The notes below the pieces were generated by a model, which had not been told where the DNA came from, did no database searches, and saw only the letters and a list, made by a program, of their open reading frames with translations. DNA of 64,000 nucleotides from Muricea muricata. Taxonomy: Eukaryota; Cnidaria; Anthozoa; Malacalcyonacea; Plexauridae. This document shows positions 1 to 64,000 of the stretch, piece after piece. Numbering within the stretch: position 1 is the stretch's first letter; the number at the start of each line of letters is the position of its first letter. The position numbers were made by a program, and so were the translations under genes. Location: positions 10,532,946 to 10,596,945 of the forward strand of contig OY979727.1 in assembly GCA_963855995.1 (NCBI GenBank). The letters are read 5' to 3'.

Positions 1-3000
1 TTGTACCTTAAATTTGTAAAATGTGCAATTTGTGATGGAATTCATCGAAACTTGGTGGAAATGACCAAATGACGCATTGTTTGTGAAAAAACTTGGTTCG
101 GAGTTCTTTCAATGCATTATAGTTATGTTTCAGCTCTCCTATGATTTTACCCATTTGGCCTCCAAATGGCTCTTTGTATGTGCTACCTGTCTTGATTCAG
201 AACCTTTGCATATTGCATCGAAATCAGTTGAATTTTTGCATGCATCACTGTAGCACTGGTCTTTTAAGAATAAACTAACTTTGGACTTTTTTCATTATAT
301 TTGGAAAAGCTTATTGGGAGATACCTCTTGTTGTAACTTTATTCTTCATTGTTACTTTTCCATAATTGTACCTGAATTTTGTAAAATGTGCAATTTGTGA
401 TGGAATTCATCGAAACTTGGTGGAAATGACCAAATGACGCATTGTTTGTGAAAAAACTTTGTTCGGAGTTCTTTCAATGCATTATACTTATGTTTCAGCT
501 TTCCCAATATTTTACCAATTTGGCCTCCAAATGGCCCTTTGTATATGCTACCTGTCTTGATTCAGAACCTTTGCATATTGCATCGAAATCAGTTGAATTT
601 TTGCATGCATCACTGTAGCACTTGTCTCTTAAGAATAAACTAACTTTGGACTTGTCTCATTATATTTGGAAAAGCTTATTGGAAGATACCTCTTGAGTTA
701 ACTTTATTTCTCATTGTTACTTTTCCATAATTGTACCTAAAATTTTTAAAATGTGCAATTTGTGATGGAATTCATTGAAACTTGGTGGAAATGACCAAAT
801 GACGCATTGCTTGTAAAAAAACTTGGTTCGGAGTTCTTTCAATGCATTATAGTTATGTTTCAGCTTGCCCATGATTTTACCCATTTGGTCTCCAAATGGC
901 ACTTTGTATGTGCTACCTGTCTTGATTCGGAACCTTTGCATATTGCATCGAAATCAGTTGAATTTTTCATGCATCACTGTAGCACTGGTCTCTTAAGAAT
1001 TAACTAACTCTAGACTTGTCTCATTATATTTGGAAAAGCTTATGGGGAGATACCTCTTGTTGTAACTTTATTTCTCATTGTTACTTTTCCATAATTGTAC
1101 CTCAAATTTGTAAAATGTGCAATTTGTGATGGAATTCATCGAAACTTGGTGGAAATGACCAAATGACGCATTGTTTGTGAGAAAACTTGGTTCGGAGTTC
1201 TTTCAATGCATTATAGTTATGTTTCAGCTTGCCCATGATTTTACCCATTTGGCCTCCAACTGGCACTTTGTATGTGCTACCTGTCTTGATTCAGAACCTT
1301 TGCATATTGCATCGAAATCAGTTGAATTTTTCCATGCATCACTGTAGCACTTGTCTCTTAAGAATAAACTAACTTTGGACTTGTCTCATATTTGGAAAAG
1401 CTTATTGGGAGATACCTCTTGTTGTGACTTTATTTCTCATTGTTACTTTTCCATAATTGTACCTTAAATTTTTAAAATGAGCAATTTGTGATGGAATTCA
1501 TCGAAACTTGGTGGAAATGACCAAATGACGCATTGTTTGTGAAAAAACTTTGTTCGGAGTTCTTTCAATGCATTATACTTATGTTTCAGCTTTCCCATTA
1601 TTTTACCAATTTGGCCTCCAAATGGCCCTTTGTATGTGCTACCTATCTTGATTCAGAACCTTTGCATATTGCATCGAAATCAGTTGAATTTTTGCATGCA
1701 TCACTGTAGCACTTGTCTCTTAAGAATAAACTAACTTTGGACTTGTCTCATTATATTTGGAAAAGCTTATGGGGAGATACCTCTTGTTGTAACTTTATTT
1801 CTCATTGTTACTTTTCCATAATTGTACCTCAAATTTGTAAAATGTGCAATTTGTGATGAAATTCATCGAAACTTGGTGGAAATGACCAAATGACGCATTG
1901 TTTGTGAGAAAACTTGGTTCGGAGTTCTTTCAATGCATTATAGTTATGTTTCAGCTTGCCCATGATTTTACCCATTTGGCCTCCAACTGGCACTTTGTAT
2001 GTGCTACCTGTCTTGATTCAGAACCTTCGCATATTGCATCGAAATCAGTTGAATTTTTCCATGCATCACTGTAGCACTTGTCTCTTAAGAATAAACTAAC
2101 TTTGGACTTGTCTCATATTTGGAAAAGCTTATTGGGAGATACCTCTTGTTGTGACTTTATTTCTCATTGTTACTTTTCCATAATTGTACCTTAAATTTTT
2201 AAAATGAGCAATTTGTGATGGAATTCATCGAAACTTGGTGGAAATGACCAAATGACGCATTGTTTGTGAAAAAACTTTGTTCGGAGTTCTTTCAATGCAT
2301 TATACTTATGTTTCAGCTTTCCCATTATTTTACCAATTTGGCCTCCAAATGGCCCTTTGTATGTGCTACCTATCTTATTCAGAACCTTTGCATATTGCAT
2401 CGAAATCAGTTGAATTTTTGCATGCATCACTGTAGCACTTGTCTCTTAAGAATAAACTAACTTTGGACTTGTCTCATTATATTTGGAAAAGCTTATTGGA
2501 AGATACCTCTTGAGTTAACTTTATTTCTCATTGTTACTTTTCCATAATTGTACCTAAAATTTTTAAAATGTGCAATTTGTGATGGAATTCATCGAAACTT
2601 GGTGGAAATGACCAAATGACGCATTGTTTGTAAAAAAACTTGGTTCGGAGTTCTTTCAATGCATTATAGTTATGTTTCAGCTTGCCCATGATTTTACCCA
2701 TTTGGCCTCCAAATGGCTCTTTGTATGTGCTACCTGTCTTGATTCAGAACCTTTGCACATTGCATTAAAATCAGTGGAATTTTGCATGCATCACTGTAGC
2801 ACTGATCTCTTAAGAATAAAGTAACTTTGGACTTGTCTCATTATATTTGGAAAAGCTTATTGGGAGATACCTATTGTTGTAGCTTCATTTCTCATTGTTA
2901 CTTTTCCATAATTGTACCTTAAATTTGTAAAATGTGCAATTTGTGATGGAATTCATCGAAACTTGGTGGAAATGACCAAATGACGCATTGTTTGTGAAAA

Positions 3001-6000
3001 AACTTTGTTCGGAGTTCTTTCAATGCATTATAGTTATGTTTCAGCTCTCCTATGATTTTACCCATTTGGCCTCCAAATGGCTCTTTGTATGTGCTACCTG
3101 TCTTGATTCAGAACCTTTGCATATTGCATCGAAATCAGTTGAATTTTTGCATGCATCACTGTAGCACTGGTCTTTTAAGAATAAACTAACTTTGGACTTT
3201 TTTCATTATATTTGGAAAAGCTTATTGGGAGATACCTCTTGTTGTAACTTTATTCTCCATTGTTACTTTTCCATAATTGTACCTGAATTTTGTAAAATGT
3301 GCAATTTGTGATGGAATTCATCGAAACTTGGTGGAAATGACCAAATGACGCATTGTTTGTGAAAAAACTTTGTTCGGAGTTCTTTCAATGCATTATACTT
3401 ATGTTTCAGCTTTCCCATTATTTTACCAATTTGGCCTCCAAATGGCCCTTTGTATATGCTACCTGTCTTGATTCAGAACCTTTGCATTTTGCATCGAAAT
3501 CAGTTGAATTTTGGCATGCATCACTGTAGCACTGGTCTCTTAAGAATAAACTAACTTTGGACTTGTCTCATTATATTTGGAAAAGCTTATTGGGAGATAC
3601 CTCTTGTTGTAACTTTATTTCTCATTGTTACTTTTCCATAATTGTACCTTGAATTTTTAAAATGAGCAATTTGTGATGGAATTCATTGAAACTTGGTGGA
3701 AATGACCAAATGACGCATTGTTTGTGAAAAAACTTTGTTCGGAGTTCTTTCAGTGCATTATAGTTATGTTTCAGCTTGCCCATGATTTTACCCATTTGGC
3801 CTCCAAATGGCACTTTGTATGTGCTACCTGTCTTGATTCAGAACCTTTGCATGTTGCATCGAAATCAGTTGAATTTTTGCATGCATCACTGTAGCACTGG
3901 TTTCTTAAGAATAAACTAACTTTAGACTTGTCTCATTATATTTGGAAAAGCTTATTGGGAGATACCTCTTGTTGTAACTTTATTTTTCATTGTTACTTTT
4001 CCATAATTGTACCTAAAATTTTTAAAATGTGCAATTTTTGATGGAATTCATCGAAACTTGGTGGAAATGACCAAATGACGCATTGCTTGTAAAAAAACTT
4101 GGTTCGGAGTTCTTTCAATGCATTATAGTTATGTTTCAGCTTGCCCATGATTTTACCCATTTGGTCTCCAAATGGCACTTTGTATGTGCTACCTGTCTTG
4201 ATTCAGAACCTTTGCATATTGCATCGAAATCAGTTGAATTTTTCATGCATCACTGTAGCACTGGTGTCTTAAGAATAAACTAACTCTAGACTTGTCTCAT
4301 TATATTTGGAAAAGCTTATTGGGAGATACCTCTTGTTGTAACTTTATTTCTCATTGTTACTTTTCCATAATTGTACCTCAAATTTGTAAAATGTGCAATT
4401 TGTGATGGAATTCATCGAAACTTGGTGGAAATGACCAAATGACGCATTGTTTGTGAGAAAACTTGGTTCGGAGTTCTTTCAATGCATTATAGTTATGTTT
4501 CAGCTTTCCCATGATTTTACCCATTTGGCCTCCAAATGGCACTTTGTTTGTGCTACCTGTCTTGATTGAGAACCTTTGCATATTGCATCGAAATCAGTTG
4601 AATTTTTGCATGCATCACTGTAGCACTTGTCTCTTAAGAATAAACTAACTTTGGACTTGTCTCATTATATTTGGAAAAGCTTATTGGGAGATACCTCTTG
4701 TTGTAACTTTATTTCTCATTGTTACTTTTCCATAATTGTACCTTAAATTTTTAAATTGAGCAATTTGTGATGGAATTCATCGAAACTTAGTGGAAATGAC
4801 CAAATGACGCATTGTTTGTTAAAAAACTTTGTTCGGAGTTCTTTCAATGCATTATAGTTATGTTTCAGCTCTCCTATGATTTTACCCATTTGGCCTCCAA
4901 ATGGCTCTTTGTATGGGCTACCTGTCTTGATTTAGAACCTTTGCATATTGCATCGAAATCAGTTGAATTTTTGCATGCATCACTGTAGCACTGGTCTTTT
5001 AAGAATAAATTAACTTTGGATTTGTTTCATTATATTTGGAAAAGCTTATTGGAAGATACCTCTTGAGTTAACCTTATTTATCATTGTTACTTTTCCATAA
5101 TTGTACCTTAAATTTTTAAAATGTGCAATTTGTGATGGAATTCATCGAAACTTTTTGGAAATGACCAAATGACGCATTGTTTGTGAGAAAACTTGGTTCG
5201 GAGTTCTTTCAATGCATTATAGTTATGTTTCAGCTTGCCCATGATTTTACCCATTTGGCCTCCAAAGGCACTTTGTATGTGCTACCTGTCTTGATTCAGA
5301 ACCTTTGCATATTGCATCGAAATCAGTTGAATTTTTGCATGCATCACTGTAGCACTGGTCTCTTAAGAATAAACTAACTTTGGACTTGTCTCATTATATT
5401 TGGAAAAGCTTATTGGGAGATACCTCTTGTTGTAACTTTATTTCTCATTTTTACTTTTCCATAATTGTACCTCAAATTTGTAAAATGTGCAATTTGTGAT
5501 GGAATTCATCGAAACTTGGTGGAAATGACCAAATGACGCATTGTTTGTGAGAAAACTTGGTTCGGAGTTCTTTCAATGCATTATAGTTATGTTTCAGCTT
5601 GCCCATGATTTTACCCATTTGGCCTCCAAATGGAACTTTATATGTGCTACCTGTCTTGATTCAGAACCTTTGCATATTGCATCGAAACCAGTTGAATTTT
5701 TGCATGCATCAGTGTAGCACTGGTCTCTTAAGAATAAACTAACTTTGGACTTGTTTCATTATATTTGGAAAAGCTTATTGGGAGATACCTTTTGTTGTAA
5801 CTTTATTCTTCATTGTTACTTTTCCATTATTGTACCTGAATTTTGTAAAATGTGCAATTTGCGATGGAATTAATCGAAACTTGGTGGAAATGACCAAATG
5901 ACGCATTGTTTCTGAAAAAACTTGGTTCGGAGTTCTTTCAATGCATTATAGTTATGTTTCAGCTTGCCCATTATTTTACCCATTTTGCCTCCAAATGGCA

Positions 6001-9000
6001 CTTTTAATGTGCTACCTCTCTTGATTTAGAATTTTTGCATATTGCATCGAAATCAAATGAATTTTTGCATGCATCGCTGTAGCACTGGTCTCTTAAGAAT
6101 AAACTAACTTTGGACTTGTCTCATTATATTTGGAAAAGCTTATTGGGAGATACCTCTTGTTGTAACTTTATTTCTCATTGTTACTTTTCCATAATTGTAC
6201 CTTAAATTTGTAAAATGTGCAATTTGTGATTGAATTCATCGTAACTTGGTGGAAATGAGCAAATGACGCATTGTTTGTGAAAAAACTTGGTTCGGAGTTC
6301 TTTCAATTCATTATAGTTATGTTTCAGCTTGCCCATGATTTTACCCATTTGGCCTCCAAATGACTCTTTGTATGTGCTACTTGTCTTGATTCAGAACCTT
6401 TGCATATTGCATCAAAATCAGTTGAATTTTTGCATGCATCACTGTAGCACTGGTCTTTTAAGAATAAATTAACTTTGGACTTGTTTCATTATATTTGGAA
6501 AAGTTTATTGGGAGATACCTCTTGTTGTAACTTTATTCTTCATTGTTACTTTTCCATAATTGTACCTGAATTTTGTAAAATGTGCAATTTGTGATGGAAT
6601 TCATCGAAACTTGGTGGAAATGACCAAATGACGCATTGTTTGTGGAAAAAACTTTGTTCGGAGTTCTTTCAGTGCTTTATAGTTATGTTTCAGCTTGCCC
6701 ATGATTTTACCCATTTGGCCTCCAAATGGCACTTTGTATGTGCTACCTGTCTTGATTCAGAACCTTTGCATATTGCATCGAAATCAGTTGAATTTTTGCA
6801 TGCATCACTGTAGCACTGGTCTCTTAAGAATAAACTAACTCTAGACTTGTCTCATTATATTTGGAAAAGCTTATTGGGAGATACCTCTTGTTGTAACTTT
6901 ATTTCTCATTGTTATTTTTCCATAATTGTACCTTAAATTTGTAAAATGTGCAATTTGTGATGGAAATCATCGAAACTTGGTGGAAATGACCAAATGACGC
7001 ATTGTTTGTGAGAAAACTTGGTTCGGAGTTCTTTCAATGCATTATAGTTATGTTTCAGCTTGCCCAGTATTTTACCCATTTGGCCTCCAAATGGCACTTT
7101 GTATGTGCTACCTGTCTTGATTCAGAACTTTTGCATATTGCATCCAAATCAGTTGAATTTTTGCATGCATCACTGTAGCACTGGTCTCTGAAAAATAAAC
7201 TAACTTTGGACTTGTCTCATTATATTTGGAAAAGCTTATTGGAAGATACCTCTTGAGTTAACCTTATTTATCATTGTTACTTTTCCATAATTGTACCTTA
7301 AATTTTTAAAATGTGCAATTTGTGATGGAATTCATCGAAACTTTTTGGAAATGACCAAATGACGCATTGTTTGTGAGAAAACTTGGTTCGGAGTTCTTTC
7401 AATGCATTATAGTTATGTTTCAGCTTGCCCATGATTTTACCCATTTGGCCTCCAAAGGCACTTTGTATGTGCTACCTGTCTTGATTCAGAACCTTTGCAT
7501 ATTGCATCGAAATCAGTTGAATTTTGGCATGCATCACTGTAGCACTGGTCTCTTAAGAATAAACTAACTTTGGACTTGTCTTATTATATTTGGAAAAGCT
7601 TATTGGGAGATACCTCTTGTTGTAACTTTATTTCTCATTGTTACTTTTCCATAATTGTACCTCAAATTTGTAAAATGTGCAATTTGTGATGGAATTCATC
7701 GAAACTTGGTGGAAATGACCAAATGACGCATTGTTTGTGAGAAAACTTGGTTCGGAGTTCTTTCAATGCATTATAGTTATGTTTCAGCTTGCCCATGATT
7801 TTACCCATTTGGCCTCCAAATGGCACTTTGTATGTGCTACCTGTCTTGATTTAGAACCTTTGCATATTGCATCGAAATCAGTTGAATTTTTGCATGCATC
7901 ACTGTAGCACTGGTCTCTTAAGAATAAACTAACTTTGGACTTGTTTCATTATATTTGGAAAAGGTTGTTGGGAGATACCTCTTGTTGTAACTTTATTCTT
8001 CATTGTTACTTTTCCATAATTGTATTTGAATTTTGTAAAATGTGCAATTTGTGATGGAATTCATCGAAACTTGGTGGAAATGACCAAATGACGCATTGTT
8101 TGTGAAAAAACCTGGTTCGGAGTTCTTTCAATGCATTATAGTTATGTTTCAGCTTGCCCATGATTTTACCCATTTGGCCTGCAAATGGAACTTTGTATGT
8201 GCTACCTGTCTTGATTCAGAACCTTTGCATATTGCATCGAAACCAGTTGAATTTTTGCATGCATCACTGTAGCACTGGTCTCTTAAGAATAAACTAACTT
8301 TGGACTTGTTTCATTATATTTGGAAAAGCTTATTGGGAGATACCTTTTGTTGTAACTTTATTCTTCATTGTTACTTTTCCATAATTGTACCTGAATTTTG
8401 TAAAATGTGCAATTTGTGATAGAATTAATCGAAACTTGGTGGAAATGACCAAATGACGCATTGTTTCTGAAAAAACTTGGTTCGGAGTTCTTTCAATGCA
8501 TTATAGTTATGTTTCAGCTTGCCCATTATTTTACCCATTTTGCCTCCAAATGGCACTTTTAATGTGCTACCTCTCTTGATTTAGAACCTTTGCATATTGC
8601 ATCGAAATCAAATGAATTTTTGCATGCATCACTGTAGCACTGGTCTCTTAAGAATAAACTAACTTTGGACTTGTCTCATTATATTTGGAAAAGCTTATTG
8701 GGAGATACCTCTTGTTGTAACTTTATTTCTCATTGTTACTTTTCCATAATTGTACCTTAAATTTGTAAAATGTGCAATTTGTGATTGAATTCATCGTAAC
8801 TTGGTGGAAATGAGCAAATGACGCATTGTTTGTGAAAAAACTTGGTTCGGAGTTCTTTCAATTCATTATAGTTATGTTTCAGCTTGCCCATGATTTTACC
8901 CATTTGGCCTCCAAATGACTCTTTGTATGTGCTACTTGTCTTGATTCAGAACCTTTGCATATTGCATCAAAATCAGTTGAATTTTTGCATGCATCAGTGT

Positions 9001-11215
9001 AGCACTGGTCTTTTAAGAATAAACTAACTTTGGACTTGTCTCATTATATTTGGAAAAGCTTATTGGGAGATACCTCTTGTTCTAACTTTTTTTCTCATTG
9101 TTACTTTTCTATAATTGTACCTTAAATTTGTAAAATGTGCAATTTGTGATGGAATTCATCGAAACTTAGTGGAAATGACCAAATGACGCATTGTTTCTGA
9201 AAAAACTTGGTTTGGAGTTTTTTAAATGCATTATAGTTATGTTTCAGCTTGCCCATGATTTTACCATTTGGCCTCCAAATGGATCTTTGTATGTGCTACC
9301 TGTCTTGATTCAGAACCTTTGCATATTGCATTAAAATCAGTGGAATTTTTGCATGCATCACTGTAGCACTGGTCTCTTAAGAATAAACTAACTTTGGACT
9401 TGTCTCATTATATTTGGAAAAGCTTATTGGAAGATACATCTTTAGTTAACTTTATTTCTCATTGTTACTTTTCCATAATTGTACCTTAAATTTTTAAAAT
9501 GTGCAATTTGTGATGGAATTCGTCAAAACTTGGTGGAAATGACCAAATGACGCATTGTTTGTAAAAAAACTTGGTTCGGAGTTCTTTCAATGCATTATAG
9601 TTATGTTTCAGCTTTCCCATGATTTTACCCGTTTGGCCTCCAAATGGCCCTTTGTATGTGCCACCTGTCTTGATTCAGAACCTTTGCATATTGCATCGAA
9701 ACCAGTTGAATTTTAGCATGCATCACTGTAGCACTGGTCTCTTAAGAATAAACTAACTTTGGACTTGTTTCATTATATTTGGAAAAGCTTATTCGGAGAT
9801 ACCTCTTGTTGTAACTATTCTTCATTGTTACTTTTCCATAATTGTACCTGAATTTTGTAAAATGTGCAATTTGTGATGGAATTTATCGAAACTTGGTGGA
9901 AATGACCAAATGACGCATTGTTTGTGAAAAAACTTGGTTTGGAGTTCTTTCAATGCATTATAGTTATGTTTCAGCTTGCCCCTGATTTTACCCATTTGGC
10001 CTCCAAATGGCTCTTTTTGTGTGCTACCTGTCTTGATTCAGAACCTTTGCATTTTGCATCGAAATCAGTTGAATTTTGGCATGCATCACTGTAGCACTGG
10101 TCTCTTAAGAATAAAGTAACTTTTGACTTGTCTCATTATATTTGGAAAAGCTTATTGGGAGATACCTCTTGTTGTAACTTTATTCTTCATTGTTACTTTT
10201 CCATAATTGTACCTGAAATTTGTAAAATGTGCAATTTGTGATGGAATTCATCAAAAGTTGGTGGAAATGACCAAATGACGCATTTTTTGTGAAAAAAGTT
10301 GGTTCGGAGTTTTTTCAAGGCATTATAGTTATGTTTCAGCTTTCCCATTATTTTACCCATTTGGCTCCCAATGGCTCTTTCTTATTGCTCGCTATATTGA
10401 TTCAGAACCCTTGCGTTTTTCATCGAAATCGGTTGAAATTTTTCACGCATCACTGTGGCACTGGTCTGTTGAGAATAAACTAACTTCGGACTTGTCTGGT
10501 TATTTTTTGGAAAAGCTTAGCATTAGATACCTCTTGTTATAACTTTTTTGCTCATTGCTATTTATACCAGAATTGTGCCTGAAATCTTGAAAATGTGCAA
10601 TTTGTGATGAAATTCATTGAAACTTGGTGGAAATGACCAAATGACGCATTGTTTGTGAAAAAACATAGTTCGGAGTTTTGGAAATGCATTATAGGTATGT
10701 TTCAGCTTGCCCATGATTTTACCCATTTGGCTCCCAATGGCTCTTTCTATGTGCTACCTTTCTTGATTCAGAACCTTTGCATTTTGCATCAAAATCAGTT
10801 GAAATTTTGCAAACATCACTGCACCACTTGTCTCCTAAAAGTAAACTAACTTTTGGCTTGTCTGGTTATATTTAGAAAAGGTTAGTGGGAGTATCTCTTG
10901 TTTTAAATTTTTTCGTCATTGTTAGTTGTTCCAAAATTGTACGTGAAATTTTGAAAATGTGGAATTTGTGATGGAATCCATTCAAACTTACTGGAAATGA
11001 CCAAATGATGCATTTTTTTATTAAAAACTTAGTTCTGGATATGCATTATATTTATGTTTCACGTTGCGGATTATTTTACCCCTTTGCCCTCCGAAAGGCT
11101 TTCTATTTTCTTCCTTGCTTGGTTCAGAACCTTTGCATTTTGCATCGAAATCGTTTTAAATTTGGCATGCATCACTGTACCGCTGGTCTCTTAAGAATAA
11201 ACTAACTTTGGACTT
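1..11215. repeat. 365-bp satellite array, about 31 copies, in a VPS13B intron
   Basis: Head-to-tail tandem array. Using the motif TTGTACC as unit start, copies begin near 1, 366, 731, 1095, 1457, 1822, 2184, 2548, 2912, 3277, 3642, 4007, 4371, 4736, 5101, 5465, 5830, 6195, 6560, 6926, 7291, 7655, 8020, 8385, 8750, 9115, 9479, 9842, 10207, 10573 and 10937, so the period is 362-366 bp. Most copies look nearly identical; the last three (from 10207) are clearly more diverged, as expected at an array edge. The array ends about 165 bp before a VPS13B splice acceptor and runs off the left edge of the window, so it lies in an intron of that gene. Each unit carries 60-80 codon open stretches on both strands; these start mostly at TTG and are by-products of the repeat. 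Confidence 0.97.
10207..11215. repeat. degenerate 3' edge of the satellite array
   Basis: The last three units (10207, 10573, 10937; the last one partial) keep the order of motifs but carry many more substitutions than the inner copies, for example near 10381-10450 and 11041-11110. This gradient suggests that unequal exchange homogenises the interior while the border drifts. Confidence 0.85.
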
Positions 11216-11378
11216 CTCTCGGCAAGACGTTTCCCCCATGTTTGCATGTAATGTAGCTTTTCAGTTTTTCTCTTGGCAAAGTGATATCTCGCTTGTAAAC
11301 TTGTCTAATTGTTTTCTCATTTACCAGGATAGCTTTTTCCCATAAAAACAGTCTTCACAACTTTTTTTGAATTTTCAG

Positions 11379-12587
11379 GAGCTCAGTTTTCCCGTCACGT
11401 TCCTCAGCGGCAAGATTCATGAACTTCACATGCACGTTCCTTGGACGAAGCTGTACTACGAACCTGCCGTTATAACTATCAACACAATCGAATGCGTCCT
11501 AAAACTAAAAGAAAACAATTTCACGGCAGAAGGCGTCGACGAAGCCATAGAGGTTCAACAAGTCGACATCAAACCGTCTTCAGATTCTACCACGCCTGAA
11601 CCAGACACCGAAAAAGCCATCCCGCCTGGCTATGTCCAAAGCTTGCTCAACAAAGTTATTTACAATTTGACAGTCAAAGTTAATAACTTCATACTAAAAT
11701 ACGTTGAGGATGATATCGTCTTGTCCATTAATGTTAAATCGGCCGAATTTCACAGCGCCAACGAAAATTGGGTGAAGGCGTTTGTGGACGTGACCGCTCC
11801 CGACTGGATACTTCATAAAATGTGTAATATATCCGACTTGACCGTGTGCTTGGATAGGCGGAATGCAAGCGGTGTTATAGAGATGTACCAGGACCCGCTA
11901 GCGTACAGGTGTAATCTGTCTTGCCGAATGCAAGTTTACTACGACAAGGAGGGCTTCCATTTGCCCCTTGAGAAAAACTTGAGTGTTTATTGTGAATGTT
12001 TAGAAGTCTCCATAACAGACCAGCAGCTTCCGCTGTTGTTGAGACTTCTTAAATTAGGACTTGGTCTATACTACGGCACGCTAGATCTTCCGGGTTGCGA
12101 ACCGTTACCCCATATCGCAAAAGACTTGATCGATAAGAAAGGAGAAATGTTTGAATCAAGCATTATGAACCAACTACCCAGTAGCTTTGGTCCGCCGGCC
12201 GAAACTGAACTTCCAGATACCGGATGGTTATCGTGGGCTTATTCTATGGTGCCCGGTTTGGGTGGTGAGCAAAAAGGCCCAGATGCCTCGCTTACTCCGC
12301 TTGTGTCAAGATTCGGTGTCTACATTTCCCAAGCGAGTTTGAGTTTTAAAATAACCGAGCCGTTAAGTGAGGGTAATTTTCTTGGCGCTCAGAGATTCGT
12401 ATTTAAGCCGATTTTGACTCTTGAGGCTTCCGGCGTGGCACAAGAAATGATCACTAAAGGGAGTTCATTCTTTGATTTTGAAATGGGAGTGACGTCAGTG
12501 ACTGGATGGTTGGTCGATACCTGTGTGTGTAGGAATCAAAACAAAGAACCAAATGCTGATGATGACGGGAACGCGAGAGAACCAGAG
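11379..12587 (+). CDS. VPS13B: VPS13B exon w1 (chorein-domain region)
   Basis: Acceptor TTTTCAG ends at 11378; donor GAG/GTATTA at 12588; phase 0 to 0; window residues 1-403, the longest exon of the gene. It begins ELSFPVTFLSG, matching about residue 50 of human VPS13B, and continues with HVPWTKL, VITINTIE, GYVQSL and LKYVEDDIVLS, all strong VPS13B landmarks. The segment TGWLSWAYSMVPG matches the conserved tryptophan-rich stretch of the human protein. Confidence 0.96.
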
Positions 12588-15500
12588 GTATTACTGTGCT
12601 AAGAATAATAGAGAGTTTTTAGCTCGAGTTAAACTGGAAAACATTGATGTGGAAACATTGTTTTCATGTTTTGTCATGTTTGCCATTCCCATTGTGGGTA
12701 AACTTGAACACGTTTTGCGAAGGAACATTAGATGGCTCTTATCTTAAAGTATTGCAGCTTAATGTTTCATTAAAAATGTTTCCTGACGTGGACAAAACAG
12801 GCAAATATCGATAGAAAACATAATGTTCATGCAACAATGTTTCACAATGTGACAAACAGGGAATCTCATTAATAGGAAACATAATGTTTCGTTGATAAAT
12901 GTTTCTCGAGGTGGACAAAACAAGAAACCATTGATAGAAAACATGATGTTTCATTAACAATGTTTCTCGAGATGGACAAAACGAGTAAACATTGATAGGA
13001 AACAATGTTACATCAACAATGTTTCTAGCGGTGGACAAACAAATAAACATTGGTGGGGAACATAATGTTTCATTAACAACATTTCCTGAGGGAAATAACA
13101 GGGAAACATTGATAGGAAGAATATAATATTTCAGACATAATAGAGATTATGGGTGCTGACCTCACATTTTTGTTATGCTTTATTCAGGAAGAATTATTTT
13201 TAAAGGTTGGCGGCAAAGATACGAACGCCGACAAAGGTATAGCTTTTCTGAAGGGTTCTTTGTTCGATCTTGAATCGAGCTCAACAGAACAGCCACAGCT
13301 GACGGCGAATGCCGAAGAATTTTCACGCAAGAATGCCGAAGCGAACGTCCTGTCGAGATTTGGCGCGATGTTTTTTGAATATTTATACGTGATGGAGATA
13401 GAAAACAATGATGACAGCAGTTATTACGAGTCGACGCCCGCGGTAAAGGAGGAATCTCATCAGCGGATCATCGTCGGGCCATCTACGTTGGAAGTTACGA
13501 GCGGAGTGGTTCATCGAATGGAAATGGTTATGAAATTGGCTGAAGATGATGCTTATCTAAGGAAAGGTAAATACGGTGCGGATGCACTAGATACCTAATG
13601 TCCGGTAGAGTAGACATCCATAAGATCTTGCTTTTAATTGAATTGAATTGAATTTGATTTTTTATTTATTGAATTTTTATTTAATAAATTTGTTACACAT
13701 ACAAGGAAATTAATTACAGAAAATAAATAATATTACAATGGAATAACCAAAGTAAATAAATAAAATGACGGATAAAATCTACACATTGATTAAGTTTGTT
13801 TATGCGACGAGAGGGCGACTTCTTTAATGTGGACAATTTGTATATATCAGATAGAAATACATATACAAACCTCGAAAGCCTATATCTTCCGTAGACTCGT
13901 ATTGATCTGATACTACACAGAAAACCGCATTTAAATTCGCATTTTCGGGTTTCTAGACCGCCGCTCTATCAATTGAGCTATCAAGCCAACTGGGATTGGT
14001 AGCGAGTCTTACCCAATTTAAGCGCAGGAAATACTTTCATGACGACTTAATGCTGCTCTATACGAGTTTAAATCCCACTCAAAACAGCGAAGTCTCTCTA
14101 GTGTCAGATTAATATGAATCTTGTTTTTCATATCTCTAAGGATGATTCTAAAATAAAACTACATTTCCCGTATTGTATAACATTTTGTAACCAAACTATC
14201 TTATTTTCGCTTATATGCCGCTTTTCTTGCTTAGGTCAAAATATTCTCTGTAATGGCAACTTCCCATTATAGGTTATGACTTTAAGTTCCCTTTTTTCTC
14301 CAGAAAAAGATGAAATATTTTACGATGATTTCGTACAAGATCAGCTGCTGTCAGGCAATGTGTCACAACGTCACTTGCACGTGACGGTCCTGGACTCCAG
14401 TTTCATAATCTTCATGGCAGATCACGTGAAGACTGCGCAGACTCAGAACGAATCTACAAGGCCATCCGAAGGAACACTCGACGAAATTCAGGAGGAAGAA
14501 AAAAAGGTGTTGCATTAGATCCAGTATTACCTAGTTTACTTTACTAGGCCTAAATGGCAAAAAGTCTTGAGCCTGCGGTATTGATTTCCATATTGTTCAT
14601 AGTTATCAGCAATATTAAACTATGTTAGTATTTTTGCAAGTGGATATAAGAAACCCGACGTTCTGATTGGTAGAATTTGTAAAAACAAATTTCCAAAATG
14701 GCGACTAGCCTATTTTTTCTGTAAATTCACTTGTGTAAAAATACTTAAACGATTATCCGCCTCAGACTTGGTGATTTTTAGGGAATATTCACCTCCACTT
14801 CGCCTCGGTGAATATTCCCCGATAACCACCTCACCCTCTACGACAACTACAGACAATGTGATAAGCACCATTTGACATTGTTCAATGTTGTTTTTATCAA
14901 CTTTGAAGAAGTGATGAGGATGAGTTTTTGTTTTTGTAATTTCCATTTATCTGATTACTGTAAAAATGTGCTTCCTAAGTACATCTGAAGTGCCAACTAT
15001 TACAACCACAGACAGTACCGAAGCCAGCCCGAGAATTGGGTCATGCTATTCAAATTTAATCATAATTATTTATTTCTTTAGAAATTGATTCCTTATACTA
15101 TCTATAAACACAGCAAATTAGCATTTGCATGACCAAATATCGAGCTGGCTTTTCCACTGCTCCTTGACTGCAACTGGAAATCTTTAATTACGCTTCCCTA
15201 TTTTTTCATATCCTTTTTGCCAGTACCATTCTATCTAACATTAATTGTTTCAGTCGTGTGCAAGACATTTGGCTCCTACGACTGGCTGCGTTTTGCAAGT
15301 GGAGAGATTGGACTTTCAAAAAACTTCACCGATGTTTCCCGCGGAAATGATCAAGTTGTTGAAAGAGAAGAAAGGCACCAAAGCCCTTCTTAAACGTGCT
15401 CACAGCAATATGTTTGTGAAGGTGAGAATATTTTAAGTTTGAGAATTTTTTTAGAAAGATATTTCAAACGTGGTGGTGTAGTGTAGGTAGCATTCTACAA

Positions 15501-18500
15501 TCAGCAGTTGTGGTTTGCGTGTGAGCTACCTGAAAATGATATGTCAAACGTAGTGGTCCAGTGTGGGTAGTATTCTACAATTAGCTCTCGTGGTTTGTGT
15601 CTGAATTACCTGAAAAAGATGTCTCAAACGTCGTGGTCCAGTGTGTGCAGAGTTCTCCAATATATTGTCTTGATTTGCATCCTGAACGATTAGATTAAAC
15701 TTAAGCGAAAGATTGCACTATCAGACGTCCTGACATATTGTAGGTATTTGGATTTCAAATTGGTGTCTCAAAACACGACGTTGATGTTGAAGACCCGATG
15801 ATTTTGAACATTGTACCAGCATGCAACATGTCATTATTTGCTAAACAAAGTTTGGTCTCGAGGTTAGTAATATGTAATATCTCAATCATGTCAGATTTTG
15901 GAGACTTGAAGCAACTCAAATGAAAATCATAATAGTTAATTCACAATAGGTAATTCTCATGATAGACTAAATTTTGATCCAGGCAAAATCTTTCATCACA
16001 GCTAAAATGATTGTCTTAAAATTGGTGGAATTGTAACGGAAAATATAGCTCTAGGAAGTTTTCAAATTTTGTATATATTTGTATTACGCTCTGGATAGCC
16101 TACCGAATTCGCCTGAAATGTGGCAGGGTTTCTCGTCCGTAATACGAATATATACAAAATTTTCATACTTCCAAAGGCTATACTTCCCACTATTTACAAT
16201 ATTTTGTCACCAAACTTTGCAATTCTACTAATTTGAAGATGACCTCTGTAGCTGTGATGAAAGACTTTTGTTCGTATTGCCTGGATCAAAATTTAGTCTA
16301 TCATGGGAATTGCGCTCGGACGAGGCTAAATGGAATATTTCTATGTTCCTAGGCAACTTGATGATGTCGACGAAATTGAGGCGAGGTTTGAACTGGCATC
16401 GCTGTCTCTAAATATTACAAAGCCCCAACTTGTCTTACTGCGAGATATCCATCAATCTTGGATGAACAATACTTTCATAATACAGAACGGTTTGTCTGGA
16501 AGTTCTCTCATTCAAGATGTCTTTCATCCTTCAGGTTTGAAGATAATTTTCTGTGTGATCTCATTAAGCTTTATGTTTTGTAGATAATTTTAATAGTTTA
16601 AAGCTATTCTCTCTCGAGGTCTGTTATTTAACCAACCTGATTTGACAACTGTTCTTCATTTTCTAAACTGTTCTTCCCAGAGGTCCAGTAAGGATGATCT
16701 CTTATTGATCCAGTGTTACTACAGGCGGAAACCTATACTAAACTAACTTTTTTGTACGGGATATACGGGATTCTAAAATGTTCTTCCTAAAGGTCCTGTG
16801 AGGATCATCTCTTATTGATCCAGTGTTACTATTGAAGGAAACCTAAACTAAACTAACTTTATTTATACTGGATAACTGTATCAGTTCTAAAATGTTTCTC
16901 CTAAGCTAACCTAAACTAAAGTAACTTATAATGAATACTGGATGTTTCTATGAATTCAGTATTTTTTCGTCTCAAGAACTAGCTTAAAGAAAACTCGGCT
17001 TAGGTATGAAATAGTACGATTTCTGTTTCCAGCCAAACAGGGTGGGAAGATTCCGGTGTTGATCGAAGCCTTCATTCAAGACATAAAAGTTCAACTTCAC
17101 ATGACCCCAGAGGAAATTTCTTCATCTGGATCAGTGGCTTCTGTTAAGGCGACCGTCATGAGTTTAAGTAAGTGCAAGTTGTGGTTCGGATATTTGCGTA
17201 AAAACTCGAAACGAATCAGTAAATGCAATCGTTTGGATTACAACTGTAGGTATATATGTATGTATGTCTTTTAACTCTCAAAGATTATTGCAAGAAGCAA
17301 GTTAACAGTTGCATATCAGTCAAGACAGTGAAAGCTACCTCCCCCGCCCTTCCACCGCTGATATAAACATAATGAACCGCCCCTCATTATTTGTCCAGGT
17401 GGTGAGACGGCGGAGAGTACTCCAGTGCTATATGGTCCTCTGATCACAGCGGATATCTACAGTGGGAATTGTTTTAGAAACAACGAAAAGAAAAGTTTCA
17501 AGATGGAAACACTGGAACCCTGGCTGGCATTTACAGTGAAAATACCATTGGTTGGTCAGGATGGAAATTTAAAAGCTTTGGGTACGACAATTGATCTATT
17601 GTATGACGAGTTCCTACTTCATATGTTTATAGAGCTCAGTGGTTTCTCTCAGACGTCATGTTCAAATATTTTTGTCCTTGTTTTTCTTCCACAGAAAATC
17701 CCCCTCAAACAGGTGGTGCCATATTGTTGAAGTGTAATGGCACTGTTACCAACTTGGATCCCGTATTATTCACATGGCTCGCATACTATCCCCGAATGTC
17801 CCCTACAGTTGATACCTCGTCACGTGGAAAACAGTTGAGGAAAGTGATCAGTCACACACGGTCTGTGTCGGGGGTCACCCCCAGGAGGAAAAGTTATGCC
17901 AGAGGTATGAGGCCTATGTATAGTTCAGCAATAGAATATGTAGTGGGCACTGGCAATGGCTCTGAAATATGTATGAGAGCAGAGTAAAGACTATAAAGAG
18001 GTGCGACTTCAGTTAAGGTGCTGTCGTGATGATTCGTCGTGGGCGCCATGTTCCTAGCCAGTGCCCTAAACAGAAGCATTCCCCGGTATTAGTAGCCATT
18101 TTCAATATTATTGGGGCGGACAAGCATACAATATTCGTCATGGGCGCCATGTTCCTAGCCAGTGCCCTAAACAGAGGAAGTCATCTTCCGGAAATATTGA
18201 AAATGGCTACTAATACCGGGGGGGAATGCTTCTGTTTAGAGCACTGGCTAGGAACATGGCGCCCATGACGGATCATCACGACAGTCTGACGACAGCACCA
18301 TACGCTTTTTTGACTGAAGTTGCACCTCTTTGTAGTCTCTACTCTTTGATGAGAGTAAGAACGGTTTTAAGTATGGGCTTGAAGTTTCGCGAGGCAATTT
18401 TTGTGCAATTTGCAATGCAATTCTGACATACATAGCACATAGGTTGATGCTGGTTCGTAGCGTAGCAGCTGAGAAGTTGTTGATCTGGTCCACATTCTAA

Positions 18501-21500
18501 TTAATTGCACCTCACGTACGTCTTCTTTTAAAGTGCGTAGAAGCGAAATTTTGTGAAGTATTTTCTTGATTGCATTGGAAAGATACATGTAGCGTCTTTT
18601 GTAGAATTTTTATAACTGTATATTTTTTGTCGAGATATTCAACCTTATTGGATACGCAAATCATACAAGTGGGACATCACAGTACAGATGAAATTGTTAT
18701 TTAGTGTCATGTAACAATGAAAAATAACTGAAACCGCACTTGTATCCACATAAGCCATAATTAATCACTGGGCCTCCTCATTTACGTGTAAGAGCTTTAG
18801 TTCAACCTGATCCAGGTAGACTTTATGAGGAAGCTCTTGACAGCAACATTATGACCTGTTAATCCTGGGGTCCATTTACCCTATAAGAAAGGGTGATTCT
18901 TTCTGTATTTTTTTACATTAACGACAGACTTTTGACGTGCTAACATTGTCAAAACTCTTCCACATTTTCTGAGCCAACATGTTGCTTACTCCGGGAATAC
19001 TTTGTTTACAATTCTAGGTTACATATCCCCGTCGCATCCTCACAAGAAACAGAAGAAGTTAAGATACTCTCAACAACGAAAGCGTTGCGACAGCATTCAG
19101 GAAAGCCGAAGTCAAGATTTTGATGGTTGGGTTTGGGAAAGATTGCCCTTGTTGGCATCCGTCGTTATTCAGGTATAATTAAACCACGTTCTTAACTTGT
19201 GTGTAGAATTTCATGGAGAACAATTAACACTTATTGACTGAGACCGAGGGAAACAGTATGTTTTGTGGACCAGAGACTGTCGATGTTTCCCGAGGCGAAG
19301 CCGAGGGAAACATCGACAGTCAAGGGTCCACAAAACATACTGTTTTCCCGAGGTCTCAGTCAATAAGTATTTTATTATATACTGAGTGTCAAAAGAGAAG
19401 AAAAGTACCACAAATCAATCAAACATGTGTAAAAAGGATTACCTTTTACCTGACATGGCTCCGTGAGGCTCTGTGGATTTGTTATTTACCGGTGAATAAA
19501 AGTAATGTCCACCGCTTAGCTACGTTGCCAGGGAGACAGTAGAATTTCTCCACTATCACGTGATACGTTCTTAACCAATAAGAAACAGGAATAAATGAAC
19601 TTTGACATTCAGTATATAATAATGCTAAATGTTTTCACGGAGCTTTCAGGTAATACAAGTGTATTTTGAATTTTAAGGTCGACTGGGAAAGTGTTGTTTT
19701 CTTTGCCCCGTCTGCACATCTCGCTTACGGTAGGTAACTTTTTTGTCAAATTTTGCCAAATATGGGGGGGGGGTATTTGTCATGACATAACGGCAAAAAT
19801 ATTATATAGATGATCTTCCTGGGGATTGCTACGATATTCCTGGAAATTTCATCCGTCAGGTGACTAAACGCGACTCAACGCCGGAACCGTTATCAGGATT
19901 AGTGCTCAGTCTTCCGTTGTTGAAAATCCGCAGTTCTGGTCACCAGGACCTCGCCATCTGTCACGACATATTACGTCATCCCTTAACCCTCCCACCACGT
20001 GACCAACCGGAAACGTTGCCGTGGACACTCACCGCTGACCATGCGTCCGTGTTTACAGTATGGACACAAGGGGATGGAAAGGATGCTGAGGTGTATTTTC
20101 TGATCAACCCTACGTGCTGTAGGGCGATGCTGGCTTCGGCCAAAACCTCGCATCCTGGAAACACGATTGACCAAAACAAGGCTCACAAAGCAACGCTTGA
20201 TTTTGTTTTGCACACAGACTTTAATCCGTTGAAAATAAACTGCTCAAAAAAGCAGGTAAGTTTTAGTATTTGGAAAATGATACTAATGGACCAGTCGTAT
20301 TACAGGCTAAATTTTGACCTGAGGAAAAAGAAAGCAGCAGAGCTGGTTCTCAAAATTTGTAAAATTGTCTAGTTTGGCTGCGACGTGGCAAATTTTCCTC
20401 TTTGGCACTCGGACCCCTCCACGATGATCAACTCCTCCTAGCAGTAGCTAGATATCGATTCAAGTATAAATACATTTCTAAACGGCATTCTCAGCGAGCT
20501 ACGCAAGCACAAGAGCCAAGAGTCGTTGTCCTACATGGTGCATAAGTTGTGCATGACCCACGGGGTTAGAATCCCTGCACGACTGTCGTGTTAGTTTTCT
20601 TCAAAATTTTTTTCGAAAGTTTTTCTTCTAGATTTTCTCTGTTCTGTAACACATCGTTCGTTCTTTATAATATTTACATTAACTTTTAATTCACAATGAT
20701 CAGAATGTAGTGTACATATATTTTCCAGCAGCCTTGGCACAAACGAAGGAGTCCGACTATGTAGGGGGAAAAAATGCTGCGAGGTGTTGTAAAATACGGA
20801 AAGTGAAGCCTTGCAAATTTTGTTGTATTTTCAACATAAATTTGTCAAAGTTTAGCTCATCCATTGTGTGTATTCTGTTGTTGCTGTTTGTCATTGTTGC
20901 TGCTGTTTTTGTTGTTGTTTTGTCTTCTAATCTAAGCAATCATTTTCTTGTAAACCAGGTTGACCTTCTCTTTCAACTTTATTCGAACGCTGTTCAGTTA
21001 ACATCCTCCGTCAGTCCCAGTCCTCCGTCTAGTGAGAACGAGCCGTTGTTGCCTGCCAGGTCTGTAACTAGTACTGTAACTGGCACTGGTCGCAGCGTAA
21101 GACGAACAGCTTCGATTACGTCATCTTCAGGGTTCGACGTCATTGACGATGAGTCAATGTCTTCCGAAAGCACTCCGAAACCTAGCGTGACGTCACTGGA
21201 CACACCAAAGGTTTGTATAAAGCTCACCGAAGCTGAAATTGCCGGATAGAAAATACACAGAAGGACCACTCGAGTTTGTACTTTTTGAAGTTTGTGTCAC
21301 CGCGCATGTCACATTACACTTATAAGATTCAGTTTTGTTTTGCAAGATAAAAAGAATCAATTGAATGGAGTATCCTCATTTTTGCTCCACATTAAACTCC
21401 CATTAAGCTCCATATTTTTCCAATACGAGATTACATTTTAAGTTTGTTCCATTTGATCGCATGAATTGTTTTGAAATTTAGCCCTGTCCTCGTTGAAAAA

Positions 21501-24500
21501 CGCGAAATTTATTTTTTATCAAATATTTTCCCAGGTATCACCATCTCTGATTCATGTTTCGCTTTGGGTTCAGTGGACACTGCCCAAGCTGTCGTTCAAT
21601 ATATTTGGAAACGACAATGGGTCTGATTTGCGAATCACCACCGAGTTAGAAGATTGGTCAGCCTCATTCGATTACCAGAACGGTCATTTCAAAACTCTGT
21701 GTAAACTTGGCAATTTCAGTATAACTCATTATAAGCTTGGGTAAGAAAAGACATTTCTTGTACAGCACAAACTTGGAGTATTTTAAATGGCTTCAAAAAA
21801 CGGCCCATTTTACATCCATCTCGTGATTCAACATAGATGTCGTTTTAGGCGGAAAATCAAACCAAATCAACACGGATCTCTATCACATATAAAGTCTCCT
21901 TCCTCGCCATGATTTCCTTGTGAGTTACAGCACTAGTATTAATAAAATTTGCGACCAATAAATGCGGCATGAGGAGATGGTTTGCATCTGTGTGATTTTT
22001 TTATGAAGACGTTCATATTCTTTCATAATCTCAAAGAAATGAATGATATTTGGCTACAAAACCAAGCTCAAAGTCTTTCTTGTAAATCAGGGCAAGATTT
22101 TTCGCCGATTTACAGATATTGATTAAACATGTATTTCTTTTCTGTTTTCTTATAAATTACTAACGGAGTTCACAAAATTTGTATGACAATCTAATATAAA
22201 AAGGTTGTGTTTTAAAATTACATCGTCTTTTAATTAACGACAGGTCCTCTGGCCAGTGGACTGCGGGTTCTGGAGGGGGCACTATCTTAGCTCGTCAGGA
22301 TTCCCTCTCAAGCTCCCTCTCGAAAGTTCGCGACGGTGATAGCGACAGCTCAGACCCAGGTCCCCACGGTTTCTTGTACGTCGAATACACCGCATCCTCA
22401 CTGGCAGCCCCATCGTTCAAAGCGGCCTTCGAACTTGATGACGTATTCCGGAATTCTTTCGCCTACTCCCAAGACGTCCACGTCACAATACAGCCGTTCG
22501 ATTTTATCTTATGGTGTCCCTTATTGTACACGGTCAGGACTGTCTTTCACACATTCACCTCTTTGCAAAGTGACTCTGCGGGGATGTGCGAATCCTCAGG
22601 GGTGCCCCTCCAAAATCCCAGTGGCGAAACGTACCAAAGATTGACCAATTTGCCGGTTGTTAATTTGAAACTGCGAGGTTTTCGGATTATCGTTCCTTCG
22701 TCTGTAGATGAAGGGAAGTTCAAGGCTGAACCAAACAGGGCAAAGAATTCTGATTTGTTTACAATTCAAGCGGCGTTGCTATTGGTCTCGTCACAGCTTG
22801 AGAACCCAGTACCTCGACTGGTCGTCGATAAGAAGTTGAGCAAAGCGTTAGCGGCATCAGCCCGCAACCGACGTGGGTCAGCAGCCGAGAAGGGGTTTGG
22901 TGATACTCAGTATAAGGTTGAGGTGAAAGGTCTTCGCTTTTGGTCTGGGTGCTGGAATGAGCTGTGCAGGATGCTGCCCAACCAAGACGCCACCAGGATC
23001 GAGCGAGATCTCCTGGAACAGAATCCTGCCTTGGAATGGAACACCTACAGTGGGTGGGTATCCTGTTGAAACTGTTACGATTCACCATTACGGACAAGGT
23101 GGTGGATGCACATTTTCCAAGTAATACATTGCGGTCAAAAATCTTCAAAAAAGGCTTTTGAACGATAGACATAAGATAGAAGGTCGATTTGTTTACCGTG
23201 CTGAAATTTCTCATCAGTAGGTGACCTCATTTTTATTCAGCAATTTCCACTTGACGTTGCCAATACATTCTGTTAAAGTGTTAATTTTGCCATCTTTTTT
23301 GAACCGTGAGTTGCTTGGCAATACTGATGTATCTTATTTTGATTAACAATGTGGGGGGGGGGGGGGGGAATAGCAACCTACGTACACATCCAAAAACTCC
23401 ATAGACCTGCCGCAAGTTGTCAATGTCTACTTGCTTGTTGCAATTTGCCAACAAGTTTGTTAAGATCAGGCTTGCAACAAGTTGTCGTAATCAATGCGAA
23501 CGCGTCCTATGTCTTGCTGATAACAAAAATGATAAAGCTTTGAAGCAAAATCTTTCCTTTCTTGGCAATTCGTGCTTTAGAAAAGCAATTTTTATGGTTT
23601 ATTGTCTTTCATTGTTGTAGCCAACCACTCACATAGCCTGTTAGTATAGACATGAGCTTCGACTAGCATTGATGTTTGAGGTTATGCCCAGTTGAGTATA
23701 TTCAGCTTCTTCGTTTATATTTGAACGGAAAGTCTAGAGATTTTAATCCTTGTGCCACTACAACATTTTTGCCTCGATTGTTATTTAGTCAGGATCGCAC
23801 GAGTGCTTTGGTAATACCGATGGCGTCTGACTTGGATATTAAGGGAGTCATCGCTCCTCCTATATACCTCACAACCTCAAGCAACTCGCAAAGTTGGAGC
23901 AAACCTATCTTCGGTTTATCACTTGAAGTCAATCTCACGACAGACGTGGAATGCTTCTTCAGTAAAAGTCAGGTAATTTGTAGTCTGGCCGAGCTCTGAC
24001 CCGAGTGAGCTCTATGTTAAACTGGAATGTTGAATTGGCCGTCGTCTTCAAAGCTAAATTGATCTACCATCTCAATCCTTTTATATGCAACATTTACAAC
24101 AACAGTGACCGTGTTGTATCTCGTAGACAATCTAGAGCTGAAGGCGAGAGTTGTATATCATGATACAACGCGGACGAGAATGTTGTATATGGCTTGTGAA
24201 ACTCTTCAGTTTGGTAGATCTATTGGTATTGGAGAAGTAATTTTAAAAAACATCTTATGTAAGACGAGAAAATCAAATTTAAAGTTTATGAAAACCAACA
24301 GAAATCTGTATCACATGTACAGACTGCTTCACGATCATGATTTCTTTTGTGTTATTCATAAATAACATTTAAATTAAACTTAAATTATTATTTTGGCTTG
24401 TGTTTTAGGTCCTACTAATCCAAACTATTCTGAAGGACAACATTTTGAACAGCGGTTTCTCCAACGATGAATTTATCGGTGGCGCAACTGGTAACGAAGA

Positions 24501-27500
24501 TCTTGCCAGCACTCTTTCCCATCCTTCAGAAGTGGTTGCGTCTCATGAGAAACTAGACAGCGGCATCGGCAGCGAATGTTCCCATGGTAACCGGCTGAAA
24601 CACGTTGTGCAATCGCGCGAGTCTACACCCGATGTTCAAGAAATGGAGTGTTTGCTCACGGCCGGGGGAGTTTCGGTATTTGTCTACGAACATTCTCCGA
24701 CGGGGGAGGCGGGATCACGAGTAGTTCCGGTAGTGGGAGTGTCTCTTGTACAGCCGTCATTCAATTGTACAAGGCGTACAGATTGTAATACCATACAAAT
24801 TTCGTGTTTTGATGTGTCTTTGGCGAAATGTGAATCAAACTCGAGGAATTCAGGTGAGTACTTGACCTAGATTGCATACAATCCACGTTCAACTCACCTC
24901 GTTCTCACATCGCCCCATTTTAATGTCTTCCTGTAACTGCTACCCAATGTCGTACCTACCCTACCGACATCTTACTTCCACTTTCATCTCACCCTCCCCA
25001 CCTAACCCTAAGCCCATGCGCACTTCATCTTTAGCCTAGGTTCCGACCTCATTGTCACCTTCCCCACCTCATCGCAACCCCACGCATAACCCGCCCTCGC
25101 TTCACTCACTCTATATCCCTCTATATCCCTCAGCCAACCTTAACCCTATTTTACCCATTTTACTCTCGTTTCATCCCATTACCAAACTCGCCCCTACCTC
25201 ACTCGCCTCATCCTCCACTCACTCTGTCCCTTATCCTGCCTCACTATTAACCACACGTCGCCCTGATATTTTCAACTCTAACGACCCCCTGTAGATTCAT
25301 CACTGTGGTAAAATATTCGCTCTCGTTTAGATGATATCCAATTGGTGCCGTCATCCGAGAATTATGACGTCATTTGGTTTCGTACCGGAGATGGCAGTCC
25401 AGACAAACGTACTGAGCTCTCACCTTCTTTCGCTAACTTCACCTGCAAGCTGTACCAGTCCTCCCCAGGTAATATTTGACAGCTCAACTGCTCAAGAGCT
25501 ACGTGTAAACGAGTGAATTTAAAGAAACTAGTTGCAAAGTTGATGAAAACTAAAAACATTTTTTACATTAAGGACTTTTCAGCGTCTTTAAAGCCAGGTG
25601 TAAAATCCCCTTTCTATTTTGTTTGTCGTCGCGGACACCATTTTGCCAGGAATGAATGAAAATTTAATGTTTTCGCTTTGATCAAAAAAGTAATGTCATG
25701 GTATATCAACTTGCTTTTCGACACAGTATTTTTGAAAAGGGAGAATAACTTAAGAAATGGTATTGAGACTGTTACCACATTTATGGTTGTTGAACGTCAC
25801 TTTTTGCTATCTTGACTTCGCCCGAGCATGGGGCTTTTTCTTGAAGTTATTGTTCCAGTATTTATAGAGTTTAATGGACTTCACGATTTTTTGCTCCTTC
25901 CAGCTGATCTCAAGTTAGATTTCGGCAGGCCAATCTGGATCGACATCGATCTTGGATTGTTAGAAAGGCTGAAGAACTTTGCCACGGATCTCAATTCACA
26001 AGGAACGACGCCGGACGGCGTTCATGAGTCTGGTTCGGAATCGGAAGTTATAAATATCGCGCGATCTGTGGCAGTTTCGACCGACTATGTTGCGATCACT
26101 GCAACCGCTGGCCATGTCAGGGGTGTCGATCCTGCGATTAAAGCGTCTTGCTCGTCCATGAATCTTGGAGTCAGTCTCAAAGCTGATGACAGAGAAGGTA
26201 TGTACCGTTATATTTGCAACCTCCCCCCCCTGGGAAATAATTTCCTGGGTTCTTGTTGGAAAGGTGGTTTAAAACATATTTAGGTAATTTACCAGGGGCC
26301 ATTTGTTCAAGAACAAGTTAGCTTAACCTTGAATTAAAATTCAAACAAATATGTAAACTTGGAAATATTTCTTCATAAATCTATTCTGGATGGATTGAAG
26401 TTTCCTTTTCACAACTTTAAAGAAACAAAAACTAAACTAAAACAGTGGGTAAAATGTTTACCCAGGGTTAACGCTTACCTAGCTTTGAACAACTGGCTCC
26501 ATGTTATCTAAAACACGGTCATTTCGATCAAAATTTCTAAATATCTGTTTAGATAATTACACAAAGGTGTCTTACTAACCATTACTCAACGTTGAGATTG
26601 CAATAAAATCGATATCATATAATAAAGCGTGAACGGCCGTTATATCGATGTCTGCTTGCTAATGTAGAACTAACATTCGTAGAACAACAACAGAATAACG
26701 TTGACATTGCGTTGTCGTGGCATCGATCTATGTTGAACTAACTTTCAACGTTGTAGCTACTTCCTCTGTTCGCTGGAAATCCTGTGTCATCTCGCATTTG
26801 TACTTTGTAGATTTTTGTCAACGTATTGCGGCCAATCTTCATCTGTGTGCCTTGAGCATGTCTGCTGGTATCGACGACAAATTTCGCTCTTTTCTCCTGC
26901 CGTATGACGCGTCTGTCGACATGGAATTGTTCTGTAATTCACCGGCAGTTTCCCAAGATACTTGTTGGTAAGTAAAATGTTCAAAGTATAATTTTGTGGA
27001 AACACAACGTAAATTTATATATCGCATAGCTTTCGATCCGTAAGCTCAGATTTTCATCAGTGCTAATGATAATAATAGTCATTATTGTTAGCACTGATAA
27101 AGATTCGAGCTTACGGATCGAAAGCCATGCGATGATAAATTTACGTGGTATTTCCACAAAATTATGCTTTGATTGGTATTCGCCATGCAAACATACAAGG
27201 AAAAGTAACATGTTAATGTCAAATATTTTGTAACTCAAATTACCTCCTAAAGTACACATTACGCTTGTTCTTGTCAGCTATCTTCGTAATTTGGTAAAAA
27301 TAAATATGATATATGTAGGTTGAGCCATAGAATCTAGAGCAAGCGGTATCTTTAATATGATTAGTTTTCACTTTGCAATATATATTGAATTCGGTTCTTG
27401 TGATATGCGAATTATCAAGTATATGATGTCTTATCTTGATTTTAATACTTTCGCATATCACAAAAACCTCGTCCAATAATTGTTTATCAGTTAAATTTAC

Positions 27501-30500
27501 CGTTATCTGTCATTTCGTTTCAGTGTTTCAACTGTTAAAGAGGTGTTTATTTGGTTGGACTCTGGTCTACTTCAAGTAAACTTTGGTCAAGAACACCTTA
27601 GGTGTATAGAAGTGTTTTCCGAAAACATTATGACATTCATAAACTCTAATTTCGAAGGAATTACTGATAATGCTGACGCACTTCGACCTAATCCTGCCCC
27701 AACCGTCCATCGTTCCGAGGATGACCTGCGAACAGGCCCGTTTAAATATGTCACATCAGCAGGTAACCATTAGGGGGTAATGATGGATGTTTGATCAGTA
27801 AAAATGTAACAGAAAGATAGGAAGAGATAGAACATGGGAAATTGAGTTAGATTAGTTTAGGTTTTCTGCTCTGGTAGCACTTGATCAGTAAGAGAAGATC
27901 CTTACTGGAGTTCTAGAAAAAAATTTTAAAACTGGCAGAGTGATCTAGTTCAAACAAAGTTACTTTAGTGTCGGTGTTCTCGGTTTGTTGACATTGAATC
28001 GATAAGAGATTATCCTTAGTTGACCTCTAGGAAGATTAGTTTGGAACTGACAGATATCTAATGATGAATAAAATTAGTTTAGTTTAGGTTTCCTCCCGTA
28101 GTAACAATAGATCAATAAGAGATGACCCTACTAGCCATCTAGGAAGAACGCTATAGAATTAATAGATCTATCCAGTACAAAAAGTTAGTTTAGTTTAGGT
28201 TTGCCCCTGTAGTAAGATTGAATCAACAAGAGATGATCCTTTATGTAATTCTGGAAAGAACAAAGTTTAAAACTGATGGAGCTATCCCGTATAAATAAAA
28301 TTAGTTTACAAAAGGTTTATTCCTGTAATAACACTGGAGCAATAAGAGATGACCTTGATTGGAGTTTTGGGAAGAATACTTTATAGAGCTGAAAGAATTA
28401 TCTGGTATGAATAACGTCACTTCAGTTTAAAAACAACTTATCCTTCTATTCTAGCATCTGAAACTCGCCCAAATCCGTACGAGATTGTATTTAGTGACGA
28501 AGGTTTGCCCACAATGACGTGGCGCTACCCCGAGCCTCGTGCTCTCTGTAGTGTTTACGTTATTCCTGTACCTTTTACGACGTTCACTAGTTATCCAAGT
28601 CCTGTCAAGGAGGAAGACCGAATCGTAAGTTCAGTACTACAGGGCGAACAAAGAAGTTTACACTTAGAAAATATTTTCCACAAAATATTCCATAACGATC
28701 CTCCAAGATATGAAAGACTGGGTTCATATTGAGATACGAAATCAAATCCCGCTCGAGACAGCGAATTTTTCGTTGTTTTCTGCGGTGTTAGATTAAAATA
28801 AATCTAGTTTCTCTAATAAATAAATCTTATCTCTGGGATCGTTCTGAAATAGAATTGAAACAGTGCGCGACCAAAACGACTACCGCTAAGTCGTCACGAA
28901 AAAATTCCGTGCATTTAAATTGGATAATGCTCCCAGTCCCAGTTGGCTCGATAACTCGATTGGCATAGCGGCGGTTACAGCGCAAATTTCTCCTTCTATG
29001 GTTAAATTTGATGCTGATCAATTCAGATATGTAATACTAGAATCTCCTTTTCATTAGCGACTGCTCACAATCTACTATTATGTAACTGAGTTGATTGACA
29101 TACACATCGATTACGATCAATGGTAATTTTGTCCTATGTGGATATCATCGCTTTCATTTCTTTTTTTGTTATCTGCAACCTCCTCATTCTTCAAGCCCTT
29201 TCTTTTAGGGATCACGCGCAGTCTAGGCATTCTTTTTCATGATGATAAACATGTACATTAGGATTAGGTTGTTTCATTTTTTTATTAGACTTTAGCTGAA
29301 AATGAGCTTTAATGTTAGGCATTGAATTTTGCAAGGTGTTGTGTCATAGTGCTTTCCTATATATGATCAGCTACTGTATTCACGTATTTATTTCTATCAT
29401 TCATTTAGCTACCCTGCATTCTACGTTATTGGGACAACATTCAGAAGTGTTACTTGGAGCATTCGACATTCGACATCTCAGAAAATGTATCTGTTATCGT
29501 TCCCATGATGGACCCCACGGAAGGTCCGCTGACAGAGTTGATCGCAGCCGCAGAATGGCAGGTGGTTGCAAACATCGCAATGACAAATGACGACGAGGAA
29601 ATTTCTAGGTATAGTGGAACTTTGCATCTGTCAATATTGTGATAAACCATAGGCAATCAAAGAAATACCAATAAAATTCTCACAAATTGTAGGAATTCTG
29701 TCAACATCTGATTAGACTTGTTAGGTTTTCCTGATAACGACCTCTTGTAGGATTGTCTCAAGTTTGACAACACAAAGTTGTAACAATATTCTTGTATAGT
29801 GGCTGTACCAGTCTTGCTAGAACAACCTTGTGTCAAGTCTGACAGTCCCATCAAGCCAGTTACAAGTTGTTAACGGCTTGTTGCAAACTTGTTCTAACAA
29901 CTTGAAACGAGTAGCGCGAAGACAACTTTTCAATAACTAGTTAACAGACTTGTGACAACTTGTTTGACAACGGCTTGTTATATGCAACTTGTTTGTTTCT
30001 ACTTTTTACGCACGTAGACTGGAAAGGTGCTAATGCTGCTCATGCAACATCCGTAAATACGACCTGATATGCTGTACTTTCCAAACTTGTAACTTCACGT
30101 TAAATATATTAAACAAGAAATATGATTTCTATGCAATCATCAACTTTCAAAACTCCTTTTGGGTGTAACAAAGTTTTAACCAAACACGAAATGTTTGCGT
30201 CATTTTCGACTGCAGAAATCGCCATTGCATTTTTGGTTTACCAAAGCGCAATGATTTTCGCTCCTAAATCAGAAATATCTATTTGTAGTGATGATGAGTA
30301 CAGCGTGCTATCAGAAAGATCAAACATTCCTTCGCCAATCTCAGCGACATCATTAGCTGCCTGTATGAAAGTTGATTCAATGTTTAGCTCAAATCTCGTC
30401 CCAAAGTTGTCCTTAGCTGCTACAGTGAACATTATACAGTTCACTGTTTATAATCATATGGAAAATATTCAGAATGGTAAGAATCCGTTTCAATTTGTTC

Positions 30501-33500
30501 ATAATCGTTTCGTTTTCATCCACACCATACCATACCACGCCACATCACACCACACCATATTATACCACACCATATTACACCATACCATGCCACACCATAT
30601 TTTACACACCACACCATACTTTTCCACACTATCCATATTATACAACACCATTTTATACCACACTACACGACATACCACAACACACTAAAACATACCATAT
30701 CAAACCATACCATACCAAATCACACCACACCATACTTTTTCACACCACACCATTTCACACCACTCCACACCACACCACAACAGAACAAACCACACCATAC
30801 TATACCATACCATACCATACCATACCACACCACTCCACTCCACTCCACTCCACTCAACCTCATAGCACACCGTAACACACCATATCTCGTTCTATTTTTT
30901 TACTGGCAAGTATTCATTAATTCACCCTGTTTTTCATTTTAGCCATCGCTAAAAAGTTCGAAGGCTACACTTTACAAGAGGAAATCCCAAAATCTCAAGA
31001 ATTCTTTCGCGTGATGGTAGAAAATTCGACTATAATAATGAAATCTTGGCCAACAGACACTTTGCAATGTCTGGTCTGGAGTAATGCTCATGCTGATGTA
31101 CTAGACTATCGCGAATTGAGGTGGAAATCTCTGCTGAGTCCAGTTGATTTGACATTAGCTTTCGTCAAGAACGAAATTACACAGGTTTGTGGATCTGGTA
31201 AAATGCTTTCACTTGACGAAGACGATATAGCATAATTAGTATAAGAAATGATGGTAAAAGTGCTAAAGTTTTGTATCAATACCTTTTCCAAGAGTACCTT
31301 CGCTACAAAAACACCGCTGAACGTTTCAAGGTTTGCTAACGGAAGATAATTCTGTATTATTACTATACTACATGTATATACTGAAAACAGGATTACTCGG
31401 TGACTTTTAAGATACGAGTTTTATCTTTTGGTGTTGAACACAATATTTCACCACTTCAAGATAAAATTAACATCTTCGCACCACAGTGTAATATCCTGTA
31501 CCTACTTGTTTTTGTTTTGTAATCATTAGAGAGGCAACAAGACTAAAGAAAATTCAGGCGCCTGTTCTCTTGACGTGAGCTGCGGCGACATCAAAGTGGA
31601 TGCCAGTCAGAGCAGAATTCACACGCTGTCTGCGGGATTACTGGCATGGCAGAATGGAGAAGATCCTGTCTTCAGCCATTTTATCATTTGTAACAACACG
31701 AACCACGCGGTCAGGTTTGGGCAGGTAATGTGTGCAATTTTAAAACATTGTAAACACTTTTGCTGCTTTAAATTAGTAAATATGTTCTTTTCTTTGATTT
31801 ATAGTAGACAGTAAGATGCTAAAAATACACAGTGACATACATATTACAACATATATATTGTTACATATTTTCCATATATCCTTCACTAGTGCAGATATTT
31901 ACCACGCAATCATTTCAATATTTTTGTGTTTTCAAAATGGCGACCTTTCTGAACAAGCAATGAACCAATTATCACCTTTGTTAAAAAAAACAACATTTTT
32001 GTCCGAAAATTGAAAAAAAGTACAAGCTAATGATGCACAGGTACTCTTTTAGTTTAAATAATATGATAAATTAGTTTAAAAAGCTACGTTTTTAGCATTA
32101 TCAATCGACTATATTTACAGACGTGGGTTTTTAAATTGTTCAAAAACGACTATTTATACAATAATCACAGTTCACCCCTGTCGTTTAGTCAAGTTTTTTT
32201 ATTGTAACATATTGTAACAAAAACTCCCGACACTCGAGTTTGTCTCATGCTGTACTTTTTTGTTTTTGCACGTCATGACGTCATCTGTGATCTATTAGAT
32301 TACAAACGCAAGCAGAAGTTAAATCTATGTATTTAGAATAGTAGACAGAACATTACACGACTGTTTAATGATATGACTTTTAATCTTCTCTTGGTGAAAA
32401 AAATATCCTACTCATTCGATCCGTTCCTCCAGAAAATACTTGACTTAACCACTTGAAAATTTAATTCATAGGCGTGCCTTTCAGGATATCTGCTATCTCT
32501 CGGCTAAGTTTTAGCCAATTTCTTTTAAACTTTTGCTGAATGCAGCCATATAAATGACAAATAAAATAACTTTATAGAATTTATTAGATTTCAAGCTACA
32601 CGGATATTTTATTTTCTTCAAAAATTTCTTGCCACACCTAGGATGGTACGGAGGAAAGTATTCTCTTGCGAAGTGAACACGTCGCATTCTACAGCTGGAC
32701 CACACTCAATGATTTATGTCATCAGAAATTGCACCTAAGTTTGGACGGGGAGAGTCGATGGTGTGAACCTTTTGGCATCGATAGTCCCGGAGTTCTTAAC
32801 CGAGCTATCCAATATAGTGTACACACTGCAACCCTGATTATTGAAATAAAGAAAAAATCTGGTTTACAACGCGAGGTTGGTTTATTAACACAAATATTTT
32901 AAGCGAAATACTCCTGGGTCAATTGTAGGAAACTGAATTAACTCAAAATTCCAAGAAAATTTTCCAAGAAGTTAATTCTAAACTTGAAAATATTTTCTCA
33001 AAAGAATTTGTCTGCATCCATGGAAGTTTTCTTTTCTCAATCTTTTAAGAGAAAGGCATACAATGAAATCCACTGAATAAAATAGTGGGTTAAAATTTTA
33101 ACCAGAGGTTAACACTAAACTAGTCGCGGCACCTGGCATAAATCCAGGCTATCAGAAAACTTCTTGAATAATTAGCTCAAAATAGAAATCCATTTTTTGA
33201 TTTCACCTACTTGGCTAAAAACTGCCCTTTCTTTTATGTTGTATATGTTTTCATTCAACGCCTTTCTATATTGCATCGAAATCATGTAGAATTTTTCCCA
33301 CTTCACTGAATAAACTCGCCCATATGTAAAACATAAGTTTGGGCGAGTAAAGATGTGCTGCATAAAGTATGCTAATGTTGACCACTAAGTTTCACCTTCT
33401 CCCACTTTCTTTCACTACTTTCATCTATATGGCTAACAACTGGACTTCTGTGTTGTATCTGCTTTCATTCAGCTTCTTCCTATGCTGCAACGAAATCACT

Positions 33501-36500
33501 TGAAACTTTGCAAAAATGATCAAATCACTCATTCTAGATGAAAAAACTTTGTTTAGACCAAGAAGCATGTCCATTATTGCTGTTTCATATTTTGCCTGAT
33601 TTTACCTATATGGCTAACCACAGCCATCTGTGTTGTATCTCTTTCCTTCAGCTTTTTCCTATACTGCATCGAAATCATGTAAAATGTTTCACACATCACC
33701 GAATCAACTCGCCGTTATGTAAAACATAAGTTTCCACTGGTGAGGATGTATTTCATCGAGTTTGCTGGTGTTAGCCGCTAATTTTTACTTTCTCCCACTT
33801 TGTTATATGTGCTTGAATTTTGGAAAGTTTGCAAAGTGCGACAAAATCACTCATCATTGTAGATGAAAAAAATTGTTTTGGACCCCAAAGCATGTCTATT
33901 ATTGCTGTTTCATATTTTGCCTGATTTCACCTATATAGCTAACCACAGGCCTGCTGTGTTGTATCTCTTTTCATTCGGTTTCTTGCTATACTGCTTCGAA
34001 AATTTTTCAACATCGATATTGACAGCATAGTCTTAACCTTGTTTCAACGGTGGGAATGTAATGTTGATCGAATTTGCATTTTCAATCTTCTGTCAACGTC
34101 GATTCAACGTTTTGGCCTGTAAGTCTAATTTTTTCTCAGTTTTTTTTGTTCTTGTTTGACAGGTTGTAATCCACAGTAGTCACGTGGTTCGAAACTATAC
34201 AATACATGATATCGAGGTTCAACTTCTTCAAAACCCAGCCGTCACTCAAGTCACTAGTCCTGCACTTCAGGTATAGCATTTCATGCATTTGTTCTCATTT
34301 TTCCTGAATGCCTGCGACTGTAACTGTAACTTTATTTAGTACAGTTTATGTATTTGTCTTACTCTCTCAACTTTGCGGGGACAAATTTTGGGGTTTTTTA
34401 GCTTGTTAAATTTGAAATGAAGTCAATACAAGACCATGACATTTTGCAAAACATTGGTTTAACTTTTTGAGCTGTTGTTGTTGTTTTTGTCGTTGTTGTT
34501 GTTATACTTTCTGTTGTTGAGTTGAGTTTAGTCACAGTATAGGGAATGAACAGTAGGGGTCACTCAGCAGTTCAACATGTCCCCCTATTTTTTATGCAAT
34601 TGACTGGCCGGAATAATGGTAGAAAGGCTAGTTTCTATTGGCCAGGAAAGGAAATTGACTGTACAGAATCTGCATAATGAACGTGCCTAATGCAAGATGC
34701 GCGGCTACACAAACTTCAAAGGTTTCGACTTGAGTGGCCTTTCTGTTTATTTTCTATTCTGTAGTTTACTTGTTTAGTAGAGTAACAGTATGTCTTCTCT
34801 GTGGTTTTACTTGAATATTTTTGCAATTTTTTTAAGGTTCTTCATAATATCATAGTTCATTCCCAATCCTCCTCGCCTTCTTACGTCATCTCACACGGTG
34901 GCTTGGCGGGAATGCGTGTCCGATTGCGCGGCGAGACCACGTGGTCCGGTACTCTCCCAATGGAAGACCAGATGCCAAATTACAAACAGCATTGTGTGGT
35001 CCAGGTGCGGGATATTTCTGAGCGATATCTTGCTCTTGTATATTGTATTATGAAATTTATGAATAATTTAAAAATAATTAATATGAATTATATTCTTATC
35101 ATAACTTATTACAATTAATTATTATAATTTATTATAATTATTGATAATTATAATATTAATTGCATTAATTATACTAATTCTATATAACTATTAATTTTCA
35201 TAATTAATCAATGCAGATTACATCACATGCATACCCCTGCAGTCCCCATACAAATTGATATAAATCATCGTGGTTGTAGGATAAAAATTACAACTCACCT
35301 TTATGATTTAATCCATAATTTGTTTTCAAACTTGCGATTGGGTATTCCATGCAATTTAACACAGCCAGTCGAGTTGGAAAAATTACCTTCCTTATAAGCA
35401 ACGAACACAAGTGAGCTCTATTTATATTTGGAGTAAGAACTTCAGCCATTCGACCCTTAGAAAAAATTCAGCTGAAGATGGGAAATGGGGCAGTGTGTGC
35501 TTTGGGAATTACTTACCAGTTTTTGCTATTACAGATGCTCGGAACAAAAGAATTCAAAAATTTCTACATTTGGTATAATGCTGTTTGTGTGGATTCACTT
35601 ATTGGACAGATTGAGGTAGGTGAAAGCTTAAAGCATGGGCAATCAAAGTACTGGAAACGCTAGCTGACTCCCCTGTGAATGACATCCATGTTACGGACTG
35701 GTACCCATTACTTTGGAACCCTGTAACTTCACTTTGAATATATTTCGAGACTTTTTATTTACGTATTTTAAAGAAGAACGGCAATGTCTATGCTGTAGTC
35801 GACTCCTCAAACTCCTTCTGGGTGTAGCAAAGCTCTGCGTATTTGTTATTAGCGAGTTTTAGCTGTTGTCGATACAATGTACAATTTGCTTGACTTTTTT
35901 CTAGATATCAACCTTGTGTTAAATATAAAGGCAATATGACCGAAAGTATATAAACGTGTTTCATGCTAAATTTTAAAATACATATGCTCAATGACATATA
36001 GACAGAGCGAAATGTATAATCGTGCAAAATACCTCAAAAACTTACCTCTACAGTCTGTTTCATCCAGAAGGAATCTTCAGATGGTAGGTCTATATCAGAA
36101 TCTTCAGATGGTAAGTTTTTGAGGTATTTTGCACGATTATATATATATATCTTCTCCAATTTTTAGATATCATTTTCTCCACTCTTCATTGTCAAAAACT
36201 ACCTTTCTCAAACCATCCAACTGACTGCAGTATCTACTTCGGGCGACGTCACCACTGCCCACGATGCACCGGGAAAAGCTCAAGAACATCAACTGTTTGA
36301 CCTACCGCCCGACTCGTGGCATTACGTCACTTTCAAATTGCCCGATGCTAAAATCTCCTCTGATCCCTCCGTGCCCCTGAATACCACCCTCCATGAACTC
36401 ACAGACAAGGTGAAACAAGGCGATGAAAGTGAAGAGTTGTCGAAAGCGCAATGGCCGTATTCATCGTCGAACGTCCGAAAAACGTAAGATTTTTACCTCT

Positions 36501-39500
36501 TTATGTCAATGAATTTAGACTGTTCCATAGATTATTATGTTGTGATCGCTCTGTCGCAGTGGTCCCATGCATAAAAGATGCAAGTTTTTATGGGCTTGTT
36601 CTAACTTGTCGACATGTTGGTACAAACAGTGGCGGATCTAGCGTAAGTCAAAATAAATTACCACAGCTCGTTCTAGGATATATTTACATTTCAAAATACC
36701 TTCAAAGCAACTTCATTGGTTAGATTTTATTCTTTTGAAATTCATAACCTATGACATTGTTATAAAGTTATTTTGAATTTAAAATTGAGCTGCTATAATT
36801 TATTTTGACTTACCCTGGATCCGCCACTGGGTGCAAACTTGTCAATTTCATCAAGTTTCAACTTGTCATGAAACAAGTTCCATCAAATCTATAGCTATCT
36901 AGATTTGACATTCAATTTGAAACTTTCGACAGACTTGTCGACAATAAGCTGTCGCTAACCACGCTAGCGCATATCGGCTTGTTGTAACAAGCCTGTTGCA
37001 AGATGTCAACAGATTTGGCCGTTTGTGGCTGTGTATCTTACAAAACAGTTTTGTGAAACGAGATAAATGCCAATTTTGAAAATTTGTTCTATTTCAATGG
37101 GCTTGGAGCGTTTGGAGCTTCTAAACAGTTTCCATGGAATTATGTTCTGGAATTCTGGAAGAAAACTAAAATTGCCATCTAGTGATATCGTTATCTTCTT
37201 AAGTTTTAGTTTTAATGTTTAGTTCAGCCGATCCTTACATGAAACCAGTGGAGTCGAGCTTAGTTCGTCATGTGCAGTCTTCACAAGATGATTCTCAGCA
37301 GTTGGAGAAAGGTAACATTAGGCCATTTATACGAGCGAAAATAAGCCGCGGCTTAAATAGGCCGCGGCTTAAATAAGTCGTGAACACAGCCTTTTATACG
37401 CCAGTTTTACTAAATTTATTAAAATAGCCCAAAACACTCGTATAAATAGACCATAATGAGGTCACCGAAGTACCATATGGTAATGGTACCATAACAACGA
37501 AAGGAAAATGGCTCGCGTTAAAAAAAGCTACACGAAATTACTTTGGACTTGCCTTGGTCGCGAACGAAGCGTTTTTACGAGGTTTTCCCGCCTAAAATTG
37601 GCCGCGGCCAATTTAAGACGAGGCCCGAACCCTGGGTTAAAATTAGCCGCGGCTTATTTTAGTCGCAAAGAATTTGTGCGTTTATACAGACGTTCTCGAC
37701 TTATTTAAGCCGCGGCCTATTTAAGCCGCGGCTTATTTTCGCTCGTATAAATGGCTCTATTGAGTTGTTCCCATACCAGGTCGTGTTTCTTGGTTCGTTC
37801 TGATCACTTCTTATCGATTTAAGAATATGTGATCCCACTTGTGCATGACGGAACATGCATGCTCTTGAAAATCCAAGATGGCGAACAGCTCGCATGTTTC
37901 AGCCCAAATTTGTCAAGAATCAAGCAAGATCCGAAAAAGCTGTAACAGACTTTGTTAGTTATTTCAAAAGCTCTTTAAAATGATCAAAGAATACTAACTT
38001 GTTGCGATTACCCTAAAAGTTCTTGAGAAATTTCTTGTAATGGCTAGTCTACTACTTTTCCTCCCGCGAAAAATAGTGAAATCCTCTGTCATTTTCTAGA
38101 ATCAAATAAAAGCGATTTATCGTGCGTAGAGTTGCAATGTCAAATTCTCAACAAGTGGAAAAAATTGCGGAGTATTCTGTTGGAAGTGAAGCCCTGGGCC
38201 CTGTTCGAAAATAAATCTTGTGTGACATTGCACCTCAAAGATGAAACTGGAAAAAGTGTTTTTGACCTTAAACCTGGACAAGTCATTTCTCCTACGAAAC
38301 TGAAGGTTCGTAAAAAATAGCAGGTGTTGATGGACTGGACAAACCATATCATGTTTTTAAGCCATTTCTGTAGCACGAGCTTTGCTCGTTTCCATGCAAT
38401 GGTTACGGAGGCGATGCGAGGGTGTTAGTTGGAGGAGGGGGAGGGGGGGTAGTATTGATATATTCAGGTTCTGCCCGACTAATTGCTATTGAAATGAGGT
38501 TGATTTAAGAAGAGGTTAGCCGGATAGAGCAGGAATATATGAACATTCACACCCACGACTGATTGACTCTCTAGTTTTCCCCCATGAATTCTTTTAGATT
38601 TATTTGTTTCGTTTCATTGCCCTCAAAACTTGACATTATCCTTGCATGCATTTCTGCATCAATCGGCAATTCTCATTATAGACTAAATTTTGACCTAAGC
38701 AATAGTTTTTTTGAACATTTCCCAGCCAAACTTTGCAGTCGTATAATTTATAGATGTTCTGTCTAGTTGTGATGAAAGATTTTGTTGTTCTACATGGGTC
38801 AAAATTTAGTCTATAATGAGAATTGTCAATTAACGCACTCAGTTGTGTCCCGTTTTGCCAAGCATATTAAATATAGCTAGTTAAATGCTCTCACCAGTCT
38901 TCCTTGAAATAGAAAAGGATTTTATCTTTCAGTCATTTCGTGTGGGAGTGATTCCAAAGTGGCTCGATGAAATAAGATGGTCTGTTTCGATCTCCCTTGT
39001 GGACGGCGATCACCCTCAAACTCCGGCCAGCAATAATTCCCTCCAACAGTATGGTCAATTAAAATGCCTCGTAGTGGTTCCCAGTCCTTCGGGAAGAAAG
39101 TTGTGCTCCCTGCTGTTGACGTCCCATATCGCTAAGGGAATTAGAATCGTAACCTTGCAGGAATCGACGCGAATCGTTTACACAACCGTTCCCAGACCTC
39201 TGTTCGTGCAACCTGTGATAGTAAATGACGTCACCACTAAGGTACTGATGCAAACCAAGGTGGGAGACAAAGAACAGACCCCTTGCAACATGTTGCAACA
39301 AACTTGTCAATTTCATCATTTGCAACAAGTTTGTTAAAATCAGGCTTGTTGCAAATTGTCATTTGCAGACTTGTTACAAGCTGTTGTGGCAAGCCTGTGG
39401 ATAGCAAGTTTTGACAAAAAAATCCGTTGACAACGTCTAACAGAATTGTCCTCAACAAGCTGTCGCAAGCCATCCAAACCCATTCGAATACAAATTTACT

Positions 39501-42500
39501 CAAACTTCGCATGGTTATACATTCAGTATTTTAAAACATTTGGCAAACAAACTTTGCAATTTCTGCTGATAGATTTTGTTCTTCCTGCTTAGATCTGTAT
39601 TGACAATAGTCAGTTTATATTTATGTGTTTTTTTTCTTTTAGTTAAAAGAAACAGCATTCAGTGCCAACACCCGAATTAGCTTAGAAACTGGAAAAGCCA
39701 TTGTGCCCCAAGGGATCCCGTTTTGGGATATATCACCTGGAACGAGCACTCCAGACAACCCTGCAGTCGACTCCATACATGTCCTCATATTTGGCCTATC
39801 TAAACCACCTGACATCCCTGATGCATCCCCTTCTATCCAATGGAGTCGCCCACTCCGCATACAAGACGGTATCGTAAGACAATGTCTGTCCCTTGAAACC
39901 TCGGACCAAGATCAACCTCTGCCAGTAGTCGTTATCACTCTTATTGAAAACAGCCTTACAAAAGTCGTCATAACCGAAGACCAAGTACCCCGGATGTTGT
40001 TAACCAATCATTGCACGACTCCGATACAGTTCGGCCAATGTCCGAGCAATTCCGACAAGCAGAACTCGAAGGGCTCAAAGATATCAGGCCGGGATCTCGC
40101 GGTGTCAGAAAATTTAGAGCAACACACGACAATCCCTCGATTAGGTAGTAATTCGTCCGTCTATTACGAACCCCCGGAAATGCGGGATGGATTTCTGACC
40201 AAAAACTCTCAAAAGGTTCCTAAAATACGCGTACAGATGCTAAAGCCGGCGGAGGTAAGGGAAGTATTGAGTGATAAGCAAGATGAAACGCGAGCCAAAC
40301 CCATATACATGCCTCAGGGTTGGAGCGAGGCCATTGATGTAAACAGCGTTGGAAAAACTGCTTATAATCTGCCCGGCAATTGCAGATTACATGTGGACGT
40401 TGTCAGGAAAACATCGTTTCTTACGCAAGTTGTTTTCTCGGAAACTTTTAGTGAGGCAGAAGACAGCACTCCAGTGCAAGTAGTTGACAACGTCAAGGTG
40501 GGTGGTGTATAGCTTTTTTGTTTATAAAGTTATGAAGGTTCAATTTCCCGATAGTTTCTTGAAAATAGGTTAATTTTGGTGCTGTTATTGCACGGTTAAA
40601 ACTGGTAGTATTTTGGCTAAGAAGACTAGAAACCAATTTGTCGAATAGAATCACTCAAAATTATGAACAAACCTGGAAACAAATTGTAGCAGATCTGACA
40701 GTTGTTTTCACATGCATGTTCCAAGTTGTTGCAACAAATTTAGAACAAGCTGTCGACAACTTGTAACAGCTTGATGGGACTATCACACTTGTCACACGGT
40801 TGCACCAACAAGACTGGTACACAGTAGTCATGATATAACAATATTGTTACAGCCTTGTGTTGTCAACTTTGTCACAACTTTGTTACAACAGATTTGTATC
40901 AGAGTTGTTGGGACAACCTTGTATCGAGACTGATGTTCACCTCAAACACAATTTTTTGACGGCTTGATGAAAGGAAAGGTATCTCGACTGGGATTGGCCT
41001 ATTTCAGTGCAGTTAATCGCAAACAGGAGTGCGAATATCTGCAACAACAGTGCAAAAATCTGTAACAACAGAAGAACCAATCAAATGCGACGTTGGAAAA
41101 CGGGAGTGAAAATTTTCTTAACAAAACTCGTGAGTTTTTCAATGACGCCATTCAAAAGCACACTCGTGCATGTTATTTCCAAATTGCACTCGAAACCATG
41201 CTTTTACTTATACAAAATAAAACAAATTCCGAAAATAGACATCTTGTATTCTCGATATTCAAGAAAACAACGGAGTCGGCAATGTTTCTCTTTATTAACA
41301 ATGTCTTCGGCGATGTCTATTTATATGTTTCATTTTGCTATGTACAAGTTGTGAGACGTGTGTACCTAATCTTTCGATATTCTGTTTCATTCTCTTTCCT
41401 CAGGTCAACTGCAATGTGTCCAATTTCAGCGTATGTCTTCACGACGAATCCTCGTTGATCCATCCCACCGCAGTTTTTCATCTCAATCTCGAAGATCTCG
41501 CAATCTCAGCGATCCGTAGCGACAATCTTCGCACCCGCATAGAGCTTTCCCTTGCCGAAATACAGATTGACAATCAGATGTCCGATGACTTTTATCACTT
41601 TCCCGTCGTGCTCCTGCCATTGGAACACGAATCTCGCAGCACGAAACGCAAAGAGAAAAGAACCATCAAATCTGTACTGTGTTTCAATCTTGATTTCTCT
41701 TCAAGCGTGCAGAAAACCCACGTACATGTCTTAAGCATTCAGCTTGAACCACTGTCAGTTTTTGTCGAAGATACATTGTTGTACCGACTTGCCGGGATGT
41801 TGGATTCGTTTGTCCTGCCGGGATCCGACCGGCCGACCGAACCTTGCGGCGAAGGCCGAATTTACTCGAGGCAATCTGATGAAAACCTTACCGAAGGTCA
41901 AGCGGTAGCCGACAGCGCTCGATCGTTATCCGAAGATAGTACGATATCTGACGAAGATATACAAGCGTTGGCTTTAGCATCAGCTGTTATAAGTCCAGTT
42001 TTGATAGATCGGATCTCTATTGAGCCTATCTACGTTGCGGTCACGTTTCACGCCTCCGTCAAACTGTTCGTATCGGCCAATCATACACCACTGTTTTTCT
42101 CAAGGTTTGAAATGACGTCATTGTTTACAGACCCAGCATTCCTAGCGCAGCTACTAGCAGTGCATTATGGGTACTCGGCATTACTGAAAGTTGGTTGGGT
42201 TGTTGGCTCGCTGGATATCATTGGCAGTCCAGCTACTTTTCTGCGCAGTTTCGGTCAGGGCGTAGCGGACTTTTTCTATCTGCCCTACGACGGACTGACA
42301 CGCGGGCCAACCGCTTTCGTGACGGGCATGACACGCGGGATGTCCTCCTTCATGTCGCATATTTCAGCGGGGGCTCTGACCTCAGTGACTAACCTCGCGT
42401 CCAGTATCTCGCGAAATTTGGACAGATTGAGTTTTGATGAACAGTATGTGAGATTTCAGGAACAGGAAAGAGCTGATGGGGTGCCAAGAAGAGTTATCTC

Positions 42501-44496
42501 AGGTTAGTTGTAAATTCATAATATTAAGATTGCTATAGAGATTAAATTAATAAGATTAAATTTCAGATTATGATTGCTGCTGAGATTACAAAATCGGGTT
42601 AAAATTATTAGGATCAAGATAATATCAAGATCCGTATTAAGATTAAGCTCAGAAAAGATGAAGATCGGGGTTTAAGATTGGGATTAGAATTGAGATTAAA
42701 ATCAAAATTAGGCTTATTAAATCTGAGATTGTAATAGAGGTGCAGTACTAGTGCGACCGCTTGATGCTCAAAAAACATGAAAAATATTATTCAAGCTTTA
42801 AATTGCTGCTGTTTTTTCAGGCTTCACCCATGGTTTGTCAGGCTTCCTACTCAGTGTCTTAGGCGCAGTTGCCGGTGTCGCCGACCAACCCTTACAGGGA
42901 CTTTTTAGAGCAGAAAACGCCCGCGATGCAACAAGCGGTCTAATCACTGGTGTCGGAAAAGGCCTGATCGGTGTGGTTACAAAGCCCCTTGGCGGAGCGA
43001 TGGAGATGGTCTCTCAAACTGGCCAGGGTATACTGCAGGGAACTGGTCTGGGGGAGATGCCATCGAGATTGTGTGAAAGGGAAGACACATTGGGAAGCAG
43101 TTGTCATCTCAAGTATTTGTGGTAAGTCGATATGTTTATGCTACATATGCTATGACTAAGCGAGAGGTCCGTAAATCTGAAATATAAATCGCCAGTTTTA
43201 TCAACTTGATAACTTTACGAAATAGATCTTTCTCATAAGATGTCAAATGCGGATTCAAGATGTTACACGAAATTTGATTGGCTCGAGAAAAGTTCGAGCC
43301 AATCAAATATCACGTAACATTAATATTCCGCATTCGGTGTCATTATAACAAAGGTCTTTCTAATGTACATGCACTAGCAAACAGGGGTGATCCTGCGAAG
43401 TCGTTACCAAACTAACCAACAAACTTTGTTTATTCATGGAGGGTAACACTTGACTGCATTTATGAACTCAAAAACTTGTGGCCCTCACTTGAATTCCTTG
43501 ATGTTGGTTGTCGACAGAGGAAAAAGCAAAACCACTTCGTACAAAACCATTTCTCCAAAGTAATGCAACTCTGTGCGTAGTCTTAATAGTACTCCAATCT
43601 CGTGCTGCATATAATATTTATATTATCATTTTCACGAGTGTAAACTTGAAGTGGAACCCTCAAAGCAAAGGAGATATCAACTGAGATCAATCAACCACAG
43701 AGCGCGACCGTTCTAACCAATCTAAGCACTATAACTACACAGCAAAAAACGCACAACCTGTTCTGGCCTGATGAAAACAGCATTGAACAATGTTGTGCTG
43801 CCCACATTGTTCAAGGTTGTCAACAATATTGTTCAATATTGTTACACCTGATTGCAGGCTAATTCAGGCTCATCAACTTGTTCAGTATTGTTGACAACCT
43901 TGAACGATGTGAGCAGCACAATATTGTTCAATGCTGTTTTCATCAGGCCAGAACAGGTTGTGCGTTTTTTGCTGTGTATTACCAAAATTGGTTAGCGGTA
44001 TCTGCGCCTGTAACGTTAAACTGTGACACATTCTGCGTATCACCTCTGTATAAACTTCTTGCTCTTACTCAGGAAATTGCTCGAGTCCAAGTCATCTTCA
44101 GATCTATTTTGCGTGACTGTAAGCGTCGTGGTCAGCGGCAACTCGCATTTTGATGCCACGCTCGTCATGTCGTGTGACTCGTTGATGTTCCTCGATACGG
44201 ACGACGATACAGTGTTGTCAGCGTTCGTCCTGAAGCAGGTTGACATGCGCGAGGATCCGCAGCATCCACGAGCCATAATTGTTGAACACAGCGTCGCGGG
44301 AGCGGACACGATAAGTGAGGCGTCGAGTTTTGCAGAGCTCAGTCCATCCAACATTGGACCGTCACGTGATGTAACAAGCCGTGCCTCTCGGCAGTCTTTC
44401 TCGGAAAACGAAGCGGTACATTTGACATTATTCATGGACCCCGTGTATCTACGGCCTTTGCTAAGTAGGTTTAAATTGTTGAAGTCTGGTTATTAG
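11379..44496 (+). CDS. VPS13B: VPS13B (bridge-like lipid-transfer protein), 38 exons, 5' end outside window
   Basis: Joined exons encode about 3783 residues colinear with animal VPS13B (about 4000 residues in human). Family knowledge: a rod-like lipid-transfer protein with an N-terminal chorein domain, repeated groove modules, an adaptor-binding domain, an ATG2-like C-terminal region and a terminal PH-like domain; it acts at Golgi and endosome membranes. Seen here: the chorein-side block (HVPWTKL, KYVEDDIVLS) in the first exon, the motif DDLRTG near residue 2040, WRYPEPR near 2075, and the very conserved block SLDIIGSPATFLRSFGQGVA near 3450. All 37 junctions can be assigned AG/GT sites with compatible phase and no internal stop, so the gene looks intact. 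The true start codon and about 50 residues lie upstream of the window. One donor is ambiguous (17554 or 17581). Confidence 0.95.
12767..13133. repeat. 61-62 bp minisatellite, about six copies
   Basis: Intronic tandem repeat with units beginning near 12775, 12836, 12898, 12959, 13018 and 13079. Each unit reads roughly AATGTTTC, then GGTGGACAAAAC, then ATTGATAGGAAAC, with about 15-25 percent divergence by eye. It fills most of the intron between exons w1 and w2. Confidence 0.9.
13188..13566 (+). CDS. VPS13B: VPS13B exon w2
   Basis: Acceptor TATTCAG ends at 13187; donor AAAG/GTAAAT; phase 0 in, 1 out; residues 404-529. GSLFDLE and the block from RFGAMFFEYLYVMEIEN to IIVGPSTLEV match the human NSLFDYRS and RFGAFYMDYLYTMEN region in order. 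Confidence 0.94.
13625..13997 (-). repeat. tRNA-derived SINE-like element, minus strand
   Basis: Reading the minus strand from 13997, GATAGCTCAATTGATAGAGC (13965-13984) is a good Pol III A box of tRNA type, followed by the degenerate B-box-like GCGAATTTAAATGC. The other end carries a short tandem AATTC tail (13634-13655), typical of SINE 3' ends. No complete tRNA cloverleaf is present. Position: intron between exons w2 and w3. Confidence 0.45.
14069..14175 (+). repeat. dispersed repeat segment shared with 28735-28870
   Basis: The stretch with AAATCCCACTC, ACAGCGAAG, GTCAGATTAA and ATCTCTAAGGAT recurs in the same order at 28735-28870. It lies beside a SINE head here and beside an oppositely oriented one there. 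Confidence 0.55.
14304..14506 (+). CDS. VPS13B: VPS13B exon w3
   Basis: Acceptor TTTTCTCCAG ends at 14303; donor AAAG/GTGTTG; phase 1 in, 0 out; residues 530-597. SQRHLHVTVLDSSFIIFMAD matches the human block with HTSVTLLKCTCTISMAEF. It ends in an acidic, lysine-rich linker. Confidence 0.9.
14740..14835. repeat. small palindrome with GGTGAATATTCCC arms
   Basis: Inverted repeat: GGGAATATTCACC at 14780-14792 faces GGTGAATATTCCC near 14807-14819 with a short loop, and GATTATC near 14751 faces GATAA near 14821. Probably the core of a foldback MITE in the intron between w3 and w4. Confidence 0.55.
15013..15159. mobile_element. hAT-type MITE, old copy (TIR CAGTA.CGAAGCCAGCC)
   Basis: The left end CAGTACCGAAGCCAGCCC and the right end GAGCTGGCTTTTCCACTG are inverted, and GGTCATGC inside the left arm pairs with GCATGACC inside the right. 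It is a relative of the element at 53571-53721. Its flanks no longer show a matching 8-bp duplication, so it is older or rearranged. Confidence 0.75.
15254..15421 (+). CDS. VPS13B: VPS13B exon w4
   Basis: Acceptor TTGTTTCAG ends at 15253; donor AAG/GTGAGA; phase 0 to 0; residues 598-653. VERLDFQKTSPMFPAEMIKL corresponds to the human VDKINLEHSVPMYAEQLVHV stretch. Confidence 0.88.
15458..15695. repeat. 80-bp tandem repeat, three copies
   Basis: Units start with GAT.T.TCAAACGT at 15458, 15538 and 15618 and share GTGGTCCAGTGTG, ATTCTACAAT and GTGGTTTG. Intronic, diverged. Confidence 0.85.
15744..15862 (+). CDS. VPS13B: VPS13B exon w5
   Basis: Acceptor ATATTGTAG ends at 15743; donor TCGAG/GTTAGT; phase 0 in, 2 out; residues 654-692. 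It reads VFGFQIGVSKHDVDVEDP, matching human KIFGFQAGLTSLD. It contains no long ATG-initiated frame, so homology and phase are the support. Confidence 0.85.
15951..16310. mobile_element. foldback MITE, CTAAATTTTGATC family, full-length copy
   Basis: Near-palindrome of about 360 bp. The left arm has AATTCTCATGATAGACTAAA, then GATCCAGG, then TTTCATCACAGC; the right arm carries GCTGTGATGAAAG, then CCTGGATC, then TTTAGTCTATCATG. ATACAAAATTT and AAATTTTGTATA pair inside. Relatives lie at 38664-38828 and 55501-55817. No coding capacity. Confidence 0.88.
16353..16534 (+). CDS. VPS13B: VPS13B exon w6
   Basis: Acceptor GTTCCTAG ends at 16352; donor TTCAG/GTTTGA; phase 2 in, 1 out; residues 693-753. 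IEARFELASLSLNITKPQ followed by LLRDIHQSW matches human TEGIFELPNLTIQATRAQ and LQAIYQSW. Confidence 0.92.
16610..16975 (+). repeat. about 110-bp tandem repeat, three diverged units
   Basis: Units share TTCTAAAATGTTCTTCC, GATCATCTCTTATTGATCCA, GTGTTACTA and AAACCTAAACTAAACTAAC. The same family is present in reverse orientation at 27835-28440. Confidence 0.85.
17033..17167 (+). CDS. VPS13B: VPS13B exon w7
   Basis: Acceptor GTTTCCAG ends at 17032; donor TTTAA/GTAAGT; phase 1 to 1; residues 754-798. PVLIEAFIQDIKVQL matches human VIEALINEIFLSIGV. Confidence 0.88.
17399..17581 (+). CDS. VPS13B: VPS13B exon w8 (donor ambiguous)
   Basis: Acceptor TTGTCCAG ends at 17398; phase 1 in, 1 out; residues 799-859. 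ESTPVLYGPLITADIY and LEPWLAFTVKIPL match the human LIPLLQGPSDTKDLH and LMAFTIQVPQ blocks. Two in-phase donors are possible: G/GTACGA after 17581 (better sequence) or G/GTCAGG after 17554 (which makes the spacing to the next block equal to human). They differ by nine residues. Confidence 0.82.
17695..17904 (+). CDS. VPS13B: VPS13B exon w9
   Basis: Acceptor CTTCCACAG ends at 17694; donor CAGAG/GTATGA; phase 1 to 1; residues 860-929. GGAILLKCNGTVTNLDPVLF plus TWLAYYPR matches human SGAVLLCSIQGLAVNIDPIL plus YTWLIYQP closely. Confidence 0.93.
17981..18345. mobile_element. foldback MITE, GGCGCCATGTTCCTAGCC family, with internal duplication
   Basis: Ends are inverted: the left has ACTATAAAGAGGTGC and ACTTCAGTTAA, the right TTGACTGAAGTTGCACCTCT and TGTAGTCT. 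The inner arm GGGCGCCATGTTCCTAGCCA occurs at about 18049 and again at about 18144, and inverted at about 18244. The left half was therefore duplicated inside this copy. A simpler relative is at 54533-54812. Intron between w9 and w10. Confidence 0.88.
18346..19017. other. VPS13B: intron sequence, nothing recognised
   Basis: Remainder of the intron between w9 and w10, after the MITE. I see no conserved block, tandem repeat or long inverted repeat here. Confidence 0.5.
19018..19172 (+). CDS. VPS13B: VPS13B exon w10
   Basis: Acceptor ATTCTAG ends at 19017; donor TTCAG/GTATAA; phase 1 in, 0 out; residues 930-981. The first half is a basic linker (HPHKKQKKLRYSQQRKR); the second half, FDGWVWERLPLLASVVIQ, corresponds to human EFIGIVWNAVKHLTLQLEVQ. 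Confidence 0.85.
19225..19371. repeat. long near-perfect hairpin in intron w10/w11
   Basis: CTTATTGACTGAGACC at the left matches GGTCTCAGTCAATAAG at the right, and AACAGTATGTTTTGTGGACC pairs with its complement ending near 19345; the loop lies around GGCGAAGCC. Stem about 65 bp, so the pre-mRNA could form long double-stranded RNA. Confidence 0.85.
19368..19626. mobile_element. MITE with TIR TTATATACTGA.TGTCAAA
   Basis: TTATATACTGAGTGTCAAA near 19374 faces TTTGACATTCAGTATATAA near 19604. About 255 bp, no coding capacity, abutting the hairpin at 19225-19371. Confidence 0.65.
19678..19729 (+). CDS. VPS13B: VPS13B exon w11 (52-nt small exon)
   Basis: Acceptor TTTTAAG ends at 19677; donor TACG/GTAGGT; phase 0 in, 1 out; residues 982-998. 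It reads VDWESVVFFAPSAHLAY, matching human VQSCCVFIPNDSLPSP. Too short for frame-based detection; supported by phase on both sides and homology. Confidence 0.85.
19810..20255 (+). CDS. VPS13B: VPS13B exon w12
   Basis: Acceptor TTATATAG ends at 19809; donor AGCAG/GTAAGT; phase 1 in, 0 out; residues 999-1147. SGLVLSLPLLKIRSSGHQ, ETLPWTLTADHASVFTVW and LHTDFNPLKINCSKKQ match human VLCLPQIKIISAGHK, DAFPWTISLHHFSIYTLL and VDLESLEIKCSNPQ. Confidence 0.94.
20290..20375. repeat. fragment of the CTAAATTTTGA MITE family
   Basis: TACAGGCTAAATTTTGACCT and the following bases resemble one arm of the foldback family at 15951-16310; the partner arm is missing. Confidence 0.4.
20500..20595 (+). repeat. possible tRNA-like (SINE) B-box fragment
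   Basis: GGGGTTAGAATCCCTGC resembles a Pol III B box of tRNA type. The matching A box is weak, so this may be a SINE remnant or chance. Confidence 0.25.
20959..21210 (+). CDS. VPS13B: VPS13B exon w13
   Basis: Acceptor TAAACCAG ends at 20958; donor CAAAG/GTTTGT; phase 0 to 0; residues 1148-1231. It begins VDLLFQLYSNAVQ, like human VQLFYELTDIMNK, and continues into a serine, threonine and proline-rich low-complexity linker with an acidic patch (DVIDDESMSSES), as in the human protein at the same place. Confidence 0.9.
21535..21740 (+). CDS. VPS13B: VPS13B exon w14
   Basis: Acceptor TTTTCCCAG ends at 21534; donor CTTGG/GTAAGA; phase 0 in, 2 out; residues 1232-1299. HVSLWVQWTLPKLSFNIF and TELEDWSASFD match human RVSLWMQWVLPKITIKLF and SELEDLSASID. 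Confidence 0.95.
21741..22243. other. VPS13B: intron sequence, nothing recognised
   Basis: Intron between w14 and w15. AT-rich, with no clear repeat or conserved block by eye. Confidence 0.5.
22244..23057 (+). CDS. VPS13B: VPS13B exon w15
   Basis: Acceptor AACGACAG ends at 22243; donor GGTGG/GTATCC; phase 2 in, 0 out; residues 1300-1571. Blocks in order: GFLYVEYTAS (human GFLSLTYTKA), DVHVTIQPFDFILWCPLL (human SAQAFDIVLYFPLL), NLKLRGFRIIVPS, and ALEWNTYSGW (human ALEWNMASS). The donor is inferred from phase with exon w16; GG/GTGGGT three bases earlier, with an alternative acceptor after 23788, would also work. Confidence 0.9.
23353..23368. repeat. poly-G run (16 G)
   Basis: Uninterrupted G tract in the intron between w15 and w16; prone to length error in sequencing and potentially able to form G-quadruplex. 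Confidence 0.9.
23400..23500. repeat. dispersed AACAAGTT-rich repeat, copy 1
   Basis: Contains GCAAGTTGTCAA, TTGCCAACAAGTTTGTTAA and CAGGCTTGCAACAAGTTG. Similar sequence recurs at 29790-29995, 36838-37035, 39270-39445, 40680-40935 and around 55430-55945. Confidence 0.6.
23793..23972 (+). CDS. VPS13B: VPS13B exon w16
   Basis: Acceptor TTTAGTCAG ends at 23792; donor GTCAG/GTAATT; phase 0 to 0; residues 1572-1631. SALVIPMASDLDIKGVIAPP and FGLSLEVNLTTDVECFFSKS match human AILTPVLTDFSVRITGAPA and CGHSLEVNITTNLDFFLSVA. Confidence 0.93.
24409..24853 (+). CDS. VPS13B: VPS13B exon w17
   Basis: Acceptor TGTTTTAG ends at 24408; donor TTCAG/GTGAGT; phase 0 in, 1 out; residues 1632-1779. It starts VLLIQTILKDNI (human VQLLHQLIVANM), carries LDSGIGSECS (human QDSGIGSDSV), then LLTAGGVSVFVYEH, and ends with VSLVQPSFNCTRR (human VSQPSLLLSCHHR). 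Confidence 0.93.
24854..25330. other. VPS13B: C-rich intron, nothing coding recognised
   Basis: Intron between w17 and w18. The region 24890-25270 is pyrimidine-rich on this strand, with many CTCACC and CCCTA-like words; low-complexity rather than a defined repeat. Confidence 0.5.
25331..25468 (+). CDS. VPS13B: VPS13B exon w18
   Basis: Acceptor TCGTTTAG ends at 25330; donor CCCAG/GTAATA; phase 1 to 1; residues 1780-1825. YDVIWFRTGDGSPDK and LSPSFANFTCKLYQ align with human LDYCTVWLQTVPGEIDS and IPPSFITLQIKDF. Confidence 0.85.
25904..26197 (+). CDS. VPS13B: VPS13B exon w19
   Basis: Acceptor CTTCCAG ends at 25903; donor AGAAG/GTATGT; phase 1 to 1; residues 1826-1923. ADLKLDFGRPIWIDIDLGLL and ERLKNF match human ADVNLDISKPLKANLSFTKL and NLFLKKI; SVAVSTDYVAITATAGHV follows the human block KISVQTTQIVISMETV. 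Confidence 0.88.
26294..26506. mobile_element. MITE with TIR GGGGCCA.TTGTTCAA
   Basis: GGGGCCATTTGTTCAAGAAC near 26295 faces TTTGAACAACTGGCTCC near 26484-26500. The internal block GGGTAAAATGTTTACCCAGG resembles 33089-33120 in a later intron. Confidence 0.65.
26811..26967 (+). CDS. VPS13B: VPS13B exon w20
   Basis: Acceptor ACTTTGTAG ends at 26810; donor TTG/GTAAGT; phase 1 in, 2 out; residues 1924-1975. HLCALSMSAGIDDKFRSFLL corresponds to human FLLSINDFLLKTSLKERSRIL. Confidence 0.86.
26981..27172. mobile_element. 192-bp foldback element starting 13 bp after the w20 donor
   Basis: TCAAAGTATAATTTTGTGGA at the left faces TCCACAAAATTATGCTTTGA at the right. CGATCCGTAAGCTC faces GAGCTTACGGATCG, and ATCAGTGCTAA faces TTAGCACTGAT. 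Arms of about 95 bp with a tiny loop make it almost entirely self-complementary. Confidence 0.9.
27395..27465. repeat. short hairpin TTGTGATATGCGAA
   Basis: TTGTGATATGCGAA near 27399 faces TTCGCATATCACAA near 27450; ATCAAG faces CTTGAT inside. Intron between w20 and w21. Confidence 0.7.
27524..27762 (+). CDS. VPS13B: VPS13B exon w21
   Basis: Acceptor CGTTTCAG ends at 27523; donor AGCAG/GTAACC; phase 2 in, 1 out; residues 1976-2055. LDSGLLQVNFGQEHLRC and SEDDLRTGPFKYV match human LRGGLLQVFWGQEHLNC and SSDDLRTGLFQYV, among the best-conserved stretches. Confidence 0.96.
27835..28440 (-). repeat. about 113-bp tandem repeat, five units, inverted relative to 16610-16975
   Basis: Units recur near 27852, 27961, 28079, 28191 and 28304 and share TTAGTTTAGTTTAGGTTTCC, AATAAGAGATGA and AGGAAGAAC. 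The reverse complement matches the units at 16610-16975, so one family sits in two introns in opposite orientation. Confidence 0.87.
28455..28624 (+). CDS. VPS13B: VPS13B exon w22
   Basis: Acceptor CTATTCTAG ends at 28454; donor GAATC/GTAAGT; phase 1 in, 0 out; residues 2056-2112. MTWRYPEPRALCSVYVIPVP followed by FTT matches human MLWRYPEPRVLTLVRITPVP followed by FNT. Confidence 0.95.
28735..28998. repeat. SINE-related repeat with inverted head
   Basis: 28735-28870 matches 14069-14175 in the same orientation. 28871-28994 contains the tRNA-like head AGTTGGCTCGATAACTCGAT on the + strand, whereas its relative at 13950-14000 is on the minus strand. One copy is therefore internally inverted relative to the other. 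Confidence 0.55.
28999..29408. other. VPS13B: intron sequence, nothing recognised
   Basis: Rest of the intron between w22 and w23; T-rich, no clear structure. Confidence 0.5.
29409..29608 (+). CDS. VPS13B: VPS13B exon w23
   Basis: Acceptor TCATTTAG ends at 29408; donor TCTAG/GTATAG; phase 0 in, 2 out; residues 2113-2178. CILRYWDNIQKCYLEHSTFD and AAEWQVVANI align with human CSLEYWDELQKVFVAFREFN and SDLWRIVLNS. Confidence 0.9.
29790..29995. repeat. dispersed AACAAGTT-rich repeat, copy 2
   Basis: Contains TTACAAGTTGTTAACGGCTT, GTTGCAAACTTGTT, TAACAACTTGAAAC and GACAACGGCTTGTTAT. Same family as 23400-23500. Confidence 0.6.
30289..30476 (+). CDS. VPS13B: VPS13B exon w24
   Basis: Acceptor ATTTGTAG ends at 30288; donor GAATG/GTAAGA; phase 2 in, 1 out; residues 2179-2241. 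SATSLAACMKVDSMFSSNLV matches human TPTALAACTRVDSCFTPWFV. An open frame runs further upstream, but only this acceptor keeps the phase and the homology. Confidence 0.92.
30520..30872. repeat. pentanucleotide microsatellite (CCATA/CCACA)n
   Basis: About 350 bp of imperfect 5-bp repeats, ending in CCACTCCACTCCACTC. It begins about 45 bp after the w24 donor. Open frames across it are low-complexity artefacts. Confidence 0.95.
30943..31184 (+). CDS. VPS13B: VPS13B exon w25
   Basis: Acceptor CATTTTAG ends at 30942; donor ACACAG/GTTTGT; phase 1 in, 0 out; residues 2242-2322. QEFFRVMVENSTIIMKSW and DYRELRWKSLLSPVDL align with human ELEYMIVSFREPHMYLRQW and ECRNVTMQSVVKPFSI. Confidence 0.9.
31387..31498. 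repeat. diverged palindrome
   Basis: CAGGATTACTCGGTG faces CACCACAGTGTAATATCCTG, and TTTTATCTT faces AAGATAAAA. Possibly an old MITE in the intron between w25 and w26. Confidence 0.45.
31530..31724 (+). CDS. VPS13B: VPS13B exon w26
   Basis: Acceptor AATCATTAG ends at 31529; donor GGCAG/GTAATG; phase 0 to 0; residues 2323-2387. IHTLSAGLLAWQ and DPVFSHFIICNNTNHAVRFG match human VHSLNTAIQAWQ and ELVFSHFVICNDTQETLRFG. Confidence 0.95.
31725..32641. other. VPS13B: AT-rich intron, nothing recognised
   Basis: Intron between w26 and w27. I see no inverted repeat or tandem array; open frames here are short and unlike any known protein. Confidence 0.5.
32642..32875 (+). CDS. VPS13B: VPS13B exon w27
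   Basis: Acceptor CACACCTAG ends at 32641; donor GCGAG/GTTGGT; phase 0 to 0; residues 2388-2465. YSWTTLNDLCHQKLHLSLDG, WCEPFGIDSPGVLNRAIQYS and TATLIIEIKKKSGLQRE match human YSWRSHKSPQLLHICIEG, WSEPFSVDHAGTFIRTIQY and TASLIIKVQQLNGVQKQ. Confidence 0.95.
33175..34010 (+). repeat. decayed relict of the 365-bp satellite
   Basis: About three irregular units keep the satellite motif order: ATGATCAAATCACTCAT (satellite ATGACCAAATGACGCAT), GATGAAAAAACTTTGTTTAG, GCTGTTTCATATTTTGCCTG (satellite TATGTTTCAGCTTGCCCATG), GATTTTACCTATATGGC, and TGCATCGAAATCATGTAAAA (satellite TGCATCGAAATCAGTTGAAT). Similar blocks sit near 33522 and 33843 and near 33276, 33489 and 33667. Same orientation as the main array; lies in the intron between w27 and w28. 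Confidence 0.85.
34163..34270 (+). CDS. VPS13B: VPS13B exon w28
   Basis: Acceptor GTTTGACAG ends at 34162; donor CTTCAG/GTATAG; phase 0 to 0; residues 2466-2501. It reads VVIHSSHVVRNYTIHDIEVQ, then LLQNP, aligned with human IIICGRQIICSYLSQSIELK. Only 36 residues; supported by phase and position. Confidence 0.86.
34271..34836. other. VPS13B: intron with GTT-rich tract
   Basis: Holds a short imperfect GTT trinucleotide run at about 34463-34500; otherwise nothing recognised. Confidence 0.5.
34837..35004 (+). CDS. VPS13B: VPS13B exon w29
   Basis: Acceptor TTTTTTAAG ends at 34836; donor GTCCAG/GTGCGG; phase 0 to 0; residues 2502-2557. It reads VLHNIIVHSQSSSPSYVISH, then GETTWSGTLPMED. Less conserved than its neighbours, but phase and splice sites fit. 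Confidence 0.8.
35050..35210. repeat. AT-only low-complexity tract
   Basis: Run of TAATTATAAT-like words with many self-complementary pieces, in the intron between w29 and w30. Confidence 0.8.
35535..35615 (+). CDS. VPS13B: VPS13B exon w30 (81 nt)
   Basis: Acceptor CTATTACAG ends at 35534; donor TTGAG/GTAGGT; phase 0 to 0; residues 2558-2584. KEFKNFYIWYNAVCVDSL aligns with human SSNSSIIYVWCTVLTLEP. Confidence 0.85.
36015..36141. mobile_element. 127-bp foldback element just upstream of exon w31
   Basis: TATAATCGTGCAAAATACCT and CAAAAACTTACC face GGTAAGTTTTTG and AGGTATTTTGCACGATTATA; the loop holds GAATCTTCAGATGGTA twice. It ends about 25 bp before the w31 acceptor, so it occupies the branch-point region. 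Confidence 0.88.
36167..36483 (+). CDS. VPS13B: VPS13B exon w31 (start of adaptor-binding region)
   Basis: Acceptor AATTTTTAG ends at 36166; donor AAAAC/GTAAGA; phase 0 in, 2 out; residues 2585-2689. ISFSPLFIVKNYLSQTIQL matches human IVFSPLFIMRSHLPDPIII; NTTLHELTDKV and AQWPYSSS match STSLIKQIATKV and PIWPYNKK. The reading frame has no long ATG-initiated run, so homology is the guide. The VPS13 adaptor-binding (SHR-BD-like) region is expected from about here. Confidence 0.93.
36627..36829. mobile_element. hAT-type MITE with 8-bp target duplication
   Basis: Terminal inverted repeats CAGTGGCGGATCTAGCGTAA (left) and the complement ending TGGATCCGCCACTG (right); AAGTCAAAATAAATT continues the arm. 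Flanks are GGTACAAA before and GGTGCAAA after, an 8-bp duplication with one change, diagnostic of hAT insertion. No transposase inside (203 bp). Confidence 0.93.
36838..37035. repeat. dispersed AACAAGTT-rich repeat, copy 3
   Basis: Contains CAACTTGTCATGAAACAAG, TTTCGACAGACTTGTCGACA and GTAACAAGCCTGTTGCAAG. It starts at the target duplication of the hAT MITE, which may have inserted into it. Confidence 0.6.
37223..37311 (+). CDS. VPS13B: VPS13B exon w32 (89 nt)
   Basis: Acceptor ATGTTTAG ends at 37222; donor GAAAG/GTAACA; phase 2 in, 1 out; residues 2690-2719. SADPYMKPVESSLVRHVQSS plus QDDSQQLEKG, a polar linker with no strong homology; accepted because phase fits both neighbours and both splice sites are good. 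Confidence 0.75.
37321..37757. mobile_element. 437-bp MITE with CCGCGG-rich terminal repeats
   Basis: The left end GGCCATTTATACGAGCGAAA and the right end TTTCGCTCGTATAAATGGCT are inverted. Both arms also carry AAGCCGCGGCTTAAATAG-like units. Unusually GC-rich palindromic words for this locus. The short open frames inside are not recognisable. Confidence 0.88.
37866..38000 (+). repeat. dispersed repeat shared with 53402-53540
   Basis: ACAGCTCGCATGTTTCAGCC, GTTATTTCAAAAGCTCTTT and GATTACCCT recur in the same order and orientation at 53402-53540. AAGATGGCG precedes it here. Confidence 0.7.
38100..38305 (+). CDS. VPS13B: VPS13B exon w33
   Basis: Acceptor TTTTCTAG ends at 38099; donor TGAAG/GTTCGT; phase 1 in, 0 out; residues 2720-2788. 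LRSILLEVKPWALFENKS and GQVISPTKLK match human VRTLLIELLPWALLINES and GKIIIPPNF. Confidence 0.92.
38664..38828. mobile_element. foldback MITE, CTAAATTTTGA family, short copy
   Basis: CAATTCTCATTATAGACTAA and TTAGTCTATAATGAGAATTG bound a 165-bp palindrome; AACATTTCCCAGCCAAACTT and TGTGATGAAAG are shared with the longer copies. Probably a deletion derivative. Confidence 0.87.
38933..39241 (+). CDS. VPS13B: VPS13B exon w34
   Basis: Acceptor ATCTTTCAG ends at 38932; donor CTAAG/GTACTG; phase 0 to 0; residues 2789-2891. FRVGVIPKWLDEIRWSVSIS, KLCSLLLTSHIAKGIRIVTL and RIVYTTVPRPLFVQP align with human FQIGIYWAN, KLCQFCISSMVQQGIQIIQI and TTIINNTPYQIFYKP. Confidence 0.92.
39270..39445. repeat. dispersed AACAAGTT-rich repeat, copy 4
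   Basis: CCCTTGCAACATGTTGCAAC, AACAAACTTGTC, CAGGCTTGTTGCAAATTGTC and TTACAAGCTGTTGTGGCAAG. Begins within 50 bp of the w34 donor. Confidence 0.6.
39643..40497 (+). CDS. VPS13B: VPS13B exon w35
   Basis: Acceptor TTCTTTTAG ends at 39642; donor TCAAG/GTGGGT; phase 0 to 0; residues 2892-3176. PQGIPFWDISPGTS, WSRPLRIQDGIVRQCLSL, PLPVVVITLIENSLTKVVIT and GWSEAIDVNSVGKTAYNLPG match human LPCWDLMPDIS, WSLPAIVRPEFPRQSVAV, the ILTYQEHLGVTYLTLSED region and EWSDAIDINSQGTQVVFLTG in order. This is the end of the adaptor-binding region by family comparison. Confidence 0.94.
40680..40935. repeat. dispersed AACAAGTT-rich repeat, copy 5
   Basis: CAAGTTGTTGCAACAAATTT, ACAAGCTGTCGACAACTTGT and CAACAGATTTGTATCAG; same family as in four other introns. 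Confidence 0.6.
41404..42502 (+). CDS. VPS13B: VPS13B exon w36 (ATG2-like C-terminal region)
   Basis: Acceptor TTCCTCAG ends at 41403; donor CTCAG/GTTAGT; phase 0 in, 1 out; residues 3177-3542. LAEIQIDNQMSDDFYHFPVV, LEPLSVFVEDTLLYRL, SVKLFVSANHTPLFFSRFE, AGWVVGSLDIIGSPATFL-like context and VADFFYLPYDGLTRGPTAFV match human with very high identity. Family knowledge: this is the amphipathic, ATG2-C-like region near the C-terminus. Confidence 0.97.
42510..42750. repeat. GATTA-rich low-complexity intron
   Basis: Purine-rich sequence of imperfect AGATTA and AAGATT words filling most of the intron between w36 and w37. Confidence 0.75.
42821..43121 (+). CDS. VPS13B: VPS13B exon w37
   Basis: Acceptor TTTTTTCAG ends at 42820; donor TTGTG/GTAAGT; phase 1 in, 2 out; residues 3543-3642. 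LSVLGAVAGVADQPLQ and GLITGVGKGLIGVVTKPLGG followed by SQTGQGILQGTGLGEMP match human LGAIAGIVDQPMQ, GVISGVGKGIMGVFTKPIGG and SQTGYGILHGAGLSQLP. The glycine-rich, small-residue pattern is typical of this region. Confidence 0.97.
43218..43368. repeat. hairpin with GATTGGCTCGA arms
   Basis: TTTGATTGGCTCGA faces TCGAGCCAATCAAA around an AGAAAAGT loop, and TGTCAAATGCGGA faces CCGCATTCGGTGTCA. A more diverged relative is near 54025-54115. Confidence 0.8.
43737..43978. mobile_element. 240-bp palindromic MITE, TA target site
   Basis: CACAGCAAAAAACGCACAAC and GTTGTGCGTTTTTTGCTGTG form the ends, each flanked by TA. CTGTTCTGGCCTGATGAAAA and GAACAATGTTGTGCTG are repeated in inverse. TA duplication suggests a Tc1/mariner-type source; no transposase inside. 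Confidence 0.88.
44073..44496 (+). CDS. VPS13B: VPS13B terminal exon w38 (PH-like domain, stop)
   Basis: Acceptor CTTACTCAG ends at 44072; phase 2 in; stop TAG at 44494-44496; residues 3643-3783. It completes KYLW-KLLE (human KYVWKMLQ), then a beta-rich stretch (DATLVMSCDSLMFLDTDDD, human EGCLLLTSEVLFVVSVSED) and ends FMDPVYLRPLLSRFKLLK (human VDPHFAQVFLSKFTMVK). The C-terminus sits within a few residues of the human one. Confidence 0.94.
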
Positions 44497-44590
44497 GTAA
44501 ATATCAAACTCGGCTAAATATCAAATTCCACCGACAAATTTAAGGTAATGAAATGTAATCTAATGTAAGGTTTCATATTACAGCTAATTC

Positions 44591-44596
44591 AATAAA
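44591..44596 (+). terminator. VPS13B: candidate polyadenylation signal AATAAA of VPS13B
   Basis: First canonical AATAAA after the stop codon, 95 bp downstream, followed by a TTGT element within 12 bp. The true cleavage site cannot be seen from sequence alone. Confidence 0.55.
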
Positions 44597-44599
44597 ACC

Positions 44600-45898
44600 T
44601 TGTCCTTCCAAAAACGTAAACTGTAAACTATGAGCGCCCAAGGGAGTATTTCTTTGAAACTGCATGGAGGGCACATAGGAAACTAACGACGGCAAATTCT
44701 CTTGCTACAAAGGTAATTGCCTGAGTAGCAGGATCTAATTTAAGAATAATTCATCATCTCTTGTGCGCTCATATTTCACAGTTTACGAATTTTGAGTCTG
44801 GGGTATGACAGGTTTGAACAATCTTTTGCTCAGCGGAGATTCCCACACATTCCCACGTCCCCCTCCCGGACAAATTAGAACAAAAAGAACAATTTTGTAA
44901 TATTCCTCAAATGAATGAGTTTGATGTTTAAATAACTCCAATATACTACTGTAACACGCATGAAATCTTGACATTCTCTAAAGAATTTTTGAGTACAGAG
45001 TGCAGCTTCTCTGCTACTGAATGAAAGTAAATGTGACTTGCTTTTTTCTTTGTATTGTTGTAAAGTGAAAGCGTGGTTCTGACAGCGACATGAGCATAGG
45101 CGACATAAAAAAGGATAACTTTTGTTCAGAGGTTTAGAAGACAAAGCAGGAAGACTTTCTTTTGAATTTGCTTTTGTTCTACCATTATGCTCGTAGTCTT
45201 ATGCTTGTGCTTATGTCGATGTAGTGAGGATCTACTTTCCATAAGTAAAAAAATCAGTATGTACTTGTAACGAATAAATTTTTTATAATTATTAACTACT
45301 TTTTACTTGTAACGATGTACGACTTTTAATTTGGTCAGTTTACTTATTACTTTGTTACTTTTGTCATCTTTTGTGGGAGTAAAAAAGCTTAAAGTTATTC
45401 TCGAAGCGAATTCAGCGGCCAGCAGACTAGTGAGAATGCTTGGCTAATCCGGGTATGGCTCAGGACTGTTACCTCCGCCGTCCTCCGGTTTACTACCGCC
45501 CAAATGAATATTCTAATAAATTCTATTTCAGTTGTAGTTTCACTTTAGTAAAATTTTCAAGCAAAACTTCACGTTTACTTCAGTGGAATTTTCAGACAGT
45601 ACATTTACTTTTAATCAAGTAATTTTTTAGTTAGCACTTTGTCTTTTAATTAGGTAAAAATTGAAGTGTACTTTTTACTTAAGTAAAAAAAATGAGTACT
45701 TTGCTGAAAGTTGGTCACAATGTTTTTAACTCAATGCATGATTTAAAATAGCGAGTAGAAATAAGTTTCTGGTTTGTGCTAATCACGACTTGTCAATATT
45801 AAATCGTTGCGTGACTATACTTGACTACTTGTGACGTAGCGTTCTTATTCTTGATCATTCAAGATGGCGAACAGTGCACTTGAGAGAAGCGGCTGGAT
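44600..45898. other. intergenic, with ACTTTTACTT-rich stretch
   Basis: Downstream of VPS13B. From about 45250 to 45730 there are repeated TACTTGTAACGA, TTTACTTTTAATCAAGTAA and TTTTTACTTAAGTAAAAA words, resembling a decayed interspersed repeat. No coding potential recognised. Confidence 0.5.
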
Positions 45899-46175
45899 AG
45901 GTAATCGGTATTCTTGGTTTGCACATGACGTCATTTCGTGTCATTGGGCGCCATCTTGGTTGACTCTGCAGATTACTTCAGCTGTTTACAGCGAAGTACT
46001 TGTGTCAATTTACTATTTCATCGTTAGTTTTAGCGTATTATGAATGATACGTTAAAGATGTATGGCTCGATAGGATCAGAAATAACGAATAAATACTTTG
46101 TGGTTGCCATCTGTTTCAAACATCAACCAAGATGGCGTCGATTGCAAACAAAGAATAGGAATTGTAGGTTACCCT
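45899..46175. mobile_element. foldback element with CCAAGATGGCG arms
   Basis: GGTAATCGGTATTCTTGGTT and GCGCCATCTTGGTTGA at the left face TCAACCAAGATGGCG, AACAAAGAATA and GGTTACC at the right; the interior is unrelated. Confidence 0.75.
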
Positions 46176-46278
46176 CTCATGTTACGCGCGCGAATGTTCT
46201 GTTCTTTGATTCAAGTCCCAACTTCGTGATGACACAAAAGGCGTTGCATTCGTGACGTCATTGCACATTGGCTCTGGG

Positions 46279-46650
46279 ACATTGGCCCACTGATATGTAC
46301 TAAAGCTGGATAGCGCATCTATTGTTGGGTGTTGAAGTCGGAAGTACGTCACATTTTTAGACTTGCGGCCTTGTTGGATGGCCCCACTTGAGCATCGAAT
46401 GCTATAGATTTCTACTACAGCACGTTTTGCTTTCGTTTTGAAACAACAGTTTTACGTTTTAAGGCAAAAGCTTCCTAAAAACAGTTTTCTAAAAGAAACT
46501 ACGTTGATTCAATCCTTGAGTGGGACCATTCAACATGGCCGCCGCTCTCAAAATATGACGTGTTTCCGGCTTCAATTTTGCTTGTATTTTGTATTACGAT
46601 GCACTATACAGTTTTAATACATATCAGTGCATTGGCCGCTATATTGGTTT
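46279..46650. mobile_element. foldback element with CACTGATATGTA arms
   Basis: The left arm carries CCACTGATATGTACTAAA, GAAGTCGGAA.TACGTCA and GGATGGCCCCACTTGAG; the right arm carries CTTGAGTGGGACCATTCAAC, ATGACGTGTTTCCGGCTTCA and TTTTAATACATATCAGTG. Arms of roughly 130 bp. Confidence 0.8.
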
Positions 46651-47394
46651 TGGCCGTTCTGTGGCCCCAGCACGAGTAAGAAACCCATCCACCGGAATAA
46701 CCCACAAGAATTTTTTTTGGATAAATGTTTGAGACTGAGAAAATATCGGGTAATTACTAATCTAAAATGGCCAGACTTTGTGATTGGACTTTGTGATTTG
46801 TTACACTTTAGAAAACTAATTTCTGTAGTTTATTGTGTTTCATTGTTATAACCAACCACTAACACAACTTGTCAGTGTAGGCTGGTTGCGATTTGATATA
46901 TAAATAAGAAGCTAAAATGTGCTTTTTATGGCTCGGATGAAGCGATTTCACCATTATTTTTCACCTAGATGTTTCTACTTCTTTATTTCTAGTTTACCTA
47001 CTTAAATCGCCCAAAAAAAGCCTGTAAGGGGCGTTTTTGTATTTTTTTATTTACACGCTGATGAGGAAGGAAAGATCTGTTCGAGTTTTCACTAGCAAAC
47101 ATCTTTCCCTCCGTGGCAAAGAGGTAAAAGTTACTCTTTTTATTTGCCCATGCCGTTTGAATTTGATTTTGGGCGGATCGGGGATCGTTCAAGTTCAACT
47201 GAGGTTGGTAAGAATTTAGTTCTTCCTTGGTCCGATCGGTCCTGGATCCATCCAAAACTCAAGTGAAAGCTGGACGTGAAGTGCAGGAAAAAACTAGGTA
47301 GTACCGAGAGGCCAAGGAGGCAAAGTTATTTGAATAATGTTTTTAACTAATATTTAAGCAGATTTTTTTAATTTGACTGTTGGGGACAGGCCGG

Positions 47395-47570
47395 TAGGGT
47401 TGGTGCATTGAAGAATTTTCGCCGTTATTTCCCTTCGCTCAAGAAGACAAGTTGTCTTCGTCGAGAAATAACGACGAGAAGACCTCAAGGCACCACTAAT
47501 ACGCCACATTGTAAAACTACAGTGTAATGGTTTAGCTGACTAAACCACTACACTTTGCCAAATGTACATG
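47395..47570. repeat. nested hairpins inside left arm of the foldback
   Basis: CGCCGTTATTTC faces GAAATAACGACG around AAGACAAGTTGTCTTC, and TGGTTTAGCTGACTAAACCA is itself palindromic. The same set appears inverted at about 49620-49760. Confidence 0.8.
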
Positions 47571-48029
47571 GCGGACTTCTTTTCAATGCTATGGATGCGC
47601 AAACACTTTAAAACCTTTAAAACAAGTGTTTTCTTTTAGGAAAGAGTCAAAGACGACAACGCTTACTAAATCAAAGCCGTGTAGTCATGTTTTAAGTTGT
47701 TATCTATGTTTAACGATCTTTTATGCGGAGTCTTGGCAAGTCTTTGCGAAGTCTTTGCTTTCCTTCTTGATCGAGCTTTATATGCCATTGCGTTCAGGGT
47801 CCTTGATACAGGAGTCATTTCTTTATGGCCTTGGGTTTAATTCCCAAACACTGAATGGCAGTCTTCAGCTCTTTCAAGTAACGAGATAACATTGCAACAA
47901 GATGGCACTGCGTTATCATTTTGCCTGTAACCAATTTGTTAACAAGTATAGCTAACGCGTAAACAACAACAGACAAACACAAAGTGTATTTCTAACTCTG
48001 CGATTCAATTTGTATAGTCAACGAGAAAG

Positions 48030-48840
48030 CTTGACGTTCACAGCTTGCATAAAAGCGTTTTATATATCACAAGTAAACTAAGTGCATCGCGGTTGTTTTA
48101 AATCTCTGCACTAAAGCTACCATGCAGTGCCACCAGTATTTTACACAAACTGAATTTAACAATGATTTTGAAATAGAGTCGAAATATCACCGCAAAACTG
48201 TTGTCTTGTTGTTAACAGCTCATATCTTGAGTTTACAACATGCTGTTCTTCAGAGAATGTTTTTTCTTATATTTTATTAAATTGTCTGCTGGTAAAGGTT
48301 TTTGGACCATTTTGTCAAGATATCATCTCATTACAAGTTGATAACTAATTTACGATTCAGTTTGTGTAAAATACTGGTGGCACTGCATGGTAGCTTTAGT
48401 TCATAGACTTAAAACAACCGCAATGCACTTAGTTTACTTGTGATATGTAAAAAACATACTCCGAAGAACAACATGTTGTAAACTCAAGATATGAGCTATT
48501 AACAACAAGGCAACAGTTTTGCGGTGATATTTCGACTCTATTTGAACTCTATTTCGACTCTATTTCAACTCTACATAACTTTGAAATAGAGTTGAAATTG
48601 TTGAAATATCACCGCAAAACTGTCTTGTTGTTCATAGCTCATATCTTGAGTTTAGAAGATGTTGTCCTTCGGAGTATGTTTAATTTTTTCTTATATTAAC
48701 AAGATGGCACGGCACTGGTAAATTTAGTTCGGGGATTGTAAGACAACGGCGATGCGCTTAGTTTACTTGTGATATATAAAGTGCATGCTTATATGCAAGT
48801 TGTGAACGTCAAGCTTTCTCGTTGATACAAAATGAACCGC
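48030..48840. repeat. rearranged core of the foldback
   Basis: Block a (ACAAGTAAACTAAGTGCAT and following) and block b (ATATCACCGCAAAACTG to AGCTCATATCTTGAGTTTA) occur in the order a, b, inverted a, inverted b, b, inverted a. A simple palindrome would give a, b, inverted b, inverted a. Confidence 0.75.
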
Positions 48841-50276
48841 AGAGTTCTGAGTTCAGGCTTTATAGAATATGCTGTGTGTTTGTCTGTCGTTGTTTAAGCG
48901 TAAGTTACTACTTTTGGCTACAGGCAAAGTGATAACGCAGTGCCATCTTGTTGCATGTCAATGCCATCTAATTACAAGTTGTCTTTAACTCTTTGAAGTA
49001 ATGAGATAACATTGCAACAAAATGCCACTGCCTTGTCATTTTGCCTTAACAACGAGAGGCAAGCACATCAAACAATAAAGCACCCATTTACATTATTTAT
49101 TTCATAATTTAACAAACTGAACTACAGAGTTGAGAGTTAAGGCTTATAAAATATACCGTGTGTTTGTCTGTAGTTCTTTAGGAAAAGTGATCGATAACGC
49201 AGTGCCATCTTGTTGCAATGTTATTTCATTACTTGAAAGAGCTCAAGACTGCCATTCAGTGTTTGGGAATTAAACCCAAGGCCATAAACAAATGACTCCT
49301 ATATCAAGGATACTGAACGTAATGGCATACAGAGCTCGATCAATGCCCCACGGAAAGTCAAAGAAGACAACAGTTATTGATTATGCACACTTTGACTTCT
49401 CTTCTTGCAAAGACCTCGCCATAAAGATCGTCAGTCAAACACAGCTAAACAACTTGAAACAGGACTACAAGGCTTTGATTTAGTAAGCGTTGTCGTCTTT
49501 GACTCTTTCTTGAAAGAAAACACTTGTTTTAATGGCTTTAAAATGTTTGCGCATCTTCGCGCTTCTTGTACCGTAAGCTTTGGGAAGAAGTCCGCCATAT
49601 ACATTTGGCACAGTGTAGTGGTTTAGTCAGCTAAACCACTACACTGTAGTTTTACAGTGTGGTGGTTTAGTGGTGCCTTGAAGTCTTCTCGTCGTTATTT
49701 CTCGACGAAGACAACTTGTCTTCTTGAACGAAGAGAAATAACGGCGAGAAGCCTTCAAGGCACCAACCCAACAGGCCTGTCCCCAACAGTCAAGTTAGAG
49801 AAATTCTCTTAAATATTAGTTAGCAACACTAGGCAAATAACGTTTGCCTCCTTGGCCTCGCGGCACTGCTCAGTGTTTTCCTGCCCTCCCCTCCCAGCTT
49901 TGACTTACGTTTTAGGTGGATCGGGGACAGATCAAGCCAACTGAGCGAGTGAAGAATTAAATTCTCATCAACCTCAGTTGGACTTGAACGGTCCCCGATC
50001 CGCCCAAAATCAAAGTCAACGACATGGGCAAATCGGAGGACGGTTACTTTTACCTCTCGGCCACGAGGGGAAAGATGTTTTCTAGTGAAAACTCGAACGT
50101 GCCTTCCCTTCCTCCTAAGCATGCAAATAAAAAAAAAATACAAAAATGCCACTTATAAGCACTTTTTAGGCGATTTAACTAAGTAAACTAGAAGTAAAGA
50201 AGTAAAAGAAGCATCTACGCTAAAAATAATAGTAAATTCGCCTTATCCTAGCCATAAAAAGCACATTTTAGCTTCG

Positions 50277-51510
50277 TATGTAGAGATTTAATTACTACAC
50301 ATACGGGTATTTGGCGGCCAACAATTGTCATTTGACGTCATTTGCTGCTGGTTGTCCGAGAAGAAGCTTCGGGAAAATGGATGTCTGCCATGACGAAGAA
50401 TGTCCAAAGAACGGCTCTTGAAAGTACCTTACAGAACGAGAAAAAGGACAAATTTATTGACAGATATGGCACAAAAAAGTGTGGTGAACGTGTGGACGAA
50501 AATTGACCAAAGCGACGAAGCAGCAGGGGGAAAATTGCGAATGAGCATATGGCTGTCGACGAGAAAATTCAAAATCAAAATGGCGTCGTCTTCTTCTCCA
50601 ATCTTAAAGATGCAAACAAAACCGGTCTAGTGTAGTTGGGCCTCAACAATATTGGGTATTTATTAAACACGTAAGTACACTTTAACTATTCTGCGTATTT
50701 ATATGGTAAATATTTTGGTTATTAAACGTTACCTTTTTGATAAAAGTCCGGCCTGCTCACCAGGTCGTAATCTCAATTTTCTGTAATTAAATAAAATTCA
50801 CTTTAATGCAATAATTTGACTGAGTTCCTATTTCTCTCTTCTCTAGCCTGGACCTAAAAGAACCGCTCAAAAGGGAACACTGGTGACATTATTAAACAGA
50901 AGCTTTTTGAGGTAAGAAAATTTATATCTTAACCTCCCGAATGCACGGTATCTGATTCGCGTCGTTACGACATTGGGTTCGGTCAGTTTTGCAGTCTTAT
51001 TTACTCTTATGATTTGATTAGTGGCGATTAGCTCTAAAATATCACAAAATGTTCGCCATTTTTAAGAACTATCTATAGCATTCCGAATCATTAATTTACT
51101 AGCAGAAAATTTAAGCCCCCCCCCTGTTAAGGTCTAAGTAAAAAACATGGATTTTTTGTTAATCCAGATAGCGAATAAATCTGGGTTTTATCCCCTCCCA
51201 CTGTAGTAATGGGGGTCAATGGGGGAGAGTGTATGAAGATGATTCTGATCATATGTCAATTCCTGTCTTAATAATTCATCATTAATCTTTATAAACGTTA
51301 CTGGAACTTACATTTATTTCTTCTTTCTTTTTCTTCAAAATCTCTTCTGTCTGCACTGCACTGTATATATCAAATTTAGATTTCGAGTTATAATTCAATG
51401 CGAATTTCTACGTGAGAGGCGAGACAATTCGTTAAGTTAAACCAATGTTAACGACCGACTACTACATACCTGTAGACTTTGTTTTATTTCAACTGTAAAT
51501 CTGTATTTCT
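50277..51510. other. intergenic, weak candidate exon only
   Basis: No recognised gene. 50847-50911 is flanked by TTCTCTAG and GAG/GTAAGA and stays open, but its 22-residue translation matches nothing I know. 50400-50630 is open but ends in TAG before any shared splice site. Confidence 0.4.
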
Positions 51511-51559
51511 TGATCCTTGAACTGCAGGCCCTCGTCTAATTTCGACATGACATTCCCTC

Positions 51560-51775
51560 CCCCTATCCATCCTAGCGTGGTACTCCTTGCCTTCACTGAA
51601 ATCCAATCTTCATCCTTTTTATCCGCTTATTTCTCCAACTATCCCTCCTAGCGTGGTACTCTCTGCTTCACACCAATGCAATCTTCATCCTCCTTATCCT
51701 CTTCTTTCTGCTACTACCTCACCTAGAGTACTACCCCACCTAGAGTACTACCCCACCTAGAGTACTATCCCATCT
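51560..51775. repeat. pyrimidine-rich tandem duplications
   Basis: CCTAGCGTGGTACTC occurs at 51571 and 51647 inside a duplicated block of about 76 bp; then ACCTAGAGTACTACCCC, 17 bp, three times (51721, 51738, 51755). Confidence 0.85.
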
Positions 51776-52019
51776 ACCCTCAATTGCTTTCCTGTTTTAC
51801 CACTTTTTTCTTCCAGTACTCCTCCTATATTCAATCCATTTGACAATTACATTTATATAACTACAGTGAAACACGAACTTCGATTGATTTATTTTTAATT
51901 CCGTCTCATCGCTAATTAGCCCTAACAGTCTTACCTAATTACGCGGGTCCCGTTGATTGATGATTTTTTTAAATTCCAACCACCCTGTCAACATTTCCGA
52001 ACCGGAGTACCCGGAGTAA

Positions 52020-52145
52020 ACTTACGACTCTGCGGCAGAGCATTGACTTCTCACACAAATGTCTGAAGTGGGGATTGAACATATGGTCTCAGAAGTGACA
52101 GGCTTTTGGTGTGACGATTCGGCCACCTGGTCATTGCTGTGCAGG
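52020..52145 (-). repeat. tRNA-Leu/Ser-like SINE remnant, minus strand
   Basis: On the minus strand, CCAGGTGGCCGAATCGTCA resembles a Leu/Ser-type A box, and TATGTTCAATCCCCAC 50 bp later is a good B box. The pairing arms of a functional tRNA are absent. Confidence 0.45.
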
Positions 52146-52149
52146 ATCA

Positions 52150-53560
52150 AACAATCTGATACGAGAAATGTGCATTCTCTCGCGTTGACTCGTGTTTCAC
52201 AGTAACCCGTTACAAAAAACTACGAAATAGTTTCCTGAGTAGGATAGCGTGATCTGTGTATTTGGGATGTTGCTCGACATTCAAGAAGCGTATGGGTTAA
52301 GACACTCCGCCTTTCGTTTGACCTTTGACGTTTTCCCAAAGTCTCGCAACATTCCGCCTGTACGGATCACGCTATCCCGCAAATAACCCAAAATATTGCA
52401 ACATATCTCGAATGCATGAATGACGCTAACCCGAACAGAAAATTTCTATTAAAATTTTATTACCACTTTCTTGTATGCCACAGCAATTATAATTACTTAG
52501 TCCTAAGTATTAAACACCTATCATCGCTCTTATGCTCATCTTATAAACAGTTTTCTAAAATATTGTAACTATTTATTTTTTCTAAAGGATGTCAAGTGAA
52601 GAATTTAAATACACCAATCTACGACAGAGCAAGATAGCGAATAATTGATATAAACCCAAGAAGTGAATTACTAACCGTCTCCATCAACAGATGCCACGAT
52701 GCAAATTCTATTGGAATAAACGGTTTGTCAAAGTCATTCACAATTAAATATCCGTTTAGTTTCCAGTATTCTGAAATATTGTTTTGTAACCTCAAAAATT
52801 TTTTTATTTTATGATGGCTTACGGGATAAGAGTGAGCTTGTTACCTACTGGACCGAGGTGATGTTCTTTGAAGAGCGTGGGAGAGTGCCAACCAGATGAA
52901 ACCATGAACAGCATGATGACGCAAATCCAATGAAATAGAGCCAAAGATAGAGTGAAAGTAAGTTTATTGAATACTCCACTCAAAAGGCGCCCACCTGAAA
53001 ACCTAATACAATTGACACTAGAGTGAACATGATATTATATGTCCCCCCTGAATGTAAACAAGAGTTTAAGGTCATGTATTCATGCATTTGTCGCTGTCCG
53101 TTTCCTCAGTTCCAGTTCGACTTCGTTACTTAGGACATGAACCAGATCTACCCTAACTTTTTTGAATGAAATTTTTTTGCATTTTAAAAAGGACGCGATG
53201 GTGGCGACGAATAATCCAGCTGAAGAATGCAACATCAAACGAACAGTCAAGGCCTACATGCACGATTTACCAAGGTGAGATGATAGAAAAAATATTTTCG
53301 ACAAAAATTGATGACAACACTAATCATATACGGGATAAAACTACTAAAACATGATTGGCTATGAGCAGCGAAGAATTTTTCAGAGCTAAAATTACTATAC
53401 GGACAGCTCGCATGTTTCAGCCGAAATACCTCAAGAATCTAGCAAGACATGAAAACGCTGTAAAAGGCTTTGTTGGTTATTTCAAAAGCTCTTTCGAATG
53501 TGCAAATAAATTTTGTTGCCATTACCCTTTAACAAACAAAGCATTCTAGAATACTATTAC
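52150..53560. other. intergenic, no gene recognised
   Basis: A 77-nt open segment at 53198-53274 (MVATNNPAEECNIKRTVKAY and a few more residues) ends at CCAAG/GTGAGA and could be an exon of an unknown gene, but its acceptor side is weak. 53402-53540 repeats 37866-38000. Confidence 0.4.
53402..53540 (+). repeat. dispersed repeat shared with 37866-38000
   Basis: ACAGCTCGCATGTTTCAGCC, GTTATTTCAAAAGCTCTTT and CATTACCCT in the same order as the intronic copy. Confidence 0.7.
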
Positions 53561-53570
53561 ACCATACATA

Positions 53571-53721
53571 CAGTAGCGAAGCCAGCCGGACAATTTGGTC
53601 ATGCTATGCAAATTTAAATCATTATCATTATTCATTTCTTTAGAAATTCATTCCTTATACGGTCAAAAGCACAGAAAAATTTGCATTTGCATGACCAAAT
53701 GTCGGGCTGGCTTCGCTACTG
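53571..53721. mobile_element. hAT-type MITE with perfect 8-bp target duplication
   Basis: The ends CAGTAGCGAAGCCAGCC and GGCTGGCTTCGCTACTG are inverted; GGTCATGC faces GCATGACC. The flanks CATACATA at 53563-53570 and 53722-53729 are identical, the mark of a fairly recent hAT-type insertion. 151 bp, non-coding. Confidence 0.95.
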
Positions 53722-54532
53722 CATACATAGGTTCAATTTTTTGCTGCCTAGAAACGCTTTCTGCGGTGCTTCTGAGAGTAACTTCTGAGTTGGGAGAGAA
53801 TTTGACAGTTTCTTTGTCTTTGAATAGATTAAAACAACTTAAAAACCCCTTTTGCACGGATTTAAGGTAAAAATGGTGTTGGGCTGTTAGTTTTAAATTT
53901 TTAGTCCGGTCGTGTAGATGGATACTACAAATATTTTGTCCGGCAGAGCGTCACTGCACCTGCCCCCTCCTTTTAATGGTGACCGGAAGTTACTCTCTGC
54001 CTAAACTGCCAGCTTTAATAGGCCTTTCCAAATAATGAAGTCAAACGCGGATTCGAGATGTTGATAGGCTCGGGAAAAAGTCCCATCACATTGCATAACA
54101 TTAATTGTCCTAAAAATCGAGATGGCGTCTTTTGGCCGATGCGATTTAGTAGATTATACACCATTGCAAAAGCTATTGTATACAACTGTAAAGTGCACGA
54201 TTTGGTACTCTTGGGGAATTTGAAATAAACATCAGCGCTCGTGAAGGCGTAGTTGATTTCAACAGCGTCCGTTTTTCAGGGACACTGTGGGGATCTAGTA
54301 ATGTTAGGCCATTCAAATTTTATCAATAGGTGATTTTAATAGAGTTCCCTTTTTTGGGACACCCTGTATATCTCCAACTTTGGACTAGAAATTAAAAAGT
54401 TCCTATTTTTTTATTCTGTTTCCTGCCTCATGTCCGCATTTTTTATATTTTTGTGCCACGTGACAACTGCGAGAACTACACGTGTTTTTCAGGGCTGATT
54501 GACCTAAAGGCTGTTTTCGACTTCAACCGTAC

Positions 54533-54812
54533 CGTCAAAGATTAGAGACTACAAAGAGTTCTGCAACTTCAGTTAAAAATGCATAAGGTGCTGTCGTGAT
54601 GATTCGTCATGGGCGCCATGTTCCTAGCCAGTGCCCTAAACAGAGGAAGTCACCCCCGGAAATATTAAAAATGGTTACTAATACCGGGGAGAAATGCCTC
54701 TGTTACGGGCACTGGCTAGGAACATGGCGCCCATGACGAATCATCACGACAGCACCTTAAGCTTTTTTAACTGAAGTTGCACCTCTTTGTAGTATCTACT
54801 CTTTGGTACCGT
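54533..54812. mobile_element. foldback MITE, GGCGCCATGTTCCTAGCC family, simple copy
   Basis: The left half (GACTACAAAGAG, AACTTCAGTTAAAAA, GTGCTGTCGTGATGATTCGT, GGGCGCCATGTTCCTAGCCA) is mirrored by the right half around TATTAAAAATGG. It lacks the internal duplication of the copy at 17981-18345. Confidence 0.92.
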
Positions 54813-55430
54813 AGCGAAACGAAGCGTATTCTAATTTGAGCATATCATCAGTTCTACCTGCATGTCAACGAAACAATGAACTACGCTACGTTTCGTCACA
54901 ATTGAAGTGGCAAATTTAGCCTCGTATCTTAAAAAAGTATTATCAGTTAATCCAGGTTACATACACAGACCAGTTTAAGACCAGATTGAGCGCGCGCAAG
55001 AAAAGTATTACAGCATTGAACTATACGTAAACTGGAACGATAAATCGGGGGGGGGGGGGTTTGAAGTCAATTTGATTCAGTTTTTCTTTTGAGTTGGAAT
55101 ATATAAACACATCAAATAAAAGCCATCAAAAAGTTGTATTTGATGTAACAGTTTTGAGACTTCAGGTAAACGAAGAACACCATAAACTTTAAAGAGAAAT
55201 TTGCCGTATTTTTCAAAATTCGTGTTGTTTTGGTATTTTTTAGGCATTTCTCTTTTTGTCTAATCTGAATTTTTCAAATTGAATAAACTTTTCAATAGCT
55301 TCATTTTGATATGCTGTCCGATCTTTGGCGTTAAGTATTTCAACTAAAAAAAACTAACTTGGCTTCACCCATTAACTGAACTTTGTATTGGGTTAGTGTT
55401 TGTCATCAATATGCATAAAGCTTGGTCTCG
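54813..55430. other. intergenic, nothing recognised apart from a poly-G run
   Basis: 13 consecutive G at 55047-55059. No gene or inverted repeat seen. Confidence 0.5.
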
Positions 55431-55500
55431 GTCAAGTTGCATCAAGTTATTTGCAGACTTTCTGCAAGTTGTTGAAACAATTTGCATGCAGTCTTGACAA

Positions 55501-55817
55501 TAGGCAATTTCCCATGACAGACTAAAGTTTGAAAATAGCGGAAAATATAGCCTTTTGGATATGCAAATTTTGTATAATTTGTATTATGCACGAGAAAGCC
55601 AACACATTTCAGACGAAAGTGATAGGCTTTCCCGAGCGTAAGACGAATACACACAAAATTCGAAAACTTCGTAGGGCTATAATTTCCGTTATCTGCAACA
55701 TTTCGCCACCAAACTTCGCAATTCTATCAACTTTAACACGCTCTTTCAGGTGTGATGAAAGATTTCGCTCGTTTTGCCTGGATCAAAATTTAGCCTATCA
55801 TGAGAATTACCTATTAA
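55501..55817. mobile_element. foldback MITE, CTAAATTTTGA family, inserted in AACAAGTT repeat
   Basis: The left end AATAGGCAATTTCCCATGAC and the right end TATCATGAGAATTACCTATT are inverted; the interior matches the copy at 15951-16310 (CACCAAACTTCGCAATTCTA, GTGTGATGAAAGATTTCGCT). AACAAGTT-type repeat sequence continues on both sides (55430-55500 and 55818-55945), so this is a nested insertion. Confidence 0.88.
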
Positions 55818-55945
55818 CTTGCAAAAAGCCTGCTGACAACTCGCAGTAGGCTTGTTATCATCACGCCGAAGCAAAGTGATGTGAACACATCGGCTGCATG
55901 ACTGCAAGGCAAAAAGCCTGCAACAGACTTGTTGGAACTTGCGCA

Positions 55946-56600
55946 TTTCTGGCGTCATAATTCTTTAATATTTCTTTTAAACAACAAAGTAGTTTATAAT
56001 TAATTAAACGTTCTTTTGTTTCAAAAGGTGATGTTATGCGAAGGAACGCAAGACGAAAAAATTCAAAATGAACGATCTTTGATGATATGAACCTATAAAT
56101 CAATAACTATTCGCAAGAATGAGAAGAAGCGACATTGCAATAGAAAGTAGTGGTAATTTGCAAGTTAGTAGAAAACAAGATACTTATTATTTAGAGATCA
56201 AAGAGGATTTAAGAAAAAATTACTATTTCGCATCAAAAAAGAATGAATTCTTGTTTCTCGTTGTGAAAAAGCCAAAAAATGAATTAAAATTGAGATTAAA
56301 CATATATTTAAAATTAAATTTAGAAAAAAAAAACGACAAGAAACGTCTGAGAGTGATGGACTTCTCGATTATCTAGTTAGCTACACCGCTAAATTGAATC
56401 TGAGTTAAGGCACGGTTTTATTTTGATGCAATTCCCAAGGGAATTACTGTTTCTTTGTTTCCTTGTAGTTGATTTGATTTATACATGATGAAAGTTACTA
56501 GGATTCATCATATTTTTTGCACATTTTAAATTCCCACGGAAATTTGTCTTCATCGTGATATTGATCAGTAATGGTTTCTTAAAAATTTGATAACAAAATT
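55946..56600. other. intergenic, one short lysine-rich open frame, probably not a gene
   Basis: 56119-56376 is open for 85 codons with an ATG, very lysine-rich from A-rich DNA. No family recognised and no splice context. Confidence 0.35.
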
Positions 56601-56830
56601 GAACGCTAAAATCATTTTTAATCAAAATAAGTGACAACGTTTCGACGAAGCTATCTCGTCATTTTCAAGTCGAATTAAAAACAGCCTTATTTATATGGTC
56701 TAAGACAAAAATTTACATAAAATTAGAAATCTAATTAAAGTCAGATGATTAAAACAATACTTCTATTGTCCTTAGAGAAAAAGTTTTGCCCCAATCGAGT
56801 CCGATTGTATATTGAGTGAAGGCTTTATTT
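56600..56830 (-). mobile_element. possible Penelope-like element remnant with hammerhead-like motif
   Basis: On the minus strand ATGACGAG (56662-56655), CGAAACG (56644-56638) and GTC (56635-56633) occur in the order and spacing of a minimal hammerhead with very short stems II and III, as known from Penelope-like elements. The first core base is A instead of C and position 5 is C, so the core is degenerate. No reverse transcriptase is visible nearby. Confidence 0.4.
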
Positions 56831-58500
56831 CCCTGATATAAAACATTTCAAAAAGTAAACACTCAAATTTGTTTCTACATTTGCGTAATATCTCAAAGTT
56901 CACATTAGAAAGTTCATTGTGATATTTATGTTTATTACTCATTCGTTTATTTCATTCACTCATTCATTCATTCAATCCAGCTAATCTGACCGTGAGTAAA
57001 AGGCCTGGAACCAGCTATCAAATAGAAATCCATTTTGCCGTTTTTAATCATTAATATCTTTTACTTTCCTTTATCAAACTTGTTGAAACTTAGTAATTAT
57101 GTTTAGTACAGTAAATGTTAAGTCTACCAGAAATTGGGAACCGAAGTAAGTTATACTTGATGGGAAATTTGCTAGTTTGGGTCGAAAAATGGATTCTCAT
57201 TTGACAACTAGTGCCAGTTCTTTTCTGTGTTTTCAGATTACCTAGATAGTTATAATCCTCTTTGATTATAAATATGATAAGTATCTTGGTGCTTTTTGTT
57301 TTTTTTTGGTAAGCAGGAACAATGGAAGAATTTAACCATTGTTTGTGTGCACCAAAGCAAATTACGGAAGTGGTTTTTGAGAGCAGCTGCGACGTACCAT
57401 GCAAATGAAGGCGTTACGGTTAAATGAGTATGAGAGTTGCGGTGAGGCTAAGTTAAAAAAATTTTCGATCCTTTTGAACTACATAGAGTAACTGTACTAC
57501 AATAGGGACCTTAAATTGAATAGTAACTGGGTTTTAGAATTTAAATTCATACATTCATTCGCCTATAGTTTTGTTCGCTTTTACGTGATTTTGTTGAAAT
57601 TTTTGCATTCTCATACTTATTTCACCCTGCCTTTAACATTGGTGAGTATTAGGTTTTTATTTGCTGCGGACCAGTTAACACCACAGAAAGCCCATGCCCT
57701 TTCAGCTAAGGTTTTCTTATTGAAACTCAATCAAAAACTCAGATTAAGTGGGTTTAAGTAGCTAGAGATAACGTAATTTACTTTTTATTTTGCTTTTTTG
57801 TTTATAACGTAATTTATTAGCTAAATGTATGGACTGCGAGGGTGTGCGCCGTGTGTAAGTTGCATGGGGTTAGGCTTGTTAAAGGAATTAAAATTTTTGA
57901 AAGTATGCCTAAAAACAAAAATTGACCATCGTTTCTGACAAAACAGCTGCGTGTAACTTTTAAACATAAACAAACCTTGTCTGTTAGGAACATTACTGTT
58001 GGGTTATTAGGGACAAAATGAGGGATAAGCTTTGTATGTTTGACAAAAGAAAATTTCATTTAAAAAGACAAGTAGGCAGCTTACCTGCTAGTGTATGGGA
58101 CCTTTGATGTTTCTGTTTGGCCCTAAAAGATCCGAAAAAATAAAATTAAGTAGGCATACTTTACTGAAATTTTAATTCTTTTAATTTTCGGATTCGGGTG
58201 GCAGTCGGGGTGGTGCATGCGATTTTATCAGCTGTGAGTGACTGTGCGATGGCGAGGAATGTGAGAGAAACGAATGGAATGCAGGAGCTTAGGACCGAGG
58301 AAGACAGCTTAGAACTGAGGCAGGTAGGCAGTTGGTAGGATCAGTGGGGGGCACTTGTCATTTTGGCCTTGGGAATCAAATTTGCATGCTAAGTACTTAA
58401 GTCACTAACGTTTGTTTTAATTTGTTAGGTATGCGCGGCTGCTCTCTAGAGAAGACCAACTTAGCAATTTGCACCAGCATTTGCTAGATTGCTCTTCTCT
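56830..58500. other. intergenic, nothing firmly recognised
   Basis: A short CATT microsatellite lies near 56938-56975. 58249-58323 is a 25-codon open segment from an ATG to a CAG/GTAGGC donor, unsupported by any downstream partner. Confidence 0.4.
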
Positions 58501-58504
58501 TCGC

Positions 58505-58622
58505 TCCGCTACCCTGGCCAGCTCTCCGAGTGCTACTTCCACTGTAAATACGTAGAAGTACTTGTATATATATACAAGTACTTCTACTTGCGTGGAAGTA
58601 GCACTTGGGGAGCTGGCTGGGG
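58505..58622. repeat. long hairpin centred at 58567
   Basis: CCAGCTCTCCGAGTGCTACT and GTAGAAGTACTTGTATA at the left face TATACAAGTACTTCTAC and AGTAGCACTTGGGGAGCTGG at the right, with a TATATA centre. Confidence 0.85.
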
Positions 58623-58699
58623 TAGGGGGATTTTTTTTATTCAATTTCTCAATTCCCATGGGAATTGAATTTTTAATTAAAAGGGGGTCACATGTAAAT

Positions 58700-61600
58700 T
58701 TTGTAAACAATTTATTGAAAAGAATTTGTAACGACTACAATTTGAATAACAATTAAAGAGATTTACCACTACACACTTGCACTTATTTAAATAACAATAA
58801 AAGAAAACAGAACATGGCAGAGATAGAGCAATTGACATCACACTTAACACAAGTGAATGAACACAAGTGAGAAGCCAATGTAAAAAATACTTGGTCTTTT
58901 CAAGATAAATGTTTTATACTTCAAAAATAATGATGAAACGACTCTGCATTATTCAATATGTTTGTCGTTTCAAAATTACACAGAAAAAAATATGGCTCAA
59001 CGATGGGAAATGTTTTGCTTTCTTTTGCATCGGAACCAAAAAGTAACATTGCTAAAGTAACAAACGAAATGTTGTAAAAGCCAGTTTAGACTTTATTCAT
59101 CATTAGACTTTACTCTTGTTTATGTTAAGCCATCTTTAAGTGAATGACACACTCAAGTCTTCTGATAATATACTTATAAAATAAAAGCGTAAAAACGAAC
59201 TTAATGAAAATACTGAAAAGTTCACGAGCCAAATAGACCTTTTTTAAAAAAATTGTAGAGCAACCATCGTTTGAGCCATATAAAGAATCATTTCAACCTG
59301 ACAACTTTGAATTTATATTATAACTTTTTTCTTTAAAACGTCCTGTATTCAGACTAAAAAGCAGAGACCAGATTTAAATTGGAGTACCTACTCTATGCTC
59401 GTTAGCTTGGTAAATAATAGTGAAGAATGATTTTAAATGTTTTTGATAACATTATAGAAACTGTCAAATTTCCAAATCGTTATGGAACATTTTGATGCTT
59501 TTATCATAAAGTTAACGTCTTTTTATATCATGAAAGGCAAAATTTTTACTTAAAATAAATACTGGATAATACATAAATAGACAGACGAGCCAAGTTTCCG
59601 ATTAACTTTGAAAGAAAGTTTTCATAAAGCTTAACACATGGAAATTAACCTAAAACTCATTGTTTGAGGAAAATTTTTTTTTCAACTTTCACCACAGGCA
59701 ATAACTTTTATGCCACCTTGCACAATGAACAAAATATCACAATGATTAATTTTTATCAATTTGTGGTACCAAAATCAAAACGAGCCAAATATGAACATTG
59801 AGATACTGATTGCCGGTAGAGATTTGAGCTGAGCAGCTAGCATAACAAATTTAAGTAAATTTTATATTCGATTGTTGTCAGGTTGAAAACAGATTCATTT
59901 GAAGTATAACCTTACCTTTAATTGGTGAAAAAACCTTGTTCTAAAGCCATGTAAACTGTTTTCTTGTATTATAACTACCATACTACAAAGTGGAACTGTT
60001 TGAAAATCAAGATGACCCAAAGCCAAGTGAATGAACATTGAAAATTTATAAGCTAATTTTACTTGCCAAATAAGAATAAAGCAAAGCGACAACAGAAAAT
60101 CCAAATAATGTAGGTCTGGTATTAATTTTATAAATCAAACACAAATGCAGTTCTGAAAATATTTCTTTATAAATCTAGCTTATTTAATTTAAGTATTATC
60201 ACTGTTCGAAATATATGTTAAAGTCATCAATAATGAAAAGAGACGTTTATGTTCTCAAAAAATTCTCATTTTGGTGCTGAAAATTATCATATTATTTCGG
60301 GATCATATTAAAACAAAAACTGTTATTTCATCCTTAGTATTCAGTATTTAGTGGGGGATAGAGCAATTCTCATCTGACAGCAAGGGTACACACTTGCGTA
60401 GGAGGGTGTATTGGTGCACTAACGGACCTGATTGGATATTATTCATATTCTGTCACTGTTGTTGGTTAGTTGTTTCAAACACCAAATTATGATTAAAGTA
60501 TTATACTTTAGACTTTTAACTCAAATTTTCTTCGAAACAAGTGAATAATAATATATAAAGTGTGCATTTTGGATTATTGTTTTTTGGGGGGGGAGGGGTG
60601 TCACAAAAACTTTAAGAGGGTGTGTGCCACCTGTCTCCTACAAAAAGTCCACCCCTGGTGTTCATGAACTTGCACATGGTGCAGTTTCTTTCTATAAACA
60701 TCACTGTGGACTTATTATCTAAAGCCTACTAATTTTACCCTCTGAAATAAAATAACTTTCAAAGTGCAATGTACAACTAGCTTTGTTGTTTTTTTCCGCA
60801 AATAGCTTTGCTTAGTTCATTTGCTTAGTTCATTTGTATTCAAACAAGTTCCACTTTATAGCAACTACATAAAAGAATCAGCTAGTACTTTTAGTGATTG
60901 TTTAAAAGGTTGGAAGAGCTCTATAGTTTAAAATCACAAAGGCACCTTTCAAAACTCATCGGCTTATTTGGTGCATATTTCAGCTAATTGATTGAGTTTC
61001 TGGTCGTGTTTTTTAAAATATACTTTCCAACTCTTAAACAATCAACTTCTACAACAAGATGACTGAGATGAAATTCATGTCTGGTGTTCTCACAATAAGG
61101 TTTAAAACTTAAACTGATAAAGATGTGTAAATAAAATTATGTTTACATAAAACAAAAAGAAAAAAAAACGAGAAAAAATCGTTCCAAATTTGGTTGCTAA
61201 GAGTAGATAAAGCCACTAAATTTATCTGTGATGAATTTGTTCGTCAGGTTCAGCAAACTTTAAAACCCTCAAGTTTCCAACTATATTGGGAAATTGACAA
61301 GAGAGTGGGGAATTTTATAACCATGTTTTGAAGTTTGCAAGCAATTTATAAGCTTCAAATTGATATCTGGAAATTCATATCGCTTTTATATACGAATACA
61401 AAACCTCAAAGTCAAGCTGTGCCAATATATAAACGAGAAATATAATTACAGTAAATCTATGGAACGAAGGAACTTCTATGTCTGCAATAGCAAAATGGCA
61501 ATGTTCACATAACAACTAAAACAATTTCAAATAGACTTGTGAAAGCACATTATTTGGCATTAAAAACAGGTAAAACAATGTTCCCACTGGAACAACAGAC

Positions 61601-62570
61601 ATAGTAAATGACTGTACTTTGTACTTGCTATAATGGCTACTTGGCTAACTAGGGTAAATGACTTAACCTTATCTGCTTAAAATTTTCCTTATAAATTTTG
61701 AAATACTAAACAGTAAAAATCAATCATACAAAATGTCAAAATCAATCAAAATTTTCAAATAAATATACTGCAGCAAAGCAATTATTCATCATATAAAAAC
61801 ACAAAACATTGAATACAATTCAAAGTGAACTTGTAGTTAGTTATACATATAGATTATAGTCCTAGTAGGTACCTCAAAAAGAAATATCACAAAAAGAATC
61901 CACTATTTTAATAATTTGTTATCTGAAGTAGATTTACCTCAGACAAGCTTTCCTGAATAAATGTTAAATGAATTTCCAGATTTTCAAGTTGAAGTACTGT
62001 ATGGAACTTGCTAGCAAAATTCGAAACATAATTCCATACATATATAGAGTAGTTCGCATATCCCCATTACAATTTCCAACTATAGTTCAGAATTTGAACA
62101 GGCAAAGTTTGCTGAAACGGATTGTAAATAAAGTACCAAGCTCAATTTCAATAAGCTATCGACAATATAGTAAAAAAATTAGGAAATTATAATTTTAACT
62201 TGTGGACAACACCATGTAGATTTATCATCTCAATCCTCTTGATGTTAATTTAATGTTTAAAATCAAAATAATGATAAACTTTTCTACTTTATTTTGTTTT
62301 AATTCAAATTTGGAAAAGTAGGTTGGTAGCACTCAGGAAATGAACCACACTCAATAAACAATGTTTGAAATTGATAACCTCTAAAACCCTAAACAGTTTA
62401 TCATTATTTCGCTTGGCCCTACAATTGTTTAATGCTTTGAAAATTTTAAGTTACCTATGATTGGTGATGTAAACATCAATTCATTCAGTGACCAACTAGA
62501 ACTACAATATTTCATATGCGTTCAAATTGATTGTACATTCAAGTTCCTTGTATGTCTGCATGGCAGATAT
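58700..62570. other. AT-rich stretch without repeats or genes recognised
   Basis: About 3.9 kb of low-GC sequence with few inverted repeats, unlike the neighbouring MITE-dense DNA. CAATTTATTG near 58709, read on the minus strand, resembles a polyadenylation signal (CAATAAATTG). It might be a long 3' untranslated region of a minus-strand gene whose exons lie to the right, but no coding exon is visible. Confidence 0.25.
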
Positions 62571-62810
62571 TAAGGTGGCTCCCTATGGTTTTGTTCAGTT
62601 ACAACCGGATTTATAGAGATCAGATGTTGTCCGCGCGAATCACGAGTGGAATGTTCGTGGCCAGCTATAATAAAATTTTTCATATTCAAAGTTGAAAACA
62701 TTGTTTTTGCCGATATTTTTGTGTTTCTACAGACCACAAAGACGACAGTTCTTCCTCACAATCGTTTGTGTTAAGTGTTTCCAAGTTCAAGTATTAGGTG
62801 CTTACCATGC

Positions 62811-62990
62811 TTTAAGCCCGTTTTCCACTTGGCGAATTTGTTCGCGCGACGCGAAGCGAAAACAAGAATTCGGCATCGTGATTGGTTAAAATTGGTTGGC
62901 GAAAAAATTCGCCGCGAACAAGTAGGAACCGTTCCTACTTTTTTTTCTGTTCGCGCGAACAAATTCGCCAAGTGGAAAACAGGCTTTAAA
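62811..62990. mobile_element. 180-bp MITE with TTCGCGCGAACAAATTCGCC arms
   Basis: TTTAAGCCCGTTTTCCACTT and GGCGAATTTGTTCGCGCGA at the left face TTCGCGCGAACAAATTCGCC and AAGTGGAAAACAGGCTTTAA at the right. The interior also pairs (AGGAACCGTTCCT). Confidence 0.92.
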
Positions 62991-62999
62991 TAAGTTTTA

Positions 63000-64000
63000 A
63001 AACAATTTTTAGGCGCTTTTTTATGTCCGGTAATGTAATTTTTGTTGCTCGAAATTTTGCGAAAGTGTATGGACTCTGACTGAACCATTTTGCATTGTCT
63101 TTATCGACATCATGGCTCTTCTGAAATGTTACCGAAGCTTATGAAACTAATGTAAGTTTTCTCGTTCAATTGGTTACGATATCTGTCGTGTTTTAACAAC
63201 AAAATTTATGACCATCGTGAATATTTTCATGATTTATGCATCTAGGCCGTGAAGTCAAATTGGTAGTTCAATGTCTTGAAAAGATTTTTGTGCATTGGTT
63301 TTTAATGATAAGACTAAATTTAAGAAACAGTGGTTTGATTTGATGCCAATAAGGCAGGTGTCTTTTCTTTTTGGCAATATGAATGTCTTTTAACCCCTTA
63401 ATCTCTTTAAGTTAAACCAAACATTCCAAACGACAAAATACTACGGCTATTAAAACACGCATTTCTCGCATTTCTGGTTGCTGTCCACAAATTGTGAGGG
63501 ATTCCATGCGTGATTTCAAAAATTTTATGACAGAGCAAAAAAATATAATGAAATTTGACTACAAATTTCGCCCGTTTCCTTCGGTGAATTTTTTTTAAAT
63601 TTTGCTCATCAATTAACCTCGCTCAGACGCTTGAAATGTCACATTTTTGTAAATTTTAATTGAAGGGATTTTTTTTAATATTGATTTTTAACATTTTGGA
63701 GAATAATGAAAAAATGTATTGATTAAATTTTTTTAATATGTGTAAGTGAAACGATTACACCAATACCATGCAGCTTGTTTAATTAGAAAATAATTCACCA
63801 AAGGAAATCCCGAAAATTGTGGGAAGAAGACGAAAAGTAAGCCATGTTCTAATCCATTTGTTGCCATGGTAACAACCTTCTAGCACACAATCACCACCAT
63901 AAAATCTTCAGCAAGACTTCAATAACACTTGTACTGAATCTCATATTTTTATCATGAAAGTTGTGGAAATGCGAGGGTCTTAACGGCTACAATGCACTTT
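63000..64000. other. intergenic; possible diverged foldback at the right edge
   Basis: TTTCGCCCGTTTCCTTCGGT near 63566 is inverted relative to ACCAAAGGAAATCCCGAAAA near 63798, and TTGTTGCCATGGTAACAA near 63859 is palindromic. No gene seen. Confidence 0.45.

Follow-up and report, generated by a model that had tools for sequence, protein, structure and literature searches.

A 49-kb satellite array fills most of the first coding intron of a VPS13-family gene in the octocoral Muricea muricata

The first coding intron of a VPS13-family gene of Muricea muricata consists almost entirely of a tandem array of ~365-bp units, a real, assembly-supported and unusually large intronic satellite. We put at about 85% the probability that this array belongs to a dispersed octocoral satellite family and grew and became homogeneous in place, as a passenger of the intron. 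The window, by which we mean the whole stretch of 64,000 nucleotides that was analysed, corresponds to C12:10532946-10596945 (C12 being contig OY979727.1) in a genome of 453 Mb assembled in 74 contigs. The tools that we used assign the gene to the VPS13 family; we take it to be VPS13B on the strength of N-terminal similarity and an initial annotation of the same DNA.

Results

Extent of the array and its host intron

Tandem Repeats Finder reported window positions 1-11220 as a single array (period 365, 30.8 copies, 93% matches, score 19055), and BLAST with one unit as query set its right end at 11219. The initial annotation is thereby confirmed: it had described more than 11 kb of 365-bp satellite at the start of the window and had placed its end at 11215, 4 bp short of the BLAST end. 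The array had also been said to run beyond the window, and this was borne out by the upstream DNA (L009-L013), which contains no N and continues as satellite to C12:10495223. According to unit BLAST the entire array covers C12:10495223-10544164 (48,942 bp; 135 units of ~365 bp, whole or partial), so that window positions 1-11219 are the right-hand 11.2 kb of 48.9 kb, and it is bordered on both sides by non-satellite sequence. Units are arranged head to tail, with 132 of the 134 steps measuring 361-365 bp and the other two 366 bp. The homogeneity previously attributed to the array holds for its core, where mean pairwise identity is 95.3%, but not for the last three units, which match the consensus at 83-88%; the first, partial unit matches it at 90%. 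Measured against the BLAST query unit, the same three right-edge units scored 82-86% and the other window units 92.9-100%. A search of the window against Rfam matched nothing at gathering scores.

A genome-wide search with the VPS13_N profile (PF12624), in which 35 of 291 candidates were scored, placed profile positions 1-49 at C12:10492258-10492404 (+) and positions 47-237 from C12:10544318 onward (+). The former, exon 1, lies 2.8 kb to the left of the array, ends in phase 0 at the donor GAGAAG/GTACGT, encodes MLETYITPIL...LEK and is preceded by in-frame stops; it scored 59.7 bits (E = 3.4e-14), which is below the whole-protein cut-off of 80, and exon 2 scored above the cut-off. Exon 2 starts at window position 11379, exactly where the initial annotation had put it, behind the acceptor TTTTCAG/GAGCTC. 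The intron between the two measures 51,919 bp, of which the array makes up 94.3%. The VPS13_N domain is therefore spread over consecutive exons, as in a member of the VPS13 family, and the coding exons on either side of the array belong to one gene, on one strand, in the right order and in compatible phase, with a single large intron between them. Against proteins of solved structure, the joined exons matched four distinct sequences, among them 6cbc (E = 2.1e-15), VPS13C (7.2e-15) and VPS13A (5.7e-13), and the 3' exon matched two, VPS13A and VPS13C; a VPS13B chain was absent among the four and two PDB matches listed. Besides VPS13B, the array has as a neighbour a DnaJ_C frame ~2.2 kb upstream of exon 1. 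Coordinates of the features within the window are given in Table 1.

Table 1. Satellite and VPS13B features located in the window (window coordinates).
Feature	Position	Strand	Remarks
Satellite array, right-hand part	1-11219	+	Tandem Repeats Finder, BLAST, continuation upstream
Three decayed edge units closing the array	10196-11219	+	BLAST unit identities
Unique stretch of the intron from array to exon, with the acceptor (GAATTTTCAG)	11220-11378	+	Conserved in the duplicate copy
Open frame whose first part is VPS13B coding exon 2	11379-12602	+	VPS13_N profile 49-237; right limit set by the frame's stop rather than by a mapped exon boundary
Old diverged satellite relative in a later VPS13B intron	33190-34010	+	98-bp match to the unit at 72%
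Region holding 3' exons of VPS13B	39643-42507	+	94% match at inverted copy C12:9226130-9228970

The placement of the array within an intron of a VPS13-family gene, as first annotated, is thus upheld by VPS13_N exons on both sides and by the donor and acceptor seen between them. A misjoined array, or a gene lacking any upstream exon, had been named as grounds for rejecting that placement; the assembly has no N and carries ordered exons on the same strand on both sides, and the upstream coding exon exists. Because it does, any transcript that joins both coding exons must carry and remove the array, which would be transcribed in VPS13B pre-mRNA and spliced out.

Relationships among units

We compared 271 units in ten groups, having dropped hits that covered 280 unit positions or fewer, the left-edge partial unit included. 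In this sample, to which any statement about the nearest relative applies and outside of which lie arrays on C9, C10, C11 and elsewhere, every one of the 131 VPS13B core units and of the 110 C7 units had its nearest relative in its own array. Mean identity within the VPS13B array was 95.3%, as against means of 85-90% to the other arrays compared, a pattern of concerted evolution. For three small arrays, identity within was not clearly greater than identity between arrays (88.4% for the array at 3.18 Mb of C12, 85.8% for C3 and 88.0% for C5), and the affinities of small arrays were mixed: all three units at C12:3.18 Mb were nearest to VPS13B units, and four of the seven C5 units were nearest to their own array. 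A tree was built from 66 of the 271 units (18 of the 131 core units, 18 of the 110 C7 units and all 30 others). In it, the C7 units formed one group with support of 100/99, and the 18 sampled VPS13B units formed one group at 93/89, which falls below the tool's mark of 95/80. The units of the 3.18-Mb array on the same contig adjoined the VPS13B group, and the three right-edge units failed to form one group.

Within the array, a block of 20 units (7.3 kb) was repeated at an offset of 33 units, 12.0 kb away, with a mean unit identity of 99.93% (gaps uncounted); 15 of its 20 unit pairs were identical and five differed. Further blocks recurred over 11 units at offset 32, 7 units at offset 16 and 7 units at offset 10, and eight runs of at least five units lay along diagonals of the matrix of pairwise unit identities. 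A strict higher-order repeat was considered and rejected: the best lags (16, 33, 32 and 8) lifted mean identity from 95.3% to at most 96.1%, so that block duplication fits better. The effect on local recombination that the initial annotation had envisaged gains support from near-identical 7.3-kb blocks 12 kb apart, which point to recombination or slippage unless the assembly is at fault, and both the copy number of the array and the 99.93% block could in part be products of the assembly. A megablast self-search of the array returned no blocks >1 kb, which we took as a fault of that search.

An inverted copy of the gene

A second copy of VPS13B lies on C12 in inverted orientation, 1.29 Mb away, with the exon 2 region at 9257027-9257572, the repeat of the middle intron at 9235049-9236117 and the 3' exon stretch of Table 1, spaced much as in the intact gene. 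Searched against the genome at the DNA level, exon 1 gave one match, in the intact gene, and none at the duplicate. The exon 2 regions of the two copies are 93% identical, with a 5-base gap within the coding sequence, on account of which the duplicate is probably a pseudogene. It carries ~2.4 units of satellite, whose end coincides with that of the window array both in unit phase and in the unique flank that follows. Its two long units were more similar to generic dispersed units, with the best match elsewhere on C4 (94.3%), than to the VPS13B array (mean 90.0%), and in its last unit the phase skips from 102 to 276; the evidence for a shared junction is accordingly the unique flank together with ~27 bp of satellite, and not whole orthologous units. 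Since the duplicate shares the right junction of the array, satellite adjoined exon 2 before the duplication. The array of the intact gene may have acquired its present size and sequence type after the duplication, or the duplicate may have shed most of its satellite; we favour the former history, although the data are compatible with both.

Satellite lies at the 5' end of the duplicate, its left end near C12:9.2587 Mb, and the search found no exon 1 there. Tentatively, the VPS13B intron may be recombinogenic, its array expanding by multi-kilobase block duplication and having supplied one breakpoint of the inverted duplication; we regard this as rather doubtful. If true, an intronic satellite would be generating truncated copies of the gene that hosts it.

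For exon 2 of the duplicate, the profile search printed a 755-aa frame and a six-frame list of 6 kb gave frames of 274, 179 and 158 aa. As regards its reading frames, we relied on the six-frame list and on the alignment gap, which lies beyond the matched stretch, over the 755-aa figure.

The satellite family in the genome

The unit is not special to VPS13B: a genome search with it revealed a genome-wide family present on many other contigs. A 26-base unit motif, allowing at most 2 mismatches, matched 1487 times forward and 859 times in reverse (2346 genome-wide; 0 for the reversed-motif control), and 134 of the 2346 matches fell in the VPS13B array. Arrays were found on at least C3, C4, C5, C7, C8, C9 and C12, the distribution being read from the first 100 motif places and from 10 scored of 397 search candidates. 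On C7, 20 of 27 sampled points were satellite-positive (2 of the 20 partly covered) from 11.914 to 12.142 Mb, and four 10-kb stretches were satellite from end to end; C7 thus bears a block of ~230 kb, with short arrays elsewhere. Kin of the old diverged relative listed in Table 1 form an array on C10 with 353-bp spacing. As for the host lineage, a MutS_V match was located at C74:15972-16499, on a contig of 19,292 bp that also carries COX1. A mitochondrial MutS gene is the mark of Octocorallia, and its presence on the mitochondrial contig identifies the host as an octocoral.

Other sequence signals

Donor-like sites (at least 7 of 9 positions) had a density of 0.63/kb on the array's sense strand, compared with 1.40/kb in 20 first-order simulations and 1.84/kb on the antisense strand. 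Strand-specific avoidance of splice signals was nevertheless dropped as an interpretation, because the array repeats a single 365-bp sequence and the difference amounts to ~0.3 site per unit. AATAAA was counted 129 times in the array and its complement 111 times, which gives no clear direction. C-to-T and G-to-A differences averaged 0.080 and 0.071 at CpG versus 0.023 and 0.017 elsewhere, but we did not use this as a methylation footprint, the excess coming mainly from one of four CpG sites.

Discussion

Origin of the array

Under the preferred reading, a short stretch of the satellite family would have been present in the VPS13B intron before the segmental duplication of the gene. Unequal exchange or replication slippage, with duplication of multi-kilobase blocks among the steps, would then have enlarged it to ~134 units on the intact gene, and the middle of the array would have become homogeneous as the edge units decayed. 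Growth by these processes probably came later than the duplication, and the array presumably has no function of its own; VPS13B appears to tolerate it, given a real donor and acceptor outside the array.

It is quite improbable that the array was misjoined into VPS13B or strongly over-extended during assembly. Misjoins do usually occur in satellites, and a repeat of 7.3 kb at such near-identity is suspect, but no N was present in any fetched stretch, the flanking exons are those of one gene, correctly ordered, on one strand and in compatible phase, and the repeated block is imperfect in a quarter of its unit pairs. Furthermore, the recurrence of the right junction in the diverged duplicate indicates that the satellite beside exon 2 is real. 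The distance of 52 kb between the first 49 residues and the remainder could also mean that transcription of a functional VPS13B begins, from another promoter, within the array or to its right, so that the array would lie upstream of the gene rather than within an intron; we hold this to be very improbable, as exon 1 is open, encodes a conserved VPS13-family N-terminus with an in-frame stop upstream and a good donor, and occurs once in the genome by DNA search. Selection for a function of the array itself, through satellite RNA, small RNAs, a chromatin mark or a delay of VPS13B transcription, has Drosophila precedents (1.688X repeats, Y-loop introns), and would accord with the identity of unit positions 271-285 in all array consensuses compared and with a CpG observed/expected ratio of 0.36 in the array versus 0.72 in the 12.3 kb on its left side and 0.90 over the remainder of the window. 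The low CpG is not an independent sample, however, since it reflects one 365-bp consensus with 4 CpGs; the satellite is present in many unrelated places, and the duplicate intron lost or never had a large array, all of which leaves a selected function highly improbable.

An unlikely alternative is that the arrays are the central repeats of an inserted mobile element, as in the oyster Helentron-type Cg_HINE. Short arrays are dispersed on many contigs, a Pfam scan of chosen open frames at five of the six array loci L014-L019 found retrotransposon- or integrase-like frames at four (L014, L016, L017 and L018), and 6 of 12 array blocks start at unit phase 184-186. Three of the six phase-184 starts, however, are preceded by what appears by eye to be sequence like the older diverged family, and the start at L017 is preceded by an insertion, so that the clustering of phases is at least partly an alignment effect. 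The flanks of the VPS13B array (3.0 kb left, 2.8 kb right) have no element-like ends in common with L014-L019, the comparison yielding only non-satellite matches of 34-82 bp (L016, L019); it covered these six loci. Given the lack of common flanks at the six loci, we set aside a Helentron-carried origin of the repeats. The dispersed family with local expansion in VPS13B is the reading that we retain.

Relation to known satellites

Satellite-filled introns and dispersed euchromatic satellites are already known, and some euchromatic arrays of the Drosophila 1.688 satellite are intronic; satellite inside the VPS13B gene is thus real but has precedents, and the biology of the array is what known satellite behaviour would predict. 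A search of open-licence literature on octocoral satellite DNA and VPS13B intron repeats gave no title describing the VPS13B array. The array provides a clear case of a long complex satellite in a large gene of a non-insect animal. The diverged copy of the intron end, with its ~2.4 units, serves as an internal control, and the pair of intact and duplicate copies would allow the expansion to be dated and the influence of intron satellite length on transcription or splicing to be addressed.

In the Drosophila Y genes kl-3 and kl-5, gigantic introns are filled with megabases of simple repeats that make up >99% of the locus and belong to a spermatocyte programme (PMC6508621). VPS13B resembles them as a protein-coding gene in which satellite accounts for the bulk of an intron, but its array measures 49 kb and has a complex 365-bp unit. 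The Drosophila 1.688 or 359-bp satellite forms large blocks and short euchromatic arrays (PMC7642928, PMC11228850, PMC7919458), to which the octocoral unit of ~360 bp, with its own large blocks and short arrays, is likened here in length and arrangement; enrichment on the X and a role in dosage are features of the fly system. Helentron Cg_HINE elements of the Pacific oyster carry satellite-like arrays (PMC7492417) that are likewise short and dispersed in a marine invertebrate, but the octocoral arrays do not share element flanks at the six other loci compared. Among anthozoans, Porites corals possess tandem arrays of a 188-nt satellite with a telomere-like palindrome, described as intergenic and reportedly not found outside Porites (PMC10236652), in contrast to the ~365-bp unit and intronic location of the satellite in VPS13B.

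An inverted second copy of VPS13B

A second copy of VPS13B lies in inverted orientation on the same contig, C12, at a distance of 1.29 Mb from the intact gene, to which it is 93-94% identical over the compared stretches. Its 5' end carries satellite of the 365-bp family, the coding sequence of its exon 2 has a 5-base gap, and a genome DNA search with exon 1 did not find that exon in this copy.

Satellite blocks at other loci

The largest block of the 365-bp family seen occupies ~230 kb of contig C7 (11.914-12.142 Mb) and is interrupted near 11.970 Mb; its relative position, ~79-81% along the contig, is similar to that of the VPS13B array on C12 (78%). Among the 12 array blocks compared, half (6) start at unit phase 184-186, a clustering that is in part an alignment effect. 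At L017, another locus with such an array, the satellite breaks off at phase 177 and resumes at phase 185 after ~1.6 kb of other sequence (3020-4612). Judged by eye, the two ends of this stretch appear reverse-complementary to each other, and it is apparently a DNA element inserted into a satellite unit.

Other repeats

Within the window, the ~3.4-kb inverted repeat is perhaps a foldback element. The partly self-complementary repeat inside VPS13B, with dozens of copies at 77-88% in a genome sequence search, is a short interspersed or MITE-like repeat.

Coordinates of features in the window and on contigs of the same assembly
Feature	Location	Details
Second VPS13B copy, inverted	C12:9226130-9257572	- strand; 5' end in fetched stretch L024
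Array built from older relative of 365-bp satellite	C10:1870788-1886495	353-bp spacing
Nuclear copy of mitochondrial COX1	C1:38414782-38416095	One stop
Two related short elements with inverted arms	window 18013-18284 and 54562-54781	Arms 89-95% complementary
Degenerate CCATA/CCACA pentanucleotide array	window 30520-30899	Strong GC skew
Partly self-complementary repeat	window 40667-40966	~250-300 bp; inside VPS13B
Large imperfect inverted repeat	window 46891-50292	~3.4 kb overall; arms up to 269 nt, 88%
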